Assembly: GCA_001543015.1 (NCBI GenBank)
Contig: LFLC01000062.1
Span: forward strand, 1 to 49,027
Reading direction: 5' to 3'
Source: Nitrosopumilus sp. LS_AOA
GTDB lineage: Archaea > Thermoproteota > Nitrososphaeria > Nitrososphaerales > Nitrosopumilaceae
Length of the DNA stretch: 49,027 nucleotides
A model generated the notes under the pieces. It saw only the letters and a program-made list of their open reading frames with translations, was not told where the DNA came from and did not search any database. Both the position numbers and the translations under genes were made by a program. Shown one piece after another: positions 1-49,027 of this stretch. Position 1 is the first letter of the stretch, and each line of letters starts with the position of its first letter.

Positions 1-116
1 TTTGGTACACCATCACCATCAGTATCAATTGCCTCATTAGCATAGACACTACCTGGCATCATGCCAATAGTTGATGTAAGTAAAAGTAAAAATCCCAAAA
101 GATATTGTTTTTTCAT
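1..116 (-). CDS. Secreted thrombospondin type-3 repeat protein, N-terminus only (runs off left edge)
   Basis: The reverse strand reads an ATG at 116 followed by a classic signal peptide (MKKQ, a leucine-rich core, then VYA before NEA). After this comes an acidic Asp-rich stretch, IDTDGDGVP, the start of a thrombospondin type-3 (TSP3) calcium-binding repeat. The gene leaves the window at base 1, so only about 38 residues are visible. It starts 12 nt after the stop of the upstream 811-residue TSP3 protein, and a ribosome-binding site overlaps that stop, so the two are probably co-transcribed. By family knowledge, such proteins are exported and bind Ca2+ through DxDxDG loops. The exact role is unknown. 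Confidence 0.75.
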   Translation of the reverse strand, partial: MKKQYLLGFLLLLTSTIGMMPGSVYANEAIDTDGDGVP

Positions 117-124
117 TCTGAAAT

Positions 125-130
125 ACTCCT
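125..130 (-). promoter_or_regulatory. Shine-Dalgarno site of the left-edge TSP3 gene
   Basis: The reverse strand reads AGGAGT 8 nt before the ATG at 116. It overlaps the stop codon (129-131) of the preceding TSP3 gene, which suggests translation from a shared transcript. Confidence 0.5.
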
Positions 131-2564
131 ATTCGTCAGGACATCCATCTGTGTCTCTGTCACCGTCATAGTCTTCTGCTTCAAGAGGACACATGTCATA
201 TTCATCGATTATACCATCTAAATCAGCATCATGTTTGTATCGTGATTGTTCTGGAGTAATGTCAGGGCAACCATCATGATCATTGTATTTATTCCATGTT
301 TCTTTATCATTAGGACATAAATCAACATCATCAGGTATAGTATCACCATCAGTATCAATTACAATATTTTTAGTTGGTAATGTATCTGGACAGCCGTCAT
401 AGTCAGCATACTTGTTCCAAGTTTCATTTTGTTCTGGACACATATCCATGGTATCTGGGACTCCATCACCATCAGAGTCAGGTTGTGCATTATCAATATC
501 AGGGCAACCGTCTTCATCTTGGAAACCATTATAGTTTTCAGTAACTAGCGGACAATCATCATCAACATCATTAATTCCATCATTATCTGAATCAATTACA
601 AATGATTCGAAAATAGAATCTGGACAGCCGTCATCATCTTGGAATTTATTGTAAGTTTCTTTAGCGTTTGGACATGCATCTATTGCATCAGGGACTCCAT
701 CTAAATCTCGGTCATATTTTAAAATGTAATTATCTGGACAACCGTCTCTATCTAAAATACCGTTAAATGTTTCAGGTTGATTTGGACAATGATCATTGTA
801 ATCATTAATTCCATCATTATCTGAATCAGGAATTCCTGAATTATCTAAAACAGAGTCAGGGCAACCGTCTTCATCTTGGAATTTATTGTAAGTTTCTGGA
901 ATCAGTGGACATTGATCAAATTCATCAATTAATCCATCAAAGTCTGAATCCATGGATGTAATGAAATCAGGATAATCAGGGCAACCGTCTTCATCTTCAA
1001 AGTTGTTATAACGTTCTCGGTCAAGAGGGCATTGATCTACATCATCATTAATTCCATCATAATCAGAATCTAAACCAGATGTATTATCTGGACAACCGTC
1101 ATAATCATTATATCTATTCCAAGTTTCTGCAGCATCAGGGCATTGATCCATTGAGTCTCTAATTCCATCACCATCAGAATCTAATATTGCAACATCAGGA
1201 CAACCGTCTTCATCTTGGAAACCATTAATCGTCTCAGAATCTAGAGGACATTTATCATTCAAATCATAAATTCCATCGCCATCAAAGTCTAGTGTAGATA
1301 ATCCAGATACAGAATCAGGACAACCGTCTTCATCTTGGAATTTATTGTAAGTTTCTTTAGCAAGTGGACATGCATCTACTGCATCAGGAACTCCATCAAA
1401 ATCTCTGTCACTATCACCAAGATTTTCAGGACATCCATCTCTATCATAAACACCATTAAATGTTTCAGGTTGATTTGGACAAAGATCATTGTAATCATTA
1501 ATTCCATCACCGTCAGAGTCTATGATTCCTTTGTTAATTCCTACAAAGTCAGGACAACCGTCTTCATCTTGGAATTTATTGTAAGTTTCTTTTACTTGAG
1601 GGCATTGATCAATACTATTTGGAATTCCATCAGAATCTGAATCAACGTCACTAGTATATGGTGGAATATCAGGACAACCGTCTTCATCTTCAAAGTTGTT
1701 ATATCTTTCTGGATCAAGTGGACATGCATCATCTGCATCCATTATTCTATCACCGTCTGCATCATTTGAAGTTCCTGTAAAAGATGGAATTGAATCAGGA
1801 CAACCGTCATAATCAGCAAATCTATTGAAAGTTTCAGGATCATAAGGACAAGTATCAAATTGGTTTGCAATTCCATCTCCATCTGTATCAATAAATGAAG
1901 AATCTAAAGAAACATCAGGACAACCGTCTGTGTCGCGATATTCATTATAGTTTTCAGGTTCTGCTGGACACAAATCAATTGAATCTGGAATACCATCATT
2001 ATCAGTATCAACAAAAATAGAATCAACAACAGAATCAGGACAACCGTCTTCATCTTGGAATTTATTGTAAGTTTCTGGACTTAGTGGACATTCATCAACA
2101 TTATCAAGAACTCCATCTCTATCACGATCACCAGAACCAAAATCATCAGGACAACCGTCTCTATCTAAAATGCCGTTAAATGTTTCAGGCTGATTTGGAC
2201 ACAAGTCTACCGTGTCTACAAATCCATCTCCATCAGAGTCAGGTAATCCCCCCTCACCACCTTCAGGTGGGTTATCAGGACAACCGTCTTCATCTTGGAA
2301 TTTATTGTAATTTTCTTTAATGTTAGGACATTGATCAATATGATCTTCAATTCCATCAAAATCTTCATCATACCATGGAACAAAATTTGATGGACATCCA
2401 TCAATGACACCTTCATAATCTTCAGACAAATTTGGACATGCATCTATTGCATCATCTACACCATCATTATCCAAATCTGAAGCAGCAAAAGTATAGCTAA
2501 TAGGCATACTAGTGAGCACGGTTAAAAGTAATATTAGAAATGGTAATGTGAGTATTTTGTTCAT
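129..2564 (-). CDS. Secreted protein of 20 thrombospondin type-3 calcium-binding repeats
   Basis: This is an 811-residue protein with a signal peptide (about residues 1-27, ending FAA/SD). The rest is about 20 repeats of 36-40 residues, each with the pattern D-x-D-x-D-G-(I/V)-x-D ... CP ... ETYN ... DEDGCPD. The paired CP and GCP cysteines and the DxDxDG loops are the hallmark of TSP3/OmpA-linker repeats that bind Ca2+ and form an extended wire. There is no C-terminal anchor; the chain ends in the last GCPDE. The repeats have a higher-order order (units 2-7, 8-13 and 14-19 correspond), so the gene grew by block duplication. It is likely a cell-surface or matrix protein, exported by Sec. Its partner is unknown. 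Confidence 0.85.
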   Translation of the reverse strand: MNKILTLPFLILLLTVLTSMPISYTFAASDLDNDGVDDAIDACPNLSEDYEGVIDGCPSNFVPWYDEDFDGIEDHIDQCPNIKENYNKFQDEDGCPDNPPEGGEGGLPDSDGDGFVDTVDLCPNQPETFNGILDRDGCPDDFGSGDRDRDGVLDNVDECPLSPETYNKFQDEDGCPDSVVDSIFVDTDNDGIPDSIDLCPAEPENYNEYRDTDGCPDVSLDSSFIDTDGDGIANQFDTCPYDPETFNRFADYDGCPDSIPSFTGTSNDADGDRIMDADDACPLDPERYNNFEDEDGCPDIPPYTSDVDSDSDGIPNSIDQCPQVKETYNKFQDEDGCPDFVGINKGIIDSDGDGINDYNDLCPNQPETFNGVYDRDGCPENLGDSDRDFDGVPDAVDACPLAKETYNKFQDEDGCPDSVSGLSTLDFDGDGIYDLNDKCPLDSETINGFQDEDGCPDVAILDSDGDGIRDSMDQCPDAAETWNRYNDYDGCPDNTSGLDSDYDGINDDVDQCPLDRERYNNFEDEDGCPDYPDFITSMDSDFDGLIDEFDQCPLIPETYNKFQDEDGCPDSVLDNSGIPDSDNDGINDYNDHCPNQPETFNGILDRDGCPDNYILKYDRDLDGVPDAIDACPNAKETYNKFQDDDGCPDSIFESFVIDSDNDGINDVDDDCPLVTENYNGFQDEDGCPDIDNAQPDSDGDGVPDTMDMCPEQNETWNKYADYDGCPDTLPTKNIVIDTDGDTIPDDVDLCPNDKETWNKYNDHDGCPDITPEQSRYKHDADLDGIIDEYDMCPLEAEDYDGDRDTDGCPDE

Positions 2565-2672
2565 TGCCCAATTTTTCCTTGAGGATCCAGTTATTAAACC
2601 TCACTCTAGAATTGACTTAAAATTTTGAGAGTTTTCAGAATAACTTCCATGCAAAATGAAAAACTCGATCAA

Positions 2673-2680
2673 TTTAAGTA
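2673..2680 (+). promoter_or_regulatory. TATA-like box of TYW1 gene
   Basis: TTTAAGTA is centred about 26 nt before the ATG at 2703, the spacing expected for a leaderless archaeal transcript. It lies in the 138-bp divergent gap between the TSP3 gene and TYW1. Confidence 0.4.
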
Positions 2681-2702
2681 AAGTAAAACGAAATTTGATT
2701 TT

Positions 2703-3731
2703 ATGAGTTGTTCTGGAGAAACTGTTGAAGAAGAAGAACAATTACTTCAGATTAGACCTGCAATAACTGCACAATTAAAAAAGGCAAAGTATGGCGTAGC
2801 AGATCACTCAACAGTAGGACTTTGTCATTGGACAAAAAAATCATTCAAGCATGAAGGTAATTGTTACAAACACAAGTTTTATGGAATTTCAACTCATAGA
2901 TGTATGGAATTTTCTCCTGCTGGTATGTATTGTGAAAATAGATGTGTGTATTGTTGGAGACCAATGGAATTTTATGATTCAATGAAAATGAACCCAGACC
3001 AAGTTGCAGAACCAGAACAAATTTTAACAAAATTAATGGCTGAAAGAAAAAAGCTGATCAATGGATTTTACGGAGATTCAAGAAATGATAAACAGAGATT
3101 AGATGAATCATTGTTACCTACTCATTATGCAATTTCACTTTCTGGAGAACCTACAATGTATCCAAAATTACCAGAATTAATTAAATATCTTAAATCACTT
3201 GAAGCAACAAAATCAATTTTTCTTGTAACAAATGGGCAAGAACCAGATATGATTCAAAAGTTACAAGACGAAGATGCATTACCAACTCAATTGTATCTAT
3301 CAACTAATGCTGCAGACTATGAATCATTTAAGAGAATAAACAAACCAAAATACGATGATTCATGGGAAAGATGGAATAAAACATTAGACATGCTAAAACA
3401 TCTGAATACAAGAACAGTACTAAGAATCACTTTAATTAAAAATTATAATGATCAAAAAGAATCAATTCCAGCATTTGCAGAAATGTTTAGAAAAGCAAGT
3501 CCACATTTTATTGAAATTAAATCCTACATGCATATTGGTCGTTCAACAAATAGATTAGAATATGAAAACATGTTAGAAATGGAAGAAATAAAAAACTTTA
3601 GTAAAGAAATTGCAGAACAAAGTAAAATATTTTCAATAATGGATGAAAGTATTGTTTCAAGAATTTCAATATTACAAAATAATGAACGATTTATTGATCG
3701 TTTTATTTCTACTTGTGCAAATACCAGTTAG
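2703..3731 (+). CDS. taw1: S-adenosylmethionine-dependent tRNA 4-demethylwyosine synthase (TYW1/Taw1)
   Basis: This radical-SAM enzyme (342 aa) condenses pyruvate with N1-methylguanosine-37 of tRNA-Phe to make the tricyclic 4-demethylwyosine base. The radical-SAM motif C77-x3-C81-x2-C84 followed by WRP is visible. Three further cysteines (C41, C54, C67), spaced 13 and 13 residues apart, match the second [4Fe-4S] cluster of archaeal TYW1. LSGEPTMYP and the late IEIKSYMHIG segment are typical of the family. Length is normal for the archaeal form, which lacks the flavodoxin domain of eukaryotes. A TATA-like box 26 nt upstream supports the ATG. The 3' end overlaps the convergent pyrophosphatase gene by 23 bp. 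Confidence 0.93.
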   Translation: MSCSGETVEEEEQLLQIRPAITAQLKKAKYGVADHSTVGLCHWTKKSFKHEGNCYKHKFYGISTHRCMEFSPAGMYCENRCVYCWRPMEFYDSMKMNPDQVAEPEQILTKLMAERKKLINGFYGDSRNDKQRLDESLLPTHYAISLSGEPTMYPKLPELIKYLKSLEATKSIFLVTNGQEPDMIQKLQDEDALPTQLYLSTNAADYESFKRINKPKYDDSWERWNKTLDMLKHLNTRTVLRITLIKNYNDQKESIPAFAEMFRKASPHFIEIKSYMHIGRSTNRLEYENMLEMEEIKNFSKEIAEQSKIFSIMDESIVSRISILQNNERFIDRFISTCANTS

Positions 3732-4266
3732 AAAATTTTTTTAATGCTTTGTATCTGTGTGATAATTCATTTTTGTTATTCAATTCTGCAAATGTTTTCT
3801 TTGAATTATTTGGAATAAAAATAGGATCGTATCCCCAACCTTTTCCTTTGACATGTTTTGAAATGGAACCATCTATTTTTGCATCAAAGGATTGTAAAAT
3901 ATTTTTATCACAATAAGTAATAATTGAAACAAATTTTGCTTTTCTATTTTGTTTTAGGAGATTAAGTATTCCATTGTTTCCAATTGTTTTGAAAATGTAT
4001 GAAGAATATGGACCTGGAAAACCATGAAGGAAATTAATAAAAATTCCATCATCTTCAATAATTAATGGTTTTTTACATTTTGAAAATGCATCTCGTGCTT
4101 TGGATACAGCAATTTCTTTAAGAGAATTTGACTGGATTTCCTCCAAATTTAATTTGATAAATCTAAGTTTAATTCCAAAAGAATCAAGAATTGTTTTGGC
4201 TTCTTGATACTTATGATTATTTGATGATACAAAATATAGATCAGACGACTTGTGCATATCTTCCAC
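3709..4266 (-). CDS. rdgB: XTP/dITP diphosphatase (RdgB/HAM1 family)
   Basis: This house-cleaning enzyme hydrolyses non-canonical purine triphosphates (ITP, dITP, XTP) to monophosphates plus pyrophosphate in the cytosol. Family motifs appear in order: SSNNHKYQEA near the N-terminus, IEDDG, GFPGPYSS, GWGYDPIF, TFAEL and SHRYKAL. The 185-residue length is normal. The ATG at 4266 lies inside the end of bud32 (26-bp overlap), so the two are translationally linked; a second ATG at 4257 would fit equally well. The tail overlaps TYW1 on the other strand. Confidence 0.92.
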   Translation of the reverse strand: MEDMHKSSDLYFVSSNNHKYQEAKTILDSFGIKLRFIKLNLEEIQSNSLKEIAVSKARDAFSKCKKPLIIEDDGIFINFLHGFPGPYSSYIFKTIGNNGILNLLKQNRKAKFVSIITYCDKNILQSFDAKIDGSISKHVKGKGWGYDPIFIPNNSKKTFAELNNKNELSHRYKALKKFSNWYLHK

Positions 4267-4867
4267 GACTCTCTATATCTAAAACAAGTTTTGTGATTTT
4301 AGTAAAAGAAGCACTACCAACAATGGATTTGTATCCAAGAAGGAAATTCTTCCAAGCCGATTGCATAATTTTTGCATGAGCACTGTTTAGAATTTCCTTA
4401 ATTAGTCTCAAATCAACTGCGTGATCTTCAGATTTAATTGTATTTTGCGACAATCCAAAATCAATTACATATACAGTATTTTGAAATAGAATGAAATTGG
4501 ATGTTGTCAAATCACCATGCATTACTCCATTTTGATGTAACATTCCAACTAGTTTTCCAATTTGTTTTGATAACTCAATAATTTTAGATTCAGATAAATC
4601 ATGAACAGGTTTTCCAGGTATTTCTTGCATTATAATTGAATTATTTTTCAAATTGACAAAGTAAACAAGAGGAGTTGGAATTCCAAATGATTTTACTTGT
4701 GATAACATTTGGGATTCTTTTATGGTTCTTTGTTTACATATTTTTGAATCAAGTGTAGAATTACGATAATTTTTTGGTTTTCTGATTTTAAGAATTGCTT
4801 TAGAATTTTGCCACATCATTTGATATATGTCAGCCTCTGCACCTTTTTTCATTAGTTTCATTACCAT
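4241..4867 (-). CDS. bud32: KEOPS complex kinase/ATPase Bud32
   Basis: This small RIO/piD261-type kinase acts in KEOPS, the complex that makes threonylcarbamoyl-adenosine (t6A) at position 37 of ANN-decoding tRNAs. Visible motifs are KKGAEADIY (glycine-loop substitute), catalytic K27 in AILKIRKPK, QRT-x-KE, H117-G-D119-L-TTSN (catalytic loop), IDFGLS (metal-binding D136) and the family-specific C-terminal ESRGRYA. Its 208 residues are normal for a stand-alone Bud32. In many archaea it is fused to or directly beside Kae1. Here a plus-strand gene separates them, although both are on the minus strand. Downstream it overlaps rdgB. Confidence 0.93.
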   Translation of the reverse strand: MVMKLMKKGAEADIYQMMWQNSKAILKIRKPKNYRNSTLDSKICKQRTIKESQMLSQVKSFGIPTPLVYFVNLKNNSIIMQEIPGKPVHDLSESKIIELSKQIGKLVGMLHQNGVMHGDLTTSNFILFQNTVYVIDFGLSQNTIKSEDHAVDLRLIKEILNSAHAKIMQSAWKNFLLGYKSIVGSASFTKITKLVLDIESRGRYAQVV

Positions 4868-4898
4868 TATATCTAAAGGAATTCAATAAAAATTGTTC

Positions 4899-5222
4899 AT
4901 GGAAGACGGAGAACAACGAGTTTCACAAGAAGATTGTAGTGAAGATAATTTAGGAATAGGGATTCTAACATTGACAAATAAAAGATTAGCATTTGATAAA
5001 ACTAAAGCAAGAATAATGGATTTTTCAAAACATATGGGAGATACAATTTTAGATATTCCATTAAGTGATGTAACAAAAACATGGAAAGAGGGGTTACTAA
5101 TGAAAAAAATTTGTTTTACAGCAAAAACTAGTGAAGGTGAAAAAACCTTCAAATTTGGAGTTTTCAATACAAAAAAATGGCTCAAAAAAATAGATCAAAC
5201 AATTAATGAATTTAATAATTAA
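4899..5222 (+). CDS. Small GRAM/PH-like domain protein
   Basis: This is a 107-residue soluble protein read from the ATG at 4899; an in-frame TTG at 4893 would add two residues. The pattern ILTLTNKRLAFDKT, later KICFTAKTSEGEKTFKFG, and the terminal helix with KKWLKKIDQTI resemble the beta-sandwich plus C-terminal helix of GRAM/PH-like (YokE-type) domains. I assign this from pattern only. It sits between bud32 (divergent, 31-bp gap) and kae1 (convergent, overlapping by 11 bp). Such domains bind lipids or proteins in other organisms; the role here is unknown. Confidence 0.7.
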   Translation: MEDGEQRVSQEDCSEDNLGIGILTLTNKRLAFDKTKARIMDFSKHMGDTILDIPLSDVTKTWKEGLLMKKICFTAKTSEGEKTFKFGVFNTKKWLKKIDQTINEFNN

Positions 5223-6195
5223 CTACTACAGAATCTAATCGCCATGATTGTGTAACAAAAGTATCTTTTAACAAAGTACCAGGTTTTACTTTAGATTCCA
5301 AAATTCCAGTCCAACATATTTGACTTCCACAATCTCCTGCATATTTTAATGGAACAACAAAAAATTTACATCCATGTCGTTTACACACATCTTGAAGCAT
5401 TTCAGATAATCGTTTATTTGCTGCAACTCCACCAACGATCATTAATTCTTTTTTTCTTGTAAATGATAATGCTCGTTCTACAGATTCACTAATCATAGCA
5501 AAAGCAGTTTCTTGTAGAGAATAACATGCATCAATTTTATTTTTCTTTGCAACAGATTTTGTTGCAGATAATAAACCTGAAAATGATACATCGTTTCCTT
5601 TAACGGAATATGGTAAAGTAACATAGTTTGATGAAGTAGATGCCAATTCTTCTATATTTTTTCCACAAGGAGAAGCAAATCCAAGTGATCTTCCAAATTG
5701 ATCTAATAATTGACCCAATGTAATATCCAAAGTTTCACCAAATACTCTCCACTGTTTATCAAGAAATGCCAAAAGCATAGTATGTCCACCTGAAACTAAA
5801 AGAACAAGAGGATTAGAAGCTCCTGTAAGTAATTTACCCAATTCAATATGTCCAATTGCATGATTTACAGGATAGATTGGAATTTTGTAAAAAGATGCCA
5901 AGGATCTTGCAACTACTGCACCAACACGTAAACAAGGACCTAATCCAGGACCGGCAGCATAAGAAATAATATCAAGATCTTTAATTGTGATTTTTGCTTC
6001 TGTTAGGGATTCAGAAAGTACTGAAGAGCAATTTTCAATATGATGACGTGATGCTTCTCGTGGATGAATTCCTTCTCCGTTTGCAGGACGATAAATTTTA
6101 CGAATATCAGAAAGTATTTTTCCTTTATTTCTTTTTTTTTCAATTATAGCACAAGAAAATGTATGAGCAGTACTTTCAATACCTAAACCAAGCAT
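5212..6195 (-). CDS. kae1: tRNA N6-adenosine threonylcarbamoyltransferase Kae1 (TsaD/OSGEP family)
   Basis: This is the catalytic subunit of KEOPS. It transfers the threonylcarbamoyl group from TC-AMP to A37 of tRNA. Its 327 residues are an ASKHA-fold protein beginning with the family signature GLGIESTAHTFS. The metal-binding H112-x3-H116 in NHAIGHIE and the SGGHT nucleotide-binding loop (135-139) are present, as are VVGGVAANKRL and AGDCGSQICWTG near the end. It starts one base after the stop of the YchF-type GTPase gene, so the two form an operon. It is unfused, with Bud32 encoded 350 bp further on. Confidence 0.95.
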   Translation of the reverse strand: MLGLGIESTAHTFSCAIIEKKRNKGKILSDIRKIYRPANGEGIHPREASRHHIENCSSVLSESLTEAKITIKDLDIISYAAGPGLGPCLRVGAVVARSLASFYKIPIYPVNHAIGHIELGKLLTGASNPLVLLVSGGHTMLLAFLDKQWRVFGETLDITLGQLLDQFGRSLGFASPCGKNIEELASTSSNYVTLPYSVKGNDVSFSGLLSATKSVAKKNKIDACYSLQETAFAMISESVERALSFTRKKELMIVGGVAANKRLSEMLQDVCKRHGCKFFVVPLKYAGDCGSQICWTGILESKVKPGTLLKDTFVTQSWRLDSVVVNY

Positions 6196-6196
6196 A

Positions 6197-7393
6197 CTAA
6201 CCCCTACTTAGTGTAGATACAATTTTGATCACATCACCATTTTTTAGTTTCTGATCACCACTAATTCGTTGTTTAGTTTTACAGTCAATTGCATGTAAAA
6301 ATCCTTTAGCAATATCAGCATGAATTAATGCTGCCAAATCTTTTGCAGTAGAATCTTTTGGAAGTAGTTTTGAGTCAGGTAAAATTACACCATCTTTATT
6401 CGTTAACTTAGTTTCATCTTCGACAGGATATACAACAATAAAATTTAAAGAGTCAAAAATTGCTGTATCAAGAATTTTCTGAATTCCTGTTGATGTGATT
6501 TTAGAAAAAACAGAACGTACTAAATCTAATGCTTTTTGTTGAGGAAGAGGAATTTCTTTTCCTTCAGGAATAGTAAATCCTTCATCACCAGAAGAATAAT
6601 TTACAATTCCAGCCTTTGATGCTTTCCGTAATAATAATTCAGTTTCAGCACTACAAGGAATTACTTTGCCTGAAATTTTTTTAAGAATTTCAAGATCTTG
6701 ACAAAGATCTGCTTTGTTTGCAGCAATAATCATTGGTTTAGTATTTTTTCTTAATTCTTTAGCAAAATTTTGAATATCAGAATCATTCCATTCTTTAGGA
6801 TTTCTAGAAATTAGTCCAAGTTTTTGTAAGATGTCTTGTACTTGATAATCTTTAATTCCCAATCCTGAAAAGCGTTTAGCAATTCCATCAGTGAGTTTTG
6901 CTCTTTTCTGATCAATTTCACGAGTAATCTTGTCCCATTCTCTTTTTAGAATATCTGTAAACCATTGATCAAATTCATCTTGAACAAATGCTATATCTTC
7001 AAGTGGATCATGAGTTCCTACTGGAACTGATTGTCCTTGAATATCAGTAGTACCTGCAATGTCAACTACGTGAATTAAAATCTCAGCTTGTCTTGCATCA
7101 TCTAAAAATTGATTTCCTAATCCTTTTCCTTCATGTGCACCTGGAACTAATCCTGCAACATCAATTAGTTTTACTGGAATAAAACGAGTTCCATTTACAC
7201 ATAATTCATTTTCATGAGTTATAGCAAAATGTTTGCATGCACAATCTGATTGTACATAAGCCACACCAACATTTGGCTCAATTGTAGTAAATGGGAAATT
7301 ACCTGTTGCTACAGGGGTTTCAGTTGCAGCAGAGAAAAATGTTGATTTTCCAACATTTGCTTTACCTAGTAAACCAATTTGCAATACAGTCAA
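6197..7393 (-). CDS. ychF: Redox-regulated ATPase/GTPase YchF (OLA1-type, archaeal form)
   Basis: This 398-residue TRAFAC P-loop NTPase of the Obg/YchF group is a ribosome-associated factor. Walker A is GKANVGKST (10-18) at the extreme N-terminus. G2 lies in the FPFTTIEPN segment, G3 is DVAGLVPGAH (78-87), G4 is NKAD, and a C-terminal TGS-like domain ends in DVIKIV. The archaeal version has the insert after G3 seen here (QGQSVPVGTHDP). The start codon is TTG at 7393, immediately before VLQIGLLG. No ATG alternative exists near it. It is the first gene of the two-gene ychF-kae1 unit and divergent from the AK6 gene. Confidence 0.9.
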   Translation of the reverse strand: MTVLQIGLLGKANVGKSTFFSAATETPVATGNFPFTTIEPNVGVAYVQSDCACKHFAITHENELCVNGTRFIPVKLIDVAGLVPGAHEGKGLGNQFLDDARQAEILIHVVDIAGTTDIQGQSVPVGTHDPLEDIAFVQDEFDQWFTDILKREWDKITREIDQKRAKLTDGIAKRFSGLGIKDYQVQDILQKLGLISRNPKEWNDSDIQNFAKELRKNTKPMIIAANKADLCQDLEILKKISGKVIPCSAETELLLRKASKAGIVNYSSGDEGFTIPEGKEIPLPQQKALDLVRSVFSKITSTGIQKILDTAIFDSLNFIVVYPVEDETKLTNKDGVILPDSKLLPKDSTAKDLAALIHADIAKGFLHAIDCKTKQRISGDQKLKNGDVIKIVSTLSRG

Positions 7394-7428
7394 AAATTCA
7401 TTTCTACTTATTAGTATTACAGAAATCG

Positions 7429-7434
7429 TTTAAT
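7429..7434 (+). promoter_or_regulatory. TATA-like box of AK6 gene
   Basis: GAAATCG followed by TTTAAT looks like a BRE/TATA pair centred about 26 nt before the ATG at 7457. An upstream in-frame ATG (7433) falls inside this box, which argues that translation starts at 7457. Confidence 0.5.
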
Positions 7435-7456
7435 GCGGTTCGTTAGACTCCAATAC

Positions 7457-8005
7457 ATGTCAATAGTAATTACAGGTAATCCAGGGGTTGGAAAACATAC
7501 TATTTCAAAAGAAGTTGCTAAAAATTTAGAATTAGATATTTTAGATATTAATAAAATTGCAAAAGATGAAGGATTATTTGAAAAAAATCAAGATACAAAT
7601 GATATAGATACAAGAAAACTTGGAAAAATTTTTTCAGAAAAAAATTTGGAAAAAAATGTTATTGTAGGTCATTTAGCACCATATATTTTAGATTTACAAC
7701 AAGTAAAGATAATGATTGTATTAAGAAGAAATCCATATGATTTGATTACAGTCTATAAAGATAGAGGTTATACAGATAAAAAAAGTATAGAAAATACAGG
7801 TAGTGAAGTGTTGGGCATAATTACACATGATGCAAAAAGTAAATTCCAAAATAAAGTATTCCAAGTTAATTCTAGTGGAAAAAGCATTGAAGATGTTGTA
7901 AAAAAAGTAATGAGTATTATTTCTAGCAATAAAGGTAATGAAGAAGTAGATTGGCTTGATTTAGTAACAAAAAATAATGATTTGAAAAAATTTTTTGTTG
8001 ATTGA
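7457..8005 (+). CDS. Adenylate kinase-like NTPase Fap7/AK6 (ribosome biogenesis)
   Basis: Archaeal and eukaryotic Fap7/CINAP (AK6) is a nucleotide kinase/ATPase that works with uS11 in small-subunit rRNA maturation. From the ATG at 7457 the protein is 182 residues and begins SIVITGNPGVGKHT, the N-terminal P-loop typical of the family. Later come a VGHLAPY strand after the NMP-binding part, the LRRNPYDL segment and a short C-terminal region. The residue after the P-loop lysine is His, where Thr or Ser normally coordinates Mg. I prefer 7457 to the ATG at 7433 because the latter sits in the TATA box and adds a non-homologous leader. Confidence 0.85.
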   Translation: MSIVITGNPGVGKHTISKEVAKNLELDILDINKIAKDEGLFEKNQDTNDIDTRKLGKIFSEKNLEKNVIVGHLAPYILDLQQVKIMIVLRRNPYDLITVYKDRGYTDKKSIENTGSEVLGIITHDAKSKFQNKVFQVNSSGKSIEDVVKKVMSIISSNKGNEEVDWLDLVTKNNDLKKFFVD

Positions 8006-8013
8006 TTAAATAA
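8006..8013 (+). promoter_or_regulatory. TATA-like box of tgtA
   Basis: TTAAATAA is centred about 26 nt before the TTG at 8036. It directly follows the AK6 stop and supports a leaderless TTG start. Confidence 0.5.
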
Positions 8014-8035
8014 CGCTCTTAGAGTTGTGTAGGTA

Positions 8036-9547
8036 TTGTTTGAAATTTCTAAAACAGATTTAGCAGGAAGAATAGGAACTCTCTACACCAATCATGGAAA
8101 AATTGAAACGCCTGCATTTGTTCCTGTTATTCATCCAGTAAAACAAACTATACCATCAAAGAAAATTAAAGAAATTGGTTTTGATTTAGTAATTACTAAT
8201 GCATACATTACCAGAAATAGTTATGGTGATGAAGCAATAAAAAGAGGAATTCATGATATTATAGATTTTGATAGTGCTGTCATGACGGATTCTGGAGGAT
8301 ATCAAGTTCTTGAATATGGAGATGTAGAAGTGTCACCACCAGAGATGGCAAATTTTGAAAAAGGAATTTTAACTGATTTTGCAATACCATTAGACAAACC
8401 AACAGGATTTGGATTGCCTTTAAAAAAAGCAGAAGCATATGTGAAACACACTCTCAAAGTTTCAAAACAAACACTTGAAGATAGTGAAGATAATGGTCAG
8501 ATTTGGATTGGTCCGATTCAAGGGGGGGAGCATTTTGAACTTGTTGCAAAATCAACAAAAAGTTTAGTAAAAATGGGTTTTCAAATGCTGGCCCTAGGAA
8601 GTCCAGTTGAATTTATGGTATCATATGAATATAGATTATTAGCACAAATGATAGTAGCTGCAAAAAAACAAATGCCACATTCTATTCCACTACATCTTTT
8701 TGGAGCAGGTCATCCACTCACCATTCCATTTGCAATAGCTTTAGGATGTGATACTTTTGATTCAGCATCATACATGCTTTATGCTAAAAAACTCAGATAC
8801 ATCACAGATGATGGAACACGATATTTGAAGGATATTGTGATATTTCCATGTAATTGTGAAATATGCTCAAAATACACTCCAGATGAATTTCGTCAACTTG
8901 ATGAAACTGAAAAAATTAACCAATTAGCAATTCATAATCTTTATGCAATAAAACTTGAAGTTGATAGGGTAAAACAAGCAATTCATGAAGGGCGATTATG
9001 GGAGTATGTGATTAAAAAAGCAAGAGCACATCCAAAATTATTTGAGATGATTGAAGTAATGACTGAAAACTATGAATTTCTTGGATTAGGTACACCAAAA
9101 TTCAAAGAGAAATCTATTTTCTTATTTGATAGATATGATCAATTTCGTCCAGAGGTTCAGGCATTTCATAATATTGTTAGAGAATTCAAATCAAAGAAAA
9201 ATAAATTGTTAATCACCAAAGAATACAACACAAAACCAGGATATCTAGCTCATCAATATTTAGCATTGAGTAAAAAATTCAAGGATTTTGATTCAATTCA
9301 AGTATGCCAATATAATCCACAATTAGGATTAATTCCAATTGAAATTTCAGACATTTATCCTGCAGCCCATCATGAAACATCTAGAATAGATTTCGAGCCA
9401 AAAGAATTCCCTACATTTGAAAAGACATGGAAAAATTTCTTTAAGAATAATAAATTCTCAGAAATCCATTATGACAAGAATGATCAATTCTTAAAATATT
9501 TTGTAAAAATGCTACCAAAAGAAATCAAGAAAAAATCATTTAGTTAA
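8036..9547 (+). CDS. tgtA: Archaeal tRNA-guanine(15) transglycosylase TgtA, without PUA domain
   Basis: TgtA swaps guanine-15 in the D-arm of tRNA for preQ0, the first committed step to archaeosine. Catalytic-barrel motifs are clear: TDSGGYQ (D85 to Q90), HLFGAGHP, CDTFDSAS with the likely nucleophile D242, and the zinc site C272-x-C274-x2-C277 plus a His about 24 residues later. After the barrel comes one archaeal C-terminal domain, and the chain stops at 503 residues. Full-length homologues of about 580 residues carry a further PUA domain, so that part is absent or encoded elsewhere. The start is TTG with a TATA-like box 26 nt upstream. Confidence 0.93.
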   Translation: MFEISKTDLAGRIGTLYTNHGKIETPAFVPVIHPVKQTIPSKKIKEIGFDLVITNAYITRNSYGDEAIKRGIHDIIDFDSAVMTDSGGYQVLEYGDVEVSPPEMANFEKGILTDFAIPLDKPTGFGLPLKKAEAYVKHTLKVSKQTLEDSEDNGQIWIGPIQGGEHFELVAKSTKSLVKMGFQMLALGSPVEFMVSYEYRLLAQMIVAAKKQMPHSIPLHLFGAGHPLTIPFAIALGCDTFDSASYMLYAKKLRYITDDGTRYLKDIVIFPCNCEICSKYTPDEFRQLDETEKINQLAIHNLYAIKLEVDRVKQAIHEGRLWEYVIKKARAHPKLFEMIEVMTENYEFLGLGTPKFKEKSIFLFDRYDQFRPEVQAFHNIVREFKSKKNKLLITKEYNTKPGYLAHQYLALSKKFKDFDSIQVCQYNPQLGLIPIEISDIYPAAHHETSRIDFEPKEFPTFEKTWKNFFKNNKFSEIHYDKNDQFLKYFVKMLPKEIKKKSFS

Positions 9548-9549
9548 TT

Positions 9550-9565
9550 AAAAATAATAAAAAAG
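9550..9565 (-). terminator. Poly-T terminator of the ferredoxin gene
   Basis: Just past the ferredoxin stop (9588), the minus strand reads a T-rich run (CTTTTTTATTATTTTT), typical of archaeal intrinsic termination. It lies between two convergent genes. Confidence 0.5.
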
Positions 9566-9587
9566 ATTGTGTGCTAAAAGATTCAGC

Positions 9588-9890
9588 TTATAGTGCTGCG
9601 TCTTCTGCCCAACCGTTGATGAAGACACCATTTTTGTGAAGAGGTACTGGTTGTCCAGCAGTGTAATTCATTGGTCTCATCCAAAAGATTGATTTTGTTG
9701 GACATACACCTATGCATGCACCATCAGAAATACATCTTTCTGGGTAGAAAACAAATGCTTTACCTCTCTTCCAGCCTTCAACAGGTTTTACTCTAAGGAC
9801 ATCAGGACCAAGAGTTGTACAGATTTCTACACATAGTGCACATCCGATACATCTTTGTTCATCAATGTCTGGAAGTATTGCTATTGGCAT
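9588..9890 (-). CDS. Two-cluster ferredoxin with an Asp ligand in the second motif
   Basis: This is a 100-residue iron-sulfur protein. The first motif is C14-x2-C17-x2-C20-x3-C24. The second is C53-x2-D56-x2-C59-x3-C63-P, with Asp in place of the second Cys. In other archaea this substitution gives a [3Fe-4S] or an Asp-ligated [4Fe-4S] cluster. A 28-residue spacer lies between the motifs, longer than in bacterial 8Fe ferredoxins. The C-terminal 37 residues are aromatic-rich and unusual. It is probably a cytosolic low-potential electron carrier. It is monocistronic, with a strong TATA box 28 nt before the ATG and a poly-T terminator. Confidence 0.88.
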   Translation of the reverse strand: MPIAILPDIDEQRCIGCALCVEICTTLGPDVLRVKPVEGWKRGKAFVFYPERCISDGACIGVCPTKSIFWMRPMNYTAGQPVPLHKNGVFINGWAEDAAL

Positions 9891-9913
9891 TGTAACATTA
9901 AATTCATTGGTGA

Positions 9914-9922
9914 CTATTTAAA
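9914..9922 (-). promoter_or_regulatory. TATA box of ferredoxin gene
   Basis: The minus strand reads TTTAAATAG centred 28 nt before the ATG at 9890. This is a near-consensus archaeal TATA element for a leaderless message. Confidence 0.6.
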
Positions 9923-9990
9923 CCATGATTGAAATTCATAACCCTGTTATGAAATTGATCGTAAAATATTGCATGCAAAAAAACTATTTG

Positions 9991-10010
9991 AAAATTTAAA
10001 AAACAAAAAG
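9991..10010 (-). terminator. Poly-T terminator of the first 70-aa paralogue
   Basis: The minus strand carries a T-rich run (two T tracts of five and six) about 20-40 nt past the stop at 10029. Confidence 0.45.
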
Positions 10011-10028
10011 ATAACGTTATGTGTACGT

Positions 10029-10241
10029 TTATTTTCTCATTGCATCAATTTGACCAGAAGTTACCCAATCGAGTAATTCTGCAGATGTTGGGTTTAATTC
10101 TGATTTCTTATCCATCATATTTTTAACCCAAATCCAATTGATTTGATTTAGAAGTACTTTATTTCCTTCATCGCCTGCACGAGTGCTTGCTACAAGAGCT
10201 TTATCTTGTTGAGCAATCCATTCATCATAGGTTCTTCCCAT
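10029..10241 (-). CDS. Conserved 70-residue hypothetical protein, copy 1 of a tandem pair
   Basis: This soluble, mostly helical 70-residue protein starts MGRTYDEW and ends GQIDAMRK. The central block TRAGDEGNKVLLNQINWIWV is shared exactly with the neighbouring copy. I do not recognise a named domain. I set the start at the ATG at 10241 because a TATA box lies 27 nt upstream; the longer frame from a TTG at 10250 adds only MFF. It is 57 of 70 residues identical to copy 2 (10417-10629). Each copy has its own promoter, so expression is probably independent and high. Function is unknown. Confidence 0.8.
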   Translation of the reverse strand: MGRTYDEWIAQQDKALVASTRAGDEGNKVLLNQINWIWVKNMMDKKSELNPTSAELLDWVTSGQIDAMRK

Positions 10242-10263
10242 GAAGAACAACTCTTAGCTAACA

Positions 10264-10272
10264 CTAATTAAA
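10264..10272 (-). promoter_or_regulatory. TATA box of 70-aa paralogue 1
   Basis: The minus strand reads TTTAATTAG centred 27 nt before the ATG at 10241. The identical element at the same distance precedes copy 2. Confidence 0.6.
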
Positions 10273-10416
10273 GCTTTTGAAGATTACATGAAGTACATAA
10301 TGATCGGAGTTCTCCATTCATCTAAATCATGGATTAGAATGCAATCAGCATACACATTTTGATAATCTAAAAAATATTTCACGAATTCAAGTAAAAAGTT
10401 AATGTGATGTGTATGT

Positions 10417-10629
10417 TTATTTTCTCATTGCATCAATTTGACCAGTTGTAACCCAATCAAGTAATTCTGCAGATGTAGGATTAAGATGTGCTTTCTGATT
10501 CATGAGATTATTAACCCAAATCCAGTTGATTTGATTTAGAAGTACTTTATTTCCTTCATCGCCTGCACGAGTTTTTGCTACAACATCTTGATCTTGCAGT
10601 TTTATCCATTCATCATAGGTTCTTCCCAT
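10417..10629 (-). CDS. Conserved 70-residue hypothetical protein, copy 2 of a tandem pair
   Basis: This is a paralogue of the gene at 10029-10241: same length, 57 identical residues, with changes clustered in residues 10-18 (KLQDQDVVAK) and around residues 40-48 (NNLMNQKAH). The ATG at 10629 is fixed by a TATA box 27 nt upstream. No known domain is recognised. The conserved tryptophans (W8, W36, W38, W61) and the unchanged central and C-terminal blocks suggest a folded helical domain under purifying selection, with one variable helix face. Function is unknown. Confidence 0.8.
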   Translation of the reverse strand: MGRTYDEWIKLQDQDVVAKTRAGDEGNKVLLNQINWIWVNNLMNQKAHLNPTSAELLDWVTTGQIDAMRK

Positions 10630-10651
10630 GAAAAACAATTCTTAGCTAACA

Positions 10652-10660
10652 CTAATTAAA
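10652..10660 (-). promoter_or_regulatory. TATA box of 70-aa paralogue 2
   Basis: The minus strand reads TTTAATTAG centred 27 nt before the ATG at 10629. It duplicates the promoter of copy 1. Confidence 0.6.
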
Positions 10661-10741
10661 TCTTGAGAGAATTCTATTGTTTTGAAATGATTGGATATCA
10701 TCTAAGAAGGTTTTAACGTAGAGATAAATTCATTTTAATTC

Positions 10742-12007
10742 TTGGATGTAAAAATTTTAGGTGCTGCAAATGAAGTTGGCAGATCAGGTTTTTTAGTTAA
10801 TTGTAATGGAACAAAACTTTTGCTGGATTATGGTGTCATGTTTGGTAAAAGAGGTTCACCACCAGGATACCCACTTCATGTAAAACCTAAAGACTTGGAT
10901 GCCATCATTATTACTCATGCCCATTTAGATCATTCAGGAAATGTTCCATCCCTTTTTGTAAGTGGTAATACTGATGTCTATGCCACACCACCAACAATTG
11001 ATTTATCAAAAATGTTAATACTAGACATGTTAAAGATTGAAAAAAATGCCCATCCATTCGGTCTACCTGAATTGAATAACATGATGAAAAATGTCAAAGA
11101 AATAGGATTTAAACAAAAAGTTACTAAAGGAAATGCAACTTTTGAGTTCAGAGAGTCCGGACATGTAATTGGTGGCAGCACTGTTTTGGTAGAATCAGAG
11201 AAAAAGCGTCTATTCTACACAGGAGATATCAAAACAAATGGTTCAAGAATGTTACGGGAGATGGATATGGATATTGGAGAAATTGATTTACTAATTACTG
11301 AAAGTACCTATGCTAAAACAGAGCAAATTCCAAGAAAAGAATCAGAAACTCAATTAATTGAATTTGCAAATCAGGTAATGGATAGAAAAGGAATATTGTT
11401 TATTCCATCATTTTCAGTTGAGCGGTCTCAGGAAATGGCATGTATTTTAAGAAGTGCAGATTTCAAACATAAAATCATCATGGATGGAATGGCATTAAAA
11501 GTAAATGAAATAATGTTTAAACATCCAGAATACCTTAGAGACCCTAAAATATTTGCTGCAGCCATTAAAAGTTCAACTGCAATAAGAGAACATGCAGAAA
11601 GAAAACGTGCAATGGGTGAACCATGTGTTGTAATATCTCCTGCCGGAATGTTAGTAGGAGGAAATGCAGTTTATTATTTACAACAATTATCTTTTAATAG
11701 TAAAAATGGAATAGCTCTAGTTTCCTATCAAGGTGAAGGTACACCAGGTAAAAAATTACTAGATACAGGAAAAGTTTCAACCAGAGGTAAGGATCTCAAA
11801 GTACAAGCAGAGGTTAAACAATTTCAGTTTTCAGGTCATGCAGACAAGAAAGAATTGTTTGATATGATTAAAAAAATCAAAGGGAATCCAAAGGTATGGA
11901 CAGTTCACGGAGATTCTAAATCATGTGAATCGTTTGCTCAAGAAATTCATGAAAAATTTGGATTTGAAACATATGCACCAGCAGTTAATGATGAAATAAC
12001 TGTCTAA
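10742..12007 (+). CDS. Beta-CASP metallo-beta-lactamase ribonuclease (aCPSF2-type)
   Basis: This 421-residue RNase has an MBL fold plus a beta-CASP insert and acts in archaeal RNA processing and decay. The zinc motif H59-x-H61-x-D63-H64 is followed by SGHVIGGS, FYTGDIK, ESTYA (motif 4/A region), SGHADKKEL (motif B) and WTVHGDSKS (motif C). No KH domains precede the MBL domain, so it belongs to the short aCPSF2/CPSF73-like group rather than KH-bearing aCPSF1. The start is TTG at 10742, placing DVKILGAANEVG at the N-terminus as in the family. Two bases separate it from the downstream glycosylase, so they form an operon. Confidence 0.9.
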   Translation: MDVKILGAANEVGRSGFLVNCNGTKLLLDYGVMFGKRGSPPGYPLHVKPKDLDAIIITHAHLDHSGNVPSLFVSGNTDVYATPPTIDLSKMLILDMLKIEKNAHPFGLPELNNMMKNVKEIGFKQKVTKGNATFEFRESGHVIGGSTVLVESEKKRLFYTGDIKTNGSRMLREMDMDIGEIDLLITESTYAKTEQIPRKESETQLIEFANQVMDRKGILFIPSFSVERSQEMACILRSADFKHKIIMDGMALKVNEIMFKHPEYLRDPKIFAAAIKSSTAIREHAERKRAMGEPCVVISPAGMLVGGNAVYYLQQLSFNSKNGIALVSYQGEGTPGKKLLDTGKVSTRGKDLKVQAEVKQFQFSGHADKKELFDMIKKIKGNPKVWTVHGDSKSCESFAQEIHEKFGFETYAPAVNDEITV

Positions 12008-12008
12008 G

Positions 12009-12851
12009 ATGGTAAATTATAAAATAATTAATGTTGAAAATTCAATAAATAGTGGTCAAGTTTTTCTTTGGAAAAAAAATAAAGAGTTCTGGAATGGTGT
12101 AAATGGTGACGATGTTCTTAGTATAGATAAAAATGGGAATATTAATTCATATCAAAATTTTAAGATAGATTTTTTTAGACAAAATGATAATTTAGAAAAA
12201 ATTATCAAATCAATTTCAAAAGATAAAACAGTAAAGATGGCTGTAAAAAAATTTCAAGGGTTACGAATTCTCAGACAAGATCCTTTTCAATGTTTGATTT
12301 CATTTATTGTATCATCAAATTCCAATATTCCAAAAATTAAAAATAACTTAGAAAAGATTTCAAAAAAATTTGGAAAAAAAATAAAGTATCACAACCAAGA
12401 GTTTTTTTTGTTTCCCAATCCAAAAAAACTTGCCAAAGCATCAATTAATGAAATTACAAGTTGTGGTGTAGGATATCGTGCAAAATTTATCAAAGAAGCT
12501 GCAAAAATTATAGATTTAAAAGAAATTGATTTTGATTATCTGAAAAAATGTAATTATCAAGATGCAAAAGAAAACATCTGTCAAATTCCAGGAGTTGGTG
12601 GTAAAGTAGCAGATTGTGTTTTACTATTTTCATTAGATAAATTAGAAGCAGTTCCATTAGATAGATGGATAATTAGAATTTTAGAAAAGTATTATTTAAA
12701 AAAATTTGAAATTACTACTAAAACAATTACAGAAAAACAATACAATATTTTACATAAAAAAATTGTAAATTATTTTGGCCCATATGCAGGGTATTCACAA
12801 CAATTTCTTTTTAAAATGGAAAGAGAAAATTACAAAAAAAAGTGGCTGTAA
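12009..12851 (+). CDS. ogg1: OGG1-type 8-oxoguanine DNA glycosylase/AP lyase
   Basis: This is a 280-residue HhH-GPD glycosylase that excises oxidised guanine and can nick the abasic site. The helix-hairpin-helix IPGVGGKVADCV (193-204) contains the catalytic K199, and D218 lies in VPLDRW. The 19-residue K-to-D spacing equals that of human OGG1 (K249/D268). The N-terminus has the SGQVFLW segment typical of OGG1's antiparallel sheet, so I prefer OGG1 over AlkA. The ATG follows the RNase stop after one base. The protein is very Lys/Asn-rich, in line with the AT-rich genome. Confidence 0.88.
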   Translation: MVNYKIINVENSINSGQVFLWKKNKEFWNGVNGDDVLSIDKNGNINSYQNFKIDFFRQNDNLEKIIKSISKDKTVKMAVKKFQGLRILRQDPFQCLISFIVSSNSNIPKIKNNLEKISKKFGKKIKYHNQEFFLFPNPKKLAKASINEITSCGVGYRAKFIKEAAKIIDLKEIDFDYLKKCNYQDAKENICQIPGVGGKVADCVLLFSLDKLEAVPLDRWIIRILEKYYLKKFEITTKTITEKQYNILHKKIVNYFGPYAGYSQQFLFKMERENYKKKWL

Positions 12852-12900
12852 ACCCTTAAAGGAGTATGGAAATATGACTTTTATCTTATTTTGAGAGTTG

Positions 12901-12942
12901 AAACCATTTGGATCCGTATAGTTTTAGTTGAAAATTTAGTCC
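12901..12942. repeat. Weak third copy of the 15.7/16.2-kb repeat, left of the four-gene operon
   Basis: This stretch begins AACCA and contains TTTTAGT-x4-AATT-x-AGTCCC, matching the right part of the repeat at 15701. In the 23-bp core about 18 positions agree. It lies in the 12852-13051 gap just upstream of the operon. It could be a degenerate flanking repeat or chance in AT-rich DNA. Confidence 0.25.
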
Positions 12943-13051
12943 CAAGAATTTGTAATTAAGTTAATACATAAATCTATAAAATATTGATCAGATGTTAATA
13001 AATTACATAACAACAATTAATTATGATAGTTCTAATTGCTTAAGATGGATT

Positions 13052-13504
13052 ATGTCACATTTAAAAAAATCTGAATTGATTCTTTTATTACTTAATGGGG
13101 ATAATAGATATCCAATTATTGGAATAACTAGATTTGAAAAACTAGTTTTTTTAACACAAAAAGAGGTTTTAGATAAATCAAATACTAGAACAATAAAATT
13201 TGATTTTGAGCCAGATAGATTCGGTCCGTTCTCAACTGAAATTTATGATGAATTAGATTTTTTGAAATCCGTTGGGATGATTAAAGAATCAGATAGAAAA
13301 AAATTTAAAATCACAGACAAAGGGATACGATTTCTTGAAAAGAAAACATTTGAAAGAGTTGATGAAGATATGAGAAAACGCATATCAAATATTAAAGAAA
13401 CATATGGTAAAAAAGAACTGAATGATCTTCTCAAATATGTCTACATAACATATCCAGATTTCACTATAAACTCAAAAATACTGGATAGAGTATTAGAACA
13501 ATAA
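13052..13504 (+). CDS. YwgA-like winged-helix protein (first gene of four-gene operon)
   Basis: This is a 150-residue protein from the ATG at 13052; an in-frame ATG at 12992 would add 20 unrelated residues. The layout RFEKLVFLTQKE, then FDFEPDRFGPFSTEIYDEL, then SVGMI and ITDKGIRFL is that of the YwgA family (COG3432-like), a winged helix-turn-helix domain often found in defence or regulatory loci. The C-terminal third is charged and helical. It probably binds DNA or a partner protein and may regulate the operon. Its stop overlaps the next start by one base. Function is inferred from pattern only. Confidence 0.7.
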   Translation: MSHLKKSELILLLLNGDNRYPIIGITRFEKLVFLTQKEVLDKSNTRTIKFDFEPDRFGPFSTEIYDELDFLKSVGMIKESDRKKFKITDKGIRFLEKKTFERVDEDMRKRISNIKETYGKKELNDLLKYVYITYPDFTINSKILDRVLEQ

Positions 13505-14058
13505 TGATATTAGATGAAACAATTTTTCTTCTAGCATTACTTCCAATATTTGGCGGATTTACAATTGCTTTGTTTAAAATGTTAGATAGTAAACAAGATA
13601 AACTTGATGAAGATGTTGCAAGTGCATACGAACATCTAAGGAAACATACTCTAGATCCAATTTTGATAGAAATATTTGGTGGCAAAAAAGGGAAATTCAA
13701 ACCACAAGAATTTTTTAACACACCAGCAGTCATAATAAAATTATCGGAGTATAGAAAACAGTTATTCAAATTTAACAAAATTAGTGGGATGAAGGGGAGT
13801 ATTATGATAATATTGAGTCTAGCTCTAAAAACAACAGTTAGTATTGTACTTGTGATTTTAATTTTTATTGCAATAAATGAATTATTTATTAATTCAGATC
13901 ACAATACATTTGGAATAAACATGTCACATGCATCAGTTTTATATTTTATTGTTTTGATAATAACAGGATCATTTTTTGTAGTTTTTGTTGTAAAATTCAT
14001 GTCTATTAACGCTTCATTTAAGGAACAGGTAACTGAACTTAAAGGAGGTTTACCATGA
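13504..14058 (+). CDS. Three-helix membrane protein of the four-gene operon
   Basis: This is a 184-residue protein with hydrophobic helices at about residues 5-25, 100-127 and 142-167. A charged soluble stretch (about 26-95) lies between the first two. No named domain is recognised. It starts on the last base of the YwgA-like stop (TAATG) and ends overlapping the nuclease start (ATGA), so it is translationally coupled on both sides. In the operon context it could anchor the complex or act as a membrane effector, which is a guess from context. Confidence 0.8.
   Translation: MILDETIFLLALLPIFGGFTIALFKMLDSKQDKLDEDVASAYEHLRKHTLDPILIEIFGGKKGKFKPQEFFNTPAVIIKLSEYRKQLFKFNKISGMKGSIMIILSLALKTTVSIVLVILIFIAINELFINSDHNTFGINMSHASVLYFIVLIITGSFFVVFVVKFMSINASFKEQVTELKGGLP
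14042..14048 (+). promoter_or_regulatory. Strong Shine-Dalgarno site of nuclease gene
   Basis: AAGGAGG lies six bases before the ATG at 14055, inside the end of the membrane-protein gene. It is one of the strongest ribosome-binding sites seen in the window. Confidence 0.7.
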
Positions 14059-14474
14059 ATATTAGAGAAAAAGATCTTTATCCTACAATTAGAAATACGG
14101 GGCCTTTTGCTAAAAAACAATTCTATTATGAAATTCCAATAGGTGACTGGGCTACAAGTAGAAAAAGAATAGACTTGGTCATTTTAAAAAATCAAAAATT
14201 GATTTCAATTGAAGTAAAAATTAGCAATTGGAAAAAAGCTTTACAGCAAGCTTATGCTAATCTCTACGTGTTTGATTATTCTTATGTGGCTTTATGGTAC
14301 AAAACAATACCGAATGTAGATACAGATATCTTTAAGACTCTAGGTATTGGAATACTAGAAGTTAACGGTTCTTGTCAAGAGATAGTGAAGGCAAAGAAAT
14401 CAAAATTAGTTATCCCACGATGTAAAAATTATGCAAAAAATAAATGCAAATCAAAAGAAGGTATACAAAATTGA
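14055..14474 (+). CDS. PD-(D/E)XK nuclease-fold protein of the four-gene operon
   Basis: This is a 139-residue protein whose core is RKRIDLVILK, then LISIEVKISNW, then KALQQAYANLYVFDYSYVAL. That gives D40, E53 and K55 in the D-x12-E-x-K arrangement of restriction-endonuclease-like folds, followed by the usual helix with a conserved Gln-Ala. The C-terminus has a basic, Cys-containing tail (CKNYAKNKCKSK). It likely cuts or binds nucleic acid. It is coupled to the membrane gene by a four-base overlap and a strong ribosome-binding site, and to the downstream gene by a TTGA overlap. Confidence 0.75.
   Translation: MNIREKDLYPTIRNTGPFAKKQFYYEIPIGDWATSRKRIDLVILKNQKLISIEVKISNWKKALQQAYANLYVFDYSYVALWYKTIPNVDTDIFKTLGIGILEVNGSCQEIVKAKKSKLVIPRCKNYAKNKCKSKEGIQN
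14457..14462 (+). promoter_or_regulatory. Shine-Dalgarno site that sets the TTG start of the TGT-like gene
   Basis: GAAGGT lies eight bases before the TTG at 14471, which itself overlaps the nuclease stop (TTGA). This favours 14471 over the ATGs at 14444 and 14483. Confidence 0.45.
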
Positions 14475-15691
14475 CTGAACTAATGATACGTGTCAACATT
14501 AGTAGAGAAATGGCTTGGTTAGAATCTAGTAATTTAAAAAATTGTGACATTATAATACCAAGCCACATCCTAGCAGGTTTGACAAAAAGAATTACTTTAA
14601 TGCTTACAAGATTAAAAAGACCATACATCGTTGATCCTCATACATACATATTTGGTGCAGATGTTGAGCATATTGATGATAAACGTTGGTTTAGCAAATT
14701 AGTAGCAGATTACGGTTTAGATGTTATCATTACCGATCCGGATAATTTTGAACTATTACCAAATTTACTTGTTGATAATGACACACAACCTACAGACAAT
14801 TTAAGAGAATTGGTTGAAAATGTCATAAATTATCAGAGAACAAAAATTCAAGAAACTTATGACGATATTAATGAGTTTGAGGGATTTGATGAAAATGAAA
14901 GTGATAAGAATCCAAGTTTTAAGCCAAAATGGATTATTCCCCCCTACTTTTTCATTAGTGCAGGTCGTAAAGACTGGCTTCCTGTTAACATCAACTCCAT
15001 TAAGTTGGCAGTAGAAAACAAAAATTCTAATGAAAAAATTTTTGCGGTAATAATGATAGATAAAGAAATGCTCCCATATGAAAAAGATATTGACGAAATA
15101 GTGGCGGAGTATAATATTGATGGTGTTGATGGATATATGATATGGTGTGCATATATGAATGAAAATTCAGCTAAAGAAAAAGAATTATTACATTTTCAAA
15201 ATTTCATTAAAAAGTTGGCGATTCATAAAAAACCAATTCATAATATGTATGGTGGTTTATTTTCCTTTTTACTAGAAGACAAAGGAATGACTGGATCTTC
15301 TCATTCTATTTGTTATGGAGAACATAGAATTCCGTTTTCTACTGGGGGAGGAGGAATGATAACTAGATTTTATCAACCATATCTGTATTCAAAAGTACCA
15401 CTAACGAGAATGGAAGAAATTGAAAGGGCATTGAAATTAAAAAAGTGTGATTGTAAATATTGTGTTATTTTAAAAGGTGTAAATACACCTGGTGAAGAAT
15501 TAGCATTAACAGGAAAACATTTTATTTTGAAAAGAATAAACGAATTAAAGGAAATCAATTCCAAAGGAATTGAATCATTTCTTAAAAAATTAATAGATGT
15601 AAATAAAAGTGCAATGGATAATGATAAAACTGGTGCATATTCTAATTTTTATGAACGATTTTCAGTGTGGAATCAAATTCTAAATAAATAA
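14471..15691 (+). CDS. Divergent tRNA-guanine-transglycosylase-like protein (last gene of operon)
   Basis: This is a 406-residue protein from a TTG start. Its C-terminal third carries the TGT zinc signature C326-x-C328-x2-C331, then H350 and a helix (HFILKRINELKEI). The TgtA at 8036-9547 has the same CxCxxC-His-helix order. Barrel segments also line up by eye: PYIVDPHTYIFG with D55 where TgtA has TDSGGYQ, and HNMYGGLFSFLL where TgtA has HLFGAGHP. The next segment reads MTGSSHS, so the nucleophile Asp of FDSA appears lost. It could modify DNA or RNA bases, or bind them, alongside the nuclease. I infer the fold from motifs; the substrate is unknown. Confidence 0.7.
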   Translation: MTELMIRVNISREMAWLESSNLKNCDIIIPSHILAGLTKRITLMLTRLKRPYIVDPHTYIFGADVEHIDDKRWFSKLVADYGLDVIITDPDNFELLPNLLVDNDTQPTDNLRELVENVINYQRTKIQETYDDINEFEGFDENESDKNPSFKPKWIIPPYFFISAGRKDWLPVNINSIKLAVENKNSNEKIFAVIMIDKEMLPYEKDIDEIVAEYNIDGVDGYMIWCAYMNENSAKEKELLHFQNFIKKLAIHKKPIHNMYGGLFSFLLEDKGMTGSSHSICYGEHRIPFSTGGGGMITRFYQPYLYSKVPLTRMEEIERALKLKKCDCKYCVILKGVNTPGEELALTGKHFILKRINELKEINSKGIESFLKKLIDVNKSAMDNDKTGAYSNFYERFSVWNQILNK

Positions 15692-15700
15692 CCTATTCAG

Positions 15701-15741
15701 AACCAAATCTGTAGGGACTAAGATGGTTTTAGTCTGGAATT
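15701..15741. repeat. 41-bp direct repeat, copy 1 (contains palindrome)
   Basis: This aligns without gaps to 16186-16226, with 32 of 41 bases identical. It contains the inverted pair GACTAA/TTAGTC with a seven-base loop, nested in GGGACT/AGTCCC. It lies between the four-gene operon and the GIY-YIG gene. Confidence 0.5.
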
Positions 15742-15766
15742 GAGTCCCCCAAATACTAATTTTAAA

Positions 15767-16123
15767 TCATGTATAATTTAGGGGTGGTTTTAAATTACTT
15801 TTTACAAAATCTTCAAAGAAAGTTCTTTCTCTTTCATTATCCATTTTGCGATAATGAACAAAGTAATCTTCTACTTGTTGAGGATATGAAGGGTGTTGTT
15901 TCAATTTGGTATTGAGTTGACTATCACCCGAATGTGATTTATGAAAAGACATTCTTTGAGAAAAATTCTTTGTTTCACCAGCATACACAACCTTATGAGT
16001 ATCAGGTCTAATCAAAATATATACAGCTGAAAAACTAAGATGATTTTTAATGATATATTTGATTTTGTAATCAGTTGCATTAGTTAATTTTTTTAATGCT
16101 CGGACATCTTCTTGTTTTACCAT
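15767..16123 (-). CDS. GIY-YIG domain protein
   Basis: This is a 118-residue protein with a GIY-YIG nuclease fold. AVYILI stands for the GIY strand and VVYAGET for YIG, followed by NFSQRMSFH with the conserved Arg and His. The late FFEDFVKSNLKPPLN gives the catalytic-type Glu and the terminal Asn. The first 30 residues form a short helical extension. GIY-YIG proteins occur in homing endonucleases, UvrC, restriction and phage proteins; which type applies here is unclear. It has its own TATA box and is bracketed by the 41-bp repeats, suggesting an inserted single-gene cassette. Confidence 0.82.
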   Translation of the reverse strand: MVKQEDVRALKKLTNATDYKIKYIIKNHLSFSAVYILIRPDTHKVVYAGETKNFSQRMSFHKSHSGDSQLNTKLKQHPSYPQQVEDYFVHYRKMDNERERTFFEDFVKSNLKPPLNYT

Positions 16124-16144
16124 AATTATAATAAAATATAATAT

Positions 16145-16152
16145 GCTTTAAA
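16145..16152 (-). promoter_or_regulatory. TATA-like box of GIY-YIG gene
   Basis: The minus strand reads TTTAAAGC centred about 26 nt before the ATG at 16123. A near-identical CTTAAAGC lies at the same spacing before the gene at 16449-17075. Confidence 0.5.
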
Positions 16153-16185
16153 GGTTCTACAAATTAAATTATCATAAAATCTCCC

Positions 16186-16226
16186 AACCAAGTCTGTATT
16201 GATTAGGATAGGTTTAGTTAGGAATT
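16186..16226. repeat. 41-bp direct repeat, copy 2
   Basis: This is the partner of 15701-15741: AACCAA-x-TCTGTA at one end, TTTAGT and GGAATT at the other, with nine mismatches over 41 bp. The copies are 485 bp apart and enclose the GIY-YIG gene and its promoter. Confidence 0.5.
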
Positions 16227-16242
16227 TGAATTCAAATTAATT

Positions 16243-16452
16243 TTATTCGTTAAGTGCTCTGTGTCGCAATCGTATAAACCACCACGAGACACCTATTCCA
16301 AAAATTATCAATCCTATGTAAAATAATGGTAATCCAGAAAATAATATAATGTATTCTTGATATGTACTAGCAATTAACGATATAATAAAAATAGTCACTA
16401 CCATCCATAAAGCTCCAATTACTAAAAACCATCGATATATTTTCATCCTCAC
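16243..16452 (-). CDS. Small two-helix membrane protein
   Basis: This is a 69-residue protein with membrane helices at about residues 8-28 and 34-58 and a basic C-terminal tail (RLRHRALNE). No family is recognised. Its start overlaps the stop of the 208-residue membrane protein by four bases (ATGA), so they are co-translated and probably act together. It is the last gene of the two-gene unit. Confidence 0.7.
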   Translation of the reverse strand: MRMKIYRWFLVIGALWMVVTIFIISLIASTYQEYIILFSGLPLFYIGLIIFGIGVSWWFIRLRHRALNE

Positions 16453-17075
16453 TCATTATCATTTTTCTCTAAATAATCTTTTAAAATTACATCCAACTTA
16501 GTAATAACATAACGGCCATCAATTTGTAAGGTATTTTTTTCCTCTTGACTAAGGGATTTTGAAGGATCTAGTGATTCTCCCTGAACTGTTAGACGTGCAT
16601 GACTCCTAACATTAAGATACTCTTGCATACCAGTTTTTTCATCTTTGTGATCTGTTCTGTATGATTCACCTATCAATTCAACCATAATACAGATATCTTT
16701 TCCTACTTTGTAAAAATAAAAAAATACACCAATTACACCTAAAAATATGGAGACAATAAACAAGCTAAGACCATCACTGTATGGTGTATCTATTAAAGTA
16801 GACATCAATCCACCAATTGCAAGTAATCCACTTAGTAAGAAAAAAACTATACCTACACCTTGTAAAATTAAATTGTAATTTCTGTGACTTTTTACATAAC
16901 ATAATTTCCCATGAAAATCAGATGTATTTATTATTCCATTTGGTTTCAAATATGGTTTAACAGATTGTGTACCGTTCAAATAATAATCTCTACAAAATAA
17001 TACCTCAGATATATGATCATGTAAGAATCGTTGAAATTTCTTTGGATTTTCTAAATTCAGGTCTTTTCTAAACAT
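16449..17075 (-). CDS. Membrane protein with two central helices
   Basis: This is a 208-residue protein. A soluble N-terminal part (residues 1-65, with the motif FCRDYYLNG) is followed by two hydrophobic helices (about 72-93 and 104-125) and a polar C-terminal domain containing RSHARLTVQGE. The pair of helices joined by a short loop resembles E3-ligase-like GIDE membrane proteins of archaea, but I see no RING motif and do not assign it. It is transcribed from a CTTAAAGC box 26 nt upstream and coupled to the downstream 69-residue membrane protein. Confidence 0.7.
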   Translation of the reverse strand: MFRKDLNLENPKKFQRFLHDHISEVLFCRDYYLNGTQSVKPYLKPNGIINTSDFHGKLCYVKSHRNYNLILQGVGIVFFLLSGLLAIGGLMSTLIDTPYSDGLSLFIVSIFLGVIGVFFYFYKVGKDICIMVELIGESYRTDHKDEKTGMQEYLNVRSHARLTVQGESLDPSKSLSQEEKNTLQIDGRYVITKLDVILKDYLEKNDNE

Positions 17076-17096
17076 AATAAAAATAGAATATACTTT

Positions 17097-17104
17097 GCTT
17101 TAAG
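17097..17104 (-). promoter_or_regulatory. TATA-like box of the 208-aa membrane protein gene
   Basis: The minus strand reads CTTAAAGC centred about 26 nt before the ATG at 17075. It matches the GIY-YIG promoter in sequence and spacing. Confidence 0.4.
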
Positions 17105-17158
17105 TGATCTTTACAATAATCAGAAAAGGCTAAAGCCAAGTATCACCCTAGTGATCCA

Positions 17159-17671
17159 ATGACTTTGAAAAATACAAAAATGATTTTGGTGTTTGCAATA
17201 ACAACTGGAATTATAGCTACAATGGGATTATCTTCTACAATTCAGGAAGCCAGTGCTTCTTGTTGGTGGGGTTGTGATTCTGGGGATGCAGTCAAAAAAA
17301 TGTATTATAAAGTTGGATATCAACATCCCTGTGATAATGGTGGAAATTGTGTTACTATGAGTAATCATTGGCAACCAATATCATCTGGAGAAAGTGATAC
17401 AATTGGAATGTACACTGATAAAGAATATGATTGGATACGTCCTATCATACAAGCTGAAACAAGAGATTTAACTGCACATGCATCATGGTCTGCATACGTT
17501 CTAGCTGTTGATCCAAACAACTCCTATGTAACAGGTGGTAGCGATACATTCTCCAAGCGATATATTTATGGTGTTCCACAGGCAGAAACAACATTTGATC
17601 GCTCAGATGATAGTGCACCAAAGAAAACATTAGTAAATGCTAGGATATCTGTAACACAAATTGCAGATTAG
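17159..17671 (+). CDS. Secreted protein with N-terminal cysteines, unknown
   Basis: This is a 170-residue protein with a Sec signal peptide (about residues 1-33, ending EASAS). The mature part begins CWWGC and has two further cysteines in HPCDNGGNC, suggesting two disulfides. The remainder is polar and Thr/Asp-rich with no membrane anchor. I recognise no domain. It is monocistronic and divergent from the 208-residue membrane gene, with a T-rich terminator just after the stop. It is probably extracellular. Confidence 0.75.
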   Translation: MTLKNTKMILVFAITTGIIATMGLSSTIQEASASCWWGCDSGDAVKKMYYKVGYQHPCDNGGNCVTMSNHWQPISSGESDTIGMYTDKEYDWIRPIIQAETRDLTAHASWSAYVLAVDPNNSYVTGGSDTFSKRYIYGVPQAETTFDRSDDSAPKKTLVNARISVTQIAD

Positions 17672-17680
17672 ATCATAACA

Positions 17681-17700
17681 TTTATCTTTTATTTTTTTTA
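17681..17700 (+). terminator. Poly-T terminator after the secreted protein gene
   Basis: A T-rich run (TTTATCTTTTATTTTTTTTA) begins 10 bases after the stop at 17671 on the same strand. Confidence 0.5.
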
Positions 17701-17709
17701 TTAATTATT

Positions 17710-17946
17710 ATGTGTAAATATGAAAATCCCACACTTAATGCAAAAATAGGAGAAACAGTCATAAAATCAGATGGTAGGAAAGCTGAAATTCTAACTAGTA
17801 TGAAAATTGCAATTGTGAAAGTTGATGGTAAATTAGAAATTAATTCATCATTACAAAATAGTGGTAAAAAATGGAATCCAGAAGATAAAAGACAAAAACA
17901 GCTTGTAGAATTATGGGAACAAATACATGATATTTTTCATTCTTAA
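17710..17946 (+). CDS. Small acidic/basic protein of unknown function
   Basis: This is a 78-residue soluble protein. Two strand-like pieces (AKIGETVIKSDGRKAEIL and KIAIVKVDGKLEI) are followed by a charged helix ending QLVELWEQIHDIF. No motif is recognised. The reading frame has normal codon use for the window. It directly follows the poly-T run, so it is either read-through or driven by a promoter inside that run. The call rests on frame length and composition only. Confidence 0.5.
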   Translation: MCKYENPTLNAKIGETVIKSDGRKAEILTSMKIAIVKVDGKLEINSSLQNSGKKWNPEDKRQKQLVELWEQIHDIFHS

Positions 17947-17988
17947 AATTATACAAACAAATAATGGCATTAAATGGTGTTAGATAAG

Positions 17989-18185
17989 ATGATTAATCCA
18001 AGAAATACATACGTTCCAATACTTACAAAACTTTGCGAAGTAATAGAATTTAAAATTATAAAACCTATATTTAGGAAATAATAATCATGGGAATTGTAAC
18101 AAATCCAGTAGAAGTTACACGAAATATGTTTTTTGAGGATATAATAAATCTATTTCAAATGATACTAAACTTGTTTGGCGCTTGA
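17989..18185 (+). other. Two tiny tandem ORFs (30 and 32 codons) in an otherwise empty gap
   Basis: The 280-bp gap 17947-18226 holds two short plus-strand frames: 17989-18081 (30 aa, basic, starts MINPRNTYVP) and 18087-18185 (32 aa, hydrophobic C-terminal half, NLFQMILNLFGA). A weak AGGAAA ribosome-binding site precedes the second. Neither has a clear TATA box at -26. They could be peptides or chance; I see nothing else in the gap. Confidence 0.2.
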
Positions 18186-18226
18186 TAATCATATGAAAAT
18201 ATTGTTAATCTTAGTTATAATTAACA

Positions 18227-18433
18227 TTAATCAACTTCACTGTTTGCAAGGCCACCAATAAAAGATGCCAAAGATAAAATCCACAGACATCCTAGAAATA
18301 ATACCCCTCCATATTCTGTACATTCTAGTATATCCAAATAACAATTTTTAGGTAGGGTAGATAACCCAACAAGAATCATAAAACTAATTACAACAAATCC
18401 AATTGCACCAAGAACAACAAACCAGGTTTTCAT
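18227..18433 (-). CDS. Small two-helix membrane protein
   Basis: This is a 68-residue protein with hydrophobic helices at about residues 4-26 and 42-63. A short loop between them carries two cysteines (NCYLDILECTEYGG). No family is recognised. A possible TATA region (TATTTAATTAATT on the minus strand, about 18472-18486) lies roughly 45 nt upstream, which would leave a short leader. It stands alone, not in an operon. Confidence 0.55.
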   Translation of the reverse strand: MKTWFVVLGAIGFVVISFMILVGLSTLPKNCYLDILECTEYGGVLFLGCLWILSLASFIGGLANSEVD

Positions 18434-18550
18434 TTTTCTACCTGTTTACAATACAATCTTGCAAAACTCATAATTAATTAAATATACACTATGCTAAAAG
18501 TGTGATCATTATTTCACAATAATTAAATTACTACCCTTACATATCAAACC

Positions 18551-18685
18551 ATGTTTGTAGATTACACCATTAACAATTATTGTGGAAAGTGCAATATTCG
18601 TTATTCTAAAAAGAAGGGAATCTACTGCCCAGAATGTGGATACCAGTCAAGAGTATCACCTAAATTCAAAACTAGTAAAACCTGA
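18551..18685 (+). CDS. 44-residue zinc-ribbon mini-protein
   Basis: The plus strand reads an ATG at 18551 and 44 codons to a TGA at 18683. The peptide has C11-x2-C14 and C26-P-E-C29-G, a complete zinc-ribbon, followed by a basic tail (RVSPKFKTSKT). Such tiny zinc ribbons are common in ammonia-oxidising archaea and probably bind nucleic acid or protein. It is convergent with the Cache gene, 15 bases away. Confidence 0.7.
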   Translation: MFVDYTINNYCGKCNIRYSKKKGIYCPECGYQSRVSPKFKTSKT

Positions 18686-18700
18686 TGTATAAAAAAAAGT

Positions 18701-19141
18701 CTATGGGCTGTAATAACCAGCACCAAATACGTATTTGTCATGTTTTTCTAGGTATGTAGTTTTGTGTTCAATCATTCCAGTTTCAGGATTGAAAAACTCG
18801 TATTCTATCCATACAGAACCATAACTAGACAATTCCTCCAACATCTCCTCAACTGAAATATCTGCAGTTTTTAGTGCAGTAGTTTGAGTATCTACAAGTT
18901 CACTTCTTGGATGTGCCAGAATTGTAGTCAAGTCTTCTGATAAGACAAATGAATAGTACTCACCTTCTGTTAACATGACACTCATCAAGTCACCATCAAA
19001 GGATGCAATTGTATCCATTGTTGATTCCTGGACCATATTTTGGTGATACGCATCAGTTAGTTCAGATGTTGCAATAATTACAGCTACTATACCAAATGCA
19101 ATAACTACAGCTGCAATAATTACTATGTATGATTTTTGCAT
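18701..19141 (-). CDS. Membrane-anchored single-Cache sensor-like protein
   Basis: This is a 146-residue protein with an N-terminal transmembrane anchor (residues 5-27) and an extracytoplasmic Cache domain. The giveaway is the C-terminal WIEYEFFNPETG ... KTTYLEKHDKYVFGAGYY, the usual end of single Cache domains that bind small ligands, plus LAHPRSEL in the middle. There is no cytoplasmic signalling domain, so it may work as a ligand-binding subunit or partner. It is divergent from the ribbon-helix-helix gene, with a 61-bp shared promoter gap. Confidence 0.8.
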   Translation of the reverse strand: MQKSYIVIIAAVVIAFGIVAVIIATSELTDAYHQNMVQESTMDTIASFDGDLMSVMLTEGEYYSFVLSEDLTTILAHPRSELVDTQTTALKTADISVEEMLEELSSYGSVWIEYEFFNPETGMIEHKTTYLEKHDKYVFGAGYYSP

Positions 19142-19173
19142 ATTTTAAAGGAAAAAATAACCCTATTAATTTA

Positions 19174-19180
19174 TTTATAT
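19174..19180 (+). promoter_or_regulatory. TATA box of ribbon-helix-helix gene
   Basis: TTTATAT is centred about 26 nt before the ATG at 19203. Confidence 0.55.
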
Positions 19181-19202
19181 TACAGTAATAATTTATTATA
19201 AT

Positions 19203-19349
19203 ATGGCAAAAAGAGTAACCATAATGCTTGATGATGACTTGGATAAGAAACTAAGACTAAAACAAGCAAAAAAGATTCAAGAAACTCAAGGATCGTATAG
19301 TTTCTCTAGTGTATTAAATGATACAATAAGAAAAGGACTACGATCATAA
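19203..19349 (+). CDS. Ribbon-helix-helix DNA-binding protein (CopG-like)
   Basis: This is a 48-residue protein beginning AKRVTIMLDDDLDKKLRLKQ (beta strand then helix 1), followed by SYSFSSVLNDTIRKGL (helix 2), the RHH/CopG fold. Such dimers bind operator DNA and usually act as repressors or antitoxins. No toxin gene is adjacent. The nearest neighbours are the divergent Cache gene and the convergent 767-residue surface protein, seven bases from its stop. The leaderless promoter sits 26 nt upstream. Confidence 0.8.
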   Translation: MAKRVTIMLDDDLDKKLRLKQAKKIQETQGSYSFSSVLNDTIRKGLRS

Positions 19350-19355
19350 ATTTTT

Positions 19356-21659
19356 TTACATTTTAGGTGTAGTCAAATCCAATCCATTTGATACTAATTT
19401 TTCAAAAGTATCAGGTGTAAGGCAGATTGGTGTCTGCATGTTTCGTATGTATAATGATAAATCGTTATTGCATTTTATCTCATGTATAGAAACACCTAGA
19501 CTTTGTTGTGTTCTTGGAGAATCATGTTTCATATCTGTTCCTTGTTGGGAACCTGTGTATACTGGTGTGTCATCAGTTTGTGGTTTTGTATTTTCAGTTT
19601 TAGTTGGTGAATCATTTACTTTTGTGTGACCAGCTCCACCATTACTTGTTTTAGTATCCTTTGATGTGTTTTTAGCTATACTGGGTGGGGTAGTTTCACC
19701 TGATGAACCACCAGATGATTTTGTTGTAGTTGTATCAGTTGATGTACTAGTTGTAGGTCCCTGAATTACAGTTAATGCATTCTCTATAGTATAGGTTAGT
19801 GCATTTCTTGTATCATCCCAAGCATAAATCTGAATTTCAGATGTCTCCATTACACCATCAAATGTTATATTAAAAACAAATGTAGCTTTGTTTGCATCAA
19901 TTTCAGTTATAGTTAAAGTTGCATTACTAATTATATTTACAGGATCAATAATCTCTAAACCACTAGTTCCCTTATTCCAGTTGATGTGTGTATTACTATC
20001 ACAAATCATATTAGTTGATACCTGTTTATTCATACATAGTGCAACATGACTAATCTTTTCCCATGATAGATTTTCATATAGTGTTAGGGATATTGGTAGA
20101 GTTTGGCCAGTCTTTATGATAACAGGTGTATCAAGTTTGTAGTTTAATGTATCTCCTGGTGCAATACCTGTAGTACCAATAAAGATTGTCTGTGTTCCAG
20201 ATTCAAAAGCTGTGGTAAATGATGGAGGGGTAGTTTCACCTGAAGAACCGCCACCACGTTTTGGTGGAGGTGTAGTTGGTGGTGTAATTTCACCTGAAGA
20301 ACCGCCACCACGTTTTGGTGGAGGTGTAGTTGGTGGTGTAATTTCACCTGAAGAACCGCCACCACGTTTTGGTGGAGGTGTAGTTGGTGGTGTAATTTCA
20401 CCTGAAGAACCGCCAGTTTTTGGTTTAACTTTTACTATTACAGTTCTATCAAGTTCACTTTTATTTCCATCATTATCAGTACAAGTGTAATTTATCTGGG
20501 TGGTTCCAACATTTGAGGTATTAACTATACCAGATGATATTACAATAATGTCACCATCTTTACCATCTAAACATGTTGCACCAGGATCAGAAAATGAATC
20601 ACCTTGATTTATGGTAAGTGTAGATGCACCAGTTAGTGTAATTACTGGCAGTGTGATATCGATGACATTGACTGTTCTAACCACTTGAACTGCTGAATTA
20701 CTTGAAGAGTCAGTTACATCATAAGTTACAGTGTAGGATCCAATGGTATTAGCACTTACAGTACTAACAGTTACGATGCTAGATGTAAGGTCTCCATCAG
20801 TATAGTCACTAGCTGTTGCCCCTTCATCAGAATATACAGAATTGACCTCAATTGTAACTGAGGATAGACCAATTAGTGTAATTATAGGAGATACAAAATC
20901 ATCTGTAGCTATAATATTGGTAATTGTTATACCTTTTCCTATCTCTGAAACAGAAGTAGATGTTACAATGGCAGATGAAGCACTAGTGCTAGTAGCAGAG
21001 ATTGCAGAAACTCTAAAGGAGTAAGATTGTCCGTTTGTAAGACCAGTAACAATAGTAGAGGTTGCAGTACTGATACCATCATTAAATGTAGTCCAGGTTG
21101 TACCATCAGTAGAGTATTCTACTTTGTAATCAGTAATCGGAGTACCACCAGTGTCAGATGGGGCAGTCCATGAAAGAGATACTTCAGTGTTACCAGATAT
21201 TGCAGATAATCCAGTTGGTGCATCAGGTGTTGTAGATGGTATTGTAGATGGTATTGCAGCTGGTATTGCAGTTGCTATAGTAGATGGAACACTTGTGCCA
21301 ACAATGTTTATTGCAGAAACTCTAAAGTCATAAGATTGTCCGTTTGTAAGACCAGTAATAGTAGCTGATGTTGCAGTACTAGTACCGTCAACAAATACAT
21401 TCCATGTAGTACCAGCATCATCACTATACTCTATAATATAATCAGTAATTACATAATCACCAGTAATTATAGGATCAGTCCAAATGAGTGAGATTTGAGT
21501 ATCACCAGATGTTGTAAATAATCCAGTTGGTGTATCTGGATCTTTGTATTCAAATGTAGCTTTAATTTTTGTTACCTCAACTGCAAATGAATAATCAACA
21601 GATCCTATAACTAAAACTGCAGCCAGTCCAAATAATACAAGAGGAAGAAAACTAATCAT
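19356..21659 (-). CDS. Secreted fibronectin-III/Ig-like repeat protein with Pro-rich linkers
   Basis: This is a 767-residue protein with a signal peptide (residues 1-26). Two fibronectin type III domains (about 38-130 and 143-232) carry DYIIEYSDDAGTTW and DYKVEYSTDGTTW signatures. Two Ig-like DUF5011/HYR-type domains (about 255-330 and 336-408; SDEGATASDYTDGD and SDPGATCLDGKDGD) follow. Next comes a tandem Pro/Gly linker and a beta-rich domain ending in a Ser/Thr-rich stalk. The last 45 residues hold two cysteines and no anchor. It starts four bases after the FG-GAP protein's stop, so the two are co-expressed. It is probably a surface adhesin or matrix protein. Confidence 0.82.
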   Translation of the reverse strand: MISFLPLVLFGLAAVLVIGSVDYSFAVEVTKIKATFEYKDPDTPTGLFTTSGDTQISLIWTDPIITGDYVITDYIIEYSDDAGTTWNVFVDGTSTATSATITGLTNGQSYDFRVSAINIVGTSVPSTIATAIPAAIPSTIPSTTPDAPTGLSAISGNTEVSLSWTAPSDTGGTPITDYKVEYSTDGTTWTTFNDGISTATSTIVTGLTNGQSYSFRVSAISATSTSASSAIVTSTSVSEIGKGITITNIIATDDFVSPIITLIGLSSVTIEVNSVYSDEGATASDYTDGDLTSSIVTVSTVSANTIGSYTVTYDVTDSSSNSAVQVVRTVNVIDITLPVITLTGASTLTINQGDSFSDPGATCLDGKDGDIIVISSGIVNTSNVGTTQINYTCTDNDGNKSELDRTVIVKVKPKTGGSSGEITPPTTPPPKRGGGSSGEITPPTTPPPKRGGGSSGEITPPTTPPPKRGGGSSGETTPPSFTTAFESGTQTIFIGTTGIAPGDTLNYKLDTPVIIKTGQTLPISLTLYENLSWEKISHVALCMNKQVSTNMICDSNTHINWNKGTSGLEIIDPVNIISNATLTITEIDANKATFVFNITFDGVMETSEIQIYAWDDTRNALTYTIENALTVIQGPTTSTSTDTTTTKSSGGSSGETTPPSIAKNTSKDTKTSNGGAGHTKVNDSPTKTENTKPQTDDTPVYTGSQQGTDMKHDSPRTQQSLGVSIHEIKCNNDLSLYIRNMQTPICLTPDTFEKLVSNGLDLTTPKM
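20230..20414 (-). repeat. 54-bp tandem repeat encoding an 18-residue Pro/Gly linker
   Basis: Three near-identical 54-bp units (plus a partial fourth) encode GGGSSGEITPPTTPPPKR. Near-identity at DNA level points to recent slippage or recombination and possible copy-number variation between strains. Confidence 0.85.
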
Positions 21660-21663
21660 ACCT

Positions 21664-24600
21664 CTAATCGCATCGTGGTTCTACACTAAATGAACCTGTA
21701 ATGTCTCCTGGAGTTATACTGGAAAGTATAACATTATCTTGATTTTCAAGATTTACTCGGAATTCAAATGTACTACTAGATCCTTTTAATGTCTCTGTCT
21801 CACTAGTGACAGTATTTTCAAGTGATTGCCATATACCATCATGATCCTTTACCTCAAAGAACTTTTTATCTAATATTTTATCATTAGCAGAAGTAAACCA
21901 ATCATTTGCAAATATGTCATACCTAACTACATTCTTGTCATAAGCAGATACATCAACAGTTATTGAAACATTATCATTTGTAGATATTTCTCCAACCTTG
22001 ACTAGTCCAAAGTCCATCTCAACAGTTGTAGTGGTTATTTCACATTGAGGTATGGAATTAACTCCAATATCACCATTATCAGATAATGAATTTAGTCCAC
22101 GAGGAACTGGAAGTTCTGGGGTTACAGGATCACCGTAAATATCAGAAATAATGTCACCATCACTTAGAACGAGAGAATTAATATTTACATATTCAAGGTC
22201 AGTAGTATAATCATCAGATTTTGTAGTATACTGAAATTTTAACGTATCACCACCAGAACCAGAATCATAGTTAATCAATGTTGTATCAATAACACCCGTT
22301 TGTAACTCTAATTTTGGAGTTCCAGTAACAGTAACTTCACCAGAAAATTTCACAAATATATCAATAGGGGTTCCTACTAAATAATCTCCATCACCAATTG
22401 TTGTAAAAACATCATTAATAATTACAGGGGGTTTTGATTGAAATTGATAATATGCCCCCTCTTGAGTTTGTTTATAGGGGATATGTGTATATGTATGAGT
22501 GGAGGCAGCAATATCAGGTATTCCGTCAGAATTATTATCACCAATAACTGCAATACCTTTTCCTAATCTGTTAGAAATGTTTACTGGAAAACCATTATCA
22601 TTATTACCATCAATTTTAAGAGATTTAATTATAGATCCATAACTGTCTAAAAATAATACATGTATTGCACCATACTCGTATATTGCACCCACTACATATT
22701 CAGCAGGTTCCGGATAATCAAATGGTGCACTAACCATAATATCATTTACACCGTCTCTATTCAAGTCACCAATAATTTGAGTATTAAGACCAAAATGACT
22801 ATCAGATTGTATATTTAAATTTGAATATGTCTCATGATTTATTTTTATTGATTTCTTTACAGTTCCATCACTGTTTAAAAATATGATATCTAAGTTACCA
22901 ACTATAACACGTGAATCAGATTCAAAAGTCTTACTAGGTTGTTCTGGTATTGGAACCGTAGTGTATTTAACGTATGTCACATATGATCCAACTGCAATAT
23001 CAACCACACCATCGTTATCTATATCACCAATGGATGAAACATGTATACCAAAATGATTAGGGAGGGTATTGAGATCATCAGGTGTAGGATCTGGATGTAC
23101 AGGTGTAGGATCTGGAATTTCTTGAGTACTAATTACAGATCCATCACTGCTTAAATATAAAATATATACTGCACCAGATCCATCATTTGTACCATATGCT
23201 CCAACTGCAATATCGTTTACACCGTCTCTATTCAAGTCACCGATATTGGTAATAGATGTTCCAAAGAAACCATTAGGAGTTAATGCTAGTGCATTAAGTG
23301 TTTCATTGTTAATTTCAACAGTTTCCTTTACAGTTCCATCACTGTTTAAAAATATGACATATAATTTACCAGAAAATTCTCCAAATTCACTATCAGCATA
23401 TGCACCAACTACAATATCAACCACACCATCGTTATCTATATCACCAATGTTTGTAATAGAATAACCAAAACTAGCTAGAAACCCTAATTTTGGACCATTA
23501 ACTGTGGAACCGTTAATTTCCACATTCTTCTTTACAGTTCCATCATTATTCATTAAAAGAATATTTACTGCACCATTATCATCTGAATTACCAAATTGTG
23601 TAGCTTGTCTTGTTGCGACTGTTTCACGGTTAGGTGATCCAATTATAACATCAAGTACTCCATCTCCATCCAAGTCACCAAGGTCTTCAATAACAAAACC
23701 GAAAAGATCATAATCTCTGATATGAATATTTTCTGTACCATTATTAATCTGTGTATAGCTATCTATAAGATTATCAAGTGTGATAATAGGGTGTATTGCA
23801 GTAAAGTGAATAATTTGTAATGCGCCTGGTGCATCAACACTCTTTGAGCCTATCATAACATCAACGACACCATCATGGTTATAGTCACCAATATTTGCAA
23901 CAGAGGAGCCAAACTTACCATTTTTAGATATTTTTTTACCAATCGGTGTTGTGTTGTTTATCTCTGTTGATTTTATGACGACACCATCATTATTCAAATA
24001 AATTACAAACAGCTTGTTATCTCCACTAGCTCCAACCACTATATCATTTACACCATCACGATTTAGGTCACCAATATTGGCAATAGAGGAACCAAATTTA
24101 GCACCAATGGTTAATTCTGAGACAGTAATAGGTTGAAATTTTAATACAGACCCATCTTTCTCCATAAATAATACATATAATGTATTATTATCACTTGATC
24201 CTACAATTATATCAGTTACACCATCTTTATTCAAGTCACCAATATTGGTAACAGATGTTCCAAAATTAGCATGTTCAGCAACAGTGACAACTAGAGAAGA
24301 TTTTAGACTCCCGTCACTTTTCAAATAAATTACAAACAGCTTGTTATCTCCACTAGCTCCAACTGCAATATCATTTACACCATCTCTATCGAGATCACCT
24401 ATATTTGCAATAGAGGAACCAAATTTAGCTGTATCACCAATACCTGAAACTATAATGTCATTACGAGTGATACTGTCTTTATCTCTAGCCATAAAAATTG
24501 TAAATGATTTATTACTTTCACTAGCTCCAACCACTATATCATTTACACCATCATGATTTAGGTCACCAATATTGGCAATAGAGGAAATAATGGTACCATC

Positions 24601-24954
24601 AGGCAGAACGTCAGATATTTCTATATTTGATTTTATCTGTTCATCATTATCCATAAATAATACAAATAGTTTACCACTATCAGTAGATACAACAAAATCA
24701 TCTATAATAGGTTGACCTATAATAATTTCATCTACATTACCAATATTTACTATAGCCAAAATGTTATCAGTATTAGTCAAGCCAAGTGCACTAGTATCAA
24801 CTGGTAATACCAACTCATCAAAACTAATTGCATATGCATCAAAATCAAAAGTACCAACTGCACTAAGGGATAACAAAACTAGTAATCCTGATGCAAATAG
24901 TATTTTTCTACTTTCAGTAAATGAAAGTGCTGTACCCACCTTAATGTAGACCAT
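21664..24954 (-). CDS. Secreted FG-GAP/integrin-alpha-like beta-propeller protein
   Basis: This is a 1096-residue protein with a signal peptide (core about residues 18-42, ending DAYA). About eleven FG-GAP repeats follow, each with FG(S/T)S-(I/V)-x-NIGD-(L/I)-N-x-DGV-x-DI-x-VG, the DxNxDG loop binding Ca2+ as in integrin-alpha propellers. A degenerate first repeat precedes them. After the propeller (from about residue 830) comes a beta-domain (SGEVTVTGTPKLELQTG) and a C-terminal Ig-like region with two cysteines. It is co-transcribed with the fibronectin-type protein. It is likely a cell-surface adhesion or receptor-binding protein. Whether it belongs to the host or the adjacent provirus is unclear. 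Confidence 0.82.
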   Translation of the reverse strand: MVYIKVGTALSFTESRKILFASGLLVLLSLSAVGTFDFDAYAISFDELVLPVDTSALGLTNTDNILAIVNIGNVDEIIIGQPIIDDFVVSTDSGKLFVLFMDNDEQIKSNIEISDVLPDGTIISSIANIGDLNHDGVNDIVVGASESNKSFTIFMARDKDSITRNDIIVSGIGDTAKFGSSIANIGDLDRDGVNDIAVGASGDNKLFVIYLKSDGSLKSSLVVTVAEHANFGTSVTNIGDLNKDGVTDIIVGSSDNNTLYVLFMEKDGSVLKFQPITVSELTIGAKFGSSIANIGDLNRDGVNDIVVGASGDNKLFVIYLNNDGVVIKSTEINNTTPIGKKISKNGKFGSSVANIGDYNHDGVVDVMIGSKSVDAPGALQIIHFTAIHPIITLDNLIDSYTQINNGTENIHIRDYDLFGFVIEDLGDLDGDGVLDVIIGSPNRETVATRQATQFGNSDDNGAVNILLMNNDGTVKKNVEINGSTVNGPKLGFLASFGYSITNIGDIDNDGVVDIVVGAYADSEFGEFSGKLYVIFLNSDGTVKETVEINNETLNALALTPNGFFGTSITNIGDLNRDGVNDIAVGAYGTNDGSGAVYILYLSSDGSVISTQEIPDPTPVHPDPTPDDLNTLPNHFGIHVSSIGDIDNDGVVDIAVGSYVTYVKYTTVPIPEQPSKTFESDSRVIVGNLDIIFLNSDGTVKKSIKINHETYSNLNIQSDSHFGLNTQIIGDLNRDGVNDIMVSAPFDYPEPAEYVVGAIYEYGAIHVLFLDSYGSIIKSLKIDGNNDNGFPVNISNRLGKGIAVIGDNNSDGIPDIAASTHTYTHIPYKQTQEGAYYQFQSKPPVIINDVFTTIGDGDYLVGTPIDIFVKFSGEVTVTGTPKLELQTGVIDTTLINYDSGSGGDTLKFQYTTKSDDYTTDLEYVNINSLVLSDGDIISDIYGDPVTPELPVPRGLNSLSDNGDIGVNSIPQCEITTTTVEMDFGLVKVGEISTNDNVSITVDVSAYDKNVVRYDIFANDWFTSANDKILDKKFFEVKDHDGIWQSLENTVTSETETLKGSSSTFEFRVNLENQDNVILSSITPGDITGSFSVEPRCD

Positions 24955-25034
24955 TGTTTCCCTTACTCACAAATTTTTAGCAAAGCAAGGAGTATTTATT
25001 TCTTTAGCAGAACATTACGCTCAAAAAAAATATT

Positions 25035-25274
25035 CTAATTTTTTACAGCTAGTTTCAATAATTCTTTGAATTTCTTAACTTCTTTAGGATGTGTCTTTTC
25101 TAACATCATGATATAGATAGTAATTAACGCCTCTAGTTTATTATCAAGATTTGTTATTTGAGTTTTTATCGTATCCTGGTATGAGAATCGTTTTTTGAGA
25201 TATGCAAAGATTCCGACTACAGAAGCTAGTATAATTCCAATTACTAGTTCTGAGAATATCCCATCAAGTATCAT
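25035..25274 (-). CDS. Small single-helix membrane protein, holin-like candidate
   Basis: This is a 79-residue protein with one membrane helix (residues 9-25, VIGIILASVVGIFAYL), a basic KKRFSY boundary and a helical C-terminal domain (TNLDNKLEALITIYIMML) ending in Lys-rich residues. The topology is like class III-type or XhlA-like phage lysis proteins. It lies at the late end of the structural operon, where lysis genes often sit. I assign holin only as a possibility. Confidence 0.6.
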   Translation of the reverse strand: MILDGIFSELVIGIILASVVGIFAYLKKRFSYQDTIKTQITNLDNKLEALITIYIMMLEKTHPKEVKKFKELLKLAVKN

Positions 25275-25282
25275 AGTCTTTT

Positions 25283-25570
25283 TTACCTCTTCTTGTTTTT
25301 TTGTTTTATGCTTCTGGTTTTAGCTCTGTATGGTGAGATTAGTTTTCTTACTTCTTGTGCCAGTTTAGGACCAGTAGCTTTAATGATAATATCCATTTGA
25401 TCAGAGGTGATACCAGTTAGATTTTGAATAGCTTTTTGTTGTTGTCTTGGAGTTAATCTGTTGTCTCTATTGTAGATTTTTCTAATCAGTTTTGAATAGT
25501 TGATGGTAAGTCGTCTTTGGGATGGGAATTCTTGACCGATATAGTGGCCTGAGCTCGTTTTTCGTCTCAT
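25283..25570 (-). CDS. Small basic protein of the provirus, unknown
   Basis: This is a 95-residue, strongly basic protein (about a quarter Lys/Arg). It has a helical middle (LTPRQQQKAIQNLTGITSDQ) and a very basic C-terminus. No domain is recognised; nucleic-acid binding is plausible from charge alone. Its start overlaps the stop of the 89-residue membrane protein by four bases (ATGA), and it ends eight bases before the holin-like gene, so all three are one unit. Confidence 0.65.
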   Translation of the reverse strand: MRRKTSSGHYIGQEFPSQRRLTINYSKLIRKIYNRDNRLTPRQQQKAIQNLTGITSDQMDIIIKATGPKLAQEVRKLISPYRAKTRSIKQKNKKR

Positions 25571-25836
25571 GTCTTTCTTCCCACCGTTCTTCCCAATCCA
25601 AATATTGCAAGTGCAGCTCCTACGCCCATGATTACAAGTACCTTCATTTCATTTGCCAATTCCAATTGAAATGAGTCATCAGCTAGTACGATTGAATAAT
25701 ATCCTAGATATCCAATGGCAGACCCGATTAATATGAATGCGATAATTATCTGTCCCCATCGTCTTACACCATCATTTTTTACAAGATCAATTCTTTCTTG
25801 AGTTGATACTTCTTCTAGATGATCATCTGGAGGCAT
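25567..25836 (-). CDS. Two-helix membrane protein of the provirus, holin-like candidate
   Basis: This is an 89-residue protein. A charged N-terminus (residues 1-26) is followed by helices at about 28-50 and 66-84 joined by a short polar loop, and it ends in a basic tail (GRTVGRKT). The two-helix hairpin with a basic C-terminus is common among holins, but archaeal lysis proteins are poorly known. It is the first gene of the 25.0-25.8 kb unit, divergent from the plus-strand 47-residue gene. Confidence 0.6.
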   Translation of the reverse strand: MPPDDHLEEVSTQERIDLVKNDGVRRWGQIIIAFILIGSAIGYLGYYSIVLADDSFQLELANEMKVLVIMGVGAALAIFGLGRTVGRKT

Positions 25837-25913
25837 TTACGTATAATTGAATAAAAATAATATAAGAATTATCCACTCTATATCCTATAAAATGGATAGA
25901 ATTTAGAAACCGA

Positions 25914-25921
25914 TATTTAAT
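25914..25921 (+). promoter_or_regulatory. TATA box of plus-strand mini-gene
   Basis: TATTTAAT is centred about 25 nt before the GTG at 25942. It supports a leaderless GTG start on the strand opposite to the structural genes. Confidence 0.55.
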
Positions 25922-25941
25922 GAATACTTGACTTTTTAACT

Positions 25942-26085
25942 GTGAGTAAGACAATACGTAAACGTATTTGGGTTAATCGAAAAAAACACGACAAAGTAGT
26001 CAAATATGCAAAAGAGACAGAACAGTTCCTAGGTGCGTTAAATGATGAAATGATAAATGATTTTATTGAAAAATATAACTTGTGA
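25942..26085 (+). CDS. 47-residue basic protein, only plus-strand gene inside the provirus
   Basis: A GTG start at 25942 and 47 codons to a TGA at 26083 give SKTIRKRIWVNRKKHDKVV followed by an amphipathic helix (KETEQFLGALNDEMINDFI). It is basic at the front and acidic at the back, with no named domain. It has its own leaderless promoter and points away from the late operon, as a regulator or early gene would. The frame was found by reading the sequence directly. Confidence 0.55.
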   Translation: MSKTIRKRIWVNRKKHDKVVKYAKETEQFLGALNDEMINDFIEKYNL

Positions 26086-26097
26086 TTTACTGGCCTT

Positions 26098-26196
26098 TTA
26101 TTTTTTTGGTTCATTACCTAATAGAGTACCACATTGGCAGAATTGTGGTGGGTTATCTGTTAGATAGATAGTCTCACATCCAGGACATGTAATCAT
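26098..26196 (-). CDS. 32-residue zinc-ribbon mini-protein
   Basis: The minus strand reads an ATG at 26196 and 32 codons with C4-P-G-C7 and C20-Q-C22-G, a minimal zinc knuckle pair, ending NEPKK. It is convergent with the 47-residue gene, 12 bases apart. It resembles in style the other tiny zinc proteins at 18551, 43804 and 48419. Probably real because the cysteine pairs are exactly spaced, but very short. Confidence 0.5.
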   Translation of the reverse strand: MITCPGCETIYLTDNPPQFCQCGTLLGNEPKK

Positions 26197-26249
26197 GAAA
26201 TAATTATACGCAACGTAATTATAAATTAGTGTTTGTTTATTTTAAACAA

Positions 26250-26510
26250 CTAGACCTTTTTTTTCTTTGAATTTTTTTTCTGAACACGTACTATTTTTCT
26301 TCTTTCTGCTCTGTTTTTTGGGATTTTTTTCTTTAATTCTTCATTTTCTTTTGCAATTATTACAATCTCTTCAGCCAGTTTTTTAATAATTAAAAGATAG
26401 GGTTTTGTCGTATTATCATATACGTTTGATTGATTTGCGAGAAATTCTGCACGTCCTATAGTGATTAATTGGTTAATATGATCATCTGTATTTTCTACAT
26501 TTGACAACAT
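26250..26510 (-). CDS. Coiled-coil protein with very basic tail
   Basis: This is an 86-residue protein. A helical heptad-like stretch (about 40-65, IIKKLAEEIVIIAKENEELKK) is followed by a highly basic tail (PKNRAERRKIVRVQKKNSKKKKKV-like, residues 64-86). No domain is recognised. A TATA-like element (TATTTTAATA on the minus strand) sits 26 nt upstream, so it is transcribed on its own. It is probably a DNA-binding or packaging-associated protein; this is inferred from charge. Confidence 0.6.
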   Translation of the reverse strand: MLSNVENTDDHINQLITIGRAEFLANQSNVYDNTTKPYLLIIKKLAEEIVIIAKENEELKKKIPKNRAERRKIVRVQKKNSKKKKV

Positions 26511-26530
26511 AATTTACATTGTATGATGAT

Positions 26531-26540
26531 ATTAAAATAT
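26531..26540 (-). promoter_or_regulatory. TATA-like box of coiled-coil gene
   Basis: The minus strand reads TATTTTAATA centred about 26 nt before the ATG at 26510. Confidence 0.4.
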
Positions 26541-26612
26541 TTTTAATTATCAATATTCACATTATCTGTTCTTGATTCTGAAACTAGAATATTAGATCAG
26601 TATAGTGATTAA

Positions 26613-29600
26613 TTAATTTTTAATTTTCACTCTTTCACGCCTTGTATATCCTGAATAGTTTGAACCTCTCTTGGCACGAATAGAAACATACACATAACTA
26701 TCTTCATTTTTGTAATATCTCTTACTGGTTATAGTTGTACTACCACCTGTGATTGTACCACTTGATTTTGTATCTTCTCTAGAGTTTCGTGGTTGTACCA
26801 ATAATTCATAAGATTCTGGTGTATTACCTAATGTCTGTTTTGTTATAGTAGCTGTAACTCTTGCATATTCTCCATCTCTAGAACTTCTACCTTGACCAGA
26901 CAATGCGTATGACACTGTTGGGATTTTTAATGTATCATCAATTGTTGGGTTTGGATCTGGATTAGAATTATTACCAAAATTTTGTAGACTACCATTTCTC
27001 GGACCTGTAAAATCCTCTCCAGTGTGATTAAATGATTGGATTATGAATCTCCAATATCCACTTGTAGGTGGAATTAAAGGTATTTCAAATTCCATTCTGT
27101 CTTCTCGACTATCTATATCTCCGATGTAACCATGTCTAGTTATACCGGTGGCGATATCGACATCTTTTCTGACATTACCTGGAAAAGTAGTTCCATCTGA
27201 ATTATATTCTGTTCTAATAATTTTAACCCATTCACCTCGATAATCATCTGTAAATCTTAATTCAATGGAAAGTTTTTTGAGAGTACTATTATAGATTATA
27301 TCCAGTGTATTCCCTGAACGAATGCCATAAGGTCTAAGGTATTGGCCAGTAGTAATATTACTCGTACTACTCCATGCAGATGATGTTATTTGATAAATAG
27401 ATTTGATACGAAAATATAATATGGTGTTTATGTTTTGATTTGAAAAAATTTCAGAGTGGCTGTATGGCTGTGAGATGTCTGATGATGTAGGTCTATCTAT
27501 TAATTCTGGTTGAAGACCAACAGTAAACGATGGAGCGATCGCCTTTTGTATTTCAACCTGTCGTATGTATGCGGGAAAAGTTATTGCTGCAGTAATTGTA
27601 GTTCCACTTACTGAAAGTACAAAAGTTGGTATAGGTAAAGATAATGTAGTAATTGGTGATAATGTGATTGTTTTAATTATTGTATTTGTAACATCAAAAA
27701 TTAACAGTTTGTATGTGTAACTTGTTTGTGGGTCTATCTTTTTATTATCATCAAAACTCGTTGCTGTGATTTTTGATTGTGTAAGATATGTTTCTGTACC
27801 ATTAGGATTTAATCTAATTGGAATGAATTTTGGAGAATTTACACCAGTTGGTATATTCCATGTTAGGTTGTTATTCAAATAACCTTCACTAACTGCGAAA
27901 TTTATTTGACTTTCATTAACAACTGGTGGGTCTGTATCTGTATATGACCAAATCCAAGAAGAGCTTCCATGTATATCAATAGATTTAATCCAAATGTAAT
28001 ATATTGTGTTTGCATCTAAATTAGTAATAGTTTTTGATGTTCCTATAAGATCTGATAGTGTTACAACATCAGAACCAGATGGGGAACCATCAGGATTTCT
28101 TGTAGAAAATTTTGAATATTTTATTTCATATTTTAAAGTTGGATTGTCTTTTATGGCAGGTATTTTCCATGTTGCATTTATGGTACTATCAGAAGTTCCT
28201 GTCACATAGTAATCAATAGGGACACTTGGTGGGCCAACTGTTATCTCACCTTCGTTTTTTTTTACAATCCAAGTATTTCCACCATCTGTAGTAGATATTG
28301 AAAAGCTAATAATATCTCCCTGAGATACACCTGATAAATCCTGTATCTGTCCTACAATGGATAATGTAGGAATTGTTGATGGTTGTATTGTAAAATCAAA
28401 TATTAGTCCAAGTGTGTTTGTGGTTAATCCTGTAAATGTTATTTGTGTGTTACCTGTAAGAATTGCAGATAACATTGTTTTGGAGTGAGTTGCAAAATTA
28501 ATTTGTGTGGCGCCTGAAATTTCACCTATACTTTGGTGTAATGTAATTTGTTCTTGTGCAAATGCACTAGGTGTAGCACCACCAAACAATATAGTTTCAG
28601 CTGCATCAAGAAAAGAAGATGCGCCAGAAGATAATGAATTGTATATTTTTGCTGCAAATGCAGTAGCTGAGTTTCCAACATAGTTTATGATGTTTGAAAT
28701 GTTTGTAGAAATACCAGATATGGTACTGTTGATAGTTGCAATTGTTGAGGAGATAGCACTAGATACTTTAGCTGCAAACGCACTAGCTGAGTTTCCAACA
28801 TAGTTTATGATGTTTGAAATGTTTGTAGAAATACCAGATATGGTACTGTTGATAGTTGCAATTGTTGAGGAGATAGCACTAGATACTTTAGCTGCAAACG
28901 CACTAGCTGAGTTTCCAACATAATCTATAATATTTGAAATATTACCAGATATTCCAGTTATGGTGTTATTTATTGTGGCAATTGTTGAGGAGATAGCACT
29001 AGATACTTTAGCTGCAAACGCACTAGCTGATGTTCCAACATAATCAATAATATTTGAAATGTTTGTAGAAATACCAGATATGGTACTATTTACAATAGCA
29101 ATTGCTGCATTAATTGCATTTTGTGCAGCTGTTCCTACATTAGTTGTGAATTCTGTAACATTAGAACCTACATATCCTTTGATTGCATCTATGTTACCTT
29201 CTATGGCAGTAATTGTTGTATTGAGTGCAGTGATTGCAGTGTTTGCAGCTGATGCCGCAGCTGTATTTACTGCAGTTTGTAATGTTGCAACAGTTCCAAA
29301 CGGATCAGATTTAAAATTATCAATAAATGACTGAGCTGCCTCTATAGCTGACTGCAATGATGATAAAGTATTTGCATCCAATATTCCCTCTGCATTAATT
29401 ACAATCCAACTAGTGCCATTATCAAGAGTAGTCAAACTAAGGACTTCGATGGACCCTGAAGAATTATTAATACTTGGAAGATTACTTACAGAGACAGGCC
29501 ATGTAATGACTGGTTTAGAATCATTTGGTCCTTGCGTAAAGGTTATTCTAAGTTCAATATCATATCCATGTCTTGGTGGATTACCACTAAAAGAAAATGT

Positions 29601-29867
29601 TGTATCTCCATTAATTGATACATTATAGTATTTTGTGTTAAGGGATAGATCTATTGGTATTTGACCTGAAGTTTGAGTAATATTTACAACATTTTGTTTA
29701 TTTGCCTGAATTATACCGTCATCACTTTGTTGTATTCTGTGTTTAAAAATATCAGATCCAATAGGAGTAATTGAATCAATCTTTGATGCAAACTGATACT
29801 GTAATGATGAGACTGTATTTCGTACTATTCTATCTCGTTCTATTTTTGATTCAGGTAATCCATACAT
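26613..29867 (-). CDS. Tail fibre-like protein with coiled repeats and fibronectin-III domains
   Basis: This is a 1084-residue protein without a signal peptide. An N-terminal region (1-175, including PIDLSLNTKYYNVSINGDTT, a phage-fibre-like beta segment) is followed by an Ala/Ile/Ser-rich shaft (about 175-420) built of 40-residue repeats. Next come a second copy of the beta segment (about 445-540), then fibronectin-III-like domains (about 545-650 and later; ATWKIPAIKDNPTLKYEIKY). The C-terminal beta domains may form the tip. It is the last large gene of the tail cluster and starts two bases after the 911-residue tail gene. It is most likely a host-binding tail fibre. Confidence 0.75.
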   Translation of the reverse strand: MYGLPESKIERDRIVRNTVSSLQYQFASKIDSITPIGSDIFKHRIQQSDDGIIQANKQNVVNITQTSGQIPIDLSLNTKYYNVSINGDTTFSFSGNPPRHGYDIELRITFTQGPNDSKPVITWPVSVSNLPSINNSSGSIEVLSLTTLDNGTSWIVINAEGILDANTLSSLQSAIEAAQSFIDNFKSDPFGTVATLQTAVNTAAASAANTAITALNTTITAIEGNIDAIKGYVGSNVTEFTTNVGTAAQNAINAAIAIVNSTISGISTNISNIIDYVGTSASAFAAKVSSAISSTIATINNTITGISGNISNIIDYVGNSASAFAAKVSSAISSTIATINSTISGISTNISNIINYVGNSASAFAAKVSSAISSTIATINSTISGISTNISNIINYVGNSATAFAAKIYNSLSSGASSFLDAAETILFGGATPSAFAQEQITLHQSIGEISGATQINFATHSKTMLSAILTGNTQITFTGLTTNTLGLIFDFTIQPSTIPTLSIVGQIQDLSGVSQGDIISFSISTTDGGNTWIVKKNEGEITVGPPSVPIDYYVTGTSDSTINATWKIPAIKDNPTLKYEIKYSKFSTRNPDGSPSGSDVVTLSDLIGTSKTITNLDANTIYYIWIKSIDIHGSSSWIWSYTDTDPPVVNESQINFAVSEGYLNNNLTWNIPTGVNSPKFIPIRLNPNGTETYLTQSKITATSFDDNKKIDPQTSYTYKLLIFDVTNTIIKTITLSPITTLSLPIPTFVLSVSGTTITAAITFPAYIRQVEIQKAIAPSFTVGLQPELIDRPTSSDISQPYSHSEIFSNQNINTILYFRIKSIYQITSSAWSSTSNITTGQYLRPYGIRSGNTLDIIYNSTLKKLSIELRFTDDYRGEWVKIIRTEYNSDGTTFPGNVRKDVDIATGITRHGYIGDIDSREDRMEFEIPLIPPTSGYWRFIIQSFNHTGEDFTGPRNGSLQNFGNNSNPDPNPTIDDTLKIPTVSYALSGQGRSSRDGEYARVTATITKQTLGNTPESYELLVQPRNSREDTKSSGTITGGSTTITSKRYYKNEDSYVYVSIRAKRGSNYSGYTRRERVKIKN
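28636..29160 (-). repeat. 120-bp tandem repeats in the fibre shaft
   Basis: 28681-28800 and 28801-28920 are identical over all 120 bases. 28921-29040 is a diverged copy, with partial copies on both sides. Each unit encodes 40 residues (ISSTIATINSTISGIS, then NISNIINYVGNSASAFAAKV). Confidence 0.9.
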
Positions 29868-29869
29868 GC

Positions 29870-32605
29870 CTATATTCTCTTTATTGTCTCCATCTGTTTT
29901 CTTGAACCCTCATCTTTGTTATCAGTATAATTTACAGATATTACTACAACTTCTCGTGTGTTTGGAATAGTTGTATTTCCTGAATCTGGTTTTTCAGAAG
30001 TATCTACAAGATACTTGTTTTTGATGTAAAATGATTCTCCTGGTTTTTTATCAATTGACTTTAAGGGTTCAGTTATACTAAAAACATCATTTGGATGCAA
30101 ACTAAGATCCAAATCTGCCTGTGCAATCTTTTTTAACTGTTCAACATTTGAAACACTAGGATATTCCGAAATAGGTGACATCAAGTGATGTGTTGCAGAT
30201 TCTGTGCCTTTTTGTATTGCGATAGGGGATTTGATAAATGAAAATGCATCAATTATTCCAGTATGTGCAGTGGTGGCACCAACACCAGTATAGAAATTTT
30301 CCCACCACTCAAAGTATCCTGTAGGATCAAAACGACCATCATTGTCATATACTTCTTGCATTTGTAGTGTGATCCGTTTTATTTTCCTTCTCTCAAATAC
30401 TTCTAATGATAAGAGTTCAGGAGTAGTGATATTTTCAAGAGTAGGAATTAATGCAATTGGTGCACGTGCTCGATAAATTTTAAATCCTGAGAAAAGTAAC
30501 GGTATATCCTGGGAATCCCCTAGAATTCTATATGTAAAGTCGTAAATCCATACGTTTCCCTCAATATCATATATGGTACATCTAAATGGAATGTCACCTT
30601 TTGCAAATCTTCGTCCACCTCCAATTGTAATATCAAAATTAAATCTGAATTTTATTCCATATAGTTTTCCAAGATAGTTTGAATCTGCCTCATCATATCC
30701 AGTTTTTCCAGTAGGGGTATAGTTTAAATTATTTGCATCAAGTGTTGGTACTTTACTATTAATATCGCCACCAAATAGAGTACCCACTTTCTCTGATATA
30801 CTATAATATGTTGCAGGAGGATTAGGTACCTCAAATAAGGTTGCCCACCATCCTAGATTGTAAAAGTCTTTTGACCATAACAAATTCTTTATTGCAGAGT
30901 CTACAATTGAAGGCAAATCAACGCCATTAAATATATCACGAAATAGTGTGACCCATGTATCCAGACTGTTAAACTCGTATGTTATTTTTATCGCAGATTG
31001 GGAATGTTGTGTACCACCAGGTAGTGGTTTTACTAGACCATTTACATTTTGTATTGATGTCGGGTAATGAAAACAATGGTTGGAACGTGGAGTTTCAGAT
31101 GCATCTCTCCATGCAAGCTGATCAGGGGTGAATGAACCTGCCTTGCGTGAATTTGTAAATGCATGAGCTGCAAATGTTTTTTGATACTCGTAAACTTTGG
31201 ATTCTGAACGAATAGCTACTTGATCATTTCTTTCTGGTGTCTTAATTACAATCCAGTCCCCATCTCTGTCTCTTTGTGTTACTGTATCTTTGAATGATTT
31301 ACCATACTTGTCAAGTCCCGTAAATGGAGTCTCCAGTGTACCAAGAGTAGAATCTATTAGAAATTTTATTCCCTCATATGTCTTGTCAAATACTGGAGTG
31401 TTTCCATCTGAGGAATAATACAGAAACTGTGATGGAATATCCTCTAATCTACGTATTCTCATTATACATTCATCTTGCCAGGTGGAAACATCTCGTATTA
31501 TCAGATTAGAATCAACAAATGCAGGAGAGCCAAAATTAACATCTAATGGAAATCCTCTATTCATTGTAAAGTTCTGAATTACAGATGCCTTTTGTTTTGT
31601 ATATGGAGAGTAAACAAATGACACTCCAACATATTCTGATTTGGTAACAACACTCCAGTTAAATGCAGATGCTGGTGTGGTTCCAGGTATTGTACCTATA
31701 ATACATTTGTAAACTGCACCCTGCCAGGTAACATGAACTCCTGCACTGTATGATATTGTATTTTTCCAGAGGGGGAAATTATCATATTCTTCTATTTTAC
31801 TGGTCCACTCTGCAATATTTGGAGGCATTGTAGCTGATGCCTCTTGTCCTCGTATTACTTTAATATTTGAATCATAAATTTCATTTGTTCTAGAAAGTTT
31901 TATCTCTCGTCCTATGGAATCAAGGGTATCAGGATTTGATGTAATGGAGCCTTGCTCAAATATCTTTATGTAAATTTTTGTGTTATCAGTTGGATGGTCC
32001 TCAAATATTATGGAGTGAAGGGTACCAGCTCCAAATGCAGGTACAGGTAGATTAAGCCATGCTACAAGTCTTTTAATTGCAGTTAATAGATCTAGACCAT
32101 CTCCAAAATCAAATGTACCTAACGAATAATCTGGAAAATTAAGATAGTCAGTAGTGCCATCTGTGTATAATAATTCAGGTTGGGATGTACCTCGTTTTTG
32201 GTTATAGTAAGATATGATATATTTTAATAAATCTTTTACAGATGTAAAAAACCAATGTCCAGGTAGTTGCATCTTTTCAAGGTATCTCTCACGACCAAAC
32301 AGTTCTAACTGCATCTGGTTTCCTGATACGGATTCCTGTGGGAGTCTTGTATCAAAGAATACTATCCTAGAATAATTCTGAGTTGATTTAGTCCATGTAA
32401 GTTTAAACTCATCAAATGGTTTTATGAGAGGTGTTGCACCACTGTAACTTTGTGTGATGAACCGTCCAGTCTTGGTAGATAACATTATTTGTGCAGAATT
32501 TTTCTTGTAAAATACATCAGAGTCTAGAAATTTATCTACGGATATTACGTATCTTGTAATATCAGTATTGGTACGTAGATGCACAAGTGTATAGGGTTTT
32601 GTCAT
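29870..32605 (-). CDS. Large tail protein (hub/tip-like) with a carbohydrate-binding-like module
   Basis: This is a 911-residue protein. The N-terminal part (1-260), with LVHLRTNTDITRYV and FELFGRERYLEKM-type segments, resembles tail-tip/hub proteins that follow the tail-tube genes. Around residues 275-325 there is a CBM5/12-like module (WKNTISYSAGVHVTWQGAVYKC, ending in NW), which typically binds polysaccharide. The central part is beta-rich, and the C-terminus holds a long helical stretch. It sits between the small 169-residue tail protein and the fibre. It is probably the structural platform of the tail tip. The family assignment is by gene order and pattern. Confidence 0.6.
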   Translation of the reverse strand: MTKPYTLVHLRTNTDITRYVISVDKFLDSDVFYKKNSAQIMLSTKTGRFITQSYSGATPLIKPFDEFKLTWTKSTQNYSRIVFFDTRLPQESVSGNQMQLELFGRERYLEKMQLPGHWFFTSVKDLLKYIISYYNQKRGTSQPELLYTDGTTDYLNFPDYSLGTFDFGDGLDLLTAIKRLVAWLNLPVPAFGAGTLHSIIFEDHPTDNTKIYIKIFEQGSITSNPDTLDSIGREIKLSRTNEIYDSNIKVIRGQEASATMPPNIAEWTSKIEEYDNFPLWKNTISYSAGVHVTWQGAVYKCIIGTIPGTTPASAFNWSVVTKSEYVGVSFVYSPYTKQKASVIQNFTMNRGFPLDVNFGSPAFVDSNLIIRDVSTWQDECIMRIRRLEDIPSQFLYYSSDGNTPVFDKTYEGIKFLIDSTLGTLETPFTGLDKYGKSFKDTVTQRDRDGDWIVIKTPERNDQVAIRSESKVYEYQKTFAAHAFTNSRKAGSFTPDQLAWRDASETPRSNHCFHYPTSIQNVNGLVKPLPGGTQHSQSAIKITYEFNSLDTWVTLFRDIFNGVDLPSIVDSAIKNLLWSKDFYNLGWWATLFEVPNPPATYYSISEKVGTLFGGDINSKVPTLDANNLNYTPTGKTGYDEADSNYLGKLYGIKFRFNFDITIGGGRRFAKGDIPFRCTIYDIEGNVWIYDFTYRILGDSQDIPLLFSGFKIYRARAPIALIPTLENITTPELLSLEVFERRKIKRITLQMQEVYDNDGRFDPTGYFEWWENFYTGVGATTAHTGIIDAFSFIKSPIAIQKGTESATHHLMSPISEYPSVSNVEQLKKIAQADLDLSLHPNDVFSITEPLKSIDKKPGESFYIKNKYLVDTSEKPDSGNTTIPNTREVVVISVNYTDNKDEGSRKQMETIKRI

Positions 32606-32606
32606 A

Positions 32607-33116
32607 TTATGTGGTAACTCCTAATCTTTTAGGATCACCTGAAAACTCTAAGACTATAGTTGCATAGACAAAGTTTTGTAATGTGAGATTTTGGTGTATT
32701 GTGAAATTTACCACCTTGTATCCTGCATCATTATTTGGAACCAAGTCAAATTCAGGTCTATAATTATTACGAACCCCTATACTTCCCTCATCGTATATAC
32801 CATCAACTGTCTGGTCTTCTGCAAGCCAATCTCTAAACTTTGCAATAGCTTGTGCAGTTCCTGATTCCTCATCAAATACTACCTCAAAAGTATACAGGTC
32901 TCCTGAAAATCCAGTATCTGGCTTATCTGCTCGGTTAGCATGTGGTAAGGGGTTTTCTGGTTTGTGACGACCAAGTGCAGGTACAAAGGATACAACACCA
33001 CTCCTATTATCAGGGGTAATGGCATTTCCTTCAAATTCTACCTTATCAGTTACAGTACTCTCTGTCTGATTAGCTGCTGTTAGTCTATAAAATACAACTA
33101 CTCCATTAACTGCCAT
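32607..33116 (-). CDS. Tail protein, probable tube- or tip-associated
   Basis: This is a 169-residue, beta-rich, acidic protein (GVVVFYRLTAANQTESTV at the start, YATIVLEFSGDPKRLG at the end) with no named domain. The even strand pattern and the last-strand TIVLEFSG resemble tail-tube-fold proteins (e.g. distal tail or second tube protein). It ends one base before the 911-residue gene start and follows the basic helical gene. Assignment rests on position and composition. Confidence 0.55.
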   Translation of the reverse strand: MAVNGVVVFYRLTAANQTESTVTDKVEFEGNAITPDNRSGVVSFVPALGRHKPENPLPHANRADKPDTGFSGDLYTFEVVFDEESGTAQAIAKFRDWLAEDQTVDGIYDEGSIGVRNNYRPEFDLVPNNDAGYKVVNFTIHQNLTLQNFVYATIVLEFSGDPKRLGVTT

Positions 33117-33128
33117 TATTTATCACCG

Positions 33129-33731
33129 TCATTTCTCATCCTGATTCACCCTGTTGATTCTAATTTCATCTCGGTCTAAAAGGGAATTATATACATCTGT
33201 TCCATCTATAGGTTTGAATCCTGAAACTTGAGCTACTACAAAACTATCTAACCCAAGATCACGACGTTGTTGTGAATCAAGGGATAAAAATCCAGTAATT
33301 ACTTCTTCTACTATAACTCTGAAATCTCTATTCAATGGTGCACCCTTTACTGCCATTTTTCGTATTACCTGTTTTACAACCTCAGGAGATGAGGCAATTG
33401 TAGTGATTAGAGTAATAATTGCAGCTGCATGAGGACCTGCACCTTTTAGAATATTTAGAAACTCACCTCCTATGAATCCCTTTGGATTCTTTAGTAATGA
33501 GGTTCCTTTAATTAATGGAGTTAGATGTTTTGAGATTAATTTCTCCATTGCATCTTGATTACTTTTTATCTTGTTAACTTTGGCCTGCAATTTTTTAAAC
33601 TCATTTCCAGGACGTGCAGGAGCTCCTGTCTCTCCAATCAAACCAGTATCTTTTCTAATCTTTTGACCTACAGTTTTTTGTATTCTCTTGTTTTGTTGTA
33701 ACTCTAGTTTTTTAAGATAACTTTTAGGCAA
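33129..33731 (-). CDS. Basic helical tail-module protein, possible mini tape measure
   Basis: From the TTG at 33731 this is a 200-residue protein. An N-terminal basic coiled-coil-prone part contains KKLQAKVNKIKSNQDAMEKL. A hydrophobic helix follows at about 105-125 (AAAIITLITTIASSPEV), then a compact C-terminal region. Position after the tube/completion genes and before tail-tip genes is where the tape-measure gene lies, and no other candidate is present. The frame stays open to 33842 without any ATG, GTG or TTG; an ATA there would overlap the previous stop (ATAG), so the true protein may be 37 residues longer. Confidence 0.6.
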   Translation of the reverse strand: MPKSYLKKLELQQNKRIQKTVGQKIRKDTGLIGETGAPARPGNEFKKLQAKVNKIKSNQDAMEKLISKHLTPLIKGTSLLKNPKGFIGGEFLNILKGAGPHAAAIITLITTIASSPEVVKQVIRKMAVKGAPLNRDFRVIVEEVITGFLSLDSQQRRDLGLDSFVVAQVSGFKPIDGTDVYNSLLDRDEIRINRVNQDEK

Positions 33732-33838
33732 TGTGTCAGAAGTGTTTTGTATTCCTAACGCGCCACTTGAGGATTGTTGTTTTCTAGATTGTGTCTTTTT
33801 ATCTTCTACAAATATTATTGGTAGTTTAATTTTATCTG

Positions 33839-34294
33839 CTATCGTACCTTCACCTTTACCTTATATTTTGTCTCCAGAGTTCTTGAGAATTTCTTTGTCT
33901 CAGATTTGATTTTATTTTCTAGTTTCTTTTTGCCTATTTGTAATCCGTTCTCCATAGCTTCTGTTTTTGGCAATCCTGATACATAATGACCTTTTGAGAA
34001 ATATGGCCATTTATCACCACCATGTAACGCCTTTTTATTTTTAGGTTTTATATAATGGTCCACAGTTCCATAATTAAAATAAATAGCTAATGGTTTGTCG
34101 TCTTTAATCCAATCATTTACCAATAAAAATCCATTTTCATTCTGTTCGATTTTAATGTGAGAAATAAACTCATCTGGTAAATTTGCAGCTTGTGCTGAAC
34201 GTATAGTCTCCTTGAGTATTGTGTCATTTATCCATTTTTCCATGTTACCTGACACAAACGAGTTAATCTCTTTTGTAATTTGTTCATCATTCAT
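33839..34294 (-). CDS. HK97 gp10-like head-tail/tail completion protein
   Basis: This is a 151-residue protein. The middle reads AIYFNYGTVDHYIKPKNKKAL and then FSKGHYVSG-P, the ordered pattern (GT-x-H-I-x-P-K ... F) of the HK97 gp10/tail-completion family that joins the tail to the neck. The C-terminal helix is basic. It follows the tail-tube-like gene by three bases. In other tailed viruses this protein sits at the tail terminus or connector. Confidence 0.65.
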   Translation of the reverse strand: MNDEQITKEINSFVSGNMEKWINDTILKETIRSAQAANLPDEFISHIKIEQNENGFLLVNDWIKDDKPLAIYFNYGTVDHYIKPKNKKALHGGDKWPYFSKGHYVSGLPKTEAMENGLQIGKKKLENKIKSETKKFSRTLETKYKVKVKVR

Positions 34295-34297
34295 AAA

Positions 34298-34759
34298 TCA
34301 GGATATTATAATATCATCGTCTGTTACTCTTATTCTGCATTCAATATCTACAGGATCTTGTGGATCTGCATCATTTTTAATTATTTTTTTGTATGGAAGT
34401 TTTCCTGCAATTTTTAGATTTTTTACGGTTCCATCATCAGCTGTACACTTTATGTTCCAGGGATATATTGGTAAGACGTTTTGAGTATTAACTGTATTAC
34501 GTGTTTGAAGATATGCAAATATTGCCTTGCCACCAGATACGATAAATCTAATTGATATATCAGGTGTTGCGTGTGTGTATGTTCTTTTTTTACCATGATC
34601 AATTCTAGTTTCAGGATGGTCTTTTTCAATTTCTACTTCCCTCATTTTTACTAGTTTATCTGCAGTTGCAGCTGAGTTATTTCCTACAGATGCACCAACT
34701 TGCAGCTCTACATTTTGTGCCGTAATAATGGCTGATTCTGCATCATCAATATTTGCCAT
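34298..34759 (-). CDS. Probable major tail tube protein
   Basis: This is a 153-residue beta-rich protein. After a short N-terminal segment (DDAESAIITAQNVELQVG), it has a long charged loop (REVEIEKDHPETRIDHGKKR), then repeated strands (PDISIRFIVSGGKAIFAYLQ, VKNLKIAGKLPYKKI) and it ends in VTDDDIIIS. Size and strand pattern fit the tail-tube fold. Its position between the terminator-like and gp10-like genes fits tail tube order. No direct motif proves it. Confidence 0.5.
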   Translation of the reverse strand: MANIDDAESAIITAQNVELQVGASVGNNSAATADKLVKMREVEIEKDHPETRIDHGKKRTYTHATPDISIRFIVSGGKAIFAYLQTRNTVNTQNVLPIYPWNIKCTADDGTVKNLKIAGKLPYKKIIKNDADPQDPVDIECRIRVTDDDIIIS

Positions 34760-34790
34760 ATTTTTTAAATGAAATTTTAGTTATTAGGAA

Positions 34791-35279
34791 TTATTCTGGA
34801 GACTTTGTGTAATTTACAGTTCTAATAGCAACAGTCATTGAATCTACTATCTTTCCTCTTTGTTTTGTGAATCTAGGTTGTGCATGGATTGCAAGTGACG
34901 AGCATTGTGGTTCGGTGCCATCACTTTTTCGTAACTGGGTATTTTTTCCAAGCAATGTGATGACATCACCCTTTAACTCATAGATCTGTTTTTGTGCATC
35001 AGAGGGTGTAGCTTTTGGTGCAGATACCAGAACCACCCAAAACTCAGATACTATTTTCTGAGCTGGTAATTTACCTAAAGATGTTGCAGATCCTATTGAA
35101 TCCCTTGAAACTTCAGGATTAGATGCAGGTGTAACAAAACATGCCGGAAAACTGTTTGCGTTTATCTGTTCTGGTAGTTCACCGAATCTAAACTCTGATA
35201 TTTTTTTACTAAATGATTCATCTGCCTTTAGAATATCTAAAATCCTCTGAATTATACTAGAATAGTTAGGTTCTGCCAT
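34791..35279 (-). CDS. Probable tail terminator protein
   Basis: This is a 162-residue protein with an N-terminal helix (YSSIIQRILDILKADESF), then alternating strands and helices (FPACFVTPAS, SEFWVVLVSAPK, IYELKGDVITLLGKN). The alpha/beta layout starting with a helix, with a long central loop, fits tail-terminator (gpU/gp17-like) proteins that cap the tail. It comes immediately before the tube gene, as expected. Family placement is inferred. Confidence 0.5.
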   Translation of the reverse strand: MAEPNYSSIIQRILDILKADESFSKKISEFRFGELPEQINANSFPACFVTPASNPEVSRDSIGSATSLGKLPAQKIVSEFWVVLVSAPKATPSDAQKQIYELKGDVITLLGKNTQLRKSDGTEPQCSSLAIHAQPRFTKQRGKIVDSMTVAIRTVNYTKSPE

Positions 35280-35291
35280 TATATCACCTAA

Positions 35292-35636
35292 TCACACCAC
35301 CCAAAACAACACACTTTGAGCTGATTCTATTGTTTTAGTTTTACCACTAACTACATACTTTATCTTTGGTGCATACTCCCATGCACCTGTAACATCTAGT
35401 ATTGATGGCTCTGTATCATTTAGATAAACAATTACATCATCACTATCAATTACCTCTACACTTGCCTCTTTCTCAACTCTTACTCCATTTGGTTTGTAAA
35501 ATACAATCCATTGATTTTCTAGTGTTTTTGTAAAATTAGAATCATCAGCACAGTTTTTCAAGCTTGATGCGAATTGTATTCCAATGTCGCCTTTCTTATA
35601 TCTCAACCTTAATTTTCCCCGTTTCTGTTCCTGCAT
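35292..35636 (-). CDS. Small beta-rich protein of the neck/tail region, unknown
   Basis: This is a 114-residue protein from the ATG at 35636; a TTG at 35645 would add MIL. Strands such as QWIVFYKPNGVRV, DDVIVYLND and KIKYVVSGKTKTIESA suggest an Ig-like or connector beta-barrel. Its start lies inside the end of the preceding 65-residue frame (41 bp overlap), a strong coupling. It may be a head-tail stopper by position, but no motif supports a firm call. Confidence 0.55.
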   Translation of the reverse strand: MQEQKRGKLRLRYKKGDIGIQFASSLKNCADDSNFTKTLENQWIVFYKPNGVRVEKEASVEVIDSDDVIVYLNDTEPSILDVTGAWEYAPKIKYVVSGKTKTIESAQSVLFWVV

Positions 35637-35793
35637 TAAAATCAATTCCGCCTCTCTCTGATCCTACATGGAACCCTTCAAAATTATTAAATTCTAAAAA
35701 TACTGGTATACATGCAGTTGATTTGATACTATCAGAAATACAAGCTGTAGATTTTATCCCAGTGGATATACAGGTATCTTTAATGTAACTCAT
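35596..35793 (-). CDS. Small protein with Cys-containing decapeptide repeats
   Basis: This is a 65-residue protein. The first 30 residues repeat with period ten: DTCISTGIKS, TACISDSIKS, TACIPVF. The rest is a short Gly-rich beta stretch (GGIDFNAGTETGKIKVEI). The ATG directly abuts the stop of the giant fibre gene, and the end overlaps the next gene, so it is embedded in the late operon. The cysteine register suggests a small beta-helix-like or trimerising element. No family is recognised. Confidence 0.55.
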   Translation of the reverse strand: MSYIKDTCISTGIKSTACISDSIKSTACIPVFLEFNNFEGFHVGSERGGIDFNAGTETGKIKVEI

Positions 35794-38700
35794 TTACCCC
35801 AACTCCATGTATCGTATATTTGATTCTACACCATTAATATCACCAAGTATTGTTAATTCTGTTACACCATCATCTCTTTCACTATCAGAGGACAATACCC
35901 GTAATTCAAATTCACCAGTAGCTCCTGGTAGTGTAGTATCAAGAATTGCTTGACCACTAAATGTTTGAAGTATTACTGGTGATAATGTTCTGTTTATCAC
36001 CTGATAGTCCCTTCCGTGTAAAATAGTATCTGCAAAAGAACGTATTGCCATCCTTGTAAACGCATAAGCTTGACCATGATCACTTTGAGTGTTTGCAATC
36101 CATTCTCCAAGAACATTATATGTAACCCAGTATCTTTTTCCCAGCGGTAAAGTGAATGCAATTACTGTTGTGTCTGGAGATATTATTCTAGTTAGTGGTG
36201 TTTTTTTGTTTGGTACTGGGGTATCTGATGGTATTATGATAGTTGTAACTTTAATCTGTGTTTTTTGTGCAATTAATTCTTCAAGTATTGTTTTTAATTT
36301 TTGAACCCCTGTTTCTGTCCATTGTTTATTTGCCGCATCATTTGGGAAGATGGGGTCTTTAACTTGTTTTAGTCGTCTATACTGTATATTAACATCTGTC
36401 TTTTCATGTACATCTGTAACTTTAATGAAATATGGGTTTTGAGTATTAGTAAATCCAGGTATTTGCATTCTACTAAGATTAGCTAAATGTAGATTGTCCT
36501 CAAAGAATATACTTTCTTTAATTTGTGCGTTTAGTATTTGGGATATTATATCTGGGTTGTTTCTACTAATCACTAGCTGTACATCATGGGTTAATGAATT
36601 GGGTAAAGAATACTCTACAAATGTTTCTGTATCACCTATTAAAATTAATTGTACAGCTGATGGTGAGAATGCAAATCCAATAGTACCATTAACGGGTAAA
36701 TCATTTGCAGACTCTTCATCAAATTGTATCATAGGTAAATCACCTGATGGTAATGTGTATTCTATGAAACGTTTTTCTGTAAGGTGTGCAGAAAATCCAT
36801 AAATGTAAACTCTGTCACTTTCAAAATCTGACACATAGAGTTTATTGTTGTACCATGTAATTCCTGCTGAGTGAGAGTTTGCACTGTTCAGTAGGAAATC
36901 TGCATCAGGTAGATGTGTACCTAGTGGTAATTGTGCTGAACCATCAATGTTGTATACAAAAACTTTGTCAGCGGAACCATCTGAAACGTATAGGTATCCA
37001 TCTTTTGCAGTAATCCCTGATGGAGAATCATTTGTACTATCTAGTGTAAATCTATTTTCATAATTAAATGAATTATCATAAATAAAAACTTGTCTTGTAT
37101 TACCAGAATTAAGAATGTAAAATTTATTATTATAATGTGTAATCTCGTATGGAAAATCATTGTCGGCATGAATTGATATAACACGCTGAAAAGTTCCAGC
37201 TAAATCATAAACGTAAACTTTTTTACTGGTATGGTCAGTAATGTATAATTCACTATTATACTCTACAATTCCTGATGGGTTGAGATTTGTGTTCTCTAGT
37301 GCGAAATCACTTTCATAATTCCCTAACACATCATAAATGAAAACTTTTCTGGTTGCATAATCACAGTTGTAAAATTTACCGTCATGATATGTCATTCCAG
37401 TTGAATCTGCATTGTTTTGATGTAATTGAAAACTACCAAATTCTGTGGTTATATTATACACGAATACTTTATCCTTAGAGGCATCTACAACATAGAATTT
37501 ATTATTGTATATGGTGATTCCTTCTGGATCAATATTTTCACTATCTAATGTAAAATTCTCAATAGATAATGGGGTTCCAGCTATACTGTATACGTGTACT
37601 TTATTATCAGAGACGCTAGTGATATAGAATTTATTATTATATACTGTAATTCCTTCTGCACTAGCTACTATTGGAAAATCTTCAGTAGGTATTTTTGTTC
37701 CATCTATATTGTATACAAAAACTTTGTCAGAAAAATCAGCAACATATAATTTATTATTATGTGATACAATTCCAAAGGGATTAGTATTGGTACTAGCTAG
37801 TTCGAAATTACTTAATGGATTACCTACTAAATCATATATGAAAATTTTGCCATTATAATCAAGAACGTATAATTTATCATTGTACCCTGTGATTCCAAAG
37901 GGATTAGTATTGGTACTAGCTAGTTCGAAATTACTTTCATAAACTCCTAATGAATTATAAATGAAGATTCTTTTAGTAGTATCATTATCTGCAATGTAGA
38001 ATTTATCATTATATGCAGTAATTCCTAACGGAATTTTATTGTTATCATCAAGTTTAAAACCAATTTCAGGAATTAATCCAAACAAATTCTTGTAATCATT
38101 TAGAAATTGGAATTTTGTTGGGAAATATTGTTTAGTACCTATATCGTGGAATAATGTAGATTCTAAAAATGTAGCTGTTATAATGTCATCTTCACCAAAA
38201 GAAATAGCAAACTTGTAAAGTTTGAAAGTATTTTTTCCTAATAGATAAACGAAATTTTCTGTATTAGAAACTTGCATATCAGAAAATTCAGTCTCACCAT
38301 CATCAGTTGTAAATATTATCTGGTTTGATGGTTGTTCTATACTACCAAAATCGTATGGTGTAGCTAAACTTAATCTTCTGAAAAATCCAACTCTAGATAT
38401 CCATACTGCATCTCCTGCATCAACTACATAAAATAGAGAATCATCATTTAGATTATACAAATCAAACTGTATAGGAATTTCAGTTCCTAAATTATACGGT
38501 GTTGGTAATGAAGACTGATAGAATTTATTATTTGCCTTTGATGATGCGTATAGATATTTACCGTCTATTGAATATTGTATTTTTGTTAGTTTTCCTAGAT
38601 TTGGATTGTGATAAGTTATTTCATCTAGAGTATTAATGTCAAATTTCTGCTTAAGGGATTCGGCTGAAAAATGCAATGGTAATTGTGGTGATACACTTAT

Positions 38701-41700
38701 CGGTGTTGCATGGTAATTTTGGTCTGTATGGTCCTTATCATTTAATATGACACCCTGTATTGGTTCAATTATTTCTATTTCATTTAGACGATAAAATTTT
38801 CCACTGTAACCCAGATATTTTTCGGTATTTTCAATAGTTGACCCTACTGCTGCAAAATCACCATTCACACCATAGTATAATACCTTTAATGGTACATTCT
38901 CAAGTGATACACCAGCTATGTAATCCCCATCACTTATTATTGGATCTGTTGGTATTGGCTCAAAAGAGAGTATGTGATTTGAATCATATGCAGCTTGAAA
39001 TATAGTATCTGTTTGAGGATATTTTACTGTAATTGCAGAGTATAATTTAGTTTCATGCTCATTTAATACATCCCAATCTTCAGACTTGTAACCATCAGTA
39101 TATAAAATATCTTTATTTGCACGTTGAACTAATCTGCCGTACCAGCTAGCCAAATCACCATTACTGTAGGATGATTCACTATCGTATGGTAATACATTGG
39201 TTCCACTACCTGATCCCCATACCATTCCACCTGTTGCAGATTCTTTAGATTTTAGGACTTGATTATCTATAGTTGGTTTTGTAATTGGGACATAAACTGG
39301 ATTGTTATCAGCATCAACATCACGTCCTAGTAGTTGGCCTTTTTCTTCTAATTTATCTATTGTACTAACTAATGATGCAGCTTGTGTGTATAGAGCATCT
39401 GCATATTCTTTAGGTACTGCATCAGTATTAGCTACTGGTGTTTTTACATTTTTTACAGTTGTTGTATTATCAGATTTTAAAACAATATCTTCTTCTTGAA
39501 TTCCTATTCCAGTTATGGATGGGAAATTACCTTGTGCGACTTTATCTGGTGTTACTGCACCTTTTCTAATTTTATCTGTACTAATTGAATAATTTTCTAT
39601 AAGATCAGAATTAAGAAAACTGTTTTTCCATTCCTCTGCAATTTCTGAAACAATATCTCCTGGAATAGCTAATGTGAAAGAATAGATAGAATTAGTTCCA
39701 TCATTTAGTACAAGTAGAATAGCACCAGTGTTCCAAAATGCCACACCATACGGATATTGAAATCCAAGTGAGAGTTTTTTATTATCATAACTAAGATTAT
39801 CAACATCATAAGATATAGAAAATGTATAAGATAAAATAAAATGATCACCTATATCTGTACTGGTAAGGTAAAAACGCAAACCACCTGGTGGGATGTAGAA
39901 ACTAACAGGTGTATCAGTTTCACTAGCAAATGAATATGATGTAACATTGGTCTTTGTAGACCTAATATCTCCTGCAGTAGCTAGTGTGAAAGAATGAATT
40001 GATCTATTATCAACTGATAAAATGAATATCTGGAAATCATTCTCAGAAAATTGTAAATCAGATATTTCACCAACATTGAAATTTTCTGATTGGTCAGGTG
40101 TTACATTAGATATATCTCGTGCATTTGATAAATCATAACTAAATACTTTATATTTTAAATCAGTATCATCAAATCCACAATGATACATCTTACTACCAGA
40201 ACTATTGAAAGTTAAACCTCGTACACTTGATATGTTGTCTGGAATTTGGTATGTGTGCTCGTACACTGCACTATCAATATCATTAACAGTTGGTACAGTA
40301 AATGAGTAAATTGCTTTGTTTCGTTGACCAATTATGAATATTCTTTGTGGGGTTACGCCGTCTGGTGTTACTGTAATTCCTGATAACTCATCATCTTGAG
40401 ATATTTTGAATATCTTTCTTTCTTTTTGGTATGCGATTATTTGTAATAGTTCTTTAGTTGCAATATCTGTGTCAGTTAAATCTTCAAGTGTTTTTTCCTC
40501 GATTTTTGCATCTAGTTTATTATTTTCTATATCTACATATTCCTTATTTGCCGCATCATTTGGAAATATTGGAGGTGCAACGTGTTTTAATCTGTTGTAT
40601 TGTGTATCCACATCAGTTTTGTTGTGGATTGCAATAATTTCTATAAAATGAGGATCTGTAAGAGATGAGATCTTGGAACTTGTTGTTCTTTTTACATCAA
40701 CTAATGGCAGATAATCTTCAAAAAATACATTTTCTTTTTGCTCGCCAAATGGAAGAACGGTGACTGTATCTGGAAATGCTCGGGACACTACTATTTGTCT
40801 TTCTGAGGATAATGATAATGGTAAATGATATCCCTTGACATCACCATTACTATACAGTACTGCAAGATTTTGTCCAGATGGTGAGAATGCAAAGTCAACT
40901 ACATCTGTTGGATTTGGTAAATCAACTGAATCAACAAAAGTAATTGTTGATAAATCTCCAGGAGTTGACAAGTCATATTCGTATAGTTTATTGTGTTGAG
41001 TTCCTAAGACAAATAGTTTAGAGTAATTATTTAGGAATTGGAATTTTTTAGGACTATTGTCTTGAGTAGTAATTAAAACTGATTGTTGTATAGTTTCAGT
41101 TATAGCACCAGTATCTGATAATGAGAAGGAGTATTTGTATAATCTACCATTGTCTTGCAATTGGTATATTATGTTATTTTGTGCTAATTCAATACTGAGA
41201 ACTCCGTTTGTATAACTAGTATTAGTTATAATATCGAGACTTGTAATATCATATGGTATAGAGAATCTAGATAGTCTCCTACCTCCAGTTGAGCTGTATG
41301 ATAAAACAAATTCTCCATCAGGAGATATAGAAAAAATTGGATATTCTTGAAATCCTTGTGGTATTACACTATCATCTATTATTTCAGGAATAATATAATT
41401 AACAGATAATTTATTTTCAAAGAAAGTATTACCTGAATTACCAGAGATGTAACCAGTACTAGAACGATAAAGTTTTGATCCGTTTGCAACATATTGAATA
41501 GTTTCAAAATTAGTATAATTTGTCCTATCAGTGTTTACACCATCCACATATTTGGTTAGTGAGAAATCAAAATCTTCAAAGTCAGCTGGATCAAATCTTA
41601 TAGGGTCTGTATGTTCAAAATTTACAATAATAGATTGGTTTTTGTCATTTAGTATTATTCCTTGTATTTTGTTTGTCAAAAGAAGTTGATTTAGATTTAT

Positions 41701-43191
41701 AAATCCTCTAGCACCACCTGTCTGACTGTTATAATTATTAAAAATGGCGTCTGTTTGTGCTTCAATTACAAGTGTATTGGTATTGGTATCAATACTTTTA
41801 ATTCGTACAATATCTCCAGATGAAAAAATTTCTACTCTTATTATAAAATCACCAACTTTAAAATTTTTCAGATCTTGATATTCTAAAACTACTGTTTTAG
41901 TTGCACTATCTCCAGATACTTTAACAAATGATGCAGTAAGAAATTCTGATGTAATGTATGAGAGTAACCGTGTTTGGTGTACATTTACAGGTACCCATTT
42001 TTCTGGGTCATACACTTCATTAGCTGGAATATCTACATTTGTAAATTGTGCAATCGTATCCAAGAATACTGCAGCTGTTCCTTTTGGGTATTCTTTTGTT
42101 ATATCATAAGGGAGTATTTCTCCACCACTAGATTCATCTCCCCATTCTATTCCAGTAGCAGTTGATTTGAGAACCTCACCTTCAGTACCCTTTGCTAATT
42201 TTACATATTCAGTTGCATTACGTGTTAGTAAATCACCTTCAGTAGTTAGCTTGTTTAGTTTGGCAAATTCTGTATCTGCATGAGCTTCTGCAAATGTTTG
42301 TGCTTCATCTGCAACCGTATCGGCATGTGCATCTGCTTCTGTTTTTTTAGTATCTACATAACTTTTGTTTGAACCATCTGCAGATTCAGTTGGAGTATCT
42401 ACATGTTGAATTTTATTTGGAACTGATTCTGTACCCATATCCAAATCTTGTGTTTGTACACCAAGTCCAGTAATTTTTTCAAAAACTTCACTAACTAAAT
42501 CAGAATTTTGTATCTTTGATGATAAATTTAGTTTGGCGTATGCTATTTTATCTGCAACTGCACTTGAAATATCTGAATTTTTAATTTTTCCTAATAAATT
42601 TAGTTTAGAATATGCGATTGCAGCTCCCGTTGCAATATGAGCATTAGATAAAAATGAATTAATCCAATTTCCTGCACTCTTTACAAGTGATTGATTTTCT
42701 GTTGGAGTACTAATAGTAACATCAGTTAACTCATTTAGAGATTCTGCACCACTAGTTTCATCTTGCCAGCTTAGGCCTGCAGTTGCACTACTGTCAGCTT
42801 TTAGAACTTTACCGTTACTTCCTACACCTAACTTTACAGTCACTGAATTACTTCGGGTGAGCAAGTCTCCTTTTGTAGATAGTGGTAAATCAGGAGTTGC
42901 AGTTACTTCCTTCCAACCACTAGCAGTAATTGGTCCCACATCAGATATTAGTACATCCACTTCACATCTGTATAATTTCTCAACACCTGATGTAGTGACA
43001 ATTACAATATCACCTACTTTGTAGGTTTTTGTGTCAGAATGTTCGTGTAGTGTACTTTGTAATCGTGAAATATCTCTTTCCTTGTGTCCTCTAGAATTTC
43101 CAGGTAATGCTACATTTGCATCAGATGCATGTACTACACTGTCATCATTTGCAATAGTAGGTGGTAGTTCTCTTGGGAGTTTGTTTACCAT
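35794..43191 (-). CDS. Giant fibre/spike-like protein (2465 aa) with duplicated modules and NHL-type propeller
   Basis: This is the largest gene in the window. The N-terminus (about 1-320) has phage-fibre motifs: GDLLTRSNSVTVKLGVGSNG, AYSKLNLLGKIKNSDI, SADGSNKSYVDTKK. Residues about 320-890 and 1285-2290 are two diverged copies of one long module (G-D/Q-LL-x-R ... LPYD ... IQGVILNDK ... FAFSPS ... IFPNDAANK). The second copy contains an inserted array of ten roughly 42-residue NHL-like blades (GIT-x-YNNKFYV-x-D ... VFVYN). The last 170 residues form a beta-rich tip. No signal peptide is seen, consistent with a virion protein. Overlaps the connector gene by one base. Likely a receptor-binding fibre or head/neck spike. 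Confidence 0.75.
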   Translation of the reverse strand: MVNKLPRELPPTIANDDSVVHASDANVALPGNSRGHKERDISRLQSTLHEHSDTKTYKVGDIVIVTTSGVEKLYRCEVDVLISDVGPITASGWKEVTATPDLPLSTKGDLLTRSNSVTVKLGVGSNGKVLKADSSATAGLSWQDETSGAESLNELTDVTISTPTENQSLVKSAGNWINSFLSNAHIATGAAIAYSKLNLLGKIKNSDISSAVADKIAYAKLNLSSKIQNSDLVSEVFEKITGLGVQTQDLDMGTESVPNKIQHVDTPTESADGSNKSYVDTKKTEADAHADTVADEAQTFAEAHADTEFAKLNKLTTEGDLLTRNATEYVKLAKGTEGEVLKSTATGIEWGDESSGGEILPYDITKEYPKGTAAVFLDTIAQFTNVDIPANEVYDPEKWVPVNVHQTRLLSYITSEFLTASFVKVSGDSATKTVVLEYQDLKNFKVGDFIIRVEIFSSGDIVRIKSIDTNTNTLVIEAQTDAIFNNYNSQTGGARGFINLNQLLLTNKIQGIILNDKNQSIIVNFEHTDPIRFDPADFEDFDFSLTKYVDGVNTDRTNYTNFETIQYVANGSKLYRSSTGYISGNSGNTFFENKLSVNYIIPEIIDDSVIPQGFQEYPIFSISPDGEFVLSYSSTGGRRLSRFSIPYDITSLDIITNTSYTNGVLSIELAQNNIIYQLQDNGRLYKYSFSLSDTGAITETIQQSVLITTQDNSPKKFQFLNNYSKLFVLGTQHNKLYEYDLSTPGDLSTITFVDSVDLPNPTDVVDFAFSPSGQNLAVLYSNGDVKGYHLPLSLSSERQIVVSRAFPDTVTVLPFGEQKENVFFEDYLPLVDVKRTTSSKISSLTDPHFIEIIAIHNKTDVDTQYNRLKHVAPPIFPNDAANKEYVDIENNKLDAKIEEKTLEDLTDTDIATKELLQIIAYQKERKIFKISQDDELSGITVTPDGVTPQRIFIIGQRNKAIYSFTVPTVNDIDSAVYEHTYQIPDNISSVRGLTFNSSGSKMYHCGFDDTDLKYKVFSYDLSNARDISNVTPDQSENFNVGEISDLQFSENDFQIFILSVDNRSIHSFTLATAGDIRSTKTNVTSYSFASETDTPVSFYIPPGGLRFYLTSTDIGDHFILSYTFSISYDVDNLSYDNKKLSLGFQYPYGVAFWNTGAILLVLNDGTNSIYSFTLAIPGDIVSEIAEEWKNSFLNSDLIENYSISTDKIRKGAVTPDKVAQGNFPSITGIGIQEEDIVLKSDNTTTVKNVKTPVANTDAVPKEYADALYTQAASLVSTIDKLEEKGQLLGRDVDADNNPVYVPITKPTIDNQVLKSKESATGGMVWGSGSGTNVLPYDSESSYSNGDLASWYGRLVQRANKDILYTDGYKSEDWDVLNEHETKLYSAITVKYPQTDTIFQAAYDSNHILSFEPIPTDPIISDGDYIAGVSLENVPLKVLYYGVNGDFAAVGSTIENTEKYLGYSGKFYRLNEIEIIEPIQGVILNDKDHTDQNYHATPISVSPQLPLHFSAESLKQKFDINTLDEITYHNPNLGKLTKIQYSIDGKYLYASSKANNKFYQSSLPTPYNLGTEIPIQFDLYNLNDDSLFYVVDAGDAVWISRVGFFRRLSLATPYDFGSIEQPSNQIIFTTDDGETEFSDMQVSNTENFVYLLGKNTFKLYKFAISFGEDDIITATFLESTLFHDIGTKQYFPTKFQFLNDYKNLFGLIPEIGFKLDDNNKIPLGITAYNDKFYIADNDTTKRIFIYNSLGVYESNFELASTNTNPFGITGYNDKLYVLDYNGKIFIYDLVGNPLSNFELASTNTNPFGIVSHNNKLYVADFSDKVFVYNIDGTKIPTEDFPIVASAEGITVYNNKFYITSVSDNKVHVYSIAGTPLSIENFTLDSENIDPEGITIYNNKFYVVDASKDKVFVYNITTEFGSFQLHQNNADSTGMTYHDGKFYNCDYATRKVFIYDVLGNYESDFALENTNLNPSGIVEYNSELYITDHTSKKVYVYDLAGTFQRVISIHADNDFPYEITHYNNKFYILNSGNTRQVFIYDNSFNYENRFTLDSTNDSPSGITAKDGYLYVSDGSADKVFVYNIDGSAQLPLGTHLPDADFLLNSANSHSAGITWYNNKLYVSDFESDRVYIYGFSAHLTEKRFIEYTLPSGDLPMIQFDEESANDLPVNGTIGFAFSPSAVQLILIGDTETFVEYSLPNSLTHDVQLVISRNNPDIISQILNAQIKESIFFEDNLHLANLSRMQIPGFTNTQNPYFIKVTDVHEKTDVNIQYRRLKQVKDPIFPNDAANKQWTETGVQKLKTILEELIAQKTQIKVTTIIIPSDTPVPNKKTPLTRIISPDTTVIAFTLPLGKRYWVTYNVLGEWIANTQSDHGQAYAFTRMAIRSFADTILHGRDYQVINRTLSPVILQTFSGQAILDTTLPGATGEFELRVLSSDSERDDGVTELTILGDINGVESNIRYMELG
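36800..38035 (-). repeat. Array of ten NHL-like propeller blades within the giant fibre gene
   Basis: Ten repeats of about 42 codons (126 bp) with the pattern GI(T/V)-x-YN-(N/D)KFY-(I/V)-x-D-x2-x-x-K-V-F-(V/I)-Y-x ... F-x-L-x-(S/N). Two neighbouring units are very similar at DNA level, including the shared SNFELASTNTNPFGI stretch. Confidence 0.8.
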
Positions 43192-43592
43192 TAGTACCTC
43201 TTTATTTGAGAGAACATTCTTCTTGTTCTATACTCAGTACCTACAGTTGCACGTTTTGTTCTAGTTGTTCTATTTGCCTTTAGAGTTTCAATTAACGTCT
43301 TTCTTTTTTCATTGTAAATTTCCTGGTATTCTTTTTTTAAATCCAATTGAAATGTATTAGTTGCCCATAACATCTTAACATATGATAATACAAGTTTATT
43401 TCCTTTGGTAAATAACTCATCTCCATCAGGTATTGGGATTTCATCTGCAAAGGGGAGTAATACATTGTCAATCTCTTGATTTGCATCAAAAACTATTCCT
43501 TGTAATACATCCTCATTATCATAATTATCACCAAGTTTGAGAAGTATCTTTGCTTCATTCAAACTAAGATAACTAGTTGTATCTTGACTCAT
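43191..43592 (-). CDS. Head-tail connector protein (gp6-like)
   Basis: This is a 133-residue, mostly helical protein beginning SYLSLNEAKILLKLGDNYDN, followed by VLQGIVFDANQEIDNVLLPF. That is the layout of gp6/gp15-like head-tail connector (adaptor) proteins, which start with a short helix-rich segment and DNA-ring-forming helices. A basic C-terminal tail follows. It directly follows the 71-residue gene (ATGA overlap) and precedes the giant fibre. Assignment rests on pattern plus position after the capsid gene. Confidence 0.6.
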   Translation of the reverse strand: MSQDTTSYLSLNEAKILLKLGDNYDNEDVLQGIVFDANQEIDNVLLPFADEIPIPDGDELFTKGNKLVLSYVKMLWATNTFQLDLKKEYQEIYNEKRKTLIETLKANRTTRTKRATVGTEYRTRRMFSQIKRY

Positions 43593-43804
43593 CTATTATT
43601 CCACCTCTGTATACTTTGATCTTTACGTAGTTGTTCGTTGATTCGCTTATCTTCTTCGTATAGTAATTCAAAGACATCTGTCTCATCTGTCAAATTTGGA
43701 TTTCCATGATATCTCATATTGGATACATAATTATCCAACCGGTCCCGCATTGGTTCACGTTGTCGTCTAGGTACAGTTCTGTTATCTCCTGCAATGTGCG
43801 ACAT
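43589..43804 (-). CDS. Small charged protein near capsid genes, unknown
   Basis: This is a 71-residue protein rich in Arg, Asp and Asn, with helical segments (PMRDRLDNYVSNMRYHG, and ELLYEEDKRINEQL). No domain is recognised. It is coupled to the mini zinc-finger gene upstream by a one-base overlap and to the connector gene downstream by four bases. It is probably a minor structural or assembly factor; this is inferred from position only. Confidence 0.6.
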   Translation of the reverse strand: MSHIAGDNRTVPRRQREPMRDRLDNYVSNMRYHGNPNLTDETDVFELLYEEDKRINEQLRKDQSIQRWNNR

Positions 43805-43950
43805 TATGGTAATATCTCCTGTATCATTTTTGTCGGGATTCCTTTGAGGTAAAGACAGTTAGGATCATGTGGTATTGCGCACATTGCCTCAGTATAATTA
43901 GAAGATGTTTTTGATTTGGCACAATGAGGACAGGTTATTTTATAATTCAT
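43804..43950 (-). CDS. 48-residue zinc-finger mini-protein between capsid and connector genes
   Basis: The minus strand reads an ATG at 43950 and 48 codons to a TAA that shares its last base with the next start. It contains C7-P-H-C10 and a second pair, C21 and C29, with H25 nearby. A possible zinc site is formed by C7, C10 and the later Cys/His. It lies in the capsid operon, 40 bases after the major capsid stop. Found by direct reading. Function is unknown. Confidence 0.55.
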   Translation of the reverse strand: MNYKITCPHCAKSKTSSNYTEAMCAIPHDPNCLYLKGIPTKMIQEILP

Positions 43951-43990
43951 GATTAGTATGAAATGAAATTAATTAAAGGAACTTTTTCTA

Positions 43991-45148
43991 CTATGTAGAA
44001 TTTAGTAATCCTGTCATTTTAGTACCAAAGGCATCTTTCAATTTATCGTTAACGAGTGGTTGAATCCACTTTCTAATTACATGTCCAGATACTCCTTCCT
44101 TTGGATCACGGAATGCCTCTGTTACCATTGGACCATCACCAACAGTCAATGCCTTTTTATCGTAAATGTATGCGTTACCATCTCCAATATCTTCGTCTAT
44201 AAGGAATGTTATTCCAGGTAATTTACTAAATGTGAATACACCAGGTTGTTCTTGTTTTAACATTTGTTCGTAACCTCTAACAAACGTGTTGCCTGCAAAT
44301 ATTGCATAAGTAACAGAGTTCATGGCAATTGTATTTACTCTACCGTGATTCTTTGTAATTCTACGTCTTTCATCTGCCAAATCCTTTAATGGACTTCTCT
44401 TTGAGAGATTACCAGTAGTGGATATCTCATCCCATGGGCCTTTTGCAACAGATTTGAATTGATCAAGACCATCTTCTAGGATTAACTGGTTGATGTCTTG
44501 TGCGAGTACTTGAGTAACATCACTAATCATATGTTTAGTTGGAGATAGTAATGCAGTAAGTTCATCTTCATCAGGTACATCAATGACTCTTTGTAGTTTT
44601 CCGTAATTTGCCAAATCAAACTGTGTTTGGACAAATTCTGGTGCTTCTGTTTGAGCTTTTTGTCGTTTCTTGATAAGGGATTTTTTACCTCTAGTCTTCA
44701 TGTGGACTATAACATCATAATCGTATTTCAATTTAGGAACAGGAATCATGTTAGAACCCAAATGTAGGTAAACTTCTTTGTATAATTCGTTAATAATACT
44801 AGTTGATAATTCTACTCTGGTAATGTTTGCTAGTGAGGTTGCATCTAATGCACCTTGTCTGTTTAATCCAGCTTGTTTAATGTCACCTGATCTTTGTGCT
44901 CTCTCCCATCTACGGTACCCTTCATGGTCCAATGGGGTTATGATACCTTCAACATCACCGTTTATCATTGCCTGTTTGTTTACTTTGGCAATTGCATAAT
45001 ATTCAGAAGATTTTCTACCCGATACATCATAATCTGCACCTAATGCACCGTGATACCAGGTCATTGTTGCTGGGACAAATGATACTGCAGCTGCGTCTAG
45101 TCTTGTAGACATTGCTTCACTACTATTTGAAACACCGACGTAACTCAT
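43991..45148 (-). CDS. Major capsid protein, HK97-fold type
   Basis: This is a 385-residue protein. The order of parts fits an HK97-like shell protein: an N-terminal arm (1-100), DYDVIVHMKTRGKKSL (E-loop-like), LAQDINQLILEDG (spine-helix region), SVTYAIFAGNTFVRGYEQML, and the late beta strands ITFLIDEDIGDGNAYIYD followed by PMVTEAF. It lies after the decoration and scaffold-like genes and before the connectors, where the capsid gene is expected. No cleavage site can be stated with certainty. Confidence 0.8.
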   Translation of the reverse strand: MSYVGVSNSSEAMSTRLDAAAVSFVPATMTWYHGALGADYDVSGRKSSEYYAIAKVNKQAMINGDVEGIITPLDHEGYRRWERAQRSGDIKQAGLNRQGALDATSLANITRVELSTSIINELYKEVYLHLGSNMIPVPKLKYDYDVIVHMKTRGKKSLIKKRQKAQTEAPEFVQTQFDLANYGKLQRVIDVPDEDELTALLSPTKHMISDVTQVLAQDINQLILEDGLDQFKSVAKGPWDEISTTGNLSKRSPLKDLADERRRITKNHGRVNTIAMNSVTYAIFAGNTFVRGYEQMLKQEQPGVFTFSKLPGITFLIDEDIGDGNAYIYDKKALTVGDGPMVTEAFRDPKEGVSGHVIRKWIQPLVNDKLKDAFGTKMTGLLNST

Positions 45149-45150
45149 AT

Positions 45151-45672
45151 CTAATTACCCAACCTCACTACTAATGGTAATGGAGCTGCTGCAGTTCCTA
45201 CTACATTGCCTGGTTTTACCATTTCACCAGGATTACCATATGATCTACCGATTGTTTCTTTAACATAAGAACCAAGATTAGTTGCTGTTATTGTTCCAGG
45301 GATTAATGATGCTACAACTGAACCTTGTGTAGTTGCGCCTACTGCACCAACTTTAATATTTTCAAATGGTTTGATTGTGCCAGTTGCTTTGCATACAACA
45401 TATGCATTACCGGTTGCAATCTGAATTAATACTTCTTCTGAACCTGTTGCACCTCTTATACCACCCTCAAAGATACATACACCAACTCCTTTACTTGAAT
45501 CAATATTTGTACTAGTAGCTATTGATGCTTCATTACCAGTACCGCCTACAACTACAACATCCCCAGGTACAATAGTCTGATTTAATGCAAGAGGTACTGC
45601 CATAATTTCATTATCTATTGAAAATACTAGATCACCTGGATTACGAATATTAGTTACTTCAGTTTCTGACAC
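45151..45672 (-). CDS. Capsid decoration/stabilisation protein (DUF2190-like)
   Basis: This is a 173-residue beta-rich protein with VPLALNQTIVPGDVVVV, then KGVGVCIFEGG, then GNAYVVCKATGTIKPFENI, the repeated barrel pattern of DUF2190-type (RecA/decoration-like) capsid-associated proteins. No signal peptide. It lies between the scaffold-like gene (one-base overlap) and the major capsid gene (two bases), the usual spot of decoration proteins. A small trimeric capsid-cementing role is likely. Confidence 0.65.
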   Translation of the reverse strand: MSETEVTNIRNPGDLVFSIDNEIMAVPLALNQTIVPGDVVVVGGTGNEASIATSTNIDSSKGVGVCIFEGGIRGATGSEEVLIQIATGNAYVVCKATGTIKPFENIKVGAVGATTQGSVVASLIPGTITATNLGSYVKETIGRSYGNPGEMVKPGNVVGTAAAPLPLVVRLGN

Positions 45673-46238
45673 TAGTAAAATCCACTCCTAAAGTCTGACA
45701 TGAAGTCTTTGGTTTCTGATGCTTGTTTTGTTGCAGTTTCTATTTCTGCATCATTCATTTCATATCTTGGTTTATTGGAATGGCCAGCTAGTGCCTGTTT
45801 TGCCTGTTTTGCTTCTTTGTGAGCTTTTGCCTCACCTTCAGCAAATGGTAGCATTGCCTGTAAAACATTAGAGTCATTTTTCTCTAATTCTTTAATTCTA
45901 TTATCAACATCTGAATCATTAATTTTTTCACTAGTTACTTCATAATTTGCAACCTTTGTTGCCATCTCATGTTTTTCTTTTTCATCACGAGTTTTTTTGT
46001 CATCCTCCATTGCCTGCATCTTTTCTTTTTGGGTTTTCATTTCGTCTTCATTTGCCTGTAGTTTGGCTTGAAGGTCTTTGACTTTATTATCACTATCACC
46101 ATTAGTTTTCTTTTTTGTATCTTCCAAGGCAGATTTTACCTTTTCAGTTTCTGCCTTTGTAGTAGAAATTTCATCCTCAAGAGCTGCATTCTTATCTTGC
46201 AGTTTCTTAAAATCCTCTTCGGTGTGATCGCCTGGCAT
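45672..46238 (-). CDS. Coiled-coil scaffold-like protein
   Basis: This is a 188-residue, very charged, almost wholly helical protein. Residues 8-105 form a long coiled coil (EISTTKAETEKVKSALEDTK; LQANEDEMKTQKEKMQAM). The C-terminal part has small helical pieces ending DFMSDFRSGFY. A long coiled coil directly before the decoration and capsid genes is typical of capsid scaffold proteins, which are removed during maturation. No protease motif is visible. Confidence 0.65.
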   Translation of the reverse strand: MPGDHTEEDFKKLQDKNAALEDEISTTKAETEKVKSALEDTKKKTNGDSDNKVKDLQAKLQANEDEMKTQKEKMQAMEDDKKTRDEKEKHEMATKVANYEVTSEKINDSDVDNRIKELEKNDSNVLQAMLPFAEGEAKAHKEAKQAKQALAGHSNKPRYEMNDAEIETATKQASETKDFMSDFRSGFY

Positions 46239-46294
46239 ACAAATACTGAATAATATTATTTGTATAAAAGAAATATTTACATAGTCTTTTGGAA

Positions 46295-47020
46295 TTATTT
46301 GAGTTTATTACAACAAGGTATTCCACTTTTTAAGAAAACTTTTTCTTGTTTTTTTAATGGAATATTAGATAATCTTCTCAATGGAATATCTGATAATTTT
46401 TTCAATTTAGTAAATGATGCCTGTTTAGATAAATGTAAAACACATTCTCCTTGAGTTCCTGTGCACGAACCAGTAACTTGTGCCTCAAAACCATATGCAG
46501 GATCAGAAACAAAGGCCAGATGGTTTATTCTCCATGCTATATCCTCTCCCTTTGCATTTTCTTTAATCGATTCTATGGATGGTGATACGAATTTTATCTT
46601 GCCTTCACGGTGATCATTTTCTGTATCCTTGTCTGTAATTTTTACAATTACCCATCCAGTCTTGCCTTCATCAGATACCCCTACTGCAACAAAATCCCCC
46701 TTTCTGTCTGGTTCTTGCTCTGATACCATATCTTCAATAAATGGTGATGGGTGGCCTAACTTTGGAGCTTGTTCCCAGTCCTCTCTTAATATAATAGGTG
46801 CAGTCTTGCCAAAGAATCTTTTTTCTAATCCTGTTTTTAATCCTGGTTCAATTGATGATTCTACTACCTTCCAAAAATTGCGATTTAGTTTATCTGAGAT
46901 GAAATAAATTTTAAGAAAATATCCTTGTTCCCCATTATACTCTTTGGAATATTCTATTAATTGCGATTTTTCGGATTGTGTCGCCCATGGAAGGGTTTGA
47001 AAAGTAGTTAATTGGCTCAT
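46295..47020 (-). CDS. Putative prohead protease-like protein
   Basis: This is a 241-residue protein between the portal and scaffold-like genes. The central segment KIKFVSPSIESIKENAKGED, followed by INHLAFVSDPAYG, resembles the conserved strand and LALV-x-PA loop of phage capsid maturation proteases and DUF2213-type proteins. The catalytic residues cannot be assigned with certainty. The C-terminal 50 residues are basic and carry Cys residues (CTGTQGEC, and CC near the end), unusual for the family. Start overlaps the portal stop (ATGA). Confidence 0.55.
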   Translation of the reverse strand: MSQLTTFQTLPWATQSEKSQLIEYSKEYNGEQGYFLKIYFISDKLNRNFWKVVESSIEPGLKTGLEKRFFGKTAPIILREDWEQAPKLGHPSPFIEDMVSEQEPDRKGDFVAVGVSDEGKTGWVIVKITDKDTENDHREGKIKFVSPSIESIKENAKGEDIAWRINHLAFVSDPAYGFEAQVTGSCTGTQGECVLHLSKQASFTKLKKLSDIPLRRLSNIPLKKQEKVFLKSGIPCCNKLK

Positions 47021-48378
47021 TGTAACAAATGTTTTAGCTTGTCTTTAAGATCCATACTTTCAGTTTCTTGCACGATAGCCCTTAGAGTTTCAGGTGATAA
47101 GGAAGCATTTTCTTCTATTTTATTTTGCAAGTGAGATAGGTCAGCCATTCTGAGAATTTCTGCATCAGGCAAACCAGGTATTAGTTTCTTTAGTTTCATT
47201 AATCCGTCAATTGTCTCCATCCATGAATCAGCGGGTAAACTCTCAAACTCTGGAACTACCTTTACAACTTCTAATGCATCTCTATCCAAATAACTCAAAT
47301 TATTCTCATACCAGGGAATAGCAACAGTGTCTGCTATCCAACGTCTATCAGTTCTTACTGGACCTTGCATGAACATTCGTGCTTTTGCAAATAGGGTGGC
47401 CATGTTACTATCTTCTTCCCTACCAAGCATAGGTCCTGGAACTTGTCCGTGTCCTATTATCATTCTTTCACATTTATCAATTAATATTCCAAGGCCTGCA
47501 ATGTCTGTATTAAATTTGAACTGCTCAAACTCTATACCTTTCTCACCTTGTTTTGTAATTGCAGAAAATGTTCCAGGTTTTAGATTTCTTAACACAGAAT
47601 TTAGATCGTCTTCTTTTTCTTCTTCATTTAGATTTTCTTGATCAACTAGAACTATACCATACCCTGCAAACATTGACTTTGTAATTTCTACAATATCAAA
47701 TTCTGTAATCTCACGTAATGCCCTTGATTGACCTGCTATCCTTTGAAAGTCAGAGTATCCATACCACATGGTTCGAAGTCGCGGTGAATTCCTTTTGTTT
47801 ACAAAGTATATCATCTCATCAGCATATGTTAATTGTTGAAGTTTTGTCATGATGTATACAGATGATAACGTCCAATCAGATGGATGTACAAAGACTCTTC
47901 CCAATAATCTTGGGTGAACTGGTTTTAGTGCTTGTGGTGGTTTGCCACCTCCTGGTTCAAATACCAAAGCTGATCTGCCAAATACTTTGGCCTGTCTTGC
48001 AGAATCATGTACATTATCATTAAAATTCATTTTTGGTTTTTCATCTATTTCAATTAATTCATCTAATAATGGTTCATATTTTTCTAGTAATTTCTGTTGT
48101 GCCTTTTCATCTCCTACCTTTCTTGGACGTCTCAACTTGAATGTAGGCTTTATCCCTTCACCCATTGCATACATTAATCTTGTATCTAATACATCTCCTG
48201 CCAGACTATTTGACCAAATATCCTCAAAAATATCATAATCATCATCATTATACTGATTGTGAAAAAACATTGGAATAAAACTGGATTTACCATAATCAGA
48301 TAACTCGCCAGAATATCCCCTAACCCTTTTAGAACTAGCTGACTTGTGTTTGAAGGATTTCTTTTTTGCCAATACCAT
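47017..48378 (-). CDS. Portal protein
   Basis: This is a 453-residue protein. The layout is that of phage portal proteins: a basic N-terminus, FEDIWSNSLAGDVLDTRLMY near the start (wing), VFGRSALVFEPGGGKPPQAL, PVHPRLLGRVFVHPSDWT, and a C-terminal helical stem/crown (LIDKCERMIIGHGQVPGPML, a loop before the stem helix). It forms the ring through which DNA enters and leaves the capsid. It is the first recognisable virion gene from the right. A terminase would be expected just upstream but is not seen. Confidence 0.8.
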   Translation of the reverse strand: MVLAKKKSFKHKSASSKRVRGYSGELSDYGKSSFIPMFFHNQYNDDDYDIFEDIWSNSLAGDVLDTRLMYAMGEGIKPTFKLRRPRKVGDEKAQQKLLEKYEPLLDELIEIDEKPKMNFNDNVHDSARQAKVFGRSALVFEPGGGKPPQALKPVHPRLLGRVFVHPSDWTLSSVYIMTKLQQLTYADEMIYFVNKRNSPRLRTMWYGYSDFQRIAGQSRALREITEFDIVEITKSMFAGYGIVLVDQENLNEEEKEDDLNSVLRNLKPGTFSAITKQGEKGIEFEQFKFNTDIAGLGILIDKCERMIIGHGQVPGPMLGREEDSNMATLFAKARMFMQGPVRTDRRWIADTVAIPWYENNLSYLDRDALEVVKVVPEFESLPADSWMETIDGLMKLKKLIPGLPDAEILRMADLSHLQNKIEENASLSPETLRAIVQETESMDLKDKLKHLLQ

Positions 48379-48418
48379 TTAAGAATAATTTCTGATTAAA
48401 AGGAAATATCCACCAAAT

Positions 48419-48652
48419 TTAGTGTGTGTTATATTTATTTCTAGGATGACTTCTTAGGGGTAATCTGCAACAGAGACATCGCAGGGATGTTGTATCATAG
48501 TATATTTTGCATTCTTTACAATATTTTAAAAAAAAATAGATTTGCCTCTTTTGTGTTCTAGTTGTTCCTACATAAAATGGTCCTCCAATATGATATGGTT
48601 TGCAATACCCTTTACAATTATAACTCGATTTTGTGTAGGGGGGTAGCCTCAT
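48419..48652 (-). CDS. Zinc-binding small protein (CKGYC / CCR-type)
   Basis: This is a 77-residue basic protein with a zinc-ribbon-like Cys set: CKGYC, then CKEC, then C-x-CC before RLPLRSHPRN. It resembles, from memory, a family of tiny zinc-ribbon proteins scattered in Nitrosopumilus genomes (CKGYC ... CPCCG ... LR-x-x-PRN). It sits between the portal and the host-like right-edge gene, so it may belong to either. It probably binds nucleic acid or protein. No operon partner is evident. Confidence 0.65.
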   Translation of the reverse strand: MRLPPYTKSSYNCKGYCKPYHIGGPFYVGTTRTQKRQIYFFLKYCKECKIYYDTTSLRCLCCRLPLRSHPRNKYNTH

Positions 48653-48660
48653 GATTATTC

Positions 48661-48674
48661 AAAAAAAAGAAAAA
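48661..48674 (-). terminator. Poly-T terminator of the right-edge gene
   Basis: The minus strand reads CCCCC then a T-rich run (TTTTTCTTTTTTTT) about 25-40 bases past the stop at 48698. It marks the likely boundary between the right-edge gene and the virus-like cluster. Confidence 0.5.
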
Positions 48675-48697
48675 GGGGGAAATGTGAACTAGTTTTT

Positions 48698-49027
48698 CTA
48701 ACTTACACTTATGGTTGTACTAACTGGTGGTGATAATGCCGTAGGATTAGTTACGGATTCCCACACAAATGCAGTTGCTGTATAAGTTCCTGCTTCAGTT
48801 GGAATCCATGATAATGCTGGGCTGAATGATTGACCACTTAATAGTGAACCTGTAATCCATGCTAGTGAGACTGTAACACCGTTACCATCTTGAATCTGTA
48901 CCAAGTATGCAAATGCTTGATCTCTATCCTGACCACTTGCTAAGTCAGCGCTGATTTGTACCTGTTGGTCAACGGAGACAGTATCTAAACTGTTACCGAA
49001 TGCATCAACGGTTCTCAAGTTAGCAGC
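48698..49027 (-). CDS. C-terminal end of a secreted protein, Ig-like domain (runs off right edge)
   Basis: The frame is open to the window edge; the TTG at 49018 codes an internal Leu (AANLRTVDAFG) and is not a start. About 109 residues are visible, forming an Ig-like beta domain (VQISADLASGQDRDQAFAYL, then ALSWIPTEAGTYTATAFVWE) that ends in ISVS. From memory, this domain is common in secreted proteins of Nitrosopumilus, so I take it as host. Its direct neighbour position to the portal and zinc gene is why I place the provirus boundary at about 48.65 kb. Confidence 0.75.
   Translation of the reverse strand, partial: AANLRTVDAFGNSLDTVSVDQQVQISADLASGQDRDQAFAYLVQIQDGNGVTVSLAWITGSLLSGQSFSPALSWIPTEAGTYTATAFVWESVTNPTALSPPVSTTISVS

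Follow-up and report, generated by a model that had tools for sequence, protein, structure and literature searches.

Very little is known about how tailed viruses recognize ammonia-oxidizing archaea, and an integrated virus in a Nitrosopumilus genome poses the question in a concrete form: what is the role of a 2465-residue protein encoded between the head-tail connector and the tail genes, and where on the particle would it be mounted? The genome comprises 67 contigs and 1.93 Mb, and the 49,027-nucleotide stretch analyzed here (the window) is its contig C27. Cellular archaeal genes fill the left part of the window, and from about 25 kb to its right end come viral genes on the minus strand. We propose, with moderate confidence and on sequence evidence, that the protein, here called P0001, serves an integrated tailed virus of a Nitrosopumilus-like archaeon as a fibre for adhesion to the host, most likely attached near the neck. 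Gene content and relatives named Thaumarchaeota point to such a host. It offers a specific, modular candidate for an adhesion protein of such viruses.

The provirus and its virion operon

Read along the minus strand, the viral genes run from a portal protein (47017..48378) through a protease/scaffold-type gene, the major capsid protein (MCP; 43991..45148), a 71-aa gene, a head-tail connector-type gene (43191..43592), and P0001 (35794..43191) to tail completion/neck-type genes (33839..35279; individually 34791-35279, 34298-34759, and 33839-34294), a 911-aa baseplate-type ORF (29870-32605), and a second, distal fibre-like ORF of 1084 aa with FN3 (26613..29867). Family-level support for the virion genes is weak because the virus is divergent: the MCP matches PHROG_1650 (major head protein) at 0.0029, the portal match to Pfam Phage_portal (0.0098) lies below the cut-off, and the Pfam fn3 match scores 25.3 bits against a cut-off of 25. 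The gene identities are better supported by comparison with the G245 provirus, in both gene order and homology; it is one of three related proviruses (G079, G104, and G245) obtained by MCP searches among 250 genomes of the family. Specifically, MCP relatives occur in all three and portal homologs in G104 and G245; the connector gene, assigned by position, is homologous to a gene of the syntenic G245 provirus (phmmer 3.6e-8); and the tail completion/neck-type genes have G245 homologs (blastp 9e-20 to 8e-12), of which the one corresponding to 33839-34294 matches PHROG_5 (tail completion or Neck1). The MCP match, the weak portal match, and a gene block syntenic in G104 and G245 place the virus in the Caudoviricetes, with the terminase on a separate contig (C59) that is not joined to this one. 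Tailed proviruses of Thaumarchaeota are already known (PMC6563490), and this provirus is a further member of that kind; what is new is the protein architecture of P0001.

Several further features of the region were observed. The 1084-aa FN3 ORF contains near-identical helical repeats at about residues 169-420 that match several tape-measure PHROGs, and apart from these repeats no obvious tape measure gene was seen. At its right end (48698-49027) the window encodes the C-terminal 109 residues of an S-layer/surface-type protein, immediately upstream of a viral 77-aa gene and the portal gene. Contig C59, which carries viral primase and small and large terminase genes, ends within an S-layer-like ORF of at least 1905 aa (G000:C59:19946-25660); a simple join of C59 to the window, for which there is no contig overlap, would put an S-layer-like gene between the provirus terminase and portal, and C8:1-371 has a 91% identical end. 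The large terminase is apparently split into two overlapping frames here (G000:C59:14890-16633) and in G245 (contig C5, joined L087+L088 coordinates 32912-34953), and this split in two proviruses suggests separate ATPase/nuclease genes or frameshifting. Elsewhere in the window, 129-2564 encodes a secreted 811-aa protein consisting nearly entirely of thrombospondin-type-3-like calcium-binding repeats (DxDxDGxxDxxDxCP), and 19356-21659 encodes a repeat-rich surface-type protein with a 50% identical relative near the decayed G079 provirus, which places this protein beside related proviruses in two genomes.

Duplication and nested insertion within the putative fibre protein

P0001 is encoded by an uninterrupted ATG-TAA ORF that at its start shares one base with the connector stop (TAATG) and whose TAA abuts the next ATG, and it is thus an ordinary member of a packed operon. 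Its N-terminal region (residues 1-236; 42484..43191, on the minus strand, as are all P0001 features) is presumed to be the end that attaches to the virion and includes, at residues 102-183, a stretch matching PHROG_32934 (E 1e-12). This match, the operon junctions, and two recurrent fibre motifs mark P0001 as a fibre-type protein, in agreement with the original prediction; the first motif (KGDLLTR..VLK..ATG..W) occurs three times (42757..42870, 42127-42237, and 39211-39339) and the second (DAAxKxYVD type) four times (42349..42378, 40528-40557, 39394-39423, and 36310-36339). The C-terminal domain (residues 2306-2465; 35797..36276) matched nothing significantly in Pfam or the PDB. For the protein as a whole no homolog emerged, and scans of viral contigs with P0001, the MCP, the portal, two alignments, the central propeller, and the G104 MCP returned no relative. 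Three candidate CBM5/12 domains (55-97, 357-402, and 1330-1376) were rejected, their Pfam score being far below the cut-off and the first segment being unrelated to the other two.

The prediction that the 2465 residues hold two diverged copies of one module was borne out. Over 618 aligned columns, the stretch 237-899 is 35% identical to 1223-2305, and BLAST of one half against the other traces the long parallel diagonal of a duplication in two long matching blocks (315-729 with 1281-1706 at 30% identity, E 6e-26, and 735-899 with 2141-2305 at 39.5%, E 9e-29). These matches lie far above shuffled sequences: the local alignment scores 338, where shuffles average 59 (sd 7, maximum 85), and the best ungapped 40-aa window between the copies scores 139, against shuffled maxima of 35-48. 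The copies had been placed at residues 320-890 and 1285-2290, where repetition is indeed found, but it begins earlier (237-294 also aligns with 1223-1279, z 8.4), and by self-alignment copy A spans residues 237-905 (40477..42483) and copy B residues 1223-2305 (36277..39525). Among the motifs that had been used to link them, IQGxILNDK and FFEDxLxL define the duplication, whereas LLTR.. (at 108, 319, and 1285) and DAAxK (at 272, 879, 1257, and 2285) are generic. A recent duplication was rejected; with a DNA identity of 51% over aligned codons and third positions near saturation (57% identity at identical residues), the event is old.

Copy B is about 1080 residues long, against about 660 for copy A, because some 430 extra residues (1707-2140; 36772..38073) interrupt one blade of a region that is unbroken in copy A. 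Both this nested insert and the propellers themselves had been missed in the original prediction. The unbroken region in copy A (residues 565-835; 40687..41499) shows about five blades by eye and aligns to copy B with z of 14.8 and 19.1, and a third, weaker relative, again with about five blades by eye, lies centrally between the copies (residues 906-1222; 39526..40476; z 6.8 to the copy A propeller), with tblastn matches to Roseobacter and uncultured phages. We regard these outer regions as propeller-like, given their blade-like repeats and mutual similarity, and because the central region is uninterrupted, the unbroken propeller is favoured as the ancestral state. The insert consists of ten repeats of 40-51 residues with no counterpart in copy A; its break point falls between PKKFQFLNNYSKLFVL/PTKFQFLNDYKNLFGL and the next NKLYEYDLSTPGDL/EKRFIEYTLP-SGDL, which by eye appears to be the middle of one blade in the propeller-like region of about five.

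Taken alone, the insert exceeds the Pfam cut-offs for DUF5128 (6-bladed beta-propeller; 6e-11, 42.5 vs 22.9), NHL (22.9 vs 20 bits), Glu_cyclase_2 (1.2e-9), and the KIB1-4 propeller, and its tandem four-stranded blades of 40-50 aa are those of an NHL/6-bladed-type propeller. Structure prediction of the two halves, suggested at the outset as a check, was informative for one of them: in an AF2 model of residues 1540-2310, the residues of good confidence are almost exactly 1709-2133, forming four-stranded repeats between poorly modelled flanks, whereas the model of copy A was poor (pLDDT 34). Foldseek matched the insert model to propeller proteins, at low TM-scores (~0.2). Composition was rejected as a mark of foreign origin, the values for the insert (GC 0.302, GC3 0.189) being uninformative beside those of the flanks (0.32 and 0.16-0.18).

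Relatives of the insert and the probable place of the proposed fibre on the particle

When 400 class-level genomes were searched with the copy A/B alignment, the duplicated module turned up in its own contig and nowhere else, but the insert region matched one Thaumarchaeota genome, APA_bin_56 (G202; E 1e-41). A scan of an 84,980-species genome collection, whose patterns came from an alignment including G202 and whose sampling is therefore biased in a way that the 400-genome search is not, gave five APA_bin_56 loci at 1e-46 to 5e-23, followed by a drop to 3e-8 for scattered bacteria and a micrarchaeote. Across the insert, whose repeat type they share, the APA_bin_56 relatives (L046-L048) are about 31% identical, with phmmer values of 1e-65 to 1e-75. 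They differ from P0001 in being secreted cellular proteins, 1282-1309 aa long, that start with a hydrophobic, signal-like segment and carry about 13 of these repeats, followed by additional domains; one pair lies among cellular genes. Among 50,697 phage records, the insert found no match even at E 0.1, and an IMG/VR scan with the insert alignment yielded one contig, in which a 590-aa fibre-like ORF has related repeats (8e-11), so P0001 is not alone among phage proteins in having NHL-type repeats. Copying from the window's own host was rejected, as that genome holds no second copy. We conclude that the insert and archaeal surface-type propellers are related, and that it was probably acquired from, or is common to, propeller proteins of the archaeal cell surface; the transfer is unpolarized, and its direction is our inference.

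The likeness of the insert to secreted archaeal surface proteins would also fit a protein of the lysogen, serving fitness or surface conversion, that is secreted and displayed on the host and forms no part of the virion. We consider this very improbable, given that the N-terminus (MVNKLPRELPPTIANDD...) has no hydrophobic signal-like segment, that the gene start overlaps the connector gene, and that the protein carries fibre motifs and is encoded within a morphogenesis operon.

A virion fibre encoded between the connector and the tail genes had seemed oddly placed. The position stands, but it is not a one-off, as two other Nitrosopumilaceae proviruses hold a large protein there. G104 and G245 share the gene order, with the slot lying between the head connector and the tail completion genes; in G104 it is filled by a 502-aa protein matching Pfam 'Phage tail repeat like' (2.5e-11) with weak PHROG tail-fibre matches, and in G245 by a 1155-aa protein without a family match, flanked by small proteins. 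P0001 has no sequence match to either slot protein. The third provirus (G079:C22:12001-48000; L013, L014) is decayed, with transposase fragments, a truncated portal, and an empty slot. Because the sister proviruses hold unrelated large proteins at this point, the slot after the connector may be a swap site for adhesion proteins, although this role is firmly based on one sister, G104, since the 1155-aa G245 protein matches no family. The recurring slot is a place to look for a host-range determinant in related proviruses.

For P0001 itself, attachment near the neck (connector) is most likely, and the capsid surface or the tail tip less so. It is possible, if clearly less probable, that P0001 sits at the tail tip as a conventional distal tail fibre or receptor-binding protein (RBP) and is merely encoded early in the operon, with gene order uninformative on its location. 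Tail-tip RBPs such as phi11 Gp45 do have fibre motifs and propellers, and gp42 of Roseobacter phage CRP-9, which has a weakly related propeller-like stretch, sits among tail structural genes; yet a separate fibre-like ORF (FN3) follows the baseplate-type gene here, G104 has a separate 1260-aa fibre-like ORF at the same distal place, and the connector-side slot recurs in two sister proviruses. A head or neck location gains some weight from that distal FN3 ORF and from the attachment of SU10 gp12/gp13 to the adaptor gp11 (PMC9509320), gene order by itself being no guide. A capsid-surface fibre or turret seems unlikely. Such a structure would touch the S-layer first and reversibly, the role proposed for HFTV1 turrets; in its favour, the gene is next to the capsid and connector genes, and HFTV1 uses both head and tail for adsorption and has turret proteins with carbohydrate-type domains (PMC12494034). 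Against it, no capsid-binding domain was recognized in P0001, the described domains of the turret proteins gp30 and gp31 differ, and adjacency to the connector is equally compatible with the neck.

Under the neck-fibre reading, P0001, whose gene directly follows that of the head-tail connector in the virion operon, would form a trimer like other phage fibres and dock on the virion by its N-terminus. Each copy of the module consists of fibre segments and, after them, a propeller-like region, and one copy carries the predicted NHL-type propeller domain inside a blade. The propellers would be displayed along the shaft and bind a host surface glycan or protein, while the archaeal-surface-like insert, which probably serves in gripping host cells, would add a second binding head, and the slot after the connector would exchange adhesion proteins among proviruses. 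The architecture suggests that P0001 grew by duplicating a module and by taking an archaeal-type propeller into one of the copies. A broader and speculative extension, to which we give low confidence, is that tailed viruses of Nitrosopumilaceae possess, beside the connector, a dedicated site at which adhesion fibres anchored at the neck or head are swapped, and that this virus has set an archaeal cell-surface propeller into a blade of its own fibre's propeller so as to bind, or imitate, the archaeal surface.

Comparison with known fibres, turrets, and interrupted propellers

Like the virus proposed here, HFTV1 is an archaeal tailed virus, and its head structures are thought to touch the host S-layer first; its turrets differ in having deacetylase-like and galactose-binding-like domains, with no propeller mentioned (PMC12494034), and P0001 has no Pfam or PDB match to a deacetylase-like domain of that type. 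The phi11 RBP is a trimeric fibre in which a stem is followed by a five-bladed beta-propeller platform with a proposed glycan site (PMC4901313). The best DALI match of that propeller is a glutamine cyclotransferase (PMC4901313), and the P0001 insert matches Pfam Glu_cyclase_2; Gp45 differs in being much shorter, with one propeller per chain and a tail-tip location, and neither phi11 nor any other staphylococcal phage was among the tblastn matches to P0001 at 1e-5.

For position, the closer likeness is to SU10, in which the long tail fibre proteins gp12 and gp13, numbered directly after the head-tail adaptor gp11, dock on it (PMC9509320); this is a two-protein fibre of a short-tailed coliphage, with no propeller described for it in the available part of that account. 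For architecture, the tail nozzle or muzzle proteins SU10 gp17 and crassvirus gp44 are propellers with domains inserted between or within blades (PMC9509320, PMC10172136). We found no description in the open-access literature of a propeller-type guest inside a fibre propeller. P0001 resembles gp17 and gp44 in that its propeller-like region is interrupted by an inserted domain, and differs from them in that their guests are nozzle or Ig-like domains in a protein of the tail channel, whereas the guest in P0001 is a propeller-type domain within a proposed fibre.
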